A stretch of 64,000 nt of DNA, taken from contig OX485806.1 in NCBI GenBank assembly GCA_950295325.1, forward strand, positions 48,973,169-49,037,168, read 5' to 3'. Both the position numbers and the translations under genes were made by a program. Below are positions 1-64,000 of this stretch, piece after piece. The notes under the pieces are model-generated. The model was not told the DNA's origin and made no database searches. It saw nothing but the letters and a program-made list of their open reading frames with translations. This DNA is from Polytrichum commune (lineage: Eukaryota; Streptophyta; Polytrichopsida; Polytrichales; Polytrichaceae). Every line of letters starts with the position of its first letter. The first letter of the stretch is position 1.

Positions 1-1880
1 GCCAAGTTGTTAGGACATGTGGGTTGGTATAGAGAGTTGATTCCAAATTATTCTAAGATAGTTGTTCCCATTAGTCAGTTGCTTAGGAAAGATTATAGGT
101 TTGAGTGGACAAAGGCTTGCCAAAGGGTATTTGAGGAGTTGAGGGATAGATTGAGCACCTATCCGGTGTTGGTGCTACCGGACTGGGGAAAACCGTTTCA
201 TATGTTTTGTGATGCTAGTTCAGTAGCCGTAGGTAGTGCATTATGTCAAGCAACGGGAGACAAGGAGAAGGATCAACTAGTGGCGTATGCGAGCCGACAG
301 TTGACACCGGCAGAGAGAAACTATTCTACCACGGAAAAAGAGTGTTTGGCCATGGTCTTCTCAGTCAAGAAATTTTGCCATTACCTTATGTGTAATCTGG
401 TAGTTTTCTTTGTTAATCACATGGCGATCAAATTCTTGGTCAACGAGGCGGAGTTGAGTGGTAGGTTGGCTAGATGGGTCCTACTCTTGGAGGAGTTCGA
501 CTACACTGTTAAGTATAAACCTGGGCGTATGCACCTGCAAGCTGACCATTTATCAAGGTTGTCTAATGAGGCGGGAGACAGTCCAGTAGACGACACTTTT
601 AGGGACGACAACATCTTTTTGGTGACAGCTAGGGCGGATTGGTACTTAGGCATCGTAGAGTTCTTCACGACCGAACAGTTGACTTGGGATCGGACAAGGG
701 ACGAAAGGAGAAATGTTAGAGTTAATAGTCGACACTATACAGTGATAGGACATAGGCTATTTTGGAGAGGAACGGATGGGATCTTACGGCGATGTGTGTC
801 GGAGATCGAGGCCCCCTCGATATTGACCGCTTGCCATGATAGTACGTGTGGTGGACATTTCTCAGGATTACTCACTGGCCAGAAGGTGCTTAGAGCAGGT
901 TACTTCTGGCCTGATTTGTTCAAGGACGCCAAGGAATACGTCAGGAAATGCGATGCTTGTCAGAGGTATGCGAGGAATGACCTCCGTATGGAGATGCCTT
1001 TTCATGTGTCCTTATCTCTAGTCTCCTTTGAAAAGTGGGGAATCGATTATGTTGGTGAAGTTCATCCCCATTCTTCTAAAGGAATGGCTTACATTATAGT
1101 TGCAACCAAATACTTGACTAAGTGGGCGGAGGCTAAAGCTGTGAAGACGAACACGGCCGCCAATGCCGCCACATTCATGTATGAAAACATCATCTCAAGA
1201 TTCGGGTGTCCCAAGATTCTGGTTAGCGATAGGGGCACCCATTTCTTGAACGAGATGTTCCAAGACCTTACCGCTAGATTTAAGATAAACCATAGGAAGA
1301 CAATTCCTTATCATCCGCAGACCAATGGTCAAACGGAGTGTATTAACAGGACCTTGGTGAGTATCCTTCGCAAGACAGTGCTGGATTCAAAGAGGGATTG
1401 GGACGTCAAGTTAACATCGACATTGTGGGCTTATCGCACGACCTTCAAGGTGACAACACAGGCGATTCCATTCTCTTTAATGTATGGATTGGAGGCTACA
1501 TTACCCATTGAGTTCGAAATTGAATCATTGTGCGTGGCCGTGACATCTCGCCTCACGGATAGTCAATCATTGAGGAATAGGCTAACCATTCAGGAGGAAC
1601 TTGACGAAGGAAGAAGGAGAACGGCTCAACATATTGAGGCCATCCAGAGACCAAGGAAGATCACCTTCAACAAACGGCACAAGAAGAGGGCACTGATGCC
1701 ATGTATGATGGTAATGATTCAGAATGCTAGGAAGCTTGACTTCTCGGGTAAGTTTGATGCAGTTTTGTTGGGACCTTACTGGTTCGAGAAGCCTTCCCAA
1801 ACAACTCGTTGTAGTTGGAGACATTAAATGGGAAGAGCTTCCCGACATGTACGGCGGGAAGTCGGTGCAAGGAGTATTGA
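1..1880 (+). pseudogene. Ty3/gypsy pol fragment: RNase H and integrase
   Basis: This is the C-terminal part of a gypsy polyprotein, cut by the window edge in the reverse transcriptase thumb. In order it has an RNase H domain (FCDAS near residue 68, TTEKE near 109), an integrase zinc finger (HDSTCGGH then CDACQR) and the integrase core with GIDYVG, VSDRGTHF and GQTE carrying the Asp-Asp-Glu triad. The frame is open from 7 to 1827, but the end of the protein reads in another frame from about 1782, consistent with a one-base loss at 1780-1784. In that frame an in-frame TAG lies at 1812-1814 and the natural-looking TGA at 1878-1880. A late RNase H position reads FVNHMA, where an acidic residue normally sits. 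It would copy and insert retrotransposon cDNA; this copy is probably inactive. Confidence 0.92.
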
Positions 1881-1946
1881 GGTTGAATGACAACTTGCCT
1901 GCGGAGCAAGAGTCTTTGGGATTCATCCCCCGATGGTCGCCAGTTA

Positions 1947-3200
1947 TGTGAGCCCAAAATCGGGCACACACATGTCTTTGAACCTTAAAATTTCATAAGA
2001 ATTTAGGCTTTGATTTTACATAAAGCATTTAAAACATAAAGAAGTTGATGGTTGTTGGTATAAGTAGATTTTATGTGAGCTTAGGTTTGGAGTTAGTTGG
2101 GGAATTAGGATGTCAACCTAGGTGACCTAGGCATGCTTTAGAAATGGGTTGAGCTCAAGCCGCAAGGAAAATTCCAGGGTTTAAGAGTTTGGAGTGGGAG
2201 CCCTCACTGTCCATTTTAGGAGGACTCGGGGGTTTTGGATAAGCTTAGCTTCGGTGCGAATGAGGAACAGGGGAAAAACTCTGCCGCTAGAGGTGGTGAG
2301 TTGTGGAGAGAGATGGCGAGGAGGAGCAGGCTCCTAGGTCGAAGGTGGTGGCCACACTGACCAGGATGAAGCAATGAGGGCAGGCTGGAATCACACTGGA
2401 AGGAAGAGAGGCGCTGGTGCAAAGGTCAGCTGTCTCGGGAAATCGGTGGGCGCCACTGGGAGTTGCGGTCTAGAGGTTTATGTGGTTGCGGAAGGGAGGC
2501 AGTGTCAAGCAAGGCAAGCTAGGTGAATGGGTGAGTATGATAGGAGGTGAGAAGCTAGCGGGAGGTGGAAGTGCCTCAAACTCCTGGATGTTTTCATTTA
2601 TGTTTCCTCCGTGACAATTTAGTGCAGATGCTACCTTGGATCAGAACTCAGATCACCGAAAAGGGTAGCAGAAGGGGGTGATTGAATTGAGTAATCGGTC
2701 AGGGAGGGAAATGCTGCACCTGCCGCGGCTGCATTCATTTAGCTCTCCCAGTTGGTCCAAGGGGGTCTAGTTGAGGAAGATAAGGTGGAGGTCGGAGGAT
2801 TGCGACCACAGCAGGAGGAGATCTCGGGCAGCTGCAAGCGGCAGTTGGATCGTTGGGCGGAGTGGACTCACCCTGATTGATTGATATGGAAGAAATCAAT
2901 CAGTGTGACAGACGAGGAGCTAGTTGCGGCATGCAGCTGGATCGTGCAATGTTGATGATTTCCAAATTTTAATGCTGCTGGTGCGGGGTGGAATTTGAGT
3001 TTCGGCAAGTTGGAGAAGCCGACATGGCCACCAGGGAGGGACACTTGTAAGTCTGGCGCCTCATTTCAATCACAGGTGGTGAATGAGCCTTGAGGAAGGC
3101 GGAATTTGGCATTGCCTGCCCCGATTCGACTTAGATGTTGTTGGAATTGTGTGTTGGTGGGCTACAGAAAACCTGGTTTACTGTGGGTTGAGTGACAACA
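1947..3200 (+). mobile_element. Start of gypsy 3' LTR; right border unclear
   Basis: A TG-starting terminus, TGTGAGCCCAAAA, begins 67 bp after the pol stop, where a 3' LTR is expected. The reverse complement of the solo LTR at 15341-16766 starts with the same 13 bases and shares a later block around GTCCATTT with 2210-2220. I therefore call the two LTRs diverged relatives. I could not find the matching CTCACA end, so the right border near 3.2 kb is a guess based on where GC-rich sequence gives way to AT-rich sequence. Confidence 0.5.
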
Positions 3201-6156
3201 CCAAAGTGCCAGGGGCTTATTACTTTTTAGGCCTCGGGCTCTTGAAATGAATCTTGGACAAAAACAAACATACAAATGACCTACGGACCAATTGACATAA
3301 CAAAGTGATACACAACTAGCAAATACACTACACTAAATAATGTATTTAGTGCCATATGGTATTTTATGTAACCGTAGTAAATTGTGTAATGGCATTTCCT
3401 ATGGAATCATACAAACATTGTCATCCCAATTCAATTGTATCCTAATGATTGATTATGTAATGAATTATTGTCATGGATGATTGATTTTAGATGGAAAAAA
3501 TACTTAAGTAGCAATAATTCCAACATTGTAAATCTATAATGACCAAATTATTCTTACACAATGAATAACAAATAATGATAGGTTCACAAATAATGTTGGT
3601 GACAATACACATGCATCTTTAAATTAATAATTTAATGACACTAAAACTATATTTAATGTATTAACCCAACCCACGACCTAATTCTTTACCCTGATAAACG
3701 CTAGAAAAATTAAAGATTGCGAACATGATAACACTATACCTTTGTGACTACTCCCTTGCACATGCTACCCAACAAAAATGCAAATTTTTGGCCCAAGAAA
3801 GACCACATACATTATTTATCCTAAGAACCCCACCTACAATTAAATCGCCTTTCACACCTAGCCCAAACCTCAAAATGCAAGTATTTGAATATTCACCTAC
3901 CTTAAGATGGATTTCTCACAAATGCCATAATTCAAAATCTGAACAAACATGCCATCCACCACCCAATCCTTACCCAACTAGGTTGGGAAATACTACTGCC
4001 CTACATCATCACTACATGAATAAGACAAACTTTACATACAACAATCATTCAACATCTTCAAGGTTCCCCAAATTTATATACAAAAAATCCACAAATCAAT
4101 GGAAATATTCTTACATTGTCATAAAACCCTTAAGACATATCATCCTAAACAAAAGGAAATTAGCAAAAACATCAAACTCCAGTTCCATTTAACTAAATTA
4201 CTGTCTAACACCAACACTAAAACTTGACGCATATACTATAAAACGAATACTAACCATCGGTCTACCTATGAAAATAAGGTACTCAGTCACTTATGCGCCC
4301 CCATGTCTAGAGGGATATAGATAGGAGGCGGTGAACAAACATGGCATGTTAGTGTAGAAATATTGACGTTAAATATTTCCCTTACATCATGTATTTCTCA
4401 TGATTCTTCACCTTTACCACCTACCAGCATAAAATAAAATAAAAAACAACCGATCCTTATTAATTGCATTGCAAGTTGATGTACCAAGGTTTTTTAACCA
4501 ATCATGAATTCAAAACATTACATACTATAAACTTCCAACAAGGGATCACAATATGTTTTTATGTTTATGTCGTTAAGTGTATTACACTAGATGGACCATA
4601 AAACGCAACCTAATGGGACTAGGCTGACAAAAAACCTATAGGATCACCTTGTTGCACAATTCTCATGGATTGGGGCCATAATTCCCAATCCATAGGGCCA
4701 ACAACACAATAGTGGATTTGTGGGTCATTAACCCCACTTTTCTACCAACGTGCAGAGTGGTTGTGTAGGTGATTAATCTAACTTCACCACATACAAAATT
4801 TCTCTAGTAATCAAAACTACTGTCACAAAACATACCCATGACCCCCGAAAACAACGAAATTTGGTACCCCCTTGGTGGGGAGTGCTATGTTGTGAGCAGT
4901 GAGCAATGAGCGGAAATTTGTGAACGGTGAAGAAAACAAAATATTTGGTAATAGGACCCCTAGTATCCTATAACCGTGGCCTAAAGAAATAATTTTTTAG
5001 GGTTCAATAATAAGAAAATTGGGGAGGACAAACAATATGAATGCTAGATTGCAAGTAGTGAGCAATGAAAAAGACCAATATGTACACGACTCGGGGTTGC
5101 TAGTATGTGAGCATACGAGCGTGAACTTGTGAGCCTTCAATTTTTTTCCGATTATGGTTTGTAAATCCGTTGGGGGCCTATGACTGTGAAATTACATGTA
5201 AGGGTCTATAGTCCAAATGAACAACAAATGAGAATGTTGCTATAACAATTTTGTAATAAAAATGAACTAATACACATTCAACTGTTGAAATAATAATAAT
5301 GTAATTGGAGATAATGTGTAAGCAAACTCATGTTGAAAATAAGTGTAGAATGTTAGAATGTCTCACTATAATATAGATCAATGTAAAATTTGAATACATC
5401 ATAACACCATCATGAGGGTGACATTTACGAAGTCCAAAACATAAAGAACAACAAAAGTGGATTGTAGATGGGGGCAAACATGGTAAAGTGGACCAAAAAA
5501 GTGCTCCGCTCAATGTAAATTTGGAGGTGCCTTTGGAAAGTGACCATTATTAAATATAAGTGTGATTCTTCTATGAATATAGAAATGTTGTTCTTATAGT
5601 ACACTTGTATAAGAATCAAATGAGCGAAAGAAAAGTGAAGAAAACATGTATTTTAGAATATCTATATGTCATTTTTCAACACCTACGCAAAGATGTCAGG
5701 ATTTGCAAGTGGTTGAAAATGACATATGAGTAATTTCATAACAACATATTAAATTATAATTTTTGTATGATGACCTAGAAAATAATTATATGCACATATT
5801 TGTTAGAAAAAATCTACAAAACCATTCATTTCAATGTATGAAATGCCTGCATGAAACACAAATTTGACAACTACACTTATGCGTACCATTTTAAGGGTTA
5901 ATTAAATATTTTTTGTTCATTTTTTGTAGAATTGTCATAGTATCATATACACGGAGGTCATGATAAATTAAATTACAATATATTTGCAAAAAAAAATTTA
6001 ACATTACATAGTCAAATTTTGACCAAAACTGGAACAAAGTGCTTGATCCACTAGTTCTAATGCAAGGAGCACTAGGAATGCAAGTGAGATGATCGGGAGG
6101 ATCGAGGAAAAGCAACCAACTTGGGATGCTTTGTAATAGGAGCTAGGTTTAGGGTG
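3201..6156. other. AT-rich intergenic stretch without a gene
   Basis: The sequence is AT-rich with frequent stops in all frames. The longest open stretch (3725-4192, +) is rich in Asn, Thr, His and Pro, shows no domain and is probably chance. Around 4880-5130 there are repeated phrases of the type GTGAGCAATGAGC; similar CACTGCTCA/TGAGCAGTG phrases recur near 54230-54550, so a shared old repeat is possible. Confidence 0.6.
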
Positions 6157-6161
6157 GGGTT

Positions 6162-7134
6162 TGTCGCGCACCTCTCCATGAGGAGTGGCCGAAACACCAT
6201 GGGCACAAGGGGGACCCCGGAGTGACACCCGGGACTTGTGGCGCCGTTGGTGAGAGGGCCCAAGTGATCCTAGTGTGGGTGAGGGCCCCGGGCGTTGGGA
6301 ACGCCTCCCACCCACGAAGACTAGGAGGCACAAGGGTAAGGCCATGAGTTATGCGTAGCTCATGGCGTGGTGATTCTAGAAAGCTCAAGAACACCTCAAT
6401 CGGAGGTGTGAGCTAGGAGTTATGGCCATTTGAGTGGGGCGCTGTCCCGGGACAGCGCCCTGGTACAGCAGTGCCTGGGAGTGATTCCCGGGACTGCCAA
6501 GGTTCAAACAGGCATAACGTCCTCAATACTTGCCCGAATGGGGCAAGTGAGGAGTCCATCGGCATCTACGTGAAGCGTAGATGAAGATGCAGTGGTTGGT
6601 TGTTATGATCAGACATCATACAAGGAAGTTATGATGGTCTGAAGCTGCTGGGGGGGTTCTAGGTCCAGCAGCTAAAGGAAAATGTCCACTTGGCCCCAAC
6701 TCTTGGTAGAGAGACAAGAGGTTGGTTGACGGTGGGGTAGGGGCCCCGCGTGAAGTCCTAGAGGCTTATATGGGTGAGGTGGTGTGGCCTCACCCACCCG
6801 AGGCCGAACGGCACGGCCTCCATGGGCTTTGGCCTAATGTGAGGTCATGGTTGCCTAGTATGCTTCGGGTTGTTGTAGTGTTGCTCCGGCAACGCGATGA
6901 TCAACATAGGATTGGACTTCCATGGATGGAAGTCCACATTGGGGAAATGGGTTACCGATTAAGGGGTGAGTCCCGAAAGCAAAGTAGGAGGGTTGGTTCC
7001 CTCCTATGAACTATTGGTCCGGGGTAAGAGGAGCTATCCATTAGCATGGCGGAATGCGAAGGGTTAGCGCTCGTAACCTTTGCTAGAAACGAAAATTGGC
7101 AAGATTGTTAAGGGACCTAGCAAGGGTTGCGACA
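6162..7134 (+). mobile_element. 973-bp TG...CA element (solo-LTR-like), TSD GGGTT
   Basis: The element starts TGTCGC and ends GCGACA, a 6-bp terminal inverted repeat of the TG...CA kind. The 5-bp sequence GGGTT flanks it on both sides (6157-6161 and 7135-7139), which is the expected target duplication of an LTR. No long ORF is present. A clearly related copy lies in inverted orientation at 54662-57717. Most likely it is a solo LTR, or a non-autonomous element made of LTR sequence only. Confidence 0.75.
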
Positions 7135-7139
7135 GGGTT

Positions 7140-8397
7140 GGTCAACAAATAATGATGTGAGTAGGGTTTGACTCTCCCGTCATGGGTAGGGTTTGACTCT
7201 CCCGACATTGAAGTCCTAAGTTGTGGCTAGGGTTTGGGGCTCTCCCAAACAATGATGTGGGTGGAGTTTCACTTTGCCAACGGTGAAGTTTGTGACTAGG
7301 GTTTGGCTCTCCAGAAGTTGAGTAGTGATGTCCATCCCCTTAACCCGCCCTTCTGTTCACAAATGGTGCTCGTCGACGGACTGTTGCTGCTCGTGTTGGA
7401 TAAGAGGTAGCTAAAACCCTGCATACACAAAGCGGGCACAACGCATGCAAGTGTTTATTAAACCTCCCTTTTTGTGTAGTGTTGATCGTCAATTATGAAC
7501 CTTTCGCGGCTGTTGGTATGGTAACCGGTCCTAATATTGTGCAACAATTGCTCATTGGAAGTAGCTAAGAACAAATAAAGGAGCGGAACGAGCGCCGCAA
7601 GGTGGACACTCCGGCAGGTGAAAACTCATTCAGGAGGGCTGACAAATATGCCCGATCACGGATCGATTCACGGTGATCCTCTATTACTTGGTCATGGATT
7701 GATTCACGGTGGCCGCTCTGCTATGTGTTCTTCTCACGCTCTCTTCCCTTCAGCATCAGCAGAGTAAGGCGATCCTTTCTCTTCAACTCCTATGTTTGAG
7801 ATCCGAGAATACCCATGGATGCAATGTCGGTAGTGCAAGTTTGAGATCTGTGTTGGAATTTTGGAGGTATTCAGGAATTTTGATGTATGGTGTTTGTGGT
7901 GGCATTCCTTCTGGATGGTTTATTGCATTTGAGCTTACGGGGTTTGATGTACATCAGCACTATTTATAGCTTCTGTGGATAACCATATGAAGTGCATATG
8001 ATCTTCGGGGCTTTGATTATATTTTCCCGCACTATTGGAGTTCGGCATATTGTACGGTGGTGACATTATTTGTGGGTAGTTTGGGGGAATTTTTGTATGG
8101 AGATGGGGGTTGCTATTTGTTGGCACTCAAATTCCCTTCGGCAACAACCTCGCTGTTGTTTTGAGTTTCTTCGTCGCCTTTCACAAACTCCCGCAAACGT
8201 TTTCGCGATATCTTCGCAGGAGCGCGAGCAGCTGTGGCAAGGTGAGCGTTGTCGAGGCTTTCGTGGGATTGATTCTGTTTTTTGAATGTGGCGTTTTTGG
8301 TTGAGAATTTGTTGTAAACACCTCCTTGTCTTCTTCTTCGTCGTGGTTGTGGTCATGGTCGAGGTGAGGAAGGGGGCGATGATTTTTGATGATTTGG
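7140..8397. other. Intergenic sequence with short GGGTTTGACTCTCCC repeats
   Basis: Between 7150 and 7330 a phrase around AGGGTTTGACTCTCCC is repeated three to four times with drift. The phrase CATCCCCTTAACCCGCCCTT at about 7333 recurs near 43923, suggesting another shared repeat. ORFs between 7709 and 8356 overlap on both strands and show no domain, so I do not call a gene. Confidence 0.45.
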
Positions 8398-8740
8398 TGT
8401 CACTACTAGAAAATCATGACCAAATCAACAAAAAATCAACAGATCTTTGTCGATCCGGGCACTGCAATGACCGATTTCACTGATTTTTGAATTTTTGTAA
8501 AAATCAACAGTTTACTGCCTACATTTTTGTTGATTAGAATAGTACAATGACCAAATCAACAAAATTTTAGTAAATGTGAAATCTTTTTTGAATCTTTTTT
8601 GGAATATTCTAGGATCTATTGGAATATTGTAAAATCTTTTTAATTTTTTGCAATTTATGGACTTGTAAGTGTATGGGTATGGAAATAATTACGAATTCAA
8701 AGGTGTTTAAATATTATAAATATTATATTAGTTGATAGTT

Positions 8741-9012
8741 AATCATATATATATATATATGTATAATATGTATATAATATATGTAACATATAATATATAT
8801 ATGTATGTATATATGTATATATATGTATGTATATATGTATATATATGTCTGTATATATATATATATGTATGTATGTATGTATATGTATATATATAATATA
8901 TGTATATAATATATGTAACATATATGTATACAATATATGTAACATGTATGTATACAATATATGTAACATGTATGTATACAATATATGTAACATGTATGTA
9001 TATAATATATAA
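8741..9012. repeat. AT-rich simple repeat and 24-bp minisatellite
   Basis: Alternating TA/TG simple sequence runs from 8745 to about 8900. It passes into tandem copies of a unit of about 24 bp around ACAATATATGTAACATG (8895-9008). ORFs with Tyr/Ile/His-rich repeats on both strands here are translations of the repeat, not genes. Confidence 0.85.
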
Positions 9013-9027
9013 TATATAAATATGTTT

Positions 9028-9486
9028 ACATTTACAGTAAATATATACAGTATATATTTACTGTAATTATATACAGTATATATTTACTGTAATTATATAC
9101 AGTATATATTTACTGTAATTATATACAGTATATATTTACTGTAATTATATACAGTATATATTTACTGTAATTATATACTGTATATATTTACTGTAATTAT
9201 ATACTGTATATATTTACTGTAATTATATACTGTATATATTTACTGTAATTATATACTGTATATATTTACTGTAATTATATACTGTATATATTTACTTTAA
9301 TTATATACTGTACATATTTACTGTAATTATATACTGTACATATTTACTGTAATTATATACTGTACATATTTACTGTAATTATATACTGTATATATTTACT
9401 GTAATTATATACTATAATTATATACTGTATATATTTACTGTAATTATATACTATAATTATATACTGTATATATTTACTGTAAATAT
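9028..9486. repeat. 26-bp tandem repeat, self-complementary, about 17 copies
   Basis: A unit around TTTACTGTAATTATATACAG is repeated head to tail about 17 times. The early copies carry ACAGTATA and the later ones ACTGTATA. Because TACAGTA and TACTGTA are reverse complements, adjacent units can pair with each other, so the single strand could fold into a long series of hairpins. It sits in the middle of the CACTA element. Confidence 0.85.
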
Positions 9487-9564
9487 ATACATCAAGTAGG
9501 TAGTAAAGAGAAATTAGTGGCTTTATTCTAGAAAGGTTTAAAACACTCCGTTTATATCATGTGT

Positions 9565-9765
9565 GATGTGATGACCTAGTGGTTAAGGCACATGTGTGGG
9601 TATCACTAGGTGCAAGGTTTGATTCCCGTGGCCGGCACCTTCGGCCTTGGCCTTGCCACCTATGTGAGTGGTAGGTAGTCTATACTTGTAGGTGAGGTAT
9701 ATGTTGAGGGTTACTTGGGAGGGGTTAGGAATTGCAGATCTGACATTTATTCATTTTTTATTTTT
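9565..9765 (+). repeat. tRNA-derived (SINE-like) segment
   Basis: An A-box-like CTAGTGGTTAAGG (about 9576-9588) is followed about 30 bases later by a B-box-like GGTTTGATTCC (9616-9626). The spacing fits an internal RNA polymerase III promoter. No clean acceptor stem closes around it, and the sequence runs on into a non-tRNA body ending in T-rich DNA near 9760. It is therefore more likely a SINE head or decayed tRNA relic than a working tRNA gene. It lies inside the CACTA element. Confidence 0.5.
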
Positions 9766-10401
9766 TAATGTTATATATATATATCTATATCTATAATAAG
9801 TTTTTTTTTAAAAATATTTTTGTGACCATATCAACAGAAAAAATCAACAAAATTGTGTTACATCATGTCCAGGTCAACGCGTCCTAAGTAACAACCGCGA
9901 CCAACGCCTTTCTGTTGATCCGGACGCAAAATTTTCTACTAGTGTGTGGGAAGGCGAGAGTTGGTGGTGGAGAAGAAATATTTGATGTTGCGCTGGGAAT
10001 GAAGTGTTGGGGTTTGTTGAGCATCTTGTAGAAAGATAAGAGAACGAATTTCTGCGACTCTCCATAATTGTGAGTGGGTTTTTGTGGGTTACGCATGTGT
10101 TGATGCCATGTGGTCATTATGGTCCTGGCGCCATGGTCGAATCAAGCTTCTGTGAATATCGAGGCCATGAGCCCGGTCGCATTCAATTAGCTTCATGCAT
10201 GCTGCTTTTGAATTTTCAGCATTTTTTCCCGAGTATTTGAAAATACCGGAAAATCTACATGCTTGAAGGTCACAGCGCAACGTCGGGGAAGCTTCAAGAA
10301 GTTGCTACAGATAAACGAATATACGCCTGAACCTGGCCAAGTTGGGTTATGTGGAAGGCGAAGATAAAGTTCCCTTCGTTGCTGTTTTTGATCTTCATAG
10401 A

Positions 10402-10760
10402 GCCATGTTGTTGAACCATCTACGAGGATTTCCGCCCCTGCACGGTTGATTGGCCGATTGATCCGAAACCTCGTAAAGTGTTCCGAAATTGTACATGTCC
10501 TCAACTTTTAAAAAAAAAAAACATTATGGGAATCGATAGCCTCGGGTGCAAGAGAACTCCTCACACATAACCTCCGTGCCCTACTTGCACAGCCATGTTA
10601 TTGAACAATCTACGAAGAATTCCACTCCTACGAGGTTGATTGATTGATCCGAGACCTCGTAAATAGGCTAAGAAACTGTGCATTTTCGCGCCTTTTATTT
10701 TATCGTATGGTAAATCGATAGCCTCGGGTGCAAGAAACCTCCTCACACATAACCCTTGTG
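10402..10760. repeat. Tandem duplication, unit about 189 bp
   Basis: Two adjacent copies begin AGCCATGTT near 10402 and 10591 and each ends with a block around ATCGATAGCCTCGGGTGCAA and CCTCACACATAACC. They differ by substitutions and small indels, so the duplication is not recent. No gene is visible here. Confidence 0.7.
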
Positions 10761-12832
10761 CGTTGTCCCTTTCTTTCTATTTTTGAAGCTGAAGATGGAG
10801 GAGACACACAAGTACTTGATTGACAAGGCGGCCAGCTTCTCGAGGCAACAGAAATGAAAATCTCCACCAGAAAAATCTCATCGGCTTCACCGAGTTAGTA
10901 CCAATCGGCTTGCCTTTCATCAACATGTAATATGCGCCCATTCAGCACTCATTATTCAACCTCAAATTCAGGAAGGTTAATCCCTAACCTGCTCAGACTT
11001 TGACACGAGAATGAGATGATGGCGAAGATAGGGTTCTGTGTACTGTAACTTCATCAGTTCAACAATATTCGTAACTTTGATCAGATTGATCAGCTTGCAG
11101 CTTGCAAGGTACAGATTTATTTTTTCCAAGTATATATGAATTACGTTGTAGTTACAGGGTGACTATTTATCTCCTCTTGAGTCGATTGATGAATTGCTGG
11201 GTTTATATTCTTGATGAGGAATTCTAAAAGTCCAGTAAGGGGGTTCTGTGTATTGTAACTTGATCACACACATCATTTCAGTAGACTAGGCTCAAATGGA
11301 ACAGCTTGCAAGGTACAGATGGTATTTATTCTATGCTAAGAGTGTTTTTGTGGTCTTCCGGAACAAAGTATGTGAAAATATGTCCAGGATTGACATTGGT
11401 CCGGAAGGTGTAGAACATTTTACATACGAATTTTTGTAAACTTTTATATATAAGATTAGGTTGCCTAGGTTGCCATGCCCTAATATTGCGCCTGCTTGTC
11501 CTAGCTGATGTATGTTTCCACCTAAGTAAGGAGGTCTTAGTCATCTGTTTTCTTGTGAAGGGGTTCATAAAATGGGAAACAACAAGAATAAACGATTATC
11601 TGCTGCCCAACGACGAGACTTGGTTGCAGAGTAAGCGGAACAACGTCTACATTGACAAGAAGATGAAGTTGAAAGGTACAGTTTCTTTTATGCCATATCC
11701 TCACTCTCTTTGAATATCCAATTTATTTTGGCATTTCATGGTCTTTGTCATGTAAACAAGTATTCAATAGTTTTGATGGTAACAGTTCAACTCGAAAAAT
11801 TAACAATATTACATTGCTTTATGCTCATTTGGTGTAGAGAAAAAACAAGAAATGATGACATACAATCCAAAAAACGGATGCGTGAGGAACAAAGAAAACA
11901 AAGTATTGCTGAAAATGCTACCATTGTTGGAGTTGACAACCCCTATGAAAATAATCGTGTTCGGAGGTGGAGGAAGTGTGCCTCAATTGTAGAGGAGCTT
12001 GTGCATAGACTAAACTCCCGGTCCACTGGGTTTATAGTCGTTGAGAAGAAAGATGTGCTCAGGCGGTTTGCGGAAGACAAACGAATCATAGGACTGCTTC
12101 CCAGTTTTATGAAGGAAACGAAAGCAACCGAAGAAAAACTAAAACTCGTGAGTAGTGTCCAACAAGCCTATAGCCAAATGGTGGCGAACAAATCCACTGA
12201 AAATTCCATGTACAGAAATGCATTGCTATCAGCAGTTGCGTCCCCTACTAATGGTCCTAGTCAATTGTTCTTGGCACAGACCTTAAAAGCAACAAGACAT
12301 GCTTTGAGGAAAGCCGTAGTTCGAAGGGCATACATTGATGACGTTGGCGAGAAATTTTGGGGCGGAATACCAAGAAAAACCAGAAATGACCGTGTTAGTG
12401 AAGATGATCAACAAAAGATTATGAGTTTTTGGGATACATCAACAACAATCTCCCCTATATCGAAAGACATTCTATACCAAAGAACAGGACCGTGGCAGTT
12501 CAATGAGCATCCAAAGCATTATCTTCAGGAATCTCAGGTTACTCCCTAACTTGCCAATGAGTTCCTCGTTTACCCTCTTGTTGGACATTTACTTGAATGT
12601 ATGTGAATAGTGACCCTTCCAAAGTAGATACACCATGTGCATTTATTTGTTTCCACTTGCCGAATGAATAAATGCGTGTCATGCTAGACATAATATTGCT
12701 ATCAATTTCAAACACTGTTTTTTCACTTACTTGTAATAAAGACGTTGCACTTGCACTTTATGATTGATTTCCTCACTTTCCATTCCAACATCTTACAGTC
12801 AATTTTTTTTATCAATTGTAAATGTGCACAAT

Positions 12833-13073
12833 CACTTGCTGGAGTAGGCTAGCACTAGCTAGACCATGCTTTGAATATCAAGTGACATATTCACTTTCAC
12901 TTCATATTCATCGTCTACTTTAGTGGAAATTGTGCTTACTCATTTTGCACTAGCACTTGCTGGAGTAGGCCAGCACTAGCTACACCATGCTCTATAATAT
13001 CAAGTGAAATATTCACTTTCACTTCATATTGATCATCTACTTTAGTGGAAATTGCACTTACTCGTTTCGCGTA
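12833..13073. repeat. 121-bp tandem duplication inside a gene A intron
   Basis: Two adjacent copies start CACTTGCTGGAGTAGG at 12833 and 12954 and both run through CATCTACTTTAGTGG or its variant. They lie in the inferred intron between 12537 and 13203. Confidence 0.8.
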
Positions 13074-15340
13074 TATTGACAAAGTGAATCTCCGTCTAAG
13101 TAAGTGTTGGGGTCACTTGTTAGCCTATTGAAGTACTATCATGTGTTGTGAACCACAAACATACTTACTCTCTCATATTCTCACATTCATTTCCACTTGC
13201 AATTGGACTTCTACGTTCGGTTCAAAATGCACCATCCATCTATGAAAATTGGATTGAGAGCTTTTGAGCAACTCAAACCATATTAAGTGAGAAGGTTAAG
13301 AGAAAGAAACACTTGTGCCTGCAAGCAACATGTCGAGATTTTGGAGCTACTTCATGGTTGGAACAATATGAGATCAGCGGCAAAAGGTATGCATGGTGTT
13401 AATTGTGCATGTACTTGCAATGTCTACGAAGGTGGGGTACATGGAGTCTGTGAAGCTCATACAACACATTTTGGAGGATTGACAGATATGTGGATGTCGG
13501 TACTCTGCCCTATGTAGGAAGATGGATGGCACAAATTGGATTGTCTCATGGGACAATGTGGTCAATGTGGCACTGATATGCTAGTTAATTGTCCTTTAGA
13601 GTTGAGTGGAGATAGCAAGAGCTTGATGCAATGGAATTGTTACCAAAAAGTGAAAGGTGGTAAGACAAGGGCAGGGAAAGAGTACTTAGTACTTTGATTA
13701 CAGTATAAATATACCCTAGCTAGACAGTTCCTAAGTTACCTTACACCTCGACTGACCAAGTTCATCACACATAATTTTGTCGCTCAGTGGGAAGCAGAGC
13801 AATACCGGGTGTGCCTGGCCACATTCCCGCCTTCCTCAGTAGTATCAGTTGTTGATTTCGCTGAGAATTATTTGTTCGCGGAATGGAACGAAATCCAAGA
13901 GATGCATTTCTTTTCGGTTCAACTAACAATACTAGTGCATGTTTTCTACCGGTGGAATGAAGAATACATCCAAAATCCTAATTCTGGCGCAAGTAAGCTT
14001 ATCACAGAGTATCATTACTACATGTCGGATGATATGAATTATGATGTACTTTTTGTACGGCATTGTTTTGACTTGCACTGGAGAAATCTTCGAGGCCGTG
14101 GTTTGGTGTACGACCAACATATTGTGTGGAGTGACGGTTGTGCTGCACAATTTAAGTCCAGGAAGACAATGTACCAAGTTGCCATGTAAGTATATTTTAG
14201 CTTATTATTGTTATTTTTCATTCATTCAAGGCACAATAATTTTTAGAGGTATATGCTTGGGGTATGTGGTAATCATTTACAAATTCATTACCTTACTTAA
14301 ATTCTTTCAAATTGCAACAGGTATCAACAACGAACTAGGGAGGATTTAGTACTTCCAAATGGTTGCCAAATGGTTTGGTCTTTTTTTGGATCGGGACATG
14401 GAAAAGGGGTGCATGATGGTGCAGGAGCTATCTTGAAACAATCAATTTGAAAGGAACAAATGAAGATGGAAATTCCTAAACTCCATAATGCTGCAGATGT
14501 GGTAGCATTTTGCAAGAGTAGACAAACTAGCGAAGCAGTTGCACGCAATGGGCTCAAAGATTACAGGATTGCAAGAAGAGATGTTGTGCGGTTCTTCCAC
14601 CTGATAGAAAGTGTAGACCGTCGACACAAATATGACTGCAGATACTTTGAAGGTGTTCGATCATTACATTTTGTTGTATCTGTTTCACATCGAGACATCA
14701 CTCTTTTGAAGGTTAGACATCTCGCTTGCTTCTGCAAAGAATGCATGGATGATAATAGTGAATTGTGCCTTCAAACATCACACGTGAAGGAGTGGAAGCT
14801 CGTGACACTGTCACCAAAGGTTTTAACAGAGGTATTATACTACACTATTCCAAGTACTGCCTTTATTTCTTTGTGGCTCCAAAATATTGATTAAGTGGGC
14901 CTAGGAGTCAATCTCTTGCCACGTTGTTCATGAACTCATGATATTATGTCAATGTACATTGGTAGGTTTGACAAGTTGCAATGAATGCCCCATGCCATGC
15001 TGCCTCAATTGTCGATGTTGCTTCAGAAGGAATTGCAGAACATATTGAAGAGGACAATCTTGAAAAGGAATTCGATTCACAAAATGAAGATGATGTATTG
15101 GAAGCTACAGAAAATGATGATGATGACATTGACCTTGAGGAAGAGGCAAATAAAGTAGAAGTCGGATTTAATGTCGTTGTAATGTGCGATGGTGTTGAAA
15201 AAGGGGACCCTTTTTTTGTTATTCTATGTGATAGAGTCCTTTATAGTAATCCTGAAACCTTTGTTGACGATTGGGGGAATACATGGTCTAAAGGTGATAT
15301 GCTAGTAAGAGGATTTTACTATTCAAGAATATCGAGTGGA

Positions 15341-16766
15341 TGTGAGACCCCGAAACCACCACCCTTAAGTGCGTCTATATCCAAAGTGGGGCTCTGAGTT
15401 CACAAGAGCTTAACCCCTTTACTTCAATCCTTGACTCATCCACTATTTCACACATAAGAAAATCTCTTTATTCAACTAATGACAATCACAACCACTTGGA
15501 CATGCCCACCGGCTTATGGTGTTTAATGAACATCTTTCACCCTAACACAACCTTGACACTTTCCTAATAAATCCATACCCCCCTAATTCCCTTCTCACCT
15601 AACTATAACTCTAGTCAATGCCTCAATTCTATCCTTCTACCTTAATGCCCATCCAACTACTCCCTGCCTGGCACCCGATTACTCCCTAGTTCGGCCTTCC
15701 AGTACCCTGGTCGGCAGTCACCCTTAGTGCGGCAGTCACCCCTACTCGCTGGACTCGGCCCAGTTGCGGCCTCTGTCGTGGCCAGTGCAAGCTCCTCCTC
15801 GTTTTCTCCTTCTGCAGTCGCCTTCTCCACCTTACTGTCCCTTGGCATACCACCCTCACCCTCCAAGGAGGAATCTTCCGCTCCCAGCCACCTGCATCCT
15901 TGAGCGTTTCCCCTGCATTCTTTTAGCAGCTGAAGCAGCCCTTCTCAACTCCGATTCACGCTCTGTCCTACCACATTCCCTCCCCTGGCCAAATTTCCAC
16001 AGCGCTTCCGCTCATCCAACACTTCAATCACAATTGCGCGTTTCAAGAGTCCTCAAGATTCAATTAGATTAGTGCACCTCTCTGATCGTGCATTCTTCCG
16101 CATCTGAGAGTTCATACATTTCCCAATTCGGCCGCAGCTTGGGGGATTCCATTTCCCTTTTTGATTCAGCCCCTCCTCTGTTCCGGTGGATGCAGCCCAC
16201 CCCCAACCTCGCTCCTGCCAACTCTTCTCTTCCGCTGCTAACCAGCTCCCACATTCCAGTTAATGCCCATTCTCCTTTGAGCTTGATCCATCCAGCTGCG
16301 GTGCTACCGCCGCCCTGGTTCCGTTCGGAGCCTGCCCTTCTCTGTCTGCTGGTGGAGTCGACCTCCAGCGTCAAAAATCCCTTCCCCAAGTCCTCAGACC
16401 CGGAAATCTCTAGGGCAGTTGAGGCCGGTGCCTAAAACGAACAGCACCCGGGCCCAATGAGGCCCATTAAGCCTCGGCTCCCCCACCCCTTCCTAAATGG
16501 ACATTAGGAGTTCCCTAATCCCACACTAAAACTTATGAGTTTAACTCTATTGCCCTACATTCTAATCTTAAGATCAACTGATCGTCCAACTAATTGTTCT
16601 AATCCTAAACACTACAGGCACCGGGCCCATCTCCAAGGTTTGAAATTGCATGCACACTCGCAATCTCACTCTCTTTATGTTTTGCGAAAGTAATAATAAA
16701 TCCAAACTCAACCCTTCATCATTTCTAAACTTAAAACACATGTGGGCACATGCTTTTGGGCTCACA
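15341..16766 (-). mobile_element. Solo LTR (1426 bp), TSD GTGGA, inside gene A
   Basis: The + strand starts TGTGAGACCCCG and ends GGGCTCACA, giving a TGTGAG...CTCACA inverted terminus. GTGGA flanks both sides (15336-15340 and 16767-16771). Read on the minus strand its start matches the LTR start after the gypsy pol gene at 1947, so I assign it to the same family in minus orientation. Internal ORFs (15764-16435 region) are Pro/Ser-rich on both strands and are likely LTR sequence, not genes. It interrupts a coding exon. Confidence 0.85.
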
Positions 16767-16966
16767 GTGGACGAAGGGGCCCAAATGTGATGTATGAAAT
16801 TCTCAAAGACAGACCAGCTTATGCTTGTTCGCACCACGTAATATGTTATGATTTTCTAATGCTACCAACATATGCCAAGAAAGGCCTTCAAAGATATGGC
16901 ATGTCATCAGAAGTCAGAAGTGTGGTGTTGAATGCTCTCGATTGCATGAGCAACATCATCTCATAG

Positions 16967-19160
16967 CGTAATCGGTGTGGCAATACAAAGATACGTGAAT
17001 TGAGGTGATGACCTTCTTTCAATTTGACATGTTCTACTTTTATTTTCTACAAGTTCCGGTTGCATATTCAAGAGTGTAATTGATTAATTCATATTCTAGT
17101 ATGCTTGTATCCTATCTTAACCTTGTAGTTTCATAAACGCTTACACTAGTTTCTTTGAATGTTGCTACAGGTTTACAGGTTGTAGGTGAAAGAGAGTTTG
17201 GAGGCAATACCTTGTGTTGCCCTATGAAAGGTCTATTGGGTATGGTTTCCCATGCCGGACCCCTCATGAAGACATTTATCTTTGTATGAATAACGTTGTT
17301 ATTGATCCATGATTTGGTTCACTAGATAGTGTTCTCTCATTTTGTTGTAGATTTTGGTTGTGCATAGGCTCACTGCAATGCATTCTTTGTAAGGATCCGA
17401 CTCAGAAAGCTCAAGTGCACAAATGTAACCTTACAATATATTCTAACTTCCCATTTGAGAAATAAGTGCAGTGTCTTGAATGTGTTGAAAATGCTATGAT
17501 TGTTGTAGCATGTGATGTCAGGCATTACTTCCATGGTTCAGCTACACTTTGAATAATTGTCACTTTGAGACTACGTATTTGGGACCTACGTATTTTGAAT
17601 CATGTATGCACATATTTGTATAAATTGTGAAGCTCGGTGCTGCACACCACATTCACAGCATTGGGCTTAGTTAGTGACATCCATTATGCGAAACTCCTGA
17701 TATCACCCCAGCCTGCAAGCCTCCTTATTTGACTTTGCAAAATCGGATTTTCCATCACCATGGCGCGTTGCAGCTCACTGTTCAATCATCATGTCTACAT
17801 TGAGATTGAATTGCTCTCGACTTATGCTCAAGCAGACGTAAATTTTCTTTCTGGCTTGGAATCCTTTAAAGTTCTGGTTTGATGATCTGTTGTAGATGGC
17901 TAACTTTCAAACCGTTGCTGCTGACAACCAGATATAAAAATTCGGTTATTGTGACCCTCATAATTACTCAATGGGTTTCAATATTCTACTAGGAGATGAT
18001 ACTTGGTTGGTCATGATCCATAACACTCCTAAACCACTAGTAGAGCATATGCACTCACATCCTGGAGAGAATGAACATCCTGGAGAGCTTCTTTTTGGCA
18101 AGGTCTTCAAGTTGAATCTTGGGCAGATGGGAGAGAACGGCATTCTGTCTGAAGATCGACACAATTAGCTTTTGGCTAAGGACAGCTTGCCTCTTAATTC
18201 TTCATGTGTCATCCCGGACATTGATTTTTGCAAGTTGCCATTTGGAATTTCTTTCCTTATGACTAAGGCTAGAATATCGTATTTTTGCTGTCTTGTTCAA
18301 CATGAATTTGAAAGACAAAATTTGTGACGCGTCATATTCGCATTCGTGTCAAGACCATGCTCAATCCAATGTAGAAATTAGCTTTTGGGATTCAAAATGT
18401 TGAACCAAACAGAGTCCCGCGGTAGGAAGGAAGCAAACCATCCGTAGCTAGACATGTTATATGTACTGCTGAGCTGAACACAGTCTCTTTAACTTTCGAC
18501 ACTCACGGATTTCAATTTTCTATTGTGTTGCAGTGTGGTGGGTTTGCGGTGTCTTGTGGAAGCATTCAAGTGAGCTCAACTGGAGGTCCGAGTGCTATAT
18601 GTGGCAACGGTAGTCCAAATATGTGTCAACTACACAATCTGAACAACATGGTGGGTATGTCACATTCACCTCAAACTAAATTTTAGCAATTCAACTCCTG
18701 AAATCATTCTCCAAGTTCATCGACATTTCGAATGGCACACACAAAACTCCCAACATTTTCGACATGACAAAACTCAACGTTACATGACACAAAAAAAATT
18801 GTCCCTCACTTTGATAATGAATCATTACACTTGATGTTGCTATAACTAATGATAAAAACAAAATATCGAGTCCCCTAATGCCTCATTGTCATATATTCTT
18901 GGACTTGCTGCACATGAAAAATCACAATACACTGTAAGTTAAAGAATAATATATGTTTTCCAACAATGGACTCAAAGATTACTCAAAGAAATGCTTCCAA
19001 GATCACAAAGAAATATCTCAAAGATTACTCTCACCCTCTTGTTATAGTGTTGTTGGAGGGCCACCTTCAACCATCCAGCCTCAGACGGTGTAACCCGCTG
19101 CTGAACCGGTTTACATGGAAGTTACTCCCACCAAAATTAGATCTTCTCTTCTCTTAGTCT
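16967..19160. other. Intergenic, with one possible exon fragment near 18534
   Basis: Most of this stretch shows no gene. At 18534 a good acceptor (TTGTGTTGCAG) precedes an open stretch of about 40 codons that is rich in Cys, Ser and Gly (starting CGGFAVSCGS). I cannot link it to other exons. The block 17948-18105 is repeated at 22208-22362. Confidence 0.35.
17948..18105 (+). repeat. Dispersed repeat copy 1 (pair with 22208-22362)
   Basis: About 155 bp around ATTACTCAATGGGTTTCA and GATGATACTTGGTTGGTC recur in the same orientation at 22208-22362 with roughly 90 percent identity by eye. The copies share GAGAATGAACATCCTGGAG and the following GCTTCTTTTTGGCAA. The repeat class is unknown. Confidence 0.75.
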
Positions 19161-21310
19161 CGTGAAGGTGTTTGCATTCTTCTGTATCTCAATTCCATAA
19201 CATGCAGTTCCAATATCCTTATAAACTCTCTAAGAGTAGTTGGTCTAAGATTACCAGTTTATGTTTCCCTGAATCTAATGTCAAGGTTTGGTGTTCCTAA
19301 ACCTTTAAATAGATTTAGTAACACAATACTTTTCTTAATCAAGAATATTGTGTTCAAGACCCTTTTATAAATCCCTAGGGATAAAGTGTCCAAGTTGTCA
19401 AGTTTATGTTTCCCGAAAAGTGCCCTTAACGAGAACACTTCTACAATATCTCTCGGTATGTAGTTCCTTTTAAATAATCTCTTAAATGGATAGGTACCTT
19501 AGATCTTAAGTTAATGTTTCTCAAACGTGTAATGTCAAGGTTAAGTGTTTCCCCGAAAGAAACATCCTCATACAATATCTTTCATGGTGGAATCCATCTA
19601 AAACATATTTCAAGTTTATAACTCTCGTAATTTGAAATCACCTACCTACAATATCCCTCATGTTTGAATTTATATCACACTGAGTTATAATCCTATATAG
19701 AATCCTTATTCATTCCTTTTAAATTCCAATGCAATATCCTTTATTCCGTTCAAGTTCTCAAACCCGTTGCCTAAATACTTTCATAAGGTAGCATACTCCC
19801 TCGCCTAGCTCGTGGAAGATACTTAGACCTAATTAAAATCCCTTTACATTCCAATAATCATAGGTGTATGCTCTCGAGCCAAATCTCTAAGACTTAGCAC
19901 ATAATTGCCACTCCTTAGAAGATTCCAAGTATTTGGCTAAGGTCGGCCAAATTCCCAGAATATTCTCTTAGGCCGCCAAAATCCCTAAGTGCTAAGATAG
20001 GGGAATTTGATGACGAGGCCACATCTCGGCCACCTTTGGTTCCAATCCTTTGCTTGCTCTATGATTTGATTAGTCTTATCAAGTCCTCTCAAGTGAACTA
20101 ATCTCGGTGCCTCAAATCCAATGGCGTGAAAGGTAATGATGTGGATTTATGCTAAGGTGTCAAGCTTCGGCTTGAGGCATCATTACTTTTTCCATCAATG
20201 AGCACTACCTAGGTGATTTGGTTTACTTAGCTTAGATCCTCTTGCCTCAATCTCTTGCCAAGTGTGGGTAATTTTACCGTATTGCATGCGTAATCCAAGT
20301 TGCCATGAAATAACCTCAAGTTTGTCGCACGCAATTTACTTCTTATATGAATTTCACAAAGTATTTATCGGAGTTCCTCTATATGGTGCTTGGCCAATGA
20401 GCCGCATGCAAATCCTCGGGTCATCTCTTTTCCAAAACTTTGCTTGTCTTACAATTCGGTAATGGCCTAAGCCTATGTGAGTATGTTGCTCTTTGATTGC
20501 CGCATCTTATTTTATCGCACCGTGGTTGCCGAATACGATCCCTAGACACAAACTTATTGCACCGCGGGTGCCGTTTTCTATCTAATGGCGATCCCTAGAC
20601 TCAAACTTATTGCACCGCGGGTGCCGTTTTCTATCTAATGACGAACTCAAGACTTCAAGACTCGGGAGCTCGGACACTCATGTAAAATTTGCTTGAGCGA
20701 ATGAAGTGTATTAGGGGCCTCTAGTTGGCCTCTTTATATAGTCTTACAAATCCATATTTTTCTAGGATTTTTGTAAATGTTAGTTCGGCTAATTTTAGCT
20801 CTGTATCTATTAATAGCCGAATTCAAATGTCTTTACTCCGTAGAGTTCAAATCTAAATAGTCTAATATGTAATTCATGCGTACATATCCTTTCATATCCG
20901 AGCCTATTTAATTAGGCACGTGCTCCTAAAGCATGCCTCTTCTAATCTTAACTAGCCCTATTCCCACTAGCTACTTCTGGTGCCCCTACCTTTAGCCGCT
21001 CGTTCCCGGCTCCTGTTCGTTCCCGGCCTTCGGCTCTTGGTTCCCTGCGCTCCCGACCTTTCATAAGCTACCAAGTCCTTCCCTAGGTGCTCACGGCCTT
21101 CCATAAGTACCCAGGGCCTTCTATCAGTTTCCAAGGCCTTCTATCAGTTTCCAAGGCCTTCTCCGGGTCCCCCCCTTACGCATCGCTCCCAGGGGCCCCC
21201 TTTCGCCACGCGGCCGCTTCTCTCGCATTCTCCGATTCGCCTCTCCTTCGTCGTGCTCCTCGGCTTCTTGCTTCCCGACCTTCTCTTCCGTCTCGGAGGG
21301 GGAGAAAGAA
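19161..21310. other. Intergenic repeat-like sequence, no gene
   Basis: There are many stops in every frame. Around 20537-20646 a unit of about 60 bp containing TTATTGCACCGCGGGTGCCG is tandemly duplicated; GCACCGCGGGTGC itself can form a hairpin. Around 21080-21160 a short phrase, CCAAGGCCTTCTATCAGTTT, is repeated. The ORFs at 21087-21392 overlap on both strands and are not supported. Confidence 0.5.
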
Positions 21311-22207
21311 CGAGCTTACCAAGTGCGTCCCAATATACCCTTCGCACGCTCCTCTAGCATTTGCATGGCTCTCTCGTAACCACCGACCCTAGAGTCTGGC
21401 ATTTTCTTCGTAGAACCAGGAGGCCTGCCACGTTTTTTGTCAACTGTAGCATGTATTTTTTTAATTGGTGGAGCATATTGACCCTTGGCTAACCAAAGTT
21501 TGACTTCCTCGTTAGTCAAATGTGTCTTTATCATGTTCTCCCCTCCTTCAATTGATTGTTCTCCCATTACAACAGATGCAGGACTGCTTGGTGCAGTACA
21601 ATTGATTCCAGTGTCACTAATTGGAGGCACTGCTGGGCATAGTTGGGGTTTTGTGCAGTTTGCTTGGATGCTCAATTCGGCATTTGCTGCATGGATTGGA
21701 TTCAAGATACCAGTGGACGATAGTTGATGACCAATGGAAGGCAGTACCACATGATTTCCTGAATCATGATGTTTTTCAATCAAATTTGTAACAACTTCTA
21801 GATTTGCTATTGAGATTTCGGTACCTTGCAACTGCAAAATGGGTGCATCCCCAACAGCTGGTCTTACTCCAAAGAGTGCATGACCTTCACTCCCATCAAC
21901 TGCATCTTCGGGTGCCATTTCATCATCCATCCCTACTACATCATCACTATTGCACGTTGCCAAAAAATGTGAAAAGAAAATCAACAGTCAGCAACAATGA
22001 TTGGGGAGAACCGGCAGTTAGTTACAAATGAACCAGTTGAGTTTGAGAAATAACCGGTTGAAGTTCACGACTGCAGGAACATTACCGATCATTCTAGAGG
22101 AATTTATAGAATATACCCCAATTTAACGATTTACCGGAGGATGTGAACATGGAACCGGTTGGACTTCCACACACTAGGATGTGACCCTCGTATCATGTAA
22201 CCAGTTG

Positions 22208-22362
22208 TGACCCTCGTAATTACTCAATGGGTTTCAGTATTCTACTATGAGATGATACTTGGTTGGTCATGATCCATAACACTCCTAAATCACTAGTACA
22301 GCATGATGCACTCACGTCTTGGAGAGAATGAACATCCTGGAGAGCTTCTTTTTGGCAATGAT
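22208..22362 (+). repeat. Dispersed repeat copy 2 (pair with 17948-18105)
   Basis: This is the second copy of the 155-bp repeat, in the same orientation as the first. It sits between the two exon blocks of gene B, so it may lie in an intron. Confidence 0.75.
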
Positions 22363-22735
22363 CTTAACCGGTTATGCCCAAAAATGTCCCCGATCAATGT
22401 GATGAACAAACGAATTGACTGACTGCTGTTGCTTACATATGAACTGGTTGAAGCAATTGAAGGCGGTGATTGGGGAGGTTTTAAAGCATAAACAGACATG
22501 TTTACCCTTCAGTGATGGGAAATAACAGAGAAAGTTCCACTTCCAACAACAAGTTATACAACATTGTTGAAAGTGCCTCGGAAGAACTGCAAGTAGTATC
22601 ATAGTGGCTTTAGTGGGTTTCAAGAAATCCCAGTTGTATCATGGAATCCAAAGTGCAAGTAAGCGATTGCTAGTGCTTTTAGAATATGGCAAGTAGAAAT
22701 GAAAATAGCAAAATGCAATTAAATATTAGCCAGTG

Positions 22736-22917
22736 AGGCAACTAAAACCAAGTGCTACATACTATAGTAAATTGACACAATATAGTAGCAAGTGCTAGCG
22801 ACTAAGAGCAAATGCTACATATTATAGAAAATTCACATAATATAGTAGCAAGTGCTAGCGACTAAAACCAAGTGTTGCATATTATAGAAAATTGACACGA
22901 TATAGTAGCAAGTGCCA
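22736..22917. repeat. About 63-bp tandem repeat, three copies
   Basis: Three head-to-tail copies of a unit around CAAGTGCTACATA, AAATTGACACAATATAGTAG and CAAGTGCTAGCGACTAA are visible with few differences. Confidence 0.8.
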
Positions 22918-24059
22918 ATACTATAATCAAGTTTTGCGGACTAGAAATGCCAATGTTGTCCCATAAGCAAGTGTCCAAAATTAACAACAAATGAGGAATA
23001 GGAAAGAACATCCATGTCAATAGCCTACAATGGAGGGGTTGTGTACATAATTGGGGAGTAACTTACTTTGTCTGGTGTTCGTTGAATCAGGTGTCAAACT
23101 TCGATGCCGACTGTGACCCCTCTCGACCTTAGGCTTTTTCAGAGCAATCCTACGCTGGTGGTAGCCAAAGAGCTCGATCATGCCATCCTCAAATAACTTA
23201 CCACAAGAACGGCCTGGACAAACTAAGTTCTTGAATATTTCCAAATGCGCTCCCAAACAGAAAGGATGGTACATGCAACCGCAACTAGTGACACAAAAAG
23301 ACTTCCCACTAAAGAACTTCCCGCACACAGGGCATGGACGCACAAACAACACAACATCGGATCCTACTGGTAACTCATTTGTTTCATCCATTGGCACATG
23401 ACATCCTGTTACACCTTGCCCCTCTGACATCTGTTGTATTTGTTCCTTTAAGGCACTGATCCAGAGTTTATTACACTCCTGACCGTGATCAAATTCAAGC
23501 AATTTTAAGCTCACTTCTACAAGCTTTGTGGATTCTTCCTCCAGGTTTTTTCTATAGTCTCCAATTTGCTACGCATCCTGTCAAACAAATATTTTTGCAA
23601 GCCGGAGTCCCTTTCTGCTAGTTTCAACTGGTCAGTGATCCTTAAAACATCAGCGTAAACTGCCTGCAGCTGCTCTGGACTTGCAGTCATTACCAATGAT
23701 CGTGTTTTCTCTTCTGCCTCTGAAATTTCTTTGTGATACCGTGAAATCTGGTGGAGACTTGTACAGTAAGTAGAATTAATGTCAGATTCTTCTCTTGCGA
23801 TGAATCTCTTCTCAGCAGCAAGATCCGCCACACGCTGCCTATTGTCGACCTCATTGTCATTCAAGGTCGTCCGTTTTTTGGACACAGATAGATTTTCTTC
23901 TTCTGCTTGAGCGAGCAAAGCGCGTGCTCTCGGCAACTGGTGAGGAAGAAAAATTGTTGCACACCTAGAACCAGTTATGAAACAACTGGCATCATCTTCT
24001 TGCGCAATGTCCATGCCCTAGACAAAAGCAGCCCAAAGTTAGTCGTGGTCCTGATGCAT

Positions 24060-24762
24060 ACCATAGTGAAAGGTCCTGGAAATACCCCAAACACTACTAC
24101 CCTATCACAGCTATGCTATATCTATGTGGAAATCGGTAATGCATGACAAATCTTCAAAAAAAATACAGTACTCTGTCACAGTTATCTATCTACAAACTAT
24201 CAAATTTGGGTATCGACAACTCTTGGGAAACAAAAGCCAATCCCTTGTGACAGCTATCTATTTGCAAAATATGGGTGTAACAGCAACTCTCCAAATCAAA
24301 ATCCACTATCTTGTCACAGCTATCTACCTGCCAGATTTTGGGTGATGGCAACTTTCGAAACACAATACAACCACTTTCCTTGCCACAACTATCTACCTTC
24401 AAAATTTGAGTAATGTAAGGCAAGTCACCAGAAAACAAACACCACTACCCTGTAGCAGCTATATTATATCTAACTGCAAATCGCTAATGCATGGCAACTC
24501 TCTACCAACACCCACTACCTTGTCACAACTATCTATTTGCAAGATTTGAAATTTGTGTAATGACATCTCTACGGAAACAACAAAATTCTACCTTGTCACA
24601 CCTATCTTTTTGCAAAATTCAACTCTGGGTAACGCACGACAACTCTAAACCCTAAACCAAAAACAACAACAAGGTCACAACTATCTATCTGCAGAAATTT
24701 GAAATTTGGGTAATGGCAACTCTCCAGAAACCAAAAACCACTACTACCTTGTAAGTTGCCAC

Positions 24763-24803
<41 letters not shown>

Positions 24804-24850
24804 AAAAAACTTGGACAACGCAAGCCAACTCTCCATAAACAAATAGTTGG
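24060..24850. repeat. Degenerate tandem array with an ATCT microsatellite
   Basis: Units of about 70-80 bp, each holding a CTTGTCACAGCTATCTATCTGC-like phrase followed by a GGCAACTCTCC-like phrase, repeat roughly eight times. At 24763-24802 the ATCT motif expands to about ten copies. The same unit appears again near 41770-42800, so this is a dispersed satellite-like family. Confidence 0.7.
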
Positions 24851-25501
24851 CTAAGGATTCCCAACCTAATAGTTTGAAATAGGGTTCATGAAAATATGCA
24901 CGCCAAGGAGCCATGGATGCAAGAATGACATGGTCAGCGAAAGAAGGTACACAATCTACCTATCCCAGGTCCGATGTATATCTGTAGTGCTTTGCAAGAA
25001 GAATTGAATCCATTTCATCATAATATTCATCATGGTTTATCCACTTCAAGATTAGTTTGCCGACATGGTAAGATTGCCAAAGATTCCTAACATGTAACAC
25101 TATATTCGTTAATCGGAGACTTTTGAAAGTCTCAAAATAAAATATGCCCATGGTTTGGGATGCCAATATTGTGGGCATACGGAATATTGGGAACATCAAG
25201 AACATGACGATTTAAAATTTTGCACGTAAAGCATATTCTTATTACTAAAAATAGAGAATTTCAATTAAAATGAAAACGTTAGCTCTTTGTGGAAAATAAC
25301 AATCAACTCTAAAAAAACAATTGGTTTATGTCATTATAGAGTTTGGGGTGTACATCCCATAAGTAAGGCTCTTATGAATTTGGATGGCACATCCCAAACA
25401 TATACAACAATGGAGTGTGACAAGTCCACTAAGTCTAATAAAAACCAAGTTTACTAAGCGCCCATGTTTTTCGCCATTAACTCCCACCTAATATGTTATG
25501 T

Positions 25502-28500
25502 TTACACATCTCCATCTTCCGCTTCATATCCATTCTCGGCGTCATTCACCGCAGCTGCAATACGTGCCAAATTGTCTTTGGCAAAATCTATATGTTTTTG
25601 GGGGATGGTCATTGTTTCTGTTTTGGAACCTTTGCGCGGCTTCCAAGCACAAAGTATAGTATCCGTGTTTATCCAAACCGGTGTGTACGCTGAGTCCACT
25701 GTCCACTTAAAATTCTTTTTGGTGTCCCAACCTAAATAAGTGCGTAGCACGTTTTGGTCTTTAGTGCTTGGACGACAATATTCCACCTCAATTTGACGAA
25801 AGTTGGGGCTAATTCAAACAAAATTGGGTGAAGACAATGCTTTCACCAACCAAATTGGCTTGGGATGCTCCTCATCCCCTGCTCGTACGAGGACCAAATA
25901 ACCTTCATGGCAATCAACACCTACACGAAACGACAATGCCGGTCGATCTCGGGCAGGGCCAACGTAATGCTCGTCCATTGCGAACTCTTCACGAACGTCT
26001 CCATTGCTAAAAAACATGGTGTCGGACTCGACAACCGTTAAACGGCTTTGTGGCCAAAATCCTTGTGTTAAAGTTGTACGGGTGTCGCCACCAAGTGTCA
26101 TTAGGGCCGAGCGAATGCGATCCCAATACGCAATCAAAGGTTCATGAGTATCTCTAACACGTCTAGTGATGTCCTCCTCACACAACTCTTTCCAATATTC
26201 AATGAATCCGGATATGCCTTTGATGATTTCCGGCCCATTCCTCATGGGGTCGGGTTTGCAAGGCTTTGGATCCCCATCCGGGAGCAAACATTTCCCATCA
26301 TTGTCTTGGCGCCATACGAGTATACCATCATCCGGGCCCCAATTAGGAGATGTGCACAAAAACTTAAATTGCATGGCCGGGAGACCATCATCCCTTATAA
26401 AGAATCGGAATTGTTGTGCTTTGGTATGTCCCACCAAACGGTCCCCTCCCTTCAACATGTATGGCTTGATGAAGGCCTTGAAATCTGGTACTTCCTCAAT
26501 CATGTGCGGAATTACCGGCATATGGTCCAAATCCATATACGATTTCATAAGAAGTGGTATGGTTGGAAAATCTTCTTCATGCAACTTCATGCTCCACCGT
26601 CCGAAAGACGCATCAATGTCATCGTGTGTGTGTCCCACCATCAAGAAAGACACAAACACCTCCTTGAAGATTCCTTTCACCACAAGCAAGGACCAAAAAC
26701 AAAATACATATCAACATTTGTTGTCCTTCGCACAATTATCAAGTTGAATGTGGAGAGTTGGAGGCAAAGGTTTCGCACAAAGAGGTTCTCCGGGTGGCTC
26801 CGGCAATGACGACATACAAACCTCCTTCCCCGCAAGCAGTGCTTCGTAAAGGGGTGTCGTTCCACAACCATCAAACGATGCACGTGATGAATGTACCGGT
26901 GGCTTCTCAAGATCGCGCAAGAGTTTTGCAAATGATCCCACTGTGTGGTTAGCATCGCCAGGGTAAAAATCCAGACCATAATGGGCATACTTAACGTCTC
27001 CATGTCCGTGGGCAATCATCCCTGGGAAAAAACAAACGATCCATGAATGACAACAATAACAACAACAACCCTAAACGGATGTGTGAAGTTGAAACCTAAC
27101 GCAAACACATCTAGTAAAATTGGATAGAATTTGAACACATATTTGTGATTTCCTACAAACTTGTGACAGCTACGGGCAACTTGAAGAGTCCACCCGTGGC
27201 CTTTATTTTCCGTGCATAACAAGGGCATGCGGTCTTGGCGTGGTCCATTTTGTCATGGATGATTGTTAGAACCTCTGTAGGCCTCATTATGGATAGAGCA
27301 CGGTTCTTGTAGTAATCTTGACGGTGAGCCTCTTGGTTGTTGACAGGTTCAATATATTTTGCTTGGTGTCTGGAGTGGGATTCGGTGCCTATGGGGTGGG
27401 CGTCTCGAAGACCTTTGTATTTTTCACACGTCGTACACCTAGCGAACTTGTCCCCAGGTCTCTTCAAAATGTATTCAGCAAACTGTTGGTTTTTAATTAC
27501 ACTCAACTTGGACAAAGAAATGGGACCACATCCCGCTATGCGACCCACTTCGTTAATGTCCGTTAATATGTTCTTCCATTTTGTACCTGTGGGCAACACC
27601 ATTTGTACAACTTTCTCCCCTGACAACAATGTCCTCGTCTTGTGGGGCATTGCATCGGCCAATGGGACTATGATGGTGGAGAGTGTCGCGGAGGCTTGGA
27701 GTGTAGCCTCCCGAGGTTTCTTTGTGCCCGAATTTCCATGAAATCGTGAGCGGCGACCCAACGATGAATACTTTTGAAACCTATAAAAGTCAGCCTTTGA
27801 CACGGCGTGGATGGTATACCACGCGGTACAACACACATCCACATTCTCAAGTGTGACCACCTTATGCCCATGGGTGTCAATGTGCACATTTTTGTGGACC
27901 TCGAGTTTCTTTGCCGATCTCATACGGAAATCGGCCAGCCACATCTCTTGACGTAGGGACTTAATTTTCTCCCGTGGGAAAAACTGGCAACATTTCCGAT
28001 AGCAACAGTCTTTGGCGAACACAAGACGGATAGATTCGTCTCCCAATATGCGATCCCGTCAACGCTCCTTATCTCCTCGAGGCACACGGTTCGAATCATA
28101 TTTGCGTAGGCCTTTGCGAGGACGTATTTTGGCCAACAAAGCTAATTGTGTTTGCTTATGGCGCCGCTCATGGTCCAACAAGCTCACTCCGTCATGGAGA
28201 ACCCGACAAAAAGGCCATCGACGCAAGGAAAATCTCCATGTCACCGGGACCTCAAGCGGAAGCAATGAATTCAAGATGCACACACCAACATCGTTCGGAC
28301 CAAGGGGGTTGGCATCCACACAATCACGGGGATCAGAGTTTCTACATATGCCATCTGCCACAGGGACACCAATGTCGTTGAGTAGGACGACATCAAGGCC
28401 AACCCATTGCTCCCTCCCGAAACCGGCACACAACGGAATGTCATCGTGGTCATCCCTGGAATGTAGAGATTGTTCGTGCACTTCTAAAGATTCATGGGAG

Positions 28501-28637
28501 GATGTATCCACAAACTCCCCCATCACGTTTGGCAAACCATTACAACCCGCCGAAGGGGAAGAAAGTTCACACTCACCATCGGAGGAGGAAGAAATTGTGG
28601 ACAACTCCAATGAACTATATGTCATGGGCAGCGCCAT
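25502..28637 (-). pseudogene. Gene C: transposase-like protein with GHTHDDID signature
   Basis: Two exons fit: 28637-27161 and 27021-25502, with an intron ending in TTTTTTCCCAG. The start at 28637 follows an acceptor-like GGTTTGCTTAG, so a 5' non-coding exon is likely. Key motifs are AHGHGDVKYAHYG, LDNCAKDNK and VGHTHDDIDASFGRWS. The last is the hallmark of a large eukaryotic transposase-like family (DUF7869-type in my recollection). Each exon stays in one frame but carries in-frame TGA stops at 28059-28061, 26711-26713 and 25814-25816. At each, CGA would restore a plausible residue. The TGA in 26711-26713 follows directly after the DNCAKDNK motif. No TAA or TAG interrupts the frame. The copy is probably inactive. 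Confidence 0.7.
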
Positions 28638-28899
28638 CCAACCTAAGCAAACCACTAATCAATGACCAAAACAAGAAGCACCGCAATGCACACAAAAGCG
28701 AAAACGAGAGCTGTGTAGATATATGGCTCAAAAAACACAAACAACTCTCGCGGCACCGTTGGGGGACCTCACATATGAAGACGCACGTGCGTTCGAAAAC
28801 AACGCCATGACAAGCAAATACTACGTGGGAGTCACACACCAATGGACAACGGCATGCAATTGTGGTACATATTACCCGTGAAGGATTTTGGGTCGATTT

Positions 28900-30250
28900 G
28901 CTAATAAAACATGGGAAGTGTTGCCAACCAACAAAGGAGAGCATACGCACATATATTCACGAACGCGCGGACGAGAACATCAACCCAACAAACAATGAAT
29001 TGTAAAAGGGATAAGCAACGTGCATTGCTCAGGAGCACCCAAAATGCACCTGCATCATTATCCACATGCAACAAGCATCGTAATTGAAGGGCATGTCTTT
29101 GACGGGTGTGTGTCTAGGAACGACCGAACCCAAGGTAGAGCCTAAACTCAAGGGTGTATGTATACAAACGATCGTTCATAAGTCCTGGCCGAAACATATG
29201 GGCATATGCATACGAACGATCAATCATGTGTTCTAGCCCTGACCGTGTTTGTAAAAATGTTGACCCATCAGAAGAAACATCTATAGCGTAGTAGTAGGAG
29301 GCATGTGCATAAATGAACGGATGTTTCTGTATAATTGCAAAATAATATCAATTGATATTTATGAACGCACGTTCGTGAATACCAGACCATCATATGTTCA
29401 GTTGGACATAACAGAGTCACGGGAGCGTAGGTGTCTTTGAGGGTTAGGAGGAAAATATACGAACGCACGTTCGTATATCATTGAACATTTTAGCGCCCAC
29501 GACTACCTATAAGTAGGTCAACGTGGAGTATTATCGAATGCTCTACTTACAAACGCACGTTCGTAAACCACTCGCATTACACGAACTTACATGCGCCTGT
29601 ATCTCCAAGGAAATATATACGAATGCACGTTCGTATACAATTGAACATTTTCGTGCCTATGACTACCTGTAAGTAAATCTACGCTGAGTATGTCCAATGC
29701 TCTACTTACGAACGCACGTTCGTAAACCACTCGCATCACAACAACTTACGTGCGCCTGTATCTGGAAGGAAATATATACGAACGCACGTTCGTATATAAT
29801 TGAACATTTTCGTGCCTGTGACTACCTGTAAGTAAATCTACGCTGATTATGTCCAATGCTCTACTTACGTGCGCCTGTATCTGGAAGGAAATATATACGA
29901 ACGCACGTTCGTATATAATTGAACATTTTCGTGCCTGTGACTACCTGTAAGTAAATCTACGTTGAGTATGTCTAATGCTCTACTTACGAACGCACATTCG
30001 TAAACCACTCGCATCACAACAACTTACGTGCGCCTGTATCTCGAAGGAAATATATACGAACGCACGTTCGTATATAATTGAACATTTTGTGCCTATGACT
30101 ACCTGTAAGTAAATCTACGCTGAGTATGTCTAATGCTCTACTTACGAACGCACGTTCGTAAACCACTCACATTACATGTCTGAACCACTCGTCTAAACCA
30201 CTCGCATCACATGTCGCTACCAAGTCATCTTTACGAACGTGCGTTCGTAA
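28900..30250. repeat. Palindrome-bearing satellite, unit about 159 bp, five units
   Basis: From 29361 on, a unit of about 159 bp is repeated with two palindromes per unit. One sits in ATATATACGAACG-NN-CGTTCGTATAT context (29459, 29619, 29778, 29897, 30056). The other sits in CTTACGAACG-NN-CGTTCGTAAAC context (29549, 29708, 29986, 30144). One unit is shortened to 119 bp and lacks the second palindrome. Degenerate copies occur before the array at 28781, 28969 and 29164. Confidence 0.9.
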
Positions 30251-31584
30251 ACTTCTGGTATTTGCGGCGGTATATGCGGGTATGTGCAACCTATTGTGTA
30301 CCTGGGAGGTATAGGGTGGGCGCACAAGAAAATGGTTTGTGCTCGTTCCAGTCAGGTCTGTGGAGCGCACACTTGGTTGTGCCGCAGAAAAGAGCTCTGA
30401 TGTGGGGGGAAGAGCTTTAAGTACCTCCCCCCTGATGGTTCAAAATCCCTTGGATGCTATTTAAAAAGCGGATTCCCGCCGCCTACTTTGACCTAACAAT
30501 ATGCCATTCCATCCATGCGGAATAAATAAATAACATTATGTATGGAACATGTCTTGCATGTACGCAACATATTGTAAATATGTCAATCGGTCGCACACCT
30601 TAGTTGTCACCAAGGTCTCACGTGAATATATGTCTATATTTATATGTATATATGAATTTCATATTGTATATTATATTATATTATATATACACATATATAT
30701 AATATTAGATTTATAATGTCTATATAGGTTTATGGTTAACATTGAATTTAAATGATTTGCAACTAAGGTGTGAAGTCCAAGTTAATTGACGATTGATTAT
30801 ACCTAATAAAGTGATGAAGGGTTTAGGGTAATACATATTCACACACACAATGAGGTAAGAGTAGCTAAAAATATGTTGTGGAAGCCCCTAAAATTGTAGG
30901 TATCATATGATTCACATAAAAAAAATGCCCGTAATATGGTCACCAACTGCATGAATACCAATAAAAAGTCGCTTAATCCATAATGGTTTGTACTAGGTAA
31001 ATTCATGACATTTTGAAGTAATCATACCCAATATATGTAGGTAAGGTCTTCATTCAAATGTAACACTAGGTTTGAAAATAATGAATTAAAATGGCATGAT
31101 TGGAAATGATCAATCACTTTGGAACGGTGCATACGATAATGATAAGAATTGAAACCATGCCTACGTGAAGTCACACTTACAATTATTAATATCATGTGTT
31201 TGATGTCCTATGGGAAATAAAATTTCCTCCACCTTTTGTAAAGGTTTAGGATAGCGCAGGCTCACCACAATATGAAATTGAGTCCTTTATCCAATAATTT
31301 TTTTTTAAGGAACCATTGAACACCTTGAAAGACATATTGTCCATGAAAAATTTATATTTTAAAACACCATATACACATGCTTGCGGGTGGATTTTTCATT
31401 TGAATCCACCCCCTGCACTTGAGGCTCGCCAAACATCGGATCATATTATGAACTATAAGTTTAAATGCAATTGATCATTGGTGAAATTTAAAGTTGATGG
31501 CACTAGTATTCGTTTGTTAGTTCAAGTCAACAACTAATTAAATGACTTGACCTCCTAAGAAGGGTTGGTAAGATAAAAAGATGT

Positions 31585-31625
31585 AGGGTTTAGGGTTTAG
31601 GGTTTGGGGTTTGGGGTTTGGGGTT
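31585..31625 (+). repeat. Interstitial telomere-like tract (TTTAGGG and TTTGGGG)
   Basis: About three TTTAGGG units run into three TTTGGGG units. TTTAGGG is the usual plant telomere repeat, which supports a plant origin. The tract is too short to be a chromosome end. Confidence 0.8.
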
Positions 31626-32670
31626 AGTGTATATGGTTTGTGAAAGTTGTCTAATATGTGGTTTGCGGGCTTAGGGTTTAGATCGTTAGTGATACTTAGG
31701 ACGGGTTTAGACTTGGAGTCAAGGCTCAAAAATGGGTTGGGGTGAAAGAAATCCACGCCTCTCATTGGTAGAAAGGCTAGGATTTTCCTCTTCAAGTTTA
31801 CACCATGAGTTGGGCCAATCACAAATAAATTATTTTATTCATCATGACAATGGCCTCAAGCCTTGGAAAAGAGAGCTCCCAACATTGTGGACTCTTTCCC
31901 TCTTGTTGAGGCCATTGTTAGAGCTTTTATTCGCTTATAGTAGTTTATTCTTTGAGCATTGAGTCGGAGGGGAGAAATTCTTAATTTATTATACTTTAAT
32001 TATTATCCATAGAATAGTTCATGAGTACGTGGGAACCTCTCATAACCCTCTCATAATTGAAACCTCCAAATGGCCCCAACCCCACCTAAATAGGTTTACA
32101 CATGAAAGCAATGAATGGAGTTAGGTTACTTTCTTATTAGTGGCCTTGGGGGCCCATTTGCATGCCACATGGGACATATTGGCCTTCGTTCACAATGGCC
32201 TTGGCCCCAAGTCTAAACAGGCCCTTAGTGTACTATGCGTTCGTATTTAGGGTATCTAACACTAAATATCATATTAAGGGTGGGTCAAGCTAACACCTCA
32301 TGAAATTAATGACATTGTATTGAAAAATGAATTTTCCCCCACCTCTTGAGGAGAATCTGATAGCCCCTCTCCACAATTCAAAATGCGTCCTTTATGTATG
32401 TAAAATTTGTTTGAGGAACCATTGAACAACTTTAAGGATGTGTGGTTCATGAAAACTCTATTTTGCAAAACACCATACACACATTGGGGTGGATTCTTCA
32501 TCGAAAACCTACTAAATGACATGCATTGTGTTGTACAAATTAACTGAACATATTTTTCTAAAATATGTTTACAAGGAATCCAACTGTAGAGGTATTAAGG
32601 GGATACGGAATGTAAAATTCATGTCCCCGAACTAAGCTCCCACCATTTCGTATTTCTTAATTCGTAAACC

Positions 32671-32806
32671 CTCATCCCTCCCTATCCCCATCCCCATCCC
32701 CATCCCTCCCCTCCCCATTCCCTCCCCATCCCCTCCCCTCCCCCATCCCCATCCCCATTCCCTCCCCCATCCCCATCCCCATTCCCTCCCCCATCCCAGC
32801 CCTGGC
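32671..32806 (-). repeat. CCCCAT/CCCCTCCC tract; G-quadruplex potential on minus strand
   Basis: The + strand is almost pure C/T/A with many runs of three to five C, mainly CCCCATC and CCCCTCC units. The minus strand therefore has more than ten closely spaced G runs and could form G-quadruplexes. It lies about 1.5 kb upstream of the gene 1 ATG. Confidence 0.75.
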
Positions 32807-32991
32807 CAGTGGCTGTCAGCCACGTGGCAGCCGCCAGGAAACCCTAGCGGTGCCGGCTACCTCCCCGCGCCTCTTCCTCTCCTCCTCATTTGTCATTTGG
32901 AGCAGAGGAGGAGGGGAGAGCTTAGGTGCGGTGAAGCCCTGGCCATTTGTATAGCCGCATTTTATGTTTATTCTTGGCGCGCATTGTCAGA

Positions 32992-33176
32992 AGCTTGAGA
33001 GTAGGATCGCTTGAGAGGTTGATATTTGTAGAAATCTTGAGAAGGTTGAGAGTTTTGGAAAGCTTGAGAGGTTTAGAGTTTTAGAAAGCTTGAGAGGTTG
33101 AGTGTTTTAGAAAGCTTGAGAGGTTGAGTGTTGCAAAAAGCTTGAGAGCTTGAGAGTTTCAGAAAGCTTGTGAGTT
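32992..33176 (+). repeat. About 27-bp tandem repeat AGCTTGAGAGGTTGAG
   Basis: Five to six imperfect copies of a unit around AAAGCTTGAGAGGTTGAGTG lie just upstream of gene 1, possibly in its promoter or 5' leader. A GTGAGT donor-like site at about 33345 follows. Confidence 0.75.
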
Positions 33177-34290
33177 GTGTGTACATCAGAATATTTGTAG
33201 GATTTGTAAATAAGTTCTGAAGGCTTGAGAGTGTGAGATAGGAGCGAGGGTAGAAATTGCATTTGAAAGCGAAATCAGTGCATTTGTGAGGTTTCTGGAT
33301 TTCTGAGTAGCAGGCAGCAGGTTTTGGGTTTGCAACAATTCAATGTGAGTACAGGTTTCCTTTTCAAAACACTTCTTTGCAATCTGAAATTGTTCTTTGT
33401 TGAATTCCATGTGTCATGTTTTATGCATTATGAGCTTTGTCATGTTTTGTATGAATTAGGACTTTCCCCTTCATTATGAATTCTTAATCACTGAATCTCA
33501 ATGTTGTTGTCATTACATATTTCACTTTGTGTTTCATCATTCTGATCAAGAGTTGCAGGCAGAAATCCAAGCAATGTCGATAGCAACATTCATAAACCCA
33601 TACATACGTATACGTATGTATACATATCCGTATATGTACGGAAAACATTTATTATCATACACAGACGACGACATTTACGAACGATCGTTCGTAAATGTGG
33701 CGTTTATACATCTAATACACCAAGCCCTTTACTTTTACGAACGCACGTTCATAAAATACGCACTCACCTTCTACTTTTACGAACGTGCGTTCGTAAAATA
33801 CCCACTCACCTTCTACCTTTACGAACGTGCGTTCGTAAAATACCCACTCACCTTGTATTTGCGAACGTCCGTTCGTGAACAAACACTGAATCACATCAAT
33901 ATCCTAGATTTACGAACGATCGTTCGTAACCAGGGATCCAAACACACCCAAGATTTACGAACGCACGTTCGTAAATCTACACAAATGCATGGACATAAAT
34001 ATGTGTACCCAAAAACTAATAAAAATGAGCCCAAAAAATGAAAATAAAAACGAACCCTACACCTTTTGATTACGCCATATGAACATCAAAGCACACAAAT
34101 ACGAACGCGCGTTCGTATTTATTGAAAATGAATAACACCTTGGAAATCAAACCAAATTTGCGAACGAACGTTCGTAAACAAGAACCAACAGATGTCTTGC
34201 CAATAATAAATAATTTATTGACGACCTGCAAATGTCAGTAACAAACGCGCGTTCGTAAATGCAATTCTGAATGTGTCTGTTACATTGCAG

Positions 34291-37200
34291 ATGGCTAGAC
34301 CAGTCAGGAGCGCAATCGAGATGTTCGCGGTTCAGTTGGATCGGCTTCCGGAGTCAGTGACAGATGACAATGGGAACGATAATTACGTCCCCAAAGATGA
34401 CTTCATGGGGGAGTGGACGGCGCTCCGGAGAAAATCAAGGGTGGATTGTTCGCCCTGAGATTTACATACGAGTTGGAGACAAGGCCAGACCAGCCGGAGC
34501 AGTGGGTGCAGATGAAGACATGGGAGATAGAATCCATAGAGGCACAGGGTAATTTTGTTATCTTGGACTTGAAAAACAAAAAAGACCACATCAACATCCT
34601 ACTGGACTTCAGGAGGCACCCTTTCTCCCATACATACGCACAGAATAATGTTGTAGAGGATGCCAAACATTTCGACCTCGTGAACCTTTTCACGAAGTAC
34701 AGCCTCAGCCAGCATTGGACAGCCAGGAAGTTGACTGCACTGGCCCTAAATATGTCCAAGTATAACAGTGCCGTCGTGGAGGCCAACAAGAAGAAGAAGA
34801 GTCCCAAAAAACCTACTGCATCCGGAGCAGGAGCTTCTAGAAGTGCGCCGCGGCCAGTGCCTTCAGCTAGCAGATTGTCAGAAGGGCCAAGCAGACACTC
34901 CACGCCATCTAAAAGAACTCGGGACGATATGGAGAAGTCTGGTGTCACGGAGACAGCTGAGGTCAACTCGCCGCCTGTCATGCCGACTCCTTTGAAGAAG
35001 GGGGAAAACCCTGATGCGGCAAAGGCGACTCGTATCCTTCGCGACTTCAACAATCACTCGAAGGATTGCTGGCCCATGGGACGGCACTTTACCTTCAACG
35101 TGGACTGCTTCAAATGCGAGAAATCCCCCAACAAGTGGGTGGTGAGGTCACGTGAAAGCGGAGGTGTGAAGTGGCAAATCAACAACTTGATGAATAACGT
35201 GAAGTGGGATAGGCAAACTGTGTGCGTTATGCCAAAGGGTTTCACTTCCCGTCCCACGAAGAAAGATTGGAGTTCTGGATTATTGATGGACAACACAGCC
35301 TGGAGGCATCGCAGATCATCCTCAAGGATGATAACTTCCAGCATGAGCTGAACGGGGACCTGCGCTACTGGAAGGCGTTCCTGGTGTGGTCAGACGACTG
35401 GGACAAACTCCGGAAAATTTTGACATTTTTAAATTCCGGGAATAAGATCAAAGCGTTTGAGGCATCATGGGCAGCAAACATAGTGGCTGCGAGAGACGTG
35501 TGGGTGGCACACCGGTGCCCACCAAAGGAGAGGGAGAATGCGAAAAACCAGTCTCCACAATGGAAGGTAAGTTTACGAACGAGCGTTCGTAATTCTCAGG
35601 TTCTTTTAGAACATTCCTGATCATTTTATTTACGAACGTGCGTTCGTATTTGATTGACGGTTGACATTCCTTTCTAATGCAGGTGTTTTGCGATGCGATG
35701 GTGGACAAATTTTCTTCCATCGACATGAAGTCCACTTCAACGAAGTCAGTGCTCGAGCTGAAGGGTGAGCTCCGGCTTATTTGTTGCAACAGAGACACCT
35801 GGGATTTGTGGACCCAATTTTTTGATGCTCACAGTGCGGGGGATCTCGTCAACCCCGACACTGAAGAAAAATATAATCAGGAAAAGACTGGGGAAGCGCC
35901 TCCGCTGCTGAGGGAATTTTTTAGGCCTCTTCAGAGGTTGACGGAGTCGGAATTGCAGAGATGTGCAGTTCATGCTTTTGGGAACACCGTCGGGAGAACA
36001 ATCCCCTACCCGAAGATTTTTTTGAAGAGGCCAAAGCACAGGCCCGGAACGTACTCCATCAAGGAGTGGTGCGAACATCGCAAGTTGAAGACCAACGCAA
36101 TGAGGGAGTTGGGCGCACTAGTCCCGGAGTACAAACTCTTCCAGGCCGACGGGAACATCAACTGGGCTGGATGGAAGGAGTTCAAGGTCGGGTATAATAT
36201 CAACGGCTCTTCCATGCGTAGGCTAGTTAAGGAACACGCCTCCGTCTTGAAGCTGAAGGGGAACAAGCGGACCAAGAAAGCAGAGACAGATCCCCAGGAG
36301 GTGGAGTTGTATATAAAGTTTTTGGAGAGGAAGCGGAGGGCCACATTCGAGGGAGTGGCCAGGTTTTGTTTGGTAACCACCGGGCTGGAGAGGACTACTT
36401 TTTCTAAGTAGGACGGCACCATCAGCAGGGCCGAGGCGAGGGAGGACCGCAGGGGTTGCCCATTTGCCCTGATTGATTTCAGGGGGATCCCAGGAGGTGC
36501 GAGGCAAGGGGCAAAGGATTTTCCCTTCTACAACCCTTTCATGGCAAAGTTTCAAGACTACAGATCGCCTGAAATGAGGGAGCCTCACGTATGGCTTTGG
36601 ATAGTGGAACATGAGAAGCTATCCATTGTCACGGAGCTGTACGAAAATACCATCAAATTTGAATACAGCATCTACCACAGCACCTACGTGCCCGCAAAAA
36701 CGGAAGGGATCGTGGCCATCAACGAGGCCAGGGGCAACAAGCAGGTGGGAGCTGTCAGCTTGATCTTCTTAACGTACAATGCTCTCAGAAATGGGAGAGC
36801 GCCTGTGAAGGCAAACAGTACTTTCAAGAAGATATACAGCATCCCTCACCCCCCTCCCAAGGAACTGCTGCAGGAGACACTGTACACGGTTTTCCCCGCG
36901 TTGGAGCTCAGGTTGGAGTTCTACGTGTTAGTGTTGCAGAGCTTGGCAATCACTGGAGAGACTATATACAACATCTTTGGAGGCAGCAAGTTCGTGTACG
37001 CGGCCATGGTAAGCTGTCATTCTTCGATTTACGAACGCTCGTTCGTATTTTTCATTGATTCAAATGTTATAATAGTTGTGGCATTTTTTTCCCTTTGCGT
37101 TGATATGGCCTTGTCTCAATGTTGATGTTTACGAACGCACGTTCGTATATGCTGACATGTTTGGAAACGTTGATACAGATGCTGGGGTTGGTCGTCAATA

Positions 37201-38776
37201 ACTACATTGACGCCCAAGACGAGGATGAATACCAGGTCCACAGGGTGAAAGCGTCCACAATGGACCTCGATGACATGTGTGTCACCAGGGAGGACTTCAG
37301 CATGCCCGTCAACGAAGGCATGCCGGGATTGGAGACAGAGGAGGACGAGCCCGCCCCCTCCGTGGACGTGGACGTGGACGCCATCTTGCAGTCGTTCAAC
37401 ATCACTCCTTTACGGATGTTGGCGCCAGCGGGTCACCCTTCTGACCCCCAAGGGACACCGGGGGGCTATACAGGATCCTCGGCTGGGACAACCTAGGATG
37501 TCCTCCCCGCTAGAGTGTCGGGTGCGGAACCTTTCGGCACACCTGGCGGCTGTTCGAAGTCAGTGTCTCCCAGGCCCGTCGTGGTTCCGAGGATGGAGAC
37601 CCTCGACCTCCTCGACCAACGCTCGCGTCCATCCTTGGACCACTTCCGGAACACGAGGAAGAGGATGAAGAAGACTCCATACGTGGAGTTGCCGGAGGGA
37701 GCAATCATCGAAGTGTCCGACGAGGACGAGGGGGACATGGACATCATGGCGGAGCTGGGGGTGGATTACGACAAGAACAAGCGTGTGAAGGAGGAGGCGT
37801 TGACCGTTGCCGAGCTAAATGCCAAGCTAGAGCAAAAAATGAAGGAAGAAATGGCGGCTGCGGCAGAGGAGAGTGCAAGAAATATGGCCCGCATGCAGGA
37901 GGCGCTGCGGGAGTCCGCAGCAAAGACGGACGCCATATTTGAGATGCTCAGAAATATGCAGAGCTTCTCGGCGCCAACACAACAACCTTACTCTTTCCCC
38001 GGAGGATACCCCTCCCATACCCCCCCTCCAGGCCTGTTCCCCGGAGGACCTTCGCACCCACCAGCACCACACCCAACGCCAGCTGGGAGTCCTCCGCCCC
38101 TTCAATTAACTGCCACCCCCTTCAACTCGGACGATGCGATAAGGGCTGCCATACGCGAGGACGAAGATTTACGAACGCGCATTCGTGAATCTTCAGGTCC
38201 GGCAGTCCTAACCCCTCCCCCTCCAAGGGTAGGACCGGCCTCAGTCACTACCACCGCCTCTTTGACAGTCGTCCCGAGGGTAGTGCATAGGCAGGGCGAT
38301 GAATCTACGCAACACACTGACATGGTCATTGTGGAGGAAACGCAGGGGAGCCCCAATGACGCGGCAGCTGTCCAAGGAATGGACGTTGAGAGCCCTGACC
38401 TGGAACGGCATCCATCCGCGGAGATGGAGGATGTCCGCATGGACACTCTCGACCTGGGCGGAGACGACGACGACGACGCGGACCACATTGTGCAGACCCA
38501 GGCGTCACAGTCAGAGCGTGCCATGGAGACAGAGGCGGCTGGCCCAATGGGGATTACGAACGCGCGTTCGTTAATCGAAGAGGAGGGAACTGCTCGGTCC
38601 AGCGCCGCTGCCCCTCCCCCCGATGACGAGGTAACTCTCCTCTGAGAATACCACTCATTTAACGAACGCGCGTTCGTAACCACTAACCCATGTGCGTTGT
38701 GTTCTTGGCGGTTCCTGTCCATCAGCATCACGAGGCGTGCGAGGACCCTTCTCTACGTGGACCCTTAGCCCGATAA
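34291..38776 (+). pseudogene. Gene 1: ParB-like plus N4/N6 DNA methyltransferase-like protein
   Basis: Exons: 34291-35566, 35683-37008, 37179-38630 and 38726-38776, with GTAAGT/GTAAGC/GTAACT donors, CAG acceptors and phase-0 joins. ATG at 34291 directly follows a TTGCAG acceptor, so an upstream leader intron (about 33345-34290) is likely. Near residue 330 is FWIIDGQHSLEAS, like the DGxHR motif of ParB-like domains. At the end of exon 2 and start of exon 3, ITGETIYNIFGGSKFVYAAM then MLGLVV matches methyltransferase motif I (GDxVLDxFxGSG...AA..LGR), preceded by PKELL. Exon 3 ends in a disordered, acidic then coiled-coil and Pro-rich tail. Frame breaks lie at a G5 run (34407) and a TG repeat (35218-35224), and in-frame TAGs at 36409 and 37494. 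Each is restorable by one small change, so decay or assembly error are both possible. GC-rich, unlike its flanks. Confidence 0.62.
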
Positions 38777-39191
38777 ATTTTGTAGAACACGGCATGTATT
38801 TGCCATAGGAAACTGTGAAAAATTATCACGTGAGACAATTGTAAATATTCACCGAATTAATATATGAGCAGATGATCTCTGCGTCGCATCTCCCAAACTT
38901 ATTGTATCGTATCGCATCTTGTATTATGTATGTTCATGCGCATCATTACACTTTCACGCCCACTTTCACCCTCCTTCACGAACGAGCGTTCGTACATGTG
39001 CTTCTATCCGCGCTCACGAACGAGCGTTCGTAAATGATGCGCCACCCCAGCCTTCATTCACGAATGCTCGTTCGCAAGTCTGCACTTGACCACATTCTCC
39101 TTGCACTATTTTCCTCGCATAATCGTCTTTTCCTCAATGCAATGTTGTTTATTGGATCATAGAATTAAACTAGTCGAGTTGTTAATCACAG
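38777..39191. other. Spacer or intron with three palindromes
   Basis: This gap separates the gene 1 stop from the phosphatase exon. It contains palindromes at 38978, 39016 and 39060 and ends in a CACAG acceptor at 39191. It therefore probably includes the intron of the next gene; I could not define the preceding exon. Confidence 0.5.
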
Positions 39192-39959
39192 GATCCCCCG
39201 GAGATAGGTCGGAAACCCTCGACCAGTGGACGTCTTACCCGAAACAAACCGTTCGTCGTGTTCGACCTGAACGGGGTGTTGTGTCACACCGAACACATCC
39301 CCCGGGTACCCACGCGTCCCTTCCGTCACCCCGACGAAAGGGACTACGACGGAGAGCTCGACACTCTCATTAACCGCAAGGCTGTCCGCGCCCGTCCCGG
39401 CCTGCGTGACTTCCTTCGAGAGGTGCTCGATGTAGCTCACGTCATTGTGTGGAGCTCCATGGTCATGGAGAACACTGAGCCAATCGTCGACTTCCTCTTC
39501 CGCGATCTTCCGAGCCCTTGCCTCATCCTCGGCCAAGAGGATTGCGATGAATTGCTCGACGAAAAGGGTCTGCTGGTTCCAAAGTTCGGCGGTCGTGGCG
39601 GAGGACAACAATTCCTCAAGGTCCTGAGGTCAAGACTGTGGCGGGGCATCCCCCGGTTGCAGGGGGTACCCCACGGGTGGTGGCCGACCCCCGAGAACAC
39701 CGTCCTTGTCGACGACAGCCCCACCAAAAGCGTCTTGAACCCCCCGGGGAACGTCATCTTCCCCGCCACTTGGACCGGCGATAGGAACGACACGTTTTTG
39801 GTCGATACGCTAGCGCCTTACCTTAGAAGGCTTGTTGTCCACGCCGGTAGCATACCATTTTTTGTTAGGTCCAACCCCATAGGCAATGTGGGTTTAAGCC
39901 CCCGTGATAATGTATTCAAGAGCATCATGAGGCTCGCCAAACTCAATAAATTGATTTGA
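39192..39959 (+). CDS. FCP1-like (NIF-type) phosphatase domain exon
   Basis: The exon follows a TTAATCACAG acceptor and is open for 255 codons to TGA at 39957-39959. It shows a complete HAD/FCP1-like layout: FVVFDLNGVL near residue 25 (first Asp kept, second catalytic position Asn), VIVWSSM near 90, then LVDDSPTKSVLNPPGNVIFP near 180. Plant FCP1-like proteins often have DLNG in place of DLDE, so the Asn does not by itself prove loss of function. The role would be dephosphorylation of protein Ser/Thr, classically the RNA polymerase II tail; the substrate here is unknown. No stop or frameshift interrupts it, in contrast to its neighbours. The first exon, upstream, is not found. Confidence 0.75.
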   Translation, partial: DPPEIGRKPSTSGRLTRNKPFVVFDLNGVLCHTEHIPRVPTRPFRHPDERDYDGELDTLINRKAVRARPGLRDFLREVLDVAHVIVWSSMVMENTEPIVDFLFRDLPSPCLILGQEDCDELLDEKGLLVPKFGGRGGGQQFLKVLRSRLWRGIPRLQGVPHGWWPTPENTVLVDDSPTKSVLNPPGNVIFPATWTGDRNDTFLVDTLAPYLRRLVVHAGSIPFFVRSNPIGNVGLSPRDNVFKSIMRLAKLNKLI

Positions 39960-40071
39960 AATGCCTCCATGTCTTTGCTTTGTATCATGTGGTTCACATT
40001 TACTAATGCTTGCTTCGTTTTTGGATGTCTTTTGTTGTTGTGATTGTTGTTGTGTTTATTCTTGACCATAG

Positions 40072-41069
40072 TCTGCCCCCATATGCGACGCCCCTGTGGT
40101 CGACGGCCCTTCCCGTCCCCTCTCGCCACCTGCCTCCCCTTCCCGCGACGTCACGGACTTCCAAATGCCATCCCTCTACCAGTTCTCGGCGGTCGACGCG
40201 GCCTCGGCCGTGGATTACTCCCGCGACGTCGGCATCGACGACGGCGTCGTCAACAGCCCGCCCCCCGCACTTGTCGCCCGCGCCTACGCCCTGTCGCCCT
40301 CCCCCCTCTCCAAGGAGAAACGGACGCTCGTTTGTTTGGGGCACCTCTCGCCCTCTAAGGACGACACCGTCGCTCGTCGCGGGCCGAGCCAGTGTCTTCG
40401 CATGGAAGGCCCCCGTTGCCACACCTCCCCCGCCGACTCCGTTCCTCCCCCCGCAACGTCCTCCGCCATCGTGAGCCCTCCACGCCTCGACTCCCCCCCG
40501 CCACTCACCAATACAATAGTTCCATCGGCTCCGGATGCTCCCGTCGACGCCCCCCTCGTTTCCACCGTTCCCCGCATGGACGTCCCCAGAGCCAAGGTGC
40601 CCTCCTAAACCCTAAACCCCTTTCCCGCTTTTGCTTCCCTTGTCTTCCGTTTGCGTGCCGTTCTCTTTACGAGTGCCCATCCCAAACCGCCCTCATTATT
40701 CTCCCCACTCCATTCCTATTCTTATCTTCCTATGACGTTGTTTCGCAGGTGGCTACCTGCTCGCTTGGTGCCCGACCCTCCTCCACGTCCTCCTTGGATA
40801 GGCACGCCCTCAAGGCCGCATCTTCCGAGTCCGATCGTTGTCTGGCCCTCCGGAGAAGCGCAAGACGTTCCCTTTCGCAAACGCCCTCGTATTCTACTTA
40901 TAATACCACCTCGTACAATTCGGGAGCGCGTCCTGAAACATGCAAGAACGAGACATATTCCTGTCCAGGCAACACACAAGGATACAGTCGTGGGCCTGAG
41001 ATTTTTAGAGCCATGGAGGCCGCCAAAAAAAAGGACTTAGCCGCAAAAAAAAATAGTGGGTCGGACTAG
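40072..41069 (+). CDS. Pro/Ser-rich protein, two exons, unknown function
   Basis: A CTTGACCATAG acceptor opens an exon at 40072 that is in frame to a donor at 40596 (CCAAG then GTGCCC). A TTTCGCAG acceptor at 40748 opens a second exon that runs in frame to a stop at 41067-41069. The product would be Pro/Ser/Ala-rich and low in structure, with a Lys-rich end (AAKKKDLAAKK). No domain is recognised. It lies 113 bp beyond the phosphatase stop and shares its GC-rich composition, so it may be an alternative 3' part of the same gene or a separate gene. Confidence 0.35.
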
Positions 41070-43077
41070 TGTGACTAGAAGCGTACTAGTGGGACGGACT
41101 CCCTAAATGGGCTTAGGTGTAAAACATATTTAAGTGCTTACTTTCTATGCTATTCCAAGTTACTCAAGACATTGATGGTATTTCCATTATAATTGTATTT
41201 CAATCCCAATTAATTCATTCAACTTCCATTCATTCTTCGCATCTTCCCTTCCATTCATAACGAGTTGTCATTTCATACGCAACTATTTTCATGTATGCCT
41301 CACATTTTTGTTCACTTCCATGCCTTTATGTATAATAATAGTAGCATACCATTATACATATGGGATTTTTAGTCGTCATTACTGGTCCAATTTTGAAATG
41401 TGCATCCTTATATAGTCTCATAATCAACAAAAACTCTCCAAATACCGAATATAGTGTTATGTGCCTCATTAACCCTGTCATGTTGGAGCTCTCCGCAATA
41501 AACACTATCTATCTATTACAGAAACAAACTGACTTCAGGACTCCCACTCGAATGTTCAAAGATCTGCAAATTTAGCAAGATTGAATGATGAATTATTGGA
41601 GTGTTCCTATACAAATGTTGAAAGCTGGAATTCAGCACACACATCAATTCATAGCCAAATAATATACCCTGTCAAACCACCCCTTAGAAGGAATACTTAT
41701 TCTTGTCATGGACTTGCACTAACTATCAAGCTGTCAAAGTTGTATATTTATCTACAAATGGGGAATGCATGCACCTCTCCCATTCAGAATTCAAACACTA
41801 CTACCTTGTCACATCTATGTTATATCTATGTGGAAATCGGTAATGCATGACAAATTTTCAAAAAAAATAGACTACTTTGTCACAATTATCTATCAATGCA
41901 TGCTAGATTCAGATCCCACAACTACTTATCCAACAATTTCGGTGTATTCAAATCTCAGTTGCAAAGGATTTGATGATATGCAAGGGTCACACACGATCAA
42001 GGAATAGGTATCCGTTCTTAACTTACCATTATTTTCAGAGATTCAATGTATATTGCATACAGAGTCACTACAAGATGAATACTACCACAAGTTATAGGTG
42101 TCGACTTGCTTGGTAAAGACAAGTTCCCACACTCAGATCCATCAGTTCTGGAAGAAAACCATGCAGATTTAGTTGTGTCCTCAAAAAACAGAGTGTGTAC
42201 TCTAGTCCAGATTGCAGAAGCAGGCTGTCTAATTTTGGGAAGGGATTACATTTCTTTGCAATGAGTATAGATGTTACCTCATCGGGAACCAATTCCATAT
42301 CAGTTATTTAGGTCACATGATTTACCATTTGACCTCTCCTTCGAATGCCCAACCATCGATCCAATGTCCAAGAACTATACTCGAAGTAAACTTGCCCCAT
42401 CCAAGACAAAATCTCCGCATCTTTCAACACTCATACACAAATGTTGTATATTGTCACTACTGATTCTTCATTTATACACATATGTTCACTTACAAATATG
42501 TTGCCCACCAGAGACAAAAATGTACAAGCTACTATCAATGGCAACTCTCCAGAAAACAAAAACCACTACTACCTTGTAAGTTGCCACCGCTATCTATCTA
42601 TCTATCTATCTATCTAACTTAAAAAACTTGGACATCGCAAGCCAACTCTCCAGAAAACAAATACATGCACTACCCTGTTGCAACTATCTATCTGCAACAC
42701 GTTCTCTTGCAATATTGGCAGCTATCTATCCGCAAAAGTTGGGTAATGCATGCAAGACAGGTTTCCAGAAAACAAAACACCACTACCTTGTTGCAGATCA
42801 CCACAAGACGAGCAAGAGAACACAAAAATACCAAATGGAAGCTCCGCAATACTACAAATAATTTCTTGTTCTTGATGACCAGCAAGACACCACAAGAAAT
42901 CAGATCACCACAACAAGAGCTCCGAAATACCTACCTGCAATCAGATCCAAGTATACCTCTTGGACATACCACTTGTCCGACATGCATACATGATTCAAAT
43001 TTTCCAAAGACTTGCAACCCTAAACCCTATTCAGAGACTTGCAACAACAAACTTGTTCATATGTTTAGAATGAATAC
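41070..43077. repeat. AT-rich stretch with dispersed tandem units and ATCT microsatellite
   Basis: From about 41770 the CTTGTCACA, CTATCTATCTGC and AACTCTCCAGAAAAC phrases of the 24.06-24.85 kb array reappear, with an ATCT run at 42590-42617. Between 41070 and 41770 nothing is recognisable. The stretch may contain introns of the minus-strand gene at 43.1-43.6 kb, but no exon is clear. Confidence 0.6.
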
Positions 43078-43617
43078 CTTATTGTCTATCCAATCAGAGA
43101 AACTACTTTGTTTGGAGGAGGATGGTGTTGCATCTCCAGACTCAACTTTCATCTTCTTGTTCTCTACATTTTTCCTTAGAGTCACATGGCGTTTGGTAGC
43201 ATCATAAGCAAACTTGGCCCAGTTAACTTTGTGGTTGTTCTTCTCAGCTAGCCACGCTCGCAAAAATGTGGCCAAGTAGAACCCATTTGATGGCAAATGA
43301 CCATACACAAGCTGACTTTGCCTTCTACAATCACAAATATCCTCCTGTGACAAGTAGTTTGAATCCAACCTCCACCCTTGGTCACCCCGAGGCCCAAAAT
43401 ATGCGATATTAGCATCATTGTCAATTCCTACATCTGCACCTAAATCTTTCGAAGTATCAAGCCCATAGTCTCTCACACCAAGATTCTTTGCAAAATCATC
43501 AACTGTCCAATTTTCCCTCTCAAGAACAAGAGTAGCAACTCGAATTTTCTCAGCTTCTCTTGATGACAAACCATTATCCTCAACTTTCAATCTTTGGACG
43601 CGTGCCCTTGGTGCCAT
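43078..43617 (-). CDS. Unknown protein, first exon of about 180 codons
   Basis: ATG at 43617 starts MAPRARVQRLKVEDNG, followed by an uninterrupted exon to an AAG-GTATTC donor at 43077. The protein is mixed charged and helical, with a basic N-terminus and KRHVTLRKNVENKKMK near the end. I recognise no domain. It contains no stop, unlike most coding blocks here. Downstream exons toward lower coordinates were not identified. Confidence 0.4.
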
Positions 43618-44362
43618 GTTAACAAAGAAATTTTTGAACAACAATGTTCACAGAGAAACAAAGATGTCATGCAAATGCAAAAATTTAGGTTAGAGTTGCA
43701 TACCTCCATTTGAATCTGCTCCTTCGTCCTCAAAGTGCACTCTAAACCCTAAGCTAGCCGAAACTTGTGCTATAGACAAGCTCTACTGAAACCCTAATCG
43801 CTTCAACGGCACATGAGGTGGTGGAGTGAGGAGCCAACAGCCTTGACATCTTGCAAGCATGGGCGGGCATCTTGCAAGCATTGTGGTATTGATGTCATCC
43901 ATCTTGGGATTCATCCCGGGCCCATCCCCTTAACCCGCCCTTACCCACCTCCTCTTACATGGTTGCCACATGATTCCCACATATTTAAGAAGGCTATAAT
44001 TATTCATTAATTGTAGAGCTTCACCCGGTCATCATTGAACTTGGGATCTTTCCATTTTGAAACCACTGGGTCTCGAAAGCATATAAAATACACTTATAAT
44101 AAACATATGGATACTTTATGTGACATAGAGTGGAATAAAGGTCCATGTTCCATATGGTTCCCTTTTTGTTTTCCCATGTTCCCTCCCGCGTTCCCATTAT
44201 ATCAACAAGTAGTGAATTCACTTACAATGAATGGGTGCAAGGATCAAAGATTGTCCACTTTACCATGCTTGCCCCCAGATATAAATCGGGTAGTAGATTT
44301 AAATTGTTGAAGTTCTTGGAAATCAAATATCAAAAATCAAAAATCAAATCATGAATACAAAC

Positions 44363-47300
44363 TTAAATATAGTCAGACTCAGATGCACTGAGTTCAAAAT
44401 AAGCACATACTCTACTATCGTAATATCTACAAGGTGAAGGTGAAATTGAAGATGAAGTAGATGAAGCATTAGCATAAGCTTCAGCTAAAGCCTCAACATA
44501 CACAGGGAGGCTATGAGGACTAAGAGAGGGGCTTCTCAATAATCCACGGTGCCGATAAAATGACGAGGTTTGTATCGGCGATGGATTCATCCAACTGCAA
44601 ACAACAAACCATGTATTAAAATATGTAACAACAAATTAGAGTCCATACCATCGCATGAGGCATCATCATCAAAGTCCATACCATCGCGTGAGGTATTAAT
44701 TGTAGGTGTTTGAAGAGGCTTTAGTATCTCATCAAAGAGTTTGGCATCACTTTCTAATGCTAGAATATGACGATTGGATGAATGAGCCGCTCTAATAGGA
44801 GAACTTGGATGAAGCACAATATTAATTAGGAAAATACGAACATTGAAGTATGAATTAAAAAACATATGAACTAGTAATTGGATACTATAAAATACAATAC
44901 ATGTAGAAGCAGTCATGTCTGCCACAATACCGCCTATATGACTCAAACCATGAACAAATAACTTCATTAAAACTTCAGACTTCTCCTTTGCACCCCTTCA
45001 TGCTTTGACATCTCTTTGTCTACATAATTGAGTTTCCGTAGTAATAGAATTGAAGAGAACATCATCTATGGCTAATTTGACCTCTGGAATTGAAGGATGC
45101 ATGGCGATAAGAAGTTCTTGAGGTTGCTTTGCAATGGGAAATGAAAATGATTGAACCAATAAGAAAGCTTTAAACTTCAAAGTCTGAAAGTCAAAATGAA
45201 AAAAATAAAATAAAATATACACCACATAAAAACAAATTCAAATATAAACCAATCCAAATGAATTGCCATAATTGCTACTTACATTTTTGGACGGATTCAT
45301 AGGATTTGCCAAATGCAAGCAATTAATGATAGTCCACTCATCCTTAATTTTGAAGTTATAGTTCTTGAATAATCATGTGACTTCTCTCTTCACCACAGAA
45401 TTGTTAGAATAAAACAAAAGGAATGCTCCATTATCATGAAGATAGGTAAAAGCAAATGCCATCAATATGTTGAAAAAACTCAAATGTACATGTTTGTTTC
45501 TTCTCCTCGATAATCCTCACAAAAAAATCATTCAAGATTAAATCTGAAGATGTATGATTTGTAGGTAAATGAGGCAAAATTTCCATCATACCTCTAAGCT
45601 TGGAAGGAATATCGAAGGTAGGAGAAGTGGTTATTTTTTGCCGCTTTGAAGTATGAAACATTGCCTCTAGATTTGAAGAAGAAGGTTCAGTAACCACAAG
45701 GTTGTAGAGACTGCTTTGAATTGGAGCATCGTCATCGCTATTGTGAATTAAGAGGATTGGTCTTTTAGGCTTAGACTATTTTTTTTAGACATTATGGAGG
45801 GAGCAATTTTAGTTGCACCCTCGAGGGCGGGTTAAATGGAATCTCGAAGGGCAATATCAAAAGTGGGAGGTGATTTAAGAGTACAATCCAAATACCACCC
45901 ACATTTTTCAAAATGCATAGGATCCCAAAATTTCATGATCCCCTTTGTGAACATGCATTCTTCACTTTCGATATACAAATAGTGAGCCAGAAAAGTGGGA
46001 GATTTGGAAATGGCTTTAGCAGGAAATAAGACATATTTGAAGTACCTATAAAAGACCCTTCGCATGGCCGGATTGAAATTGAGTTGCTTGTCAATGTTAT
46101 GGTTTTTGTGAACTCCCTTATCTACACCGAATTCACGAAAAAATGCAGTATCCCACAATGATATGCGCATTGCCTCCACATAATCAAAAATAATGGGCAA
46201 AGGATCCATACCATCTGGAAGATAGTTGATGGACATATGCATATCAGCCACAGTAGCATCAAAGAGGTTCTCAGTCTCAATAGCCAACTGCCAAATACAA
46301 AATAAAGATTAAAAGAATTGAATGATTGAAAAAATATTAAAATAAAATAAAAAACATAGACAAAAAAATTAATGAACCAAAAATAATAGAAGGAAAAAAA
46401 ATATCACCTGAGCCCACCAAGTAGTTTTATGAAGCCACTTAGAAAACTCTATATCATTGAATTTTGGTTTCGGAAACTTGAGAACCTCACGGAGAGCAGG
46501 TGAACTGTTCCACCTCTCAAGATACTTAATCTTCATAGATGTGTTCATTGCCGAAGTTGCTAACATCTAAAGTTTTTCTTGAGTCATTTAAGGATTCTCA
46601 TCGTGAGTTTCATAATGAGACTTCTTTTGCTCTAAAAGCATAGGAGAATGTCTAGGATTTGCAATGGGACGTTGTTTCTTCAGTTCCGAATGGGAAGTCA
46701 ATTTCACCCTCTCAACAGCTTTAGAAACAAATTCATCCACTACACTTGAAGTCCAATGTGCAGGATCAGGGTATTTCTCATAAAATTTCCTTTGAGCAGT
46801 AGCAGCAGCATCTCCCAACTCTTGTTACACTAAGGAAAAATAATATAAGAGTATGATGTATCATACATAATAAAAAAAAAGACGCAATAAAACATATAGT
46901 TATAGAAATCCAAATAAAAAGGATAAAAAATATACAAAAAAAAAAAAAAAAACGTGATAAACTAATATTTTAGAAAAAATAACATGTTATAGAAATCCAT
47001 TAGGAGCCTCAACAGTCAAAATGAACCAAGTCCTATATTTGGATTTTTTTTTGCATCAACGAAACTAAGATCTTCATTGGAGACAAGTTTTTAAAAATAT
47101 GAAAGTGGTTGCCCAACAATGCTTTGAATGCGAAAAAGCTTATGAATAAGATTTGTACAAACATGGGATTTTTGGTTCCTCATGACAAAATAAAACAACC
47201 AATGATAAGCCAAGGAAAATAAATATAAAATAATAGAAATAAACTTAAAAAGAAAACCAAATGAACCGAACAAATAAAAAGAGAAGAATGAAGGAATTAC

Positions 47301-47850
47301 CAATTGACTTCATGTAAAGCTGCCAACATGGTTGCAATATCTCTCTTGACGTCCAAAATAATATTTTTAACAGCATAATGCCAAGCATTATCATATGTAT
47401 GATCTCGATTAATAATGGGCAACCATACTTGCAAACGGTGGTTTCCGTCCCACACCATGAACACCGTCCTTTGAGGTCGTCATCAGTTTGCAATATTTTT
47501 TCAAAGGCATCATTTGCCCGCACCCAATTCTCACTTCACGATTCAATGATAATATCGGTAACATTTATTGTTTTCCCCTCATTGTTTTCCAAGGCCACGT
47601 AAAAAACCCCATTTACCTCCATATAACCACAAGCAACAAAATGTGCAGCCAAGTTCATAATGTCATTTCTCAAAAAAAACCTAACAACAGGCAATGTAAT
47701 CATTCGACATAGTGGAATGTTGAGTTTTGATTTCGCCCTTGGTTGATACCTCAACCGTTCAAGATGGGAAGATGTGTTGATAGTTTTTTTCTTAAAAAAT
47801 GCATGCAATTGCAACTCCAATTGATCTTCAGAAAGAGGTACAACTACCAT
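44363..47850 (-). pseudogene. Gene 2: ParB-like plus N4/N6 DNA methyltransferase-like protein
   Basis: Exons read right to left: 47850-47301, about 46835-46408, 46287-45283, 45183-about 44910, about 44807-44640 and about 44595-44363. ATG at 47850 follows a TTTGTGCTTTAG acceptor. The first exon has a ParB-like layout: IPLCRMITLPV, NDIMNLAAHFVACGY and, in the +1 frame at 47435-47449, VWDGNHRLQVW. The third exon has EILPHLPTNHTSSDLILNDF, the position where DNA methyltransferases have ELLxxLPxxSxDLIxxDPPY. The fourth has SEVLMKLF, SHIGGIVADMTAST and the fifth IRAAHSSNRHILALE, matching motif I and the following strand. In-frame stops are at 47536, 46588, 46567, 45832, 45776, 45373 and 44998, plus frame changes near 47470, at a T8 run (45779-45786) and near 45440. 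It is AT-rich and decayed. Confidence 0.6.
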
Positions 47851-47951
47851 ATCTAAAGCACAAAAAATATCACCCATATGAAGAACAAATATATATATAT
47901 ATATATGTATATACATATAAAAAAAATTACATATGCAAAAGAATTTAGAAT

Positions 47952-48724
47952 TTCAATAAGGGTGGCCGTTATCGGCCACCCTTATTGAAGGATAAAAAAT
48001 TCATGAAATGAATGTATGCATAAGGAAATAAACACATATACTAAAAAAATGGGTGTATACATGAAGAAAGAAACACATATAGAAAAGAATCTGAAATTTC
48101 AATAAAGGTGGCCGTTAACGGCCACTCTTGTTAAAGAAAAAAAATCAAAAAAATTGGTGTATACATGAAGAAATAAACACATGTAGAGAATAATATGAAA
48201 TTTCAATTAATGGCCACCCTTGTTGGAGGAAAAAAAATGAAGGAAATGAATTTATACATGAAGAAAAAACACGTATAGAAAATAATCTGAAATTTCAATA
48301 AGGGTGGCCATTAAATTGAAATTTCACATTCTTTTTCACCCTTGTTGAAGGACAATAAATTAAGAAAATGGGTGTATACATGAAGAAAGAAACACATATA
48401 CCAGGAAATCTGAGATGCAACCAAGGGTGGCCGTTAACGGCCACACTTTTAGATGGAACAGACATATATGTATATGTGTGATTTTATTTCAAAGAAATTA
48501 TGTTGTTAAATGAAGACTTAATCCTAAGAATGGATGGCCGTTAACGGATGCCTTAAACTAGAATAGAGAAGTTAGCATCATACAAATGGTGGCCGTTGAC
48601 GGCCGCTCTAAACTAGAACACAGAAGTTGGCATCACGCGCGCCGTTCTTTGAGAGGGAGTCGGGTTCTCTATCCCGTGCTAGCGCCTAGAAATGGGCGTA
48701 GAAAGGGTGGCCGTTAATGGCTAC
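47952..48724. repeat. Palindrome cluster GTGGCCGTTAACGGCCAC upstream of gene 2
   Basis: Near-full copies lie at 47952-47989 (17-bp arms with a TTAT centre), 48108-48125, 48427-48444, 48589-48606 and 48707-48724. Partial copies lie near 48211, 48303 and 48535. They sit in a degenerate tandem unit of roughly 85-155 bp with shared GTATACATGAAGAAA and AATTTCAAT phrases. The cluster starts about 100 bp upstream of the gene 2 exon. Several copies differ from the palindrome by C to T or G to A changes. Confidence 0.85.
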
Positions 48725-49290
48725 TCATTTGGAGGAGAAATGCACCTTTGATTTGGTAGATTTCGCTCCATGGAATCTATACTAAAACATTTTCAAATAT
48801 TCTAATTTATTTCCACAAAAAATCAAGTACATAGATTATAGCGTTGCAATTCACTCCAAAATCAAGTACATAGATTATAGCGTTGCAATTCCTCCTTCCT
48901 TCTCGTTCTGCTCTTGCTCTCGACCTAGTGTTCATCTCTAACAAACATCTGAAGCAAACAAATCTTATATATCATTTTCAAGTCTGTCAGAATTAACATC
49001 TATGCGCCATCGTTATGTTCACATTTTCTTGTATTTAGATAGTTAATCTGCAGTTACTTAAATTGATCCTTTGTTAATCCACACCGCATTAATACACTAC
49101 AAAAGGCGGCGCTAAATCCTTTTCTACATAATCGTATCCTTCCATGTCAGATAATTCGTGGTGATAAAGGGATGACTACTATTGTAGTACATTCTATTCA
49201 TACATGAAACAGGTTGTCCATAATTTACATAAATAACTATTGACTATTAATTGATCTATCAGGTTATCAAATATTCAGGCATTGTTGTCT
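48725..49290. other. Spacer between divergent genes
   Basis: No ORF is visible. A 25-bp phrase around AATCAAGTACATAGATTATA is directly duplicated at 48821-48883. This is the intergenic region between gene 2 (minus) and the plus-strand ORF at 49361, so promoters for both may lie here. Confidence 0.45.
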
Positions 49291-49300
49291 ACCCTAGGTG

Positions 49301-49308
49301 TATATAAT
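49301..49308 (+). promoter_or_regulatory. TATA-box-like site
   Basis: TATATAAT lies about 55 bp upstream of the ATG at 49361, a plausible spacing for a short plant leader. No other core element was recognised. Confidence 0.35.
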
Positions 49309-49360
49309 ACCCGAGTACTTGTATCCATTCTTTCATCTCATCTCATCATATTCTTCTCCA

Positions 49361-49789
49361 ATGGGTATTGACTCAAGTCTCCCGAGCCTTGCTCCTTTAG
49401 GTGCTCCTAGTTCATCACAAATCCACACCACGTCGTCGATCGATGGTTTTCCAGACGTCAACAACATGAAGATTCTAAACCCACCTGACTGCTCAGTTAC
49501 TCCGGCGGTCGCAGTTCAGAGTCCACATCCCCGGACTCCATCTTTGCAGACGGATGTTGCAACGCTGATAGAGGACAAGTCTACTTTACAGACTCATGCC
49601 TATTCTAGAGTAGGGGTTATTAAACCGGGCACTTACTCTAGATCTCTATTAAGGAGTGCCCCACGTCCCCAAGGTCAGGGAATCGGTTGCGCAGGATGCA
49701 CTGCAGTTCATAGTTTAGGGATTGACCATTGTCATAAACATGACGGTGACAAAAATGGCAAAAGGCCCCATAAGCGTCTTCGTTGTTAA
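49361..49789 (+). CDS. Small Ser/Pro-rich protein with a C-terminal Cys/His cluster
   Basis: The ORF of 142 codons starts MGIDSSLPSLAPLG and ends in a basic tail, KRPHKRLRC. Near the end are CAGC, then HSLGIDHCHKH, which could bind a metal ion. No domain is recognised. It lies about 390 bp upstream of the MULE-like gene in the same orientation and may be its accessory ORF or an upstream exon. Confidence 0.4.
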   Translation: MGIDSSLPSLAPLGAPSSSQIHTTSSIDGFPDVNNMKILNPPDCSVTPAVAVQSPHPRTPSLQTDVATLIEDKSTLQTHAYSRVGVIKPGTYSRSLLRSAPRPQGQGIGCAGCTAVHSLGIDHCHKHDGDKNGKRPHKRLRC

Positions 49790-50176
49790 TCACAATGTAG
49801 CATTCTAATATTATTGCCGAGCTACTATCATACTCTCCACATTATTCTTGGCAGCCGTCATTCTTATGACCTTATTTGCCAATATATATTATAATCATCA
49901 ATGTTTAGAATGTATGCCTGTTCTTGGATTATACTATTTGATATGGATGCCTTTTATAGGATTCTACTATTCGTCTTCTTACCTATCTCGGCTTTGCATT
50001 CAAAATTGGGTTTTCAGCCATCTTTCATCTTTCTCTGCATGACTCTCTATTAACTTCTGAAATTCCACTTGCTGGTACATAAATTACCAGTTTGCACAGT
50101 AATTTCTTTCCTGTTATATATTCTCGCCATTTCAATGTTCAGAGTACTTGTTTTGTTCAGAGTTCACTGGTTTACT

Positions 50177-53100
50177 ATGGCCCTGCTTCGTGCTGAACCT
50201 CATTCTGTTCCGGTCTTCTTTCCATTAGGTGAAGACGGTCATGCTATAGTCACTTGTGCAACATTGAGTTTGAGGTTTCAGTATCGTGAGGTCACTATCT
50301 TTGTCGAAGAAGAAGTTTTTGACGATCATACCGGTCTAGTTTCACATGCAATTCGTCAATCTAGGGTAGAGAATGACTTCGGTGCGTTCTGGTTGCTGAT
50401 GCCTGGAAAATATCGTGTATATGGAGTCTCAGAGTCTATGTTAGAGTGTTCGACTGAACTTCTAACACCTAAGGAGTCGTCCACTGTTAGCATTGAGAGA
50501 CCGGTGCTGGCTAGGGTCAAAATTGAACCCGGTCTAAATACAATATATGAGTTGAGTGATGATTCCGACGGCAATGTTGAATTCCTAAAATCAAAGAGGA
50601 AAGTCCCAACTTCGCTCTCTCCACAAGTAGTTCGCAAGGAAACAACTCCTCCTGTTAGTCCGTATCGTAATCCTGTTCAGGCCAATGTTGTGACAAGTCA
50701 TGTTGTCAGTATCATTCATTCATTGATTCGCCTTGGAGCTCGTAAGCGGTCCAAAAGTGTGTTATCTCGTATTAACTTTGATGCGATCAGACTCCAGCAG
50801 GTTGAATACCTTCCCCCTCGTTACGATGGGGACGTTATCTTCGAGTTTCCACCTTTAGGTGACCATGGCCAGAATACAAAGGCCAAGCTGCTTCGTGGAA
50901 TGGATAGAAGGTACGATGGCCATGCTTGGTCTCGTACAATTACAACCAATATTCAGAATGATCTCAAGCTTTTGTTTCGTACATCTTCTTGTTTGGGGCA
51001 CCTCCGTTGCGACAATCCTGCTTGTGAGTATCTTCAGCGAGACCACATGACTTCCCAAGTGAATGAAACAGAGTGGGAATGATTATCTGAGAAATTGTTT
51101 GAAGTAGGGTCCAAGCCTCCAACTGGTTCGACCGTTGTTTGCAAATCCTGTAACGTCCCTCCAACCTGTGTTGTTGTGTGCACTGCCAAGATCTACTATG
51201 TAACTAGGACACCTCACATGACGAGGGTTTGTGTGCACTTGGGATCTCACGACCATCCCGTCAAGTCAGGTGATCATCGGGACTTCATCGATTTGACAGA
51301 CAGTTTGATTGGGGATCAAGTCGAACGCACCCCATCAGCCACTCGTTCTGCTATTGTGTTTGAAACTGCAAAAGAAGTATTGGGCCCACTCCTCCTTGCT
51401 AAAGAAGGCGAACCACAAAAGATATTGGAGTTGGACGAGCAGCAAGTTATTTTCGATCGGTGTAAGCACCTCACCTCGCCCAACATTCGTAACGCAGTCA
51501 CCACGTTCAGAACTATGCGTCGTTTTGGAGTCATGGACAGTATTACCAAGTTACGCTGTGCTAGCAATTGGAGGTTCGTGCAGCAGAATAGGTTTCCAGG
51601 GCAAGGAGCGGACATGGACAAGGTCTTTGTCTTCAAGATGTCTGAAGTTGGACCGGGCAGCGGAGTCGACCTGGTCAAACGAATGCAATCCGGTGGTGAT
51701 CTGGAAAACTCCTGGATAATGTTTGACCATGTCAAACGGGTCAGGTTGTGGACGACAATGGCTTGCCATGTGTGTACGATTCCACATATTGCCATGTCAT
51801 GACCATCGCAGTATGCGACATGCAGTCTGAAGATGTTGCAGCCCAGTCAGTCGTATGGAAGAACCTGAACGCTCTCATGGCTCAACATGGAGTGGACAAA
51901 GTCAATTTTAAAGGTTTCATGGCCGACAGTGCCCAAGCGAACTGGAATGTTGTTCGAATCATATACGGAAGTGGAGATGCGTCTGAGAAGATGGTGGACA
52001 GAGAGAGGACTTGTGTTTTCCATTGGACGCAGTCCTTGGAGAAACATACCAAGGCCGATATCCGTCAAGACATGCAATATCAACATCGAATACTATGCCA
52101 ACAATACAAGAATGCGAAATCGATGGCGGAGGCCGAGACAAAGTTTCTGGCAATTCGGGCATGGTGGATGTCATCCGGTGCAGCAATTGAACAAGCTCTT
52201 TCTCGACTGGAGCTCTGGCTGGCATTCTGGCATTTCCGTTACCGCCAATGGGGTGGATTTATGGAGTTGGTAAGTCTATACTTGCCAAACCTTTCCTGTA
52301 TAATTCACTCTTTATGGTTCAACTACATTGATTCCGCCCTTATTCTAATTCGGACTGTATGGACATTGCAGGATCTAAGTGAAGCTGAACTAGCGGAAAT
52401 GCCATCTTGTAACCTTGCTGAATCTATCCATAACAAGTGGAAGCAACAATCTGGCAATCAAAGCAACGATCTTTATGTGGCAACAGTCGATGACTTTGTG
52501 CGTGTTTTCATGCAGTGCTCAGCATATTTCCAATTCCTAAATGGAGACAACCCTGGAACTGGACCCTCGAAGGAGGAATTGAAGTTGAGGCGTGCTCAAA
52601 GGTCAGCCGCAAAAACAGGAATATCTAAACCTCTGCATGAGGCCATCTTGAAGATGCTTGGCGGTGACGAGTGGTGCACCAGGACTCCCCACCTCGAAGG
52701 GGAAGAGGTATTTGTTTCTCTGAAGCGTAAACCAGACACTGCTTTTGGTGACGAACGTGAATCCCACAGGCCAGACAAAATCAGTATATCCCGACCACGC
52801 GTCCAAACCAGATCTGCCCGACTTAACGATTCTCCTCCTCCTCTGACAATTCCAGATTCTCCCACAACTCCAGATGAAGAGCAGCCGCAACTTCTAACAA
52901 ACGACGCTCCGCAGCAGGTGGATCGGCACCACGTCACCGCGATTGAGGAGACATTATGCAACCCTGCCCAGTGGCACATCGCACGGCTTTCTAAGACATC
53001 TGCGAAGGCTTGCTTTGCTCTACAAGCAATCACCAAGAAGAAGTGCGTCGCTCGGATTGTACAAGACGGGAAGAGCACCGCTGCACCTACCTACTCGGGC

Positions 53101-53819
53101 CTCATGGATAACTATCGGAAAAAGATATTGGACCCTCAAGACTTCTTTTTCTGCAATGACGACATTGAGAGATGCGTTAAGGGTACAAAAAGGAGATGGG
53201 TGGTCTCAGTCCCGAACGTTCCGGAGGTATTGCCGGTTAAGTTGGGGACCAACTTAACATGCAAAGAGATCCTCTCTTTAGAAAACGCAGGCTTTAGACT
53301 GCCCCAGCGGAAGGAGATGACACCTTCCAGAATTTTTCAGGACCACCCCTTACCTTTGGACTTGGCAAGCTACACGACACCTGCATATCCCGATGAGTTT
53401 CCCACCCGGCGTTCAGGGAAGTTGATTAGGCGCAACAAGAAGGCCCCGTCAACAAAACACGCCAATAATTGTGCCTCAGCCCTATGACTGAAAGCCAAAG
53501 TACACAAATTGTGCATGCTTCCAACCCCTGCCTTAGGATGCATCGTCTCGTTGGATTCCGGCACGCCCCCAAAGGTTCAGCAATACTACTTGACGATTTC
53601 GCAGTTGCCAGCATGCACTTGTCCTAACTTCAAGGAGATGGCGACTAAAGCAATTGGAAAAGGGGTCAATGGGCCAACTGTAAGCATTTGTACTATTTGT
53701 TTACTGTAGTGTGTGGTTTGGACTCAGATTCAGACACGTTCATTCATGCAGCTAGTTTTAGCTTCAACGAAGTGAAGCGAGTTCTGGAGGCTGGTTTATT
53801 GAAATACCTTGACTCTTAG
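50177..53819 (+). pseudogene. MULE-like transposase with SWIM zinc finger
   Basis: The likely start is ATG 50177 (MALLRAEPHSV). An N-terminal region of about 300 residues with a Cys/His patch (HLRCDNPACEYLQRDH) precedes a transposase core: TIAVCDMQSED, GFMADSAQANW, FHWTQSLEKH and, after a 102-bp intron (52270-52371, GTAAGT...TTGCAG), NLAESIHNKWKQQSGN. Near the C-terminus a SWIM finger appears: CTCPNF, then C-K-H in the next frame (53679-53687), ending at TAG 53817. In-frame TGAs at 51080 and 53485 and frame changes at a TG run (51769-51775) and near 53660 interrupt it. The layout matches MULE/FAR1-type transposases. This copy is inactive unless these are assembly errors. Confidence 0.68.
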
Positions 53820-54656
53820 AGTTTTCTGTTTCTTTAAAGAAACATATGTATGCAAGATTTTTTATAATCATGATGTAGTGAGACTAAAAGGGCCACTACA
53901 AGACATTTGACGCACCACATGTATTTCTCTTTTCCAAAGTTGCGTGATCTTTTTGGAGTACCACTAATTCTCCTTGTACTGAAACAGTACGTGTTTGACT
54001 TGAGACAAACCCATATTTATTACTGAAATTAGTTCCAAATGTTCAATTTAAGCCCCTACACCATATTTTCACTGATACTATAACATTTTTTCCTATATCA
54101 TAGCCCTTAATTGTCCACGGTCATAGGTCCCACTGTTCACTAAGTTTAGAAAAAAAAATTACTTAAAATACATTTAGTCCAAATATACCCTAAACTTACT
54201 GCTTAAAATAACATTTTAATCAAAATATCGCGGAAGTTACCGCTCACCGCTCGCAAAATAGCTTCGTCCTGTCAATAAGTGACATGTATTGGTATGGAAT
54301 GTTATAATAAGAATCAACAATGGACTGATGGTTTTTAAAAGTATCCATGGTAATAGGCCTCCTTCATTGTTGTTCATTCAAAATATTAGAAATTGAAAAT
54401 TGCAATAAAAATATTACCAAATTTAGATTTTGGACCCTAAAATCATGTATATTAATAAATATCGCATCATCGCTCACATGTTACTACTCACTACTCATGT
54501 GTTATTGCTCACTGCTCATGTGTTACCGCTCACCACTCACTACTTACTGTTAATCACTCATATCTTAGCTTCCGTCAAAACCAATGACCAATTGACACCA
54601 ATATAATGGCAAACAATCTACACAACATTAGACACCCTTATTTCTACATTTTAACT
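53820..54656. other. AT-rich spacer
   Basis: No gene. Around 54480-54550 the phrases ACTGCTCATGTGTTA and CACTACTCATGTGTTA repeat; they resemble in reverse complement the GTGAGCAATGAGC phrases near 4.9 kb. Confidence 0.45.
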
Positions 54657-54661
54657 ATGAT

Positions 54662-57600
54662 TGTCGCAACCCTTGCTAGTCCCTTTGAAAATCTTGCCAA
54701 TTTTCATTTCTAGCAAAGGTTACGAGTGCTAACCCTTCGCATACCGCCATGCTAATGGTTAGCTCCTCCTACCCCGGACCTTATAGTTCATAGGAGGGGA
54801 AGCAACCCTCCTACTTTGCTTTCGGGACTCACCCCCTTAATCGGTAACCCATTTCTTTGATGTGGACTTCCATCCATGGAAGTCCAATCCTATGTTGATC
54901 ATCGCATTGCCGGAGCAACACTACAACAACCCGAAACATACTACGCAACTATGGCCTCACAATGGGCCAAAGCCCATGGAGGCCGTGCCGTTCGGCCTCG
55001 GGTGGGTGAGGCCACACCACCTCACCCATATAAGCCTCTAGGACTCTAAGCGGGGCCCCCACCGTCAATCAACCTCTTGTCTCTCCGACAAAGACCTCAC
55101 CGAGGTTAATAAAAAGAACACTTTACAACCCATCAAAGGGGGCACCACACCTGTGAACAAGGGGGTGAAGGGGGGACCGAAGCCCACTCAACGGGCATCT
55201 ACCGCCCGAAAGGGGGAGCCCAACAGGGCCTCAAAGAGAGGGGGAAAGAGGCTGGAGCCGGGGAGCGTTCCCGCATAGGCCAGGTCAGCAAGGGGGAGGG
55301 GGGGCAAAGACCCACCACCGTCATGGAAGGGGTGCCACCCGTCGATTCCAGCGGAGGCGTCCACCCTCAAAGAGGGAGGTGGGGGGGGACTAGACGTTTC
55401 GTTAGCAAATAAAAGCAGCGAAAGGGGAGTGGACAGCGACAAACGCTTCGTCCTGGTTCAATCATAAGCGTCAAGGAGCGCAATCTGCTCCGAGGTCCAA
55501 TCAATCTCGAAGTTGAAACGTGAATTGCCGAACCCAGCGGCCCACCAATACATTCCCAACAGTGAGCCCGAGGTCGGAATACCAGTGGCACGAAACAGAG
55601 TCCAGCAGTCATCCTGCGTGAGGACGCGAGGTGCGGCCCCAGGTGAAGAGCCCGTCGAGAGTTGAGCTAGTCGCCTCTCCGCTTGAAAAGTTCTCAGCAG
55701 TTCCTCAACCTCAAGTGAGGCCATGTGCTCAAGTTCCGCTTCGGTGATTCCCAGGCGTTGGAGGTTGAATCGGTTGGGGTTCAGCCGTGGAGCCTCTTAT
55801 GCCGATGGTCTGTACCTGTCGAACGGCGTCCTCCTTTGCCGATCCTGATGGGAGAAAGTAACTCGGTATGTGTGTTCGCGGTGAATCGCTGATAGCCCGT
55901 CTTCAGGGTTGGGCGACGTCTAAGGTTCGTCACTTTGAGTGGAGCCAACCTGCCTGGTCCCTTGAGCCTCGAGACCGTCCCTAGAGGTGGAGGCTTTGTG
56001 CGTCTCTCTGACGGTGGGTTGTGGAACCTGGGACGCCTCTTCAGTTAGAGGTGGTTCCGGAGGGGTTCCTTCTCTCGAGGGTGTTTCCGAGTTCGGCTCC
56101 CTGAGGACTTCCGGGGGTGCAGAGTCCCGGTGGTGTTCCTTGTTCTTGGTCGGGCCGAATGTACAATGGCGCTTGTGTCTGCTCTTCTTAGGAGTGTGTT
56201 TCTTGACCAAAATCCCACCCTCAGACGTTCCTTCGTGTGTGGGCTGCAGTTCACTTTGTTCCCTATTCTCGGTCGCCTGGGGGCGTCGCGGCCCAAATCG
56301 ACATCTCACTTTTTTCTGCTCTCAGTAGGGGGCCGTGGCGTGGCGAGGTGTCTCCTGTGACCACCGTTGTGAGTTGTGTCGCTGTGAACGTTCGTGCAGA
56401 CCTTGAGAGGGCTTCTCGCCCTTCCTGTGTACGCTCTTCACTTCTGGGCAGGTGTTCTTGTCCTATCTGCCATTGTGGGGGTTGGTTTTCATTGTTGTCC
56501 TCCAGTGGCAGGCCCGATAGGGCCTGCCCGGTTGTGTGGATGGTGTAGTGCTCCTAATGAGCGTCTTGACTTGGTTGGCTGGGTGCAGGGTCATCTGCCT
56601 CCTCCGGTACTTGGGAGCCTGCATTGTCCGCTGCTCTTTCGTTCGAGTGTTCTGGCTGGGGGGCGCGCCAATTGTCTCCGATTCCTTGGAGGAATTCTTG
56701 CACGAGGTCTGGGAAGTTAGCTCGCGCTGCGAATTCTGCCTCCACATCAGGTGAGGGAGATAGGCAGTTGGTATTGATAGGAGGGATTGTCCACGCCCCC
56801 AGGTCTTTCGGCAGAAATTCCTGGTGCGGTGTTATGTTCCACTTGATGCCTGTACCTCCAAGCCTTCCGACTACATTAGCTGCGGTCCACATTGTTTGAA
56901 AGCATCCAATCATTTCTTGCCTTTTTTCCTCGATTTTCTTGTGTCTAAAAAGCTCCTTGTAAGCCTCCATAGCACAGTATATCGTGTTTCTCCATGCTTG
57001 CCACAGTGCCATACCCAGGTGAAACTGTTTGTCCTTGAAAGCATGGAAAACCCGTTGGCACCACCCGTAGGGTTAGCACCCGTAGAGTGCTAGGGGTAGG
57101 GGGTTAGCACCCGAATGCTAACTCTACGCAGGGCCCCTACCCCACCGTCAAGAAACCTCTTATCTCTCTACCAAGAGTTGGGGCCAAGTAGACATTTTCC
57201 CTTAGCCGCTGGGCCTAGAAGCCCCTAGCAGCTTCAGACCATCATAACTTCCTTGTATGATGTCTGATGCTAACAAGCAACCACTCCATCCTCATCTACG
57301 CTTCATGTAAATGCCGATGGACTCCTCACTTGCCCCATTCAGACAGTGAGGATTGAGGAAGTTATGCTTGTTTGAACCTTGGCAGTCCCGGAAATCACTC
57401 CTAGGCACTGCTGTATCAGGGCGTTGTTCCGGGACAGCGCCCCACTCAAATGGCCATAACTCCTAGCTCACACCTCCGATTGAGGTGCTCTTGAGCGTTC
57501 TAGAATCACCACGCCATGAGCTACGCATAGTTCTTGGCTTTACCCTCATGCCTCCTAGTCTCCGTGGGTGGGAGGCGTTCCCAACGCCCGGGGCCCTCGC

Positions 57601-57717
57601 CCACACTAGGATCACTTGGGCCCTCTCACCAACGGTGCCACAAGTCCCGGGTGTCACTCCGGGGTCCCCCTTGTGCCCATGGCGTTTTGGGCACTCCTCA
57701 TGGAGAGGTGCGCGACA
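54662..57717 (-). mobile_element. TG...CA element carrying a 2-kb coding insert, TSD ATGAT
   Basis: On the minus strand the element starts TGTCGCGCACCTC and ends GGGTTGCGACA, like the 973-bp element at 6162. ATGAT flanks both ends (54657-54661 and 57718-57722). The two outer parts (about 54662-55087 and 57115-57717) match that element closely in inverted orientation. Between them is a foreign block of about 2 kb. The block is bordered by an imperfect direct repeat of about 40 bp around ACCGTCAANNAACCTCTT, so the short element could have lost this block by recombination between the repeats, or the block could be an insertion. Confidence 0.75.
55458..57012 (-). pseudogene. Unknown ORF inside the TG...CA element
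   Basis: Starting at MALWQAWRNTIYCAMEAYKE, a frame of about 150 codons ends in a TAG at 56554-56556 but stays open beyond it for about 80 codons. A frame change near 56300 leads into a Lys/Glu/Pro-rich stretch, then a TAG (55920) and a TAA (55797), and a final open part with LEVEELLRTFQAERRLAQLS ending at 55458. All three stops would be removed by T to C. The product is hydrophilic with a helical N-terminus and disordered middle; a gag-like role is possible, but I recognise no domain. Confidence 0.4.
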
Positions 57718-57722
57718 ATGAT

Positions 57723-60700
57723 CCCAAACACATGCAATTCACCACCACTACCAAAAATCTCAAATAGAAACCTTAAACTATAAGTCTATCTTCCAAAAAA
57801 ACTCCACTAAGTTACCATTTCATCCAAAAAACAATGTACATAATTGAAAGTAACCAACATTGGAAAAATCACCCATCATTGTATATACTTGTAATTACAC
57901 ATATTATTATACCACCACCTTCAAATCCCTCATTCCCGCTTGACCCATATATTGAAAATTTATCCAAGAAAACAAACTGTAAGCCACAATTATATTGAAT
58001 GTCTTCCACACTAGTGTGAACCATTATGGGGGTTGAATGGGAGAATTTGAAACTTCAAGGGGGAGCTTTTTGGGAATGGAAAATTATGGAGTAGAAAATA
58101 CTTTAGAAATGAAAAAGAATAAGGAACATGTACATTAAGGACTTGTTCTTCATCCAAATTCTCAAAAACATCAATTTTTGGAACATGTAATAGACGGATG
58201 TGCAAAAACGATGGTATGAGGTCTCAAAAAAAACCAACTTGATCTTGGTAGATTTTAATAGGAGGGGTTTGAGGCGTAGCTTGTAGAAGTCTAGGGGAAT
58301 TGTAGTTTTATATGGGATATGCTAAATAACCAAAAAATGAACCAAATATGTGTTATATAGATATAAAAGGTGTTAAATAAACCAAACCTTTCCCAAGAAA
58401 AATTGGTAGGTACTAAGTGACTATGGTAGAAGCTAAACAAACTTGCCAACTATTGAACAAACCTAGCAAACCCTAAATAAATATGGTAGGTGCTAAGCAA
58501 AGTGGGTAAGGGATGAGGTAGGGCTCATGTGAGGAGTTTCAAATATAAAATACTAAAAAAAATGTTCATTTAGCAACCATATGCTAAGGGAAACATTGGT
58601 TTCCTAAGTTAATCATGCATGTCACAAACTTATGATAGTTACTAAAACAAAAAAATGTATTTATGGAGAAAATAGGTGTTTGCTAATGCTTGTAGTAGGT
58701 TGTGAGTTTAGATTTTGAAATGGCTAGCTTTGGAATGCACATGTAGCAAATATAATAAATATTACATTAAATAAAATAATGAAATGGTAAATAAATTTAC
58801 ATGTGTTGAATTTGAAAGGGAATCTTTAAGGAAAAATACTCTAAATAGATCATTTTTTGAAATGGTATTTGTGGAATTTTAAGATAGGTTTCTCCAAATA
58901 AAGTGGATTGAATAGAAATTCACTATAAATTCTCAAAAATCACAATTTTTCTTCAATGAAATGCAACAAAATCATGGTGGAAACTTACAAGATGTTCCAT
59001 CCAAATTTGCGCAATATTTGTTTAGAAATATGTTTTATTTAAATACATTGAGAATTGAAGAGCCTTCATGTTTTCATTGGGTGGATTAAATCCTTAATTT
59101 GCCCACCAATACAGATGCAACATTTATCAACAAACAACACACTTGTTAGTTTTATCTAGAAATTGAGCAAGACAATAGAGGTGGTAGGTTTGTTTACATA
59201 ATGCCACACCAATTTCATAGCTATTATAACCCTTGCGCACCATCCACAAGGTTTGATAGAGAGGAAAGAGTAACCATGAAGATTTGAAATGGGAGTGATA
59301 TGGAATATGGGTTGGGATGAAATGAAACACCCCCACCTTCTTTGATGGATTGCATGTGAATTTGAATCCCCATAGATTATTTTTGTAATCAGATAACCTT
59401 TTTTTTAGCATGAGTTGTTTCACTTTGTGGATTAAGGGACTTTAAATCACTATCTTGAAATTGGACTTCCCTTTGCATAGTTAGATTTATTTTATTTTTT
59501 ATAAGAATCCTCTCATATTGCAAATGAAGAAGACTTTTACCACTAGAAATAAAATGCATTGATATTGTGTTTCAACCCTTTCAAACTATCCTAAAGTCTA
59601 AGACGATTTTCAACTATGGTGGCAATTGGAAGGTATGTTCCCAAGCTATAATATGAAATCCAATGAATCCAAATTTACTCAAATCTGGTGTAGATGAAGC
59701 AAACTAAACTAAAATAAAGAAAATGGCAAGAGAAACACATTACAACAAAATCGACAAAAATGACTTTGTTTATGATTGTCATTTGTGTCGTTGAGGACTA
59801 CAATGACTATTAATTTTTGTGTTATTATGGACAATTTGTAACGGACAGACAGTCGTTGCGGACGTGACGTGGGAACCTGGACTCTATAGTCATATAGGGT
59901 AGTCGTAAACATGTTGAACAGACGTGGCAGACCGTGATGACACAGATGTCACGTGGCATTACGTGGCATCCACGCCATGGCCTCACATCCAGGTCATCAT
60001 CTGAGTTGGCTCTCATGCCATGTCAACAAACACGTGGCTTCCGAATCAATTGGCCATGTCATCGTGCACTGCCTACTGTGTGACACGTTAGTATTTGTCG
60101 ATGTGCGAGGTTACATGGGGTCAAGTAATATAACGCCATGTGTCCATATATATAGTTCTTATGTAATCATTTGCAGTTGTTGAACATAACATGGCACAGA
60201 CGTGAAACACATTGGGTTTCGTCATGTGGCCATGTGTATCCTAAACGATTATTCTATTACTATTGAACAACGAGATGCTAGTGACATGTGCATAGGTTTA
60301 TGCCATCTGTGATCACATTGAGCATTTTTTTATTCTTTCATTAGTGGGACATTTCATTACGTGTGCCGAGGTGTCAGGGGTACACGTATCATTTGTGTTT
60401 TCTTAGTTCTCCACGTGGACGCATAAATGACTACAATTCGACAGCGGCAACAATTTTTTTGCTTCTTGTACAGCCATGATTGTGCCACAACGAGTCTTTA
60501 TCATGCCATTTTGACTGCGATGCGACTTTGAATGGTTAACAATGACTACATTGCAAAAAGTGTGCAGTCATTGATGTATAGTTAACATCCATCCCAACTT
60601 GACAATGACTACAAATTCTGATACAAACTCGACCTCAGCGACGACAAAATTGCTACTGAATGACTGCCAATGACAATGATTTTCCATGCATTGTCTGCAG

Positions 60701-61690
60701 TTTCAAATGAATTACGCCATAGCAAGAGAAATTGCGTTTACAATACCCTTCAAGCATGCAACTACCATTCAAGCATTAAAGAGGGAGACTCAATATGAAC
60801 GTGGGGATCATATTTGAAAAAGATTACATATTTCAAATTTATTGTTCAGTTCCCAACAAAAAGCATGGGCGTGTTCATATGTGGGTTGAGAGTTTACAGT
60901 GCGGAAGCCCTGTATGTCCTCCCAGATAAGTACGTGGGAAGAAAATCATGTTGTTCTCTGGTTCCTTTCATTCCACAGTGTACATCCTCCCACCACATCT
61001 TGCACTAACCATTGGTCTTCGTCTTCATGTGGATATGCAAGTTTCACATCACCTAGGTAAGTAGTGGTCACGTCCACTTTGTAGCAAAACTCCGGAATGA
61101 CCTTAAAATGAAATTTATCCATACCACACCGCTGATTTTACCAATGGCCACCTTCCGTCTTTTGATTTCGGGCTCATCATATGCACGGATTGCCCAACAT
61201 TGAACTACACCCATACACCATTCACAAAACAACCAATCGCATACCTCATACAATGTAAATATCTAATTAGCATTGTGTCAGCAATCAGTCCTTCGTGTGA
61301 AATTACATTGTTTTCCTTGCCCTGCAATGTGACGTCTATAATAGACTCAAAAACCCACACCCAACAACACATACTTCATTTATTTGGTATTAAAAAACTT
61401 CGGAAATGGATTGCACAAACTTGGCGTGCAGACAATGTTGTATTGTCTGATGTGCTATCCCCTGTTTTCACACCCTTTCCCCGCAATTCCTTCCCGGGAA
61501 CCACCTACACATGCAAGAAAAATCCACATCAATTAGTCATCGACCAACTAAAAGGAGGGGGGACAATGTACATTGTGAACTTCAAGTTCACAACTCCCCT
61601 CATCTCCTGGAACTTGCACAGTTGTGTTTGCTATGTTCCTCAAAAATTGATTCAGTTCACACACCCCTGTTTGCATTTTGGATAGATTGA
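57723..61690. other. AT-rich intergenic stretch
   Basis: No supported gene is visible. The ORF at 61200-61685 (+, 161 codons) lacks a recognisable domain and directly abuts the end of the minus-strand phosphatase gene. Between 59870 and 60420 many ACGTGG/CCACGT sites cluster, described in the findings. Repeated AATGACTAC phrases occur at 59800, 60430, 60545 and 60605, hinting at an old transposable element. Confidence 0.45.
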
Positions 61691-61692
61691 AA

Positions 61693-62620
61693 GTGGACCA
61701 AAAACTTCCAACGTCCTAGTGTACATAGAGGCCTTGAAAAGATGGCCATAAGTGTTCCTTTAAATAATCTTTGTCCTCAAATAAATTCTTCATATTTGCA
61801 ACATAGAAAGGGTGGGATGATCACATTCGATTATGGGTTGCAGTCCACCCTAAGCTCATGGTGGTCTATGATAACAGTGTTGGTAGCATCCCAACATGGC
61901 CATTTCTTCCAAATCTTGGTCAAGGGTTTCCCCCACAATAAAACCTCATCACTCTTTTGAATTAACTCGCAATCCTTTGATGACCACGTAAAAATTGGCT
62001 TATGGCCTTCCACATATGAAAACACTGGTAGGATCTCCTGTAGAACCTCTTCCATACACTCACTACTCTTTATACCCCAAAATGCTATTTTGAAGATCTT
62101 AAAACACCGGCCCAAGAATTCCATCATCCATAGCCTGAACACGAACCTACGTGTCGTGGTTTTTTTTTGTCACACGAATGTTGCAGTTTGGATTTGGTTG
62201 AATCAATAGGCTGGTATCCAGAAGTATACCATGCACATTGAAGATCAACAATTTGGTTGGATTGTAGGGTTCCGCTATCGACGACATACAGAAACTGTGC
62301 GGCAGGCTCACCTGACCACCAGGCGTACTGTGTGAACCACCAATGTCACCTATCTTGCTTGATGACATGGTTTTGGGGTTTTTGCTCACAGATTTTGGAG
62401 AGATTCCCTTCCCCGGTGACGCAATAAGGGATGCAGCCTCTGCCAACACTCCTACATCCCCGCCCTCTACATGCTTGCTCTCCCCTTTATGCAACTGCCC
62501 TTTCCCTCCGCCCAAACTCCTACCTCCACCACTGACGCCCTCCCCACCTAAAACTTCCTTTTGTAGCAGTCCCCTAATCCCCATTTCCTTATTCCCTCCC
62601 TTTCCTCCCCCCTCTCCCAC
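61693..62620 (-). pseudogene. Second FCP1-like phosphatase gene, decayed
   Basis: Read right to left, a Gly/Lys/Ser-rich N-terminus leads to KLLIFNVHGILLDTSLL, the position of the DLNG/DLDE motif of the 39.2-kb gene; both acidic positions are changed here. After a frame change at a T9 run (62160-62168) come FRLWMMEFLG, AFWGIKSSECMEEVL (WSS region), IFTWSSKDC, then VIIDHHELRVDCNP and, beyond an in-frame TAA at 61831-61833, SNVIIPPFL. A further frame holds FEDKDYLKEHLWPS and a TAG at 61716-61718. The order of blocks matches plant FCP1-like domains throughout. The start at 62620 is the first Met seen and may not be native. Activity is unlikely. Confidence 0.6.
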
Positions 62621-63231
62621 CCACTACAATGTTGGGAGGGCCACTGCCATGTTGTACAACCCCACCAACGACGGCCCCGAGTTCTTGCCTCCCATCATCT
62701 GGGGTTATTGCACGGGGAGGTCACTTCATTGTCAAGTTGACACCACGTGCGGACAAAGTTTGCTACCCCTATATTACATGCCATATATAATTTTAAAATT
62801 TATGATATTTTTTCTACATATACATAATCATTGATAGTATCTTTTGTATACTTTTTTGAAATTTTTAGTCATCTTTATTTTTCTAGTAATTGTTTTAGTT
62901 CAATTATGTGTCATTCTAGTTAGAAATGGTATGTTTTATGAAAAAAACAAATCATCAAATTTAGTTACTGTTTTAAACTATGTCATAAGTACTGTGTATA
63001 TCTACTCATGAAAAAAAATTTGATAAAATTTTGACCCATTTTGGTGGTGCAACTTACCAAAAGAAGATTTTTTTTGGCCGCACGTGGTGTTCAACTTGAC
63101 AATGGAGTGATCTACCCGTGGGTTATTGGCTGCCTAGTGGCTGCCGCTGTTGCAGCTTGCTTCTTCACACCTCCCTTTCATGCCCTCCCTTTTCTCGGGG
63201 CCTTCTCACTTGCACGTCCCTTGCTCCCCAC

Positions 63232-63648
63232 CTAACTATTCTCTTGCGACACGGTAACCCCCTTTAACTTAGCATCTTTGCTCCTAGTCAACCTAGTATA
63301 TTCTTTGGGTGGGTTGTCATCCTCACTATGATCGTCTGTGTCATCCACCACATCTATTGGCAACGTAATGGAGGTTCCAATGCGAGCCGGGCGGGATTGG
63401 GCTTGATTCTCGCACGTAGATTTTGGGACGCTTCCATGTATGTCCTCGTTGTTGACTGTCGGGTTGGGCTCGCTCACAATGAACTTGGACTCCAGTTTAT
63501 TCATTATGGTCGTCATCATAGCAGCTAGGCTATTCAACGTGTTAGCTTTTAGAGCTTGTTCATTGTTCTGACTAGTCATTAACATCTTAGACAATTGATG
63601 CCTAAACTCAGTCTAGTTTAATTCCACAGCAGCAATGCGTGCTGACAT
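63232..63648 (-). pseudogene. Small hydrophilic ORF with one in-frame TAG
   Basis: From ATG 63648 (MSARIAAVELN) the frame meets a TAG at 63613-63615 and then stays open for 120 codons to 63232. The product is helical at the start (QALKANTLNSLAAMMTTIMN) and acidic in the middle (DVVDDTDDHSEDDNPP). No domain is recognised; a retroelement gag fragment is possible but unproven. Confidence 0.35.
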
Positions 63649-63739
63649 CCTTCTTGACAGTGTTTGCTGTGCATGCTACAAACAAGGACTTCCAACCTTA
63701 GAATGGGATCCAGTTAGGTTATGCCCATGGATTCATTTA

Positions 63740-64000
63740 AATACATTTTCACCACTACACAATGACACATAACCCGTTGAATACAGCTGCACAATGACTC
63801 ATAAAGCACTAGATACAACTACACAATGACTTAAATACAACTATCAATACAACTAAACAATGACACATATAGCTGGATATACAACTACAAAATGACACAA
63901 AAAACACTGGATACGACTAAACAATGACATAGATAGCATTGAATACAATTGCACGATGACACATAAAAAATATTGGAAACAACTACATAATGACACATAA
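63740..64000. repeat. Minisatellite of about 35 bp, seven or more copies, to the window end
   Basis: Units around ATACAACTACACAATGACACATAA repeat with drift, varying in spacing from about 30 to 40 bp, and run off the end of the window. Confidence 0.8.

Follow-up and report, generated by a model that had tools for sequence, protein, structure and literature searches.

Introduction

VANC proteins protect the VANDAL elements of Arabidopsis from silencing (PMC5735166, PMC10398659). According to the first of these reports, the motifs of VANC21 lie in introns and upstream regions and form tandem repeats, VANC6 uses another motif, and the motif described is a 9-base directional one (PMC5735166). Here we describe a window of 64,000 nucleotides (the whole stretch of DNA that was analysed) from a nuclear chromosome of the moss Polytrichum commune, in which palindromes of one kind are probably control sites inside a multi-copy transposon.

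The moss element resembles VANDAL/VANC, as far as the latter is described in the cited work, in the dense short motif in non-coding parts of one transposable element family, its placement both within introns of the putative reader gene and upstream of the gene for the candidate transposase, its tandem amplification and its difference between related lineages. It differs in that the site is a CpG-bearing palindrome whose centre is almost unconstrained, whereas the motif described there is directional and 9 bases long, and in its inverted ends, 4-bp target-site duplication (TSD), DUF7869 gene and NIF domain. VANA of VANDAL elements is a MULE-type transposase. With E values up to 5 allowed, exons 2–4 of the moss gene-1 (copy C) gave no match to DUF1985, the VANC domain. 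The initial annotation of the window, made from the sequence, held that no plant repeat of this kind was known; this was too strong, the VANC-binding motifs of VANDAL being a close functional analogue (PMC5735166).

Three further systems show partial likeness. CACTA/EnSpm elements have CACTA ends, a 3-bp TSD and subterminal TnpA-type sites. The moss element shares with CACTA/Spm repeated short sites for a putative element protein, and its ends contain CACTATA; it differs in ends that start AACACTATA, in the 4-bp TSD and in sites that are internal, not subterminal. Ends of the form AACACTATATTCG with a 4-bp TSD place it outside CACTA/EnSpm. DGQHR proteins (TIGR03187) recall the (I/V)(I/V)DGQH segment of gene-1, which differs by S in place of R after DGQH. 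The parS/ParB system has a palindrome of similar length and many sites near a gene; it differs from the moss sites in sequence and in their setting, a eukaryotic transposon.

Results

Between positions 29163 and 39076 the window contains 32 matches to TACGAACGNNCGTTCGTA with at most three mismatches, the number given in the initial annotation, against a shuffled expectation of 0.08 and a maximum of one in 100 shuffles. Seventeen are perfect across the 16 specified bases, and ACGAACG..CGTTCGT is kept in 21 of the 32. The site is a palindrome of 18 bp, or 22 bp if the A/T flanks are counted; its arms contain four CpG and its centre is nearly free. For the centre at least eight dinucleotides had been claimed and eight were counted: CA (13), CG (5), TG (4), AT (3), AG (3), CT (2), TC (1) and AA (1). 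In 461 clade-1 sites carrying no more than one mismatch, conservation reaches past the palindrome on either side, to two positions that are mostly T on the left and to two A/T positions on the right. Clear copies are indeed missing elsewhere in the window: the sole 33rd match (28780, three mismatches) lies inside the same transposon, and none lies outside it. The claim that the copies spread otherwise than by duplicating some longer unit holds only in part: of the 32 sites, 19 are outside the tandem arrays found and 13 inside them, nine in 119–159-bp units of 29449–30176 and four in a 42-bp unit of 33726–33876.

The genome count that had been proposed as a check gave 4,680 exact sites in 407.8 Mb, with about 0.08 expected from base composition and none for the reversed control. 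Occurrence is neither uniform at the density expected from base composition nor confined to a single satellite, given the 19 window sites outside arrays and the thousands of genomic sites. Genomic sites among the first 100 of the 4,680 fall in separate clusters. One cluster of three lies about 10 kb beyond copy B and is perhaps its continuation.

Membership of the window sites in one transposon follows from its inverted ends, its TSD and the lack of any window site outside it. The element spans 16,363 bp (25096–41458, forward strand), flanked by ATGT/ATGT. Its left terminal inverted repeat is AACACTATATTCGTTAATCGGAGACTTT (25096–25123, forward strand); the right one (41431–41458, reverse strand) is one base off the pattern, GAGAGTTT for GAGACTTT. 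The window element shares its left end with copies A, B and D and its right end with C and D; copy A breaks off shortly before that end. A 4-bp TSD was found in all three elements read at both ends, namely the window element, D (CATA/CATA) and E (CACT/CACT), and the end pattern AACACTATATTCGNTANTNGGAGACTTT has 335 + 352 = 687 matches genome-wide, with none for the reversed control. Copies B and C are 93.5% identical across the longest aligned stretch. Derivative D, read over its whole length, has inverted ends, a TSD and 42 sites (at most two mismatches); it holds no match to gene-1 exons 2–4 or to DUF7869, and of NIF a fragment only.

The candidate transposase gene (25502–28658, reverse strand) is split into several open reading frames in the window. 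Its piece 25814–26710 matches PF25273 (DUF7869; E 2.9e-23, 82.9 bits, cut-off 26), and the two pieces scanned gave nothing beyond DUF7869 and a weak sub-threshold match; in copy E two frames, 539 and 536 aa long from stop to stop, represent the gene. Upstream of it lies an array of 12 palindromes (29163–30249), among them the nine in 119–159-bp tandem units.

Gene-1 lies on the forward strand. Under the predicted gene model 30 of the 32 window sites are non-coding, 12 of them upstream and 18 in introns, and two are in exon 4. Predicted intron 1 (33345–34290; splice signals GTGAGT and TTGCAG followed by ATGGC, read from the sequence) holds 10 palindromes, including the four of the 42-bp tandem array. 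Exon 2 (34291–35565) encodes 431–432 aa in open-frame copies and is frameshifted in the window copy; its WIIDGQHS motif is conserved in clade 1. Predicted intron 2 (35566–35682) has palindromes at 35574 and 35631, a pair recognisable with at most three mismatches in 44 of 44 aligned copies. Exon 3 (35683–37011) encodes 441 aa in most open-frame copies, has a TAG at 36409 in the window copy and gave 150 scored matches and 971 candidates; a dN/dS of 0.04–0.20 (28 pairs, 8 copies) indicates that it is under purifying selection. Exons 2 and 3 of the window copy contain no palindromes. Predicted intron 3 (37012–37178) has palindromes at 37030 and 37130; exon 4 (37179–38630) has two within its coding sequence, at 38170 and 38555, and in copy C gave weak coiled-coil-type Pfam matches below cut-off. 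Predicted intron 4 (38631–39191) carries four palindromes, at 38661, 38977, 39015 and 39059, and exon 4 joins the NIF exon in phase 0 in copies A, C and E. Exon 5 (39192–39959) encodes a NIF/FCP1-type phosphatase domain (PF03031; E 2.6e-16, 60.1 bits, cut-off 21.8).

The predicted product is of about 1,600 aa, with the DGQH motif, the exon-3 region, exon 4 and the C-terminal NIF/FCP1-type domain in this order. NIF/FCP1-type phosphatases carry the catalytic motif DxDx(T/V); this is absent here, the domain reading DLNGV in the window, C and E and DLNRV in A. Profile scans recognised no DNA-binding domain in exons 2–4, and profile searches of the PDB returned no match for exon 2 and four weak ones for exon 3 (best E 0.16). 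In hhalign comparison with four bacterial DGQHR proteins, the DGQH region reached a probability of 58% (E 9.7e-5) over 24 columns covering the motif only, with 0.1% for the exon-3 control; the curated TIGR03187 model had no match to exons 2 and 3, nor any in G000, a search that may overlook weak matches. Structure models of exons 2 and 3 were unusable (mean pLDDT 39.4 and 44.2).

The arms are conserved far beyond their surroundings. In intron 2, nine representatives of the 44 copies differ at 56/1152 arm, 52/144 centre and 1138/2544 remaining positions, and all 44 copies at 1130/30272, 1048/3784 and 27308/67241, respectively. In introns 2 and 3 of eight representatives the differences are 63/1792 in arms and 76/224 in centres, with 1982/4142 at fourfold sites of exon 3. 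Expressed as percentages of positions differing among representative copies, these are 3.5 for arms, 34 for the centre, 45 for the remainder of intron 2 and 48 for fourfold-degenerate sites. In one-mismatch sites, 53 of 58 CpG changes are C>T (25) or G>A (28), which indicates that many copies were once methylated. In non-coding DNA other than the palindromes, CpG observed/expected is 0.47–0.70, which does not clearly differ from the 0.60 and 0.61 of the window flanks and gives no sign of protection.

Spelling of the site differs by lineage. The sister clade (54% identical in exon 3) has TACGGACGNNCGTCCGTA (class 2) instead, with both arms changed, at 1,382 sites; with every other arm base intact, symmetric sites number 4,680 for A at arm position 5, 1,382 for G and none for C or T. 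Arms are unequal in 387 of 6,490 TACGNNCGNNCGNNCGTA sites. The 44 clade-1 sequences hold 341 exact class-1 and no exact class-2 sites, and the clade-2 element E holds 13 exact class-2 and no exact class-1 sites, besides a single class-1 site that has one mismatch and a mixed site whose two arms belong to different classes. Among 12 array samples from 11 elements, seven have exact class-2 sites, three class 1 only and two neither (L061 and L064, which may both have missed arrays; L064 is from an element with a clade-2 gene-1). One exact class-1 site occurs in a class-2 sample (L062), and class-1-like sites with one mismatch occur also in L055, L057, L060 and L064. Judged by these spellings, exact site classes hardly mix and, apart from a single exact site among the samples, go with the gene-1 clades. 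A third symmetric variant adjoins 15 of 17 listed gene-1 copies of one subfamily. All 17 carry an in-frame TAA inside the matched exon-3 stretch, and E has a stop in gene-1 exon 2; co-evolution with a protein is less sure in this subfamily and in E because of these stops.

Discussion

The palindrome had been read in the initial annotation as the site of a symmetric dimer. This is upheld in so far as both arms differ together across lineages (TACGAACG, TACGGACG, TACGGCCG) and are kept while the centre is free, and symmetric reading is well supported, though indirectly. The spellings suggest, further, that a protein encoded by the element reads the palindrome; segregation does not point to one reader protein, because the genes of the element are inherited together. 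Our preferred reading, to which we assign a probability of about 0.6, is that the palindromes serve in cis as sites for a symmetric DNA-binding protein that is encoded by the element and would keep it expressed, by an anti-silencing logic like that of VANC. An element-encoded protein, most likely the product of gene-1, would bind each palindrome as a symmetric dimer; it might then cover both the introns of the gene that encodes it and the array lying upstream of DUF7869, and the covered element might stay unmethylated and transcribed, as VANC does for VANDAL. Sites would multiply by tandem duplication, and co-evolution of protein and site would keep the lineages apart.

More tentatively, and rather against the odds, this would be a second, independently evolved, sequence-specific anti-silencing system of plant DNA transposons, in which a dimer of a DGQH + FCP1/NIF-type protein reads a CpG-rich palindrome and arm-symmetric switches, first between A and G at position 5 and then between A and C at position 6, set co-resident lineages apart. 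The phosphatase-like domain may even act directly on RNA polymerase II. By analogy with VANC, the novelty would lie in an unrelated protein and a palindromic site. Among the matches listed, no earlier description was found in the literature on VANC, on palindromic or anti-silencing moss DNA transposons, or on subterminal repeats and palindromic sites, and none was found that joins a transposon with DUF7869. If true, sequence-specific self-protection of transposons arose more than once and is not peculiar to Arabidopsis VANDAL, its separate origins used different proteins and different site architecture, and a function is gained for a protein without profile match above curated cut-off except in its C-terminal domain. 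Two co-resident lineages, a single-base symmetric site difference and thousands of natural sites would then form a clean system for the study of protein–site change.

Of the alternatives, the best placed, though unlikely, is that the palindromes are accessory transposase sites that pair the element ends, like TnpA sites in CACTA/Spm. They are specific to the element and are kept in the gene-less derivative D; against this, of the 32 sites the one nearest the left end is 4.07 kb away (3.68 kb for the further three-mismatch site), a distance of 2.4 kb separates the last site from the right end, the outermost 3.6 kb on the left and 2.3 kb on the right of the window element are free of sites even when three mismatches are allowed, and many sites are in predicted introns. 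Also unlikely is a host transcription factor or insulator protein recruited by the element. Strong arm conservation alone does not demand an element-encoded reader; a single host protein, however, does not readily fit a spelling that varies by element lineage within one genome, and 97 of the first 100 listed sites (first 2.54 Mb of C1) fall in seven clusters adjoining an element end or a gene-1 copy.

It is improbable that the sites have no function and that concerted evolution, through tandem duplication and hairpin-templated repair, makes the palindromes perfect and keeps them so. Such repair would ease symmetric changes, the centre of one intron-2 site is TT in B and AA in C, as hairpin-mediated inversion would give, and the 13 sites in tandem arrays agree with it; left unexplained are the one arm spelling across scattered, non-tandem sites of one element, the fixed arms beside 48% differences at fourfold sites, and the site-free exons 2 and 3. 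Still less probable is action in RNA, as intron hairpins affecting splicing or small-RNA production: predicted gene-1 introns and exon 4 account for 20 of the 32 sites, which could pair, but the other 12 are upstream and not part of gene-1, what is kept in the arms is their sequence and not just their pairing, and at CpG positions C>T, which keeps G-U pairing, and G>A, which breaks it, are about equally frequent. Away from CpG, A>G changes (30) outnumber T>C changes (13), but 27 of all mismatches fall at arm position 2 and come largely from one inherited site.

A parS-like partition or replication array, the analogy drawn in the initial annotation, is very improbable in spite of the palindrome length, the clustering and a DGQH motif that weakly recalls the kindred ParB and DGQHR groups, as thousands of sites are dispersed over plant nuclear chromosomes in a transposon with terminal inverted repeats and Pfam, NCBIfam and PHROGs scans gave no ParB family in the gene pieces covered. 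To our knowledge, the palindrome also differs from the parS consensus. On the same grounds of dispersal and nuclear location a bacterial or plasmid origin was set aside. The element proteins used had no tblastn match in the 64 prokaryote and viral stretches that contain the palindrome, and viral contigs yielded no confirmed relative of gene-1 exon 3 or of the DGQH region. Seven of these stretches are from viral contigs and 57 from 257 Gb of prokaryote genomes, where about 60 are expected if bases are equally likely; five of the 57 lie in one MAG.

Palindromes within a DNA transposon

The initial annotation had described 32 short palindromes clustered over 10 kb, and the cluster was recovered: TACGAACGNNCGTTCGTA (class 1; up to three mismatches) matched 33 times in the window, 32 of them within 29163–39076 (17 perfect), versus 0.08 expected from shuffled windows. 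Its proposed genome-wide count against base composition bore out the excess, with 4,680 perfect sites in 407.8 Mb where about 0.08 are predicted; the reversed control gave none in the same 407.8 Mb. Prokaryote contigs (257 Gb) contained 57 stretches with a TACGAACGNNCGTTCGTA site versus about 60 expected at equal base frequencies.

Comparison with other genomic copies places the palindromes inside a transposon of 16,363 bp (25096–41458; ends AACACTATATTCG...; flanks ATGT/ATGT). Flanking duplications are CATA/CATA in copy D and CACT/CACT in copy E; a 4-bp target duplication was seen in 3/3 elements read at both ends (window, D, E), copies A, B, and C falling outside this count. The exact element-end pattern occurs 687 times genome-wide (335 + 352; reversed control, 0), and the 100 end matches listed include many facing pairs spaced 9.4–19 kb apart. 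An exon-3 query from gene-1, the large predicted gene of the element, gave at least 150 scored matches in the genome (971 candidates); part of the family looks young, as these are mostly open frames and several score equally.

Genes and site positions

The DUF7869 gene (minus strand, Pfam DUF7869 match) is a candidate transposase gene. Gene-1 runs rightward through exon 2 (431–432 aa, carrying WIIDGQHS), exon 3 (441 aa), and exon 4 (484 codons in the window copy), its introns being predicted from splice signals and reading frame. A single product of about 1,600 aa is predicted because a phase-0 intron connects exon 4 to the following NIF/FCP1-type ORF (copies A, C, and E), whose beginning lacks a nearby start codon. 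Frameshifts and one stop disrupt the window copy. Similarity to DGQHR is local. The DxD motif of NIF/FCP1-type phosphatases has two Asp; the second is missing from the phosphatase-like domain of gene-1.

Twelve of the 32 sites lie upstream of the DUF7869 gene and 20 in the predicted gene-1 model: 10, 2, 2, and 4 in introns 1–4, respectively (intron 1 counted from 33342; starting it at the donor, 33345, leaves every count the same), and 2 in coding exon 4. Exons 2 and 3 of the window copy contain no palindromes, nor do the outermost 3.6 kb (left) and 2.3 kb (right) of the window element; 13/32 sites lie in tandem arrays. These positions speak for expression control rather than joining of element ends.

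Conservation of the arms

Both intron-2 sites were recognizable in 44/44 sequences (window, A, B, C, and 40 further copies hand-chosen across the identity range of exon-3 matches). Differing comparisons in intron 2 numbered 1,130/30,272 for arms, 1,048/3,784 for centres, and 27,308/67,241 for the remaining intron across all 44, and 56/1,152, 52/144, and 1,138/2,544, respectively, across nine hand-picked representatives. For eight representatives with open exon 3, introns 2 and 3 together (first four sites; fifth site of L041 left out) gave 63/1,792 for arms and 76/224 for centres, while 1,982/4,142 comparisons differed at fourfold sites of exon 3 (dN/dS 0.04–0.20 over 28 pairs; dS 0.09 to 2.7). 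By these alignments, the arms have been held while silent sites diverged heavily.

In one-mismatch sites, with related copies counted separately, 58/125 changes fall at CpG, 53 of the 58 being C>T (25) or G>A (28); such an excess reads as the mark of cytosine methylation, alike for both strands. Non-coding CpG depletion is 0.47–0.70 in elements, not clearly different from the window flanks (0.60, 0.61).

The clade-1 centre (gene-1 lineage of window, A, B, and C) is not wholly free: G as first base and C as second each reach only about 1% (461 sites). Many sites of derivative D have centre GG. At intron-2 site 1 (window 35574) the centre is TT in B, L024, and L042, whereas C and the copies closest to it have AA, a change that resembles an inversion of the palindrome centre; hairpin-mediated repair may thus help both arms to change jointly.

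Lineage-specific arms

Element E, representing sister clade 2, has the ends and coding parts common to clade-1 elements. Against copy C, its gene-1 is 55% identical in the DGQH part and 54% in exon 3, but 37% in the N-terminal part of exon 2 and 32% in the portion of exon 4 compared; exon 2 holds a stop. E carries 13 perfect TACGGACGNNCGTCCGTA sites (class 2; upstream array, 5' array, predicted introns 2, 3, and 4) and no perfect TACGAACGNNCGTTCGTA; a single class-1 site, one base off, and a single mixed site are also present. Class 2 numbers 1,382 sites genome-wide. The 44 clade-1 sequences hold 341 exact class-1 and 0 exact class-2 sites.

Twelve further samples (11 elements, L058 and L059 being one) showed exact class 2 in seven, class 1 only in three, and neither in two. 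L062 (class 2) also has one exact class-1 site; L055, L057, L060, and L064 have one class-1-like site each, with one mismatch. Clade-2 gene-1 copies are listed for six of the class-2 elements (contig C1: 30.5, 31.3, 36.96, 37.2, 40.4, and 69.9 Mb); L063 (class 1) adjoins a clade-1 and L064 (no exact site) a clade-2 gene-1 copy.

TACGNNCGNNCGNNCGTA matches 6,490 sites genome-wide (reversed control, 67), 387 of them, by subtraction, with unequal arms. No site in the genome has C or T symmetrically at arm position 5 (reversed control, 37); position 6 is altered in 41 sites, 27 being TACGGCCGNNCGGCCGTA. Of the 17 gene-1 copies listed at 75–76% identity to E (93 of 1,187 candidates were scored), 15 have one or more of these 41 sites, 21 altogether, no more than 300 bp away, and all 17 carry an in-frame TAA within the matched stretch. 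In L058, the one such element sampled upstream, the array is still TACGGACG.

Candidate reader

The fixed arms, the nearly free centre, the symmetric difference between classes, and the dependence on lineage suggest that the element encodes a symmetric reader. Such a protein would read the palindromes symmetrically and may control expression of the element. Among genes inherited together, gene-1 is the best candidate for this putative reader, because the DUF7869 protein differs far less between clades (85% identity over a 298-aa window piece) and every predicted gene-1 intron has sites.

According to PMC5735166, motifs of the Arabidopsis anti-silencing protein VANC21 occupy VANC21 and VANB21 introns as well as the region upstream of VANA21, in tandem repeats, and VANC6 has other motifs. 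The palindrome layout repeats this published VANDAL21 layout; a scan of gene-1 exons 2–4 (copy C, E up to 5) turned up no DUF1985, the VANC family, however, and the system is therefore classed as VANC-like by its logic rather than as a true VANC system.

In element D, whose ends lie 9.5 kb apart, tblastn detected neither gene-1 exons 2–4 nor DUF7869, only an 81-residue NIF fragment, yet there are 42 sites with up to two mismatches. Three more end pairs among those listed on C1 are 9.4–9.7 kb apart; the two sampled (L053, L056; read for sites only) carry class-1 sites. Cis sites that serve a trans-supplied protein would behave in this way, being kept and multiplied after the genes are gone.

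Other repeats

A second, more distant DUF7869 gene lies directly left of copy B (L004 1–1513; 47–63% aa identity to the E copy); one or more additional relatives of the gene, perhaps from another transposon family, are therefore present in the genome. The bacterial MAG JAEUHD01 (Verrucomicrobiales, GC about 65%) has six exact TACGAACGNNCGTTCGTA in five contigs (L065, L076, L080, L087, L094), some with near copies 100–200 bp off; element proteins had no match in these contigs, and the sites look like an unrelated bacterial repeat. A roughly 1-kb repeat (window 6162–7134; also 54661–55094, 57121–57725) has several copies in or beside B and C (80–97% identity to the window stretch) and is probably another mobile element nested in the transposon family. 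A short run of telomere-like TAGGGTT (window 31584–31625) sits within the element, in the stretch that separates its two main arrays.
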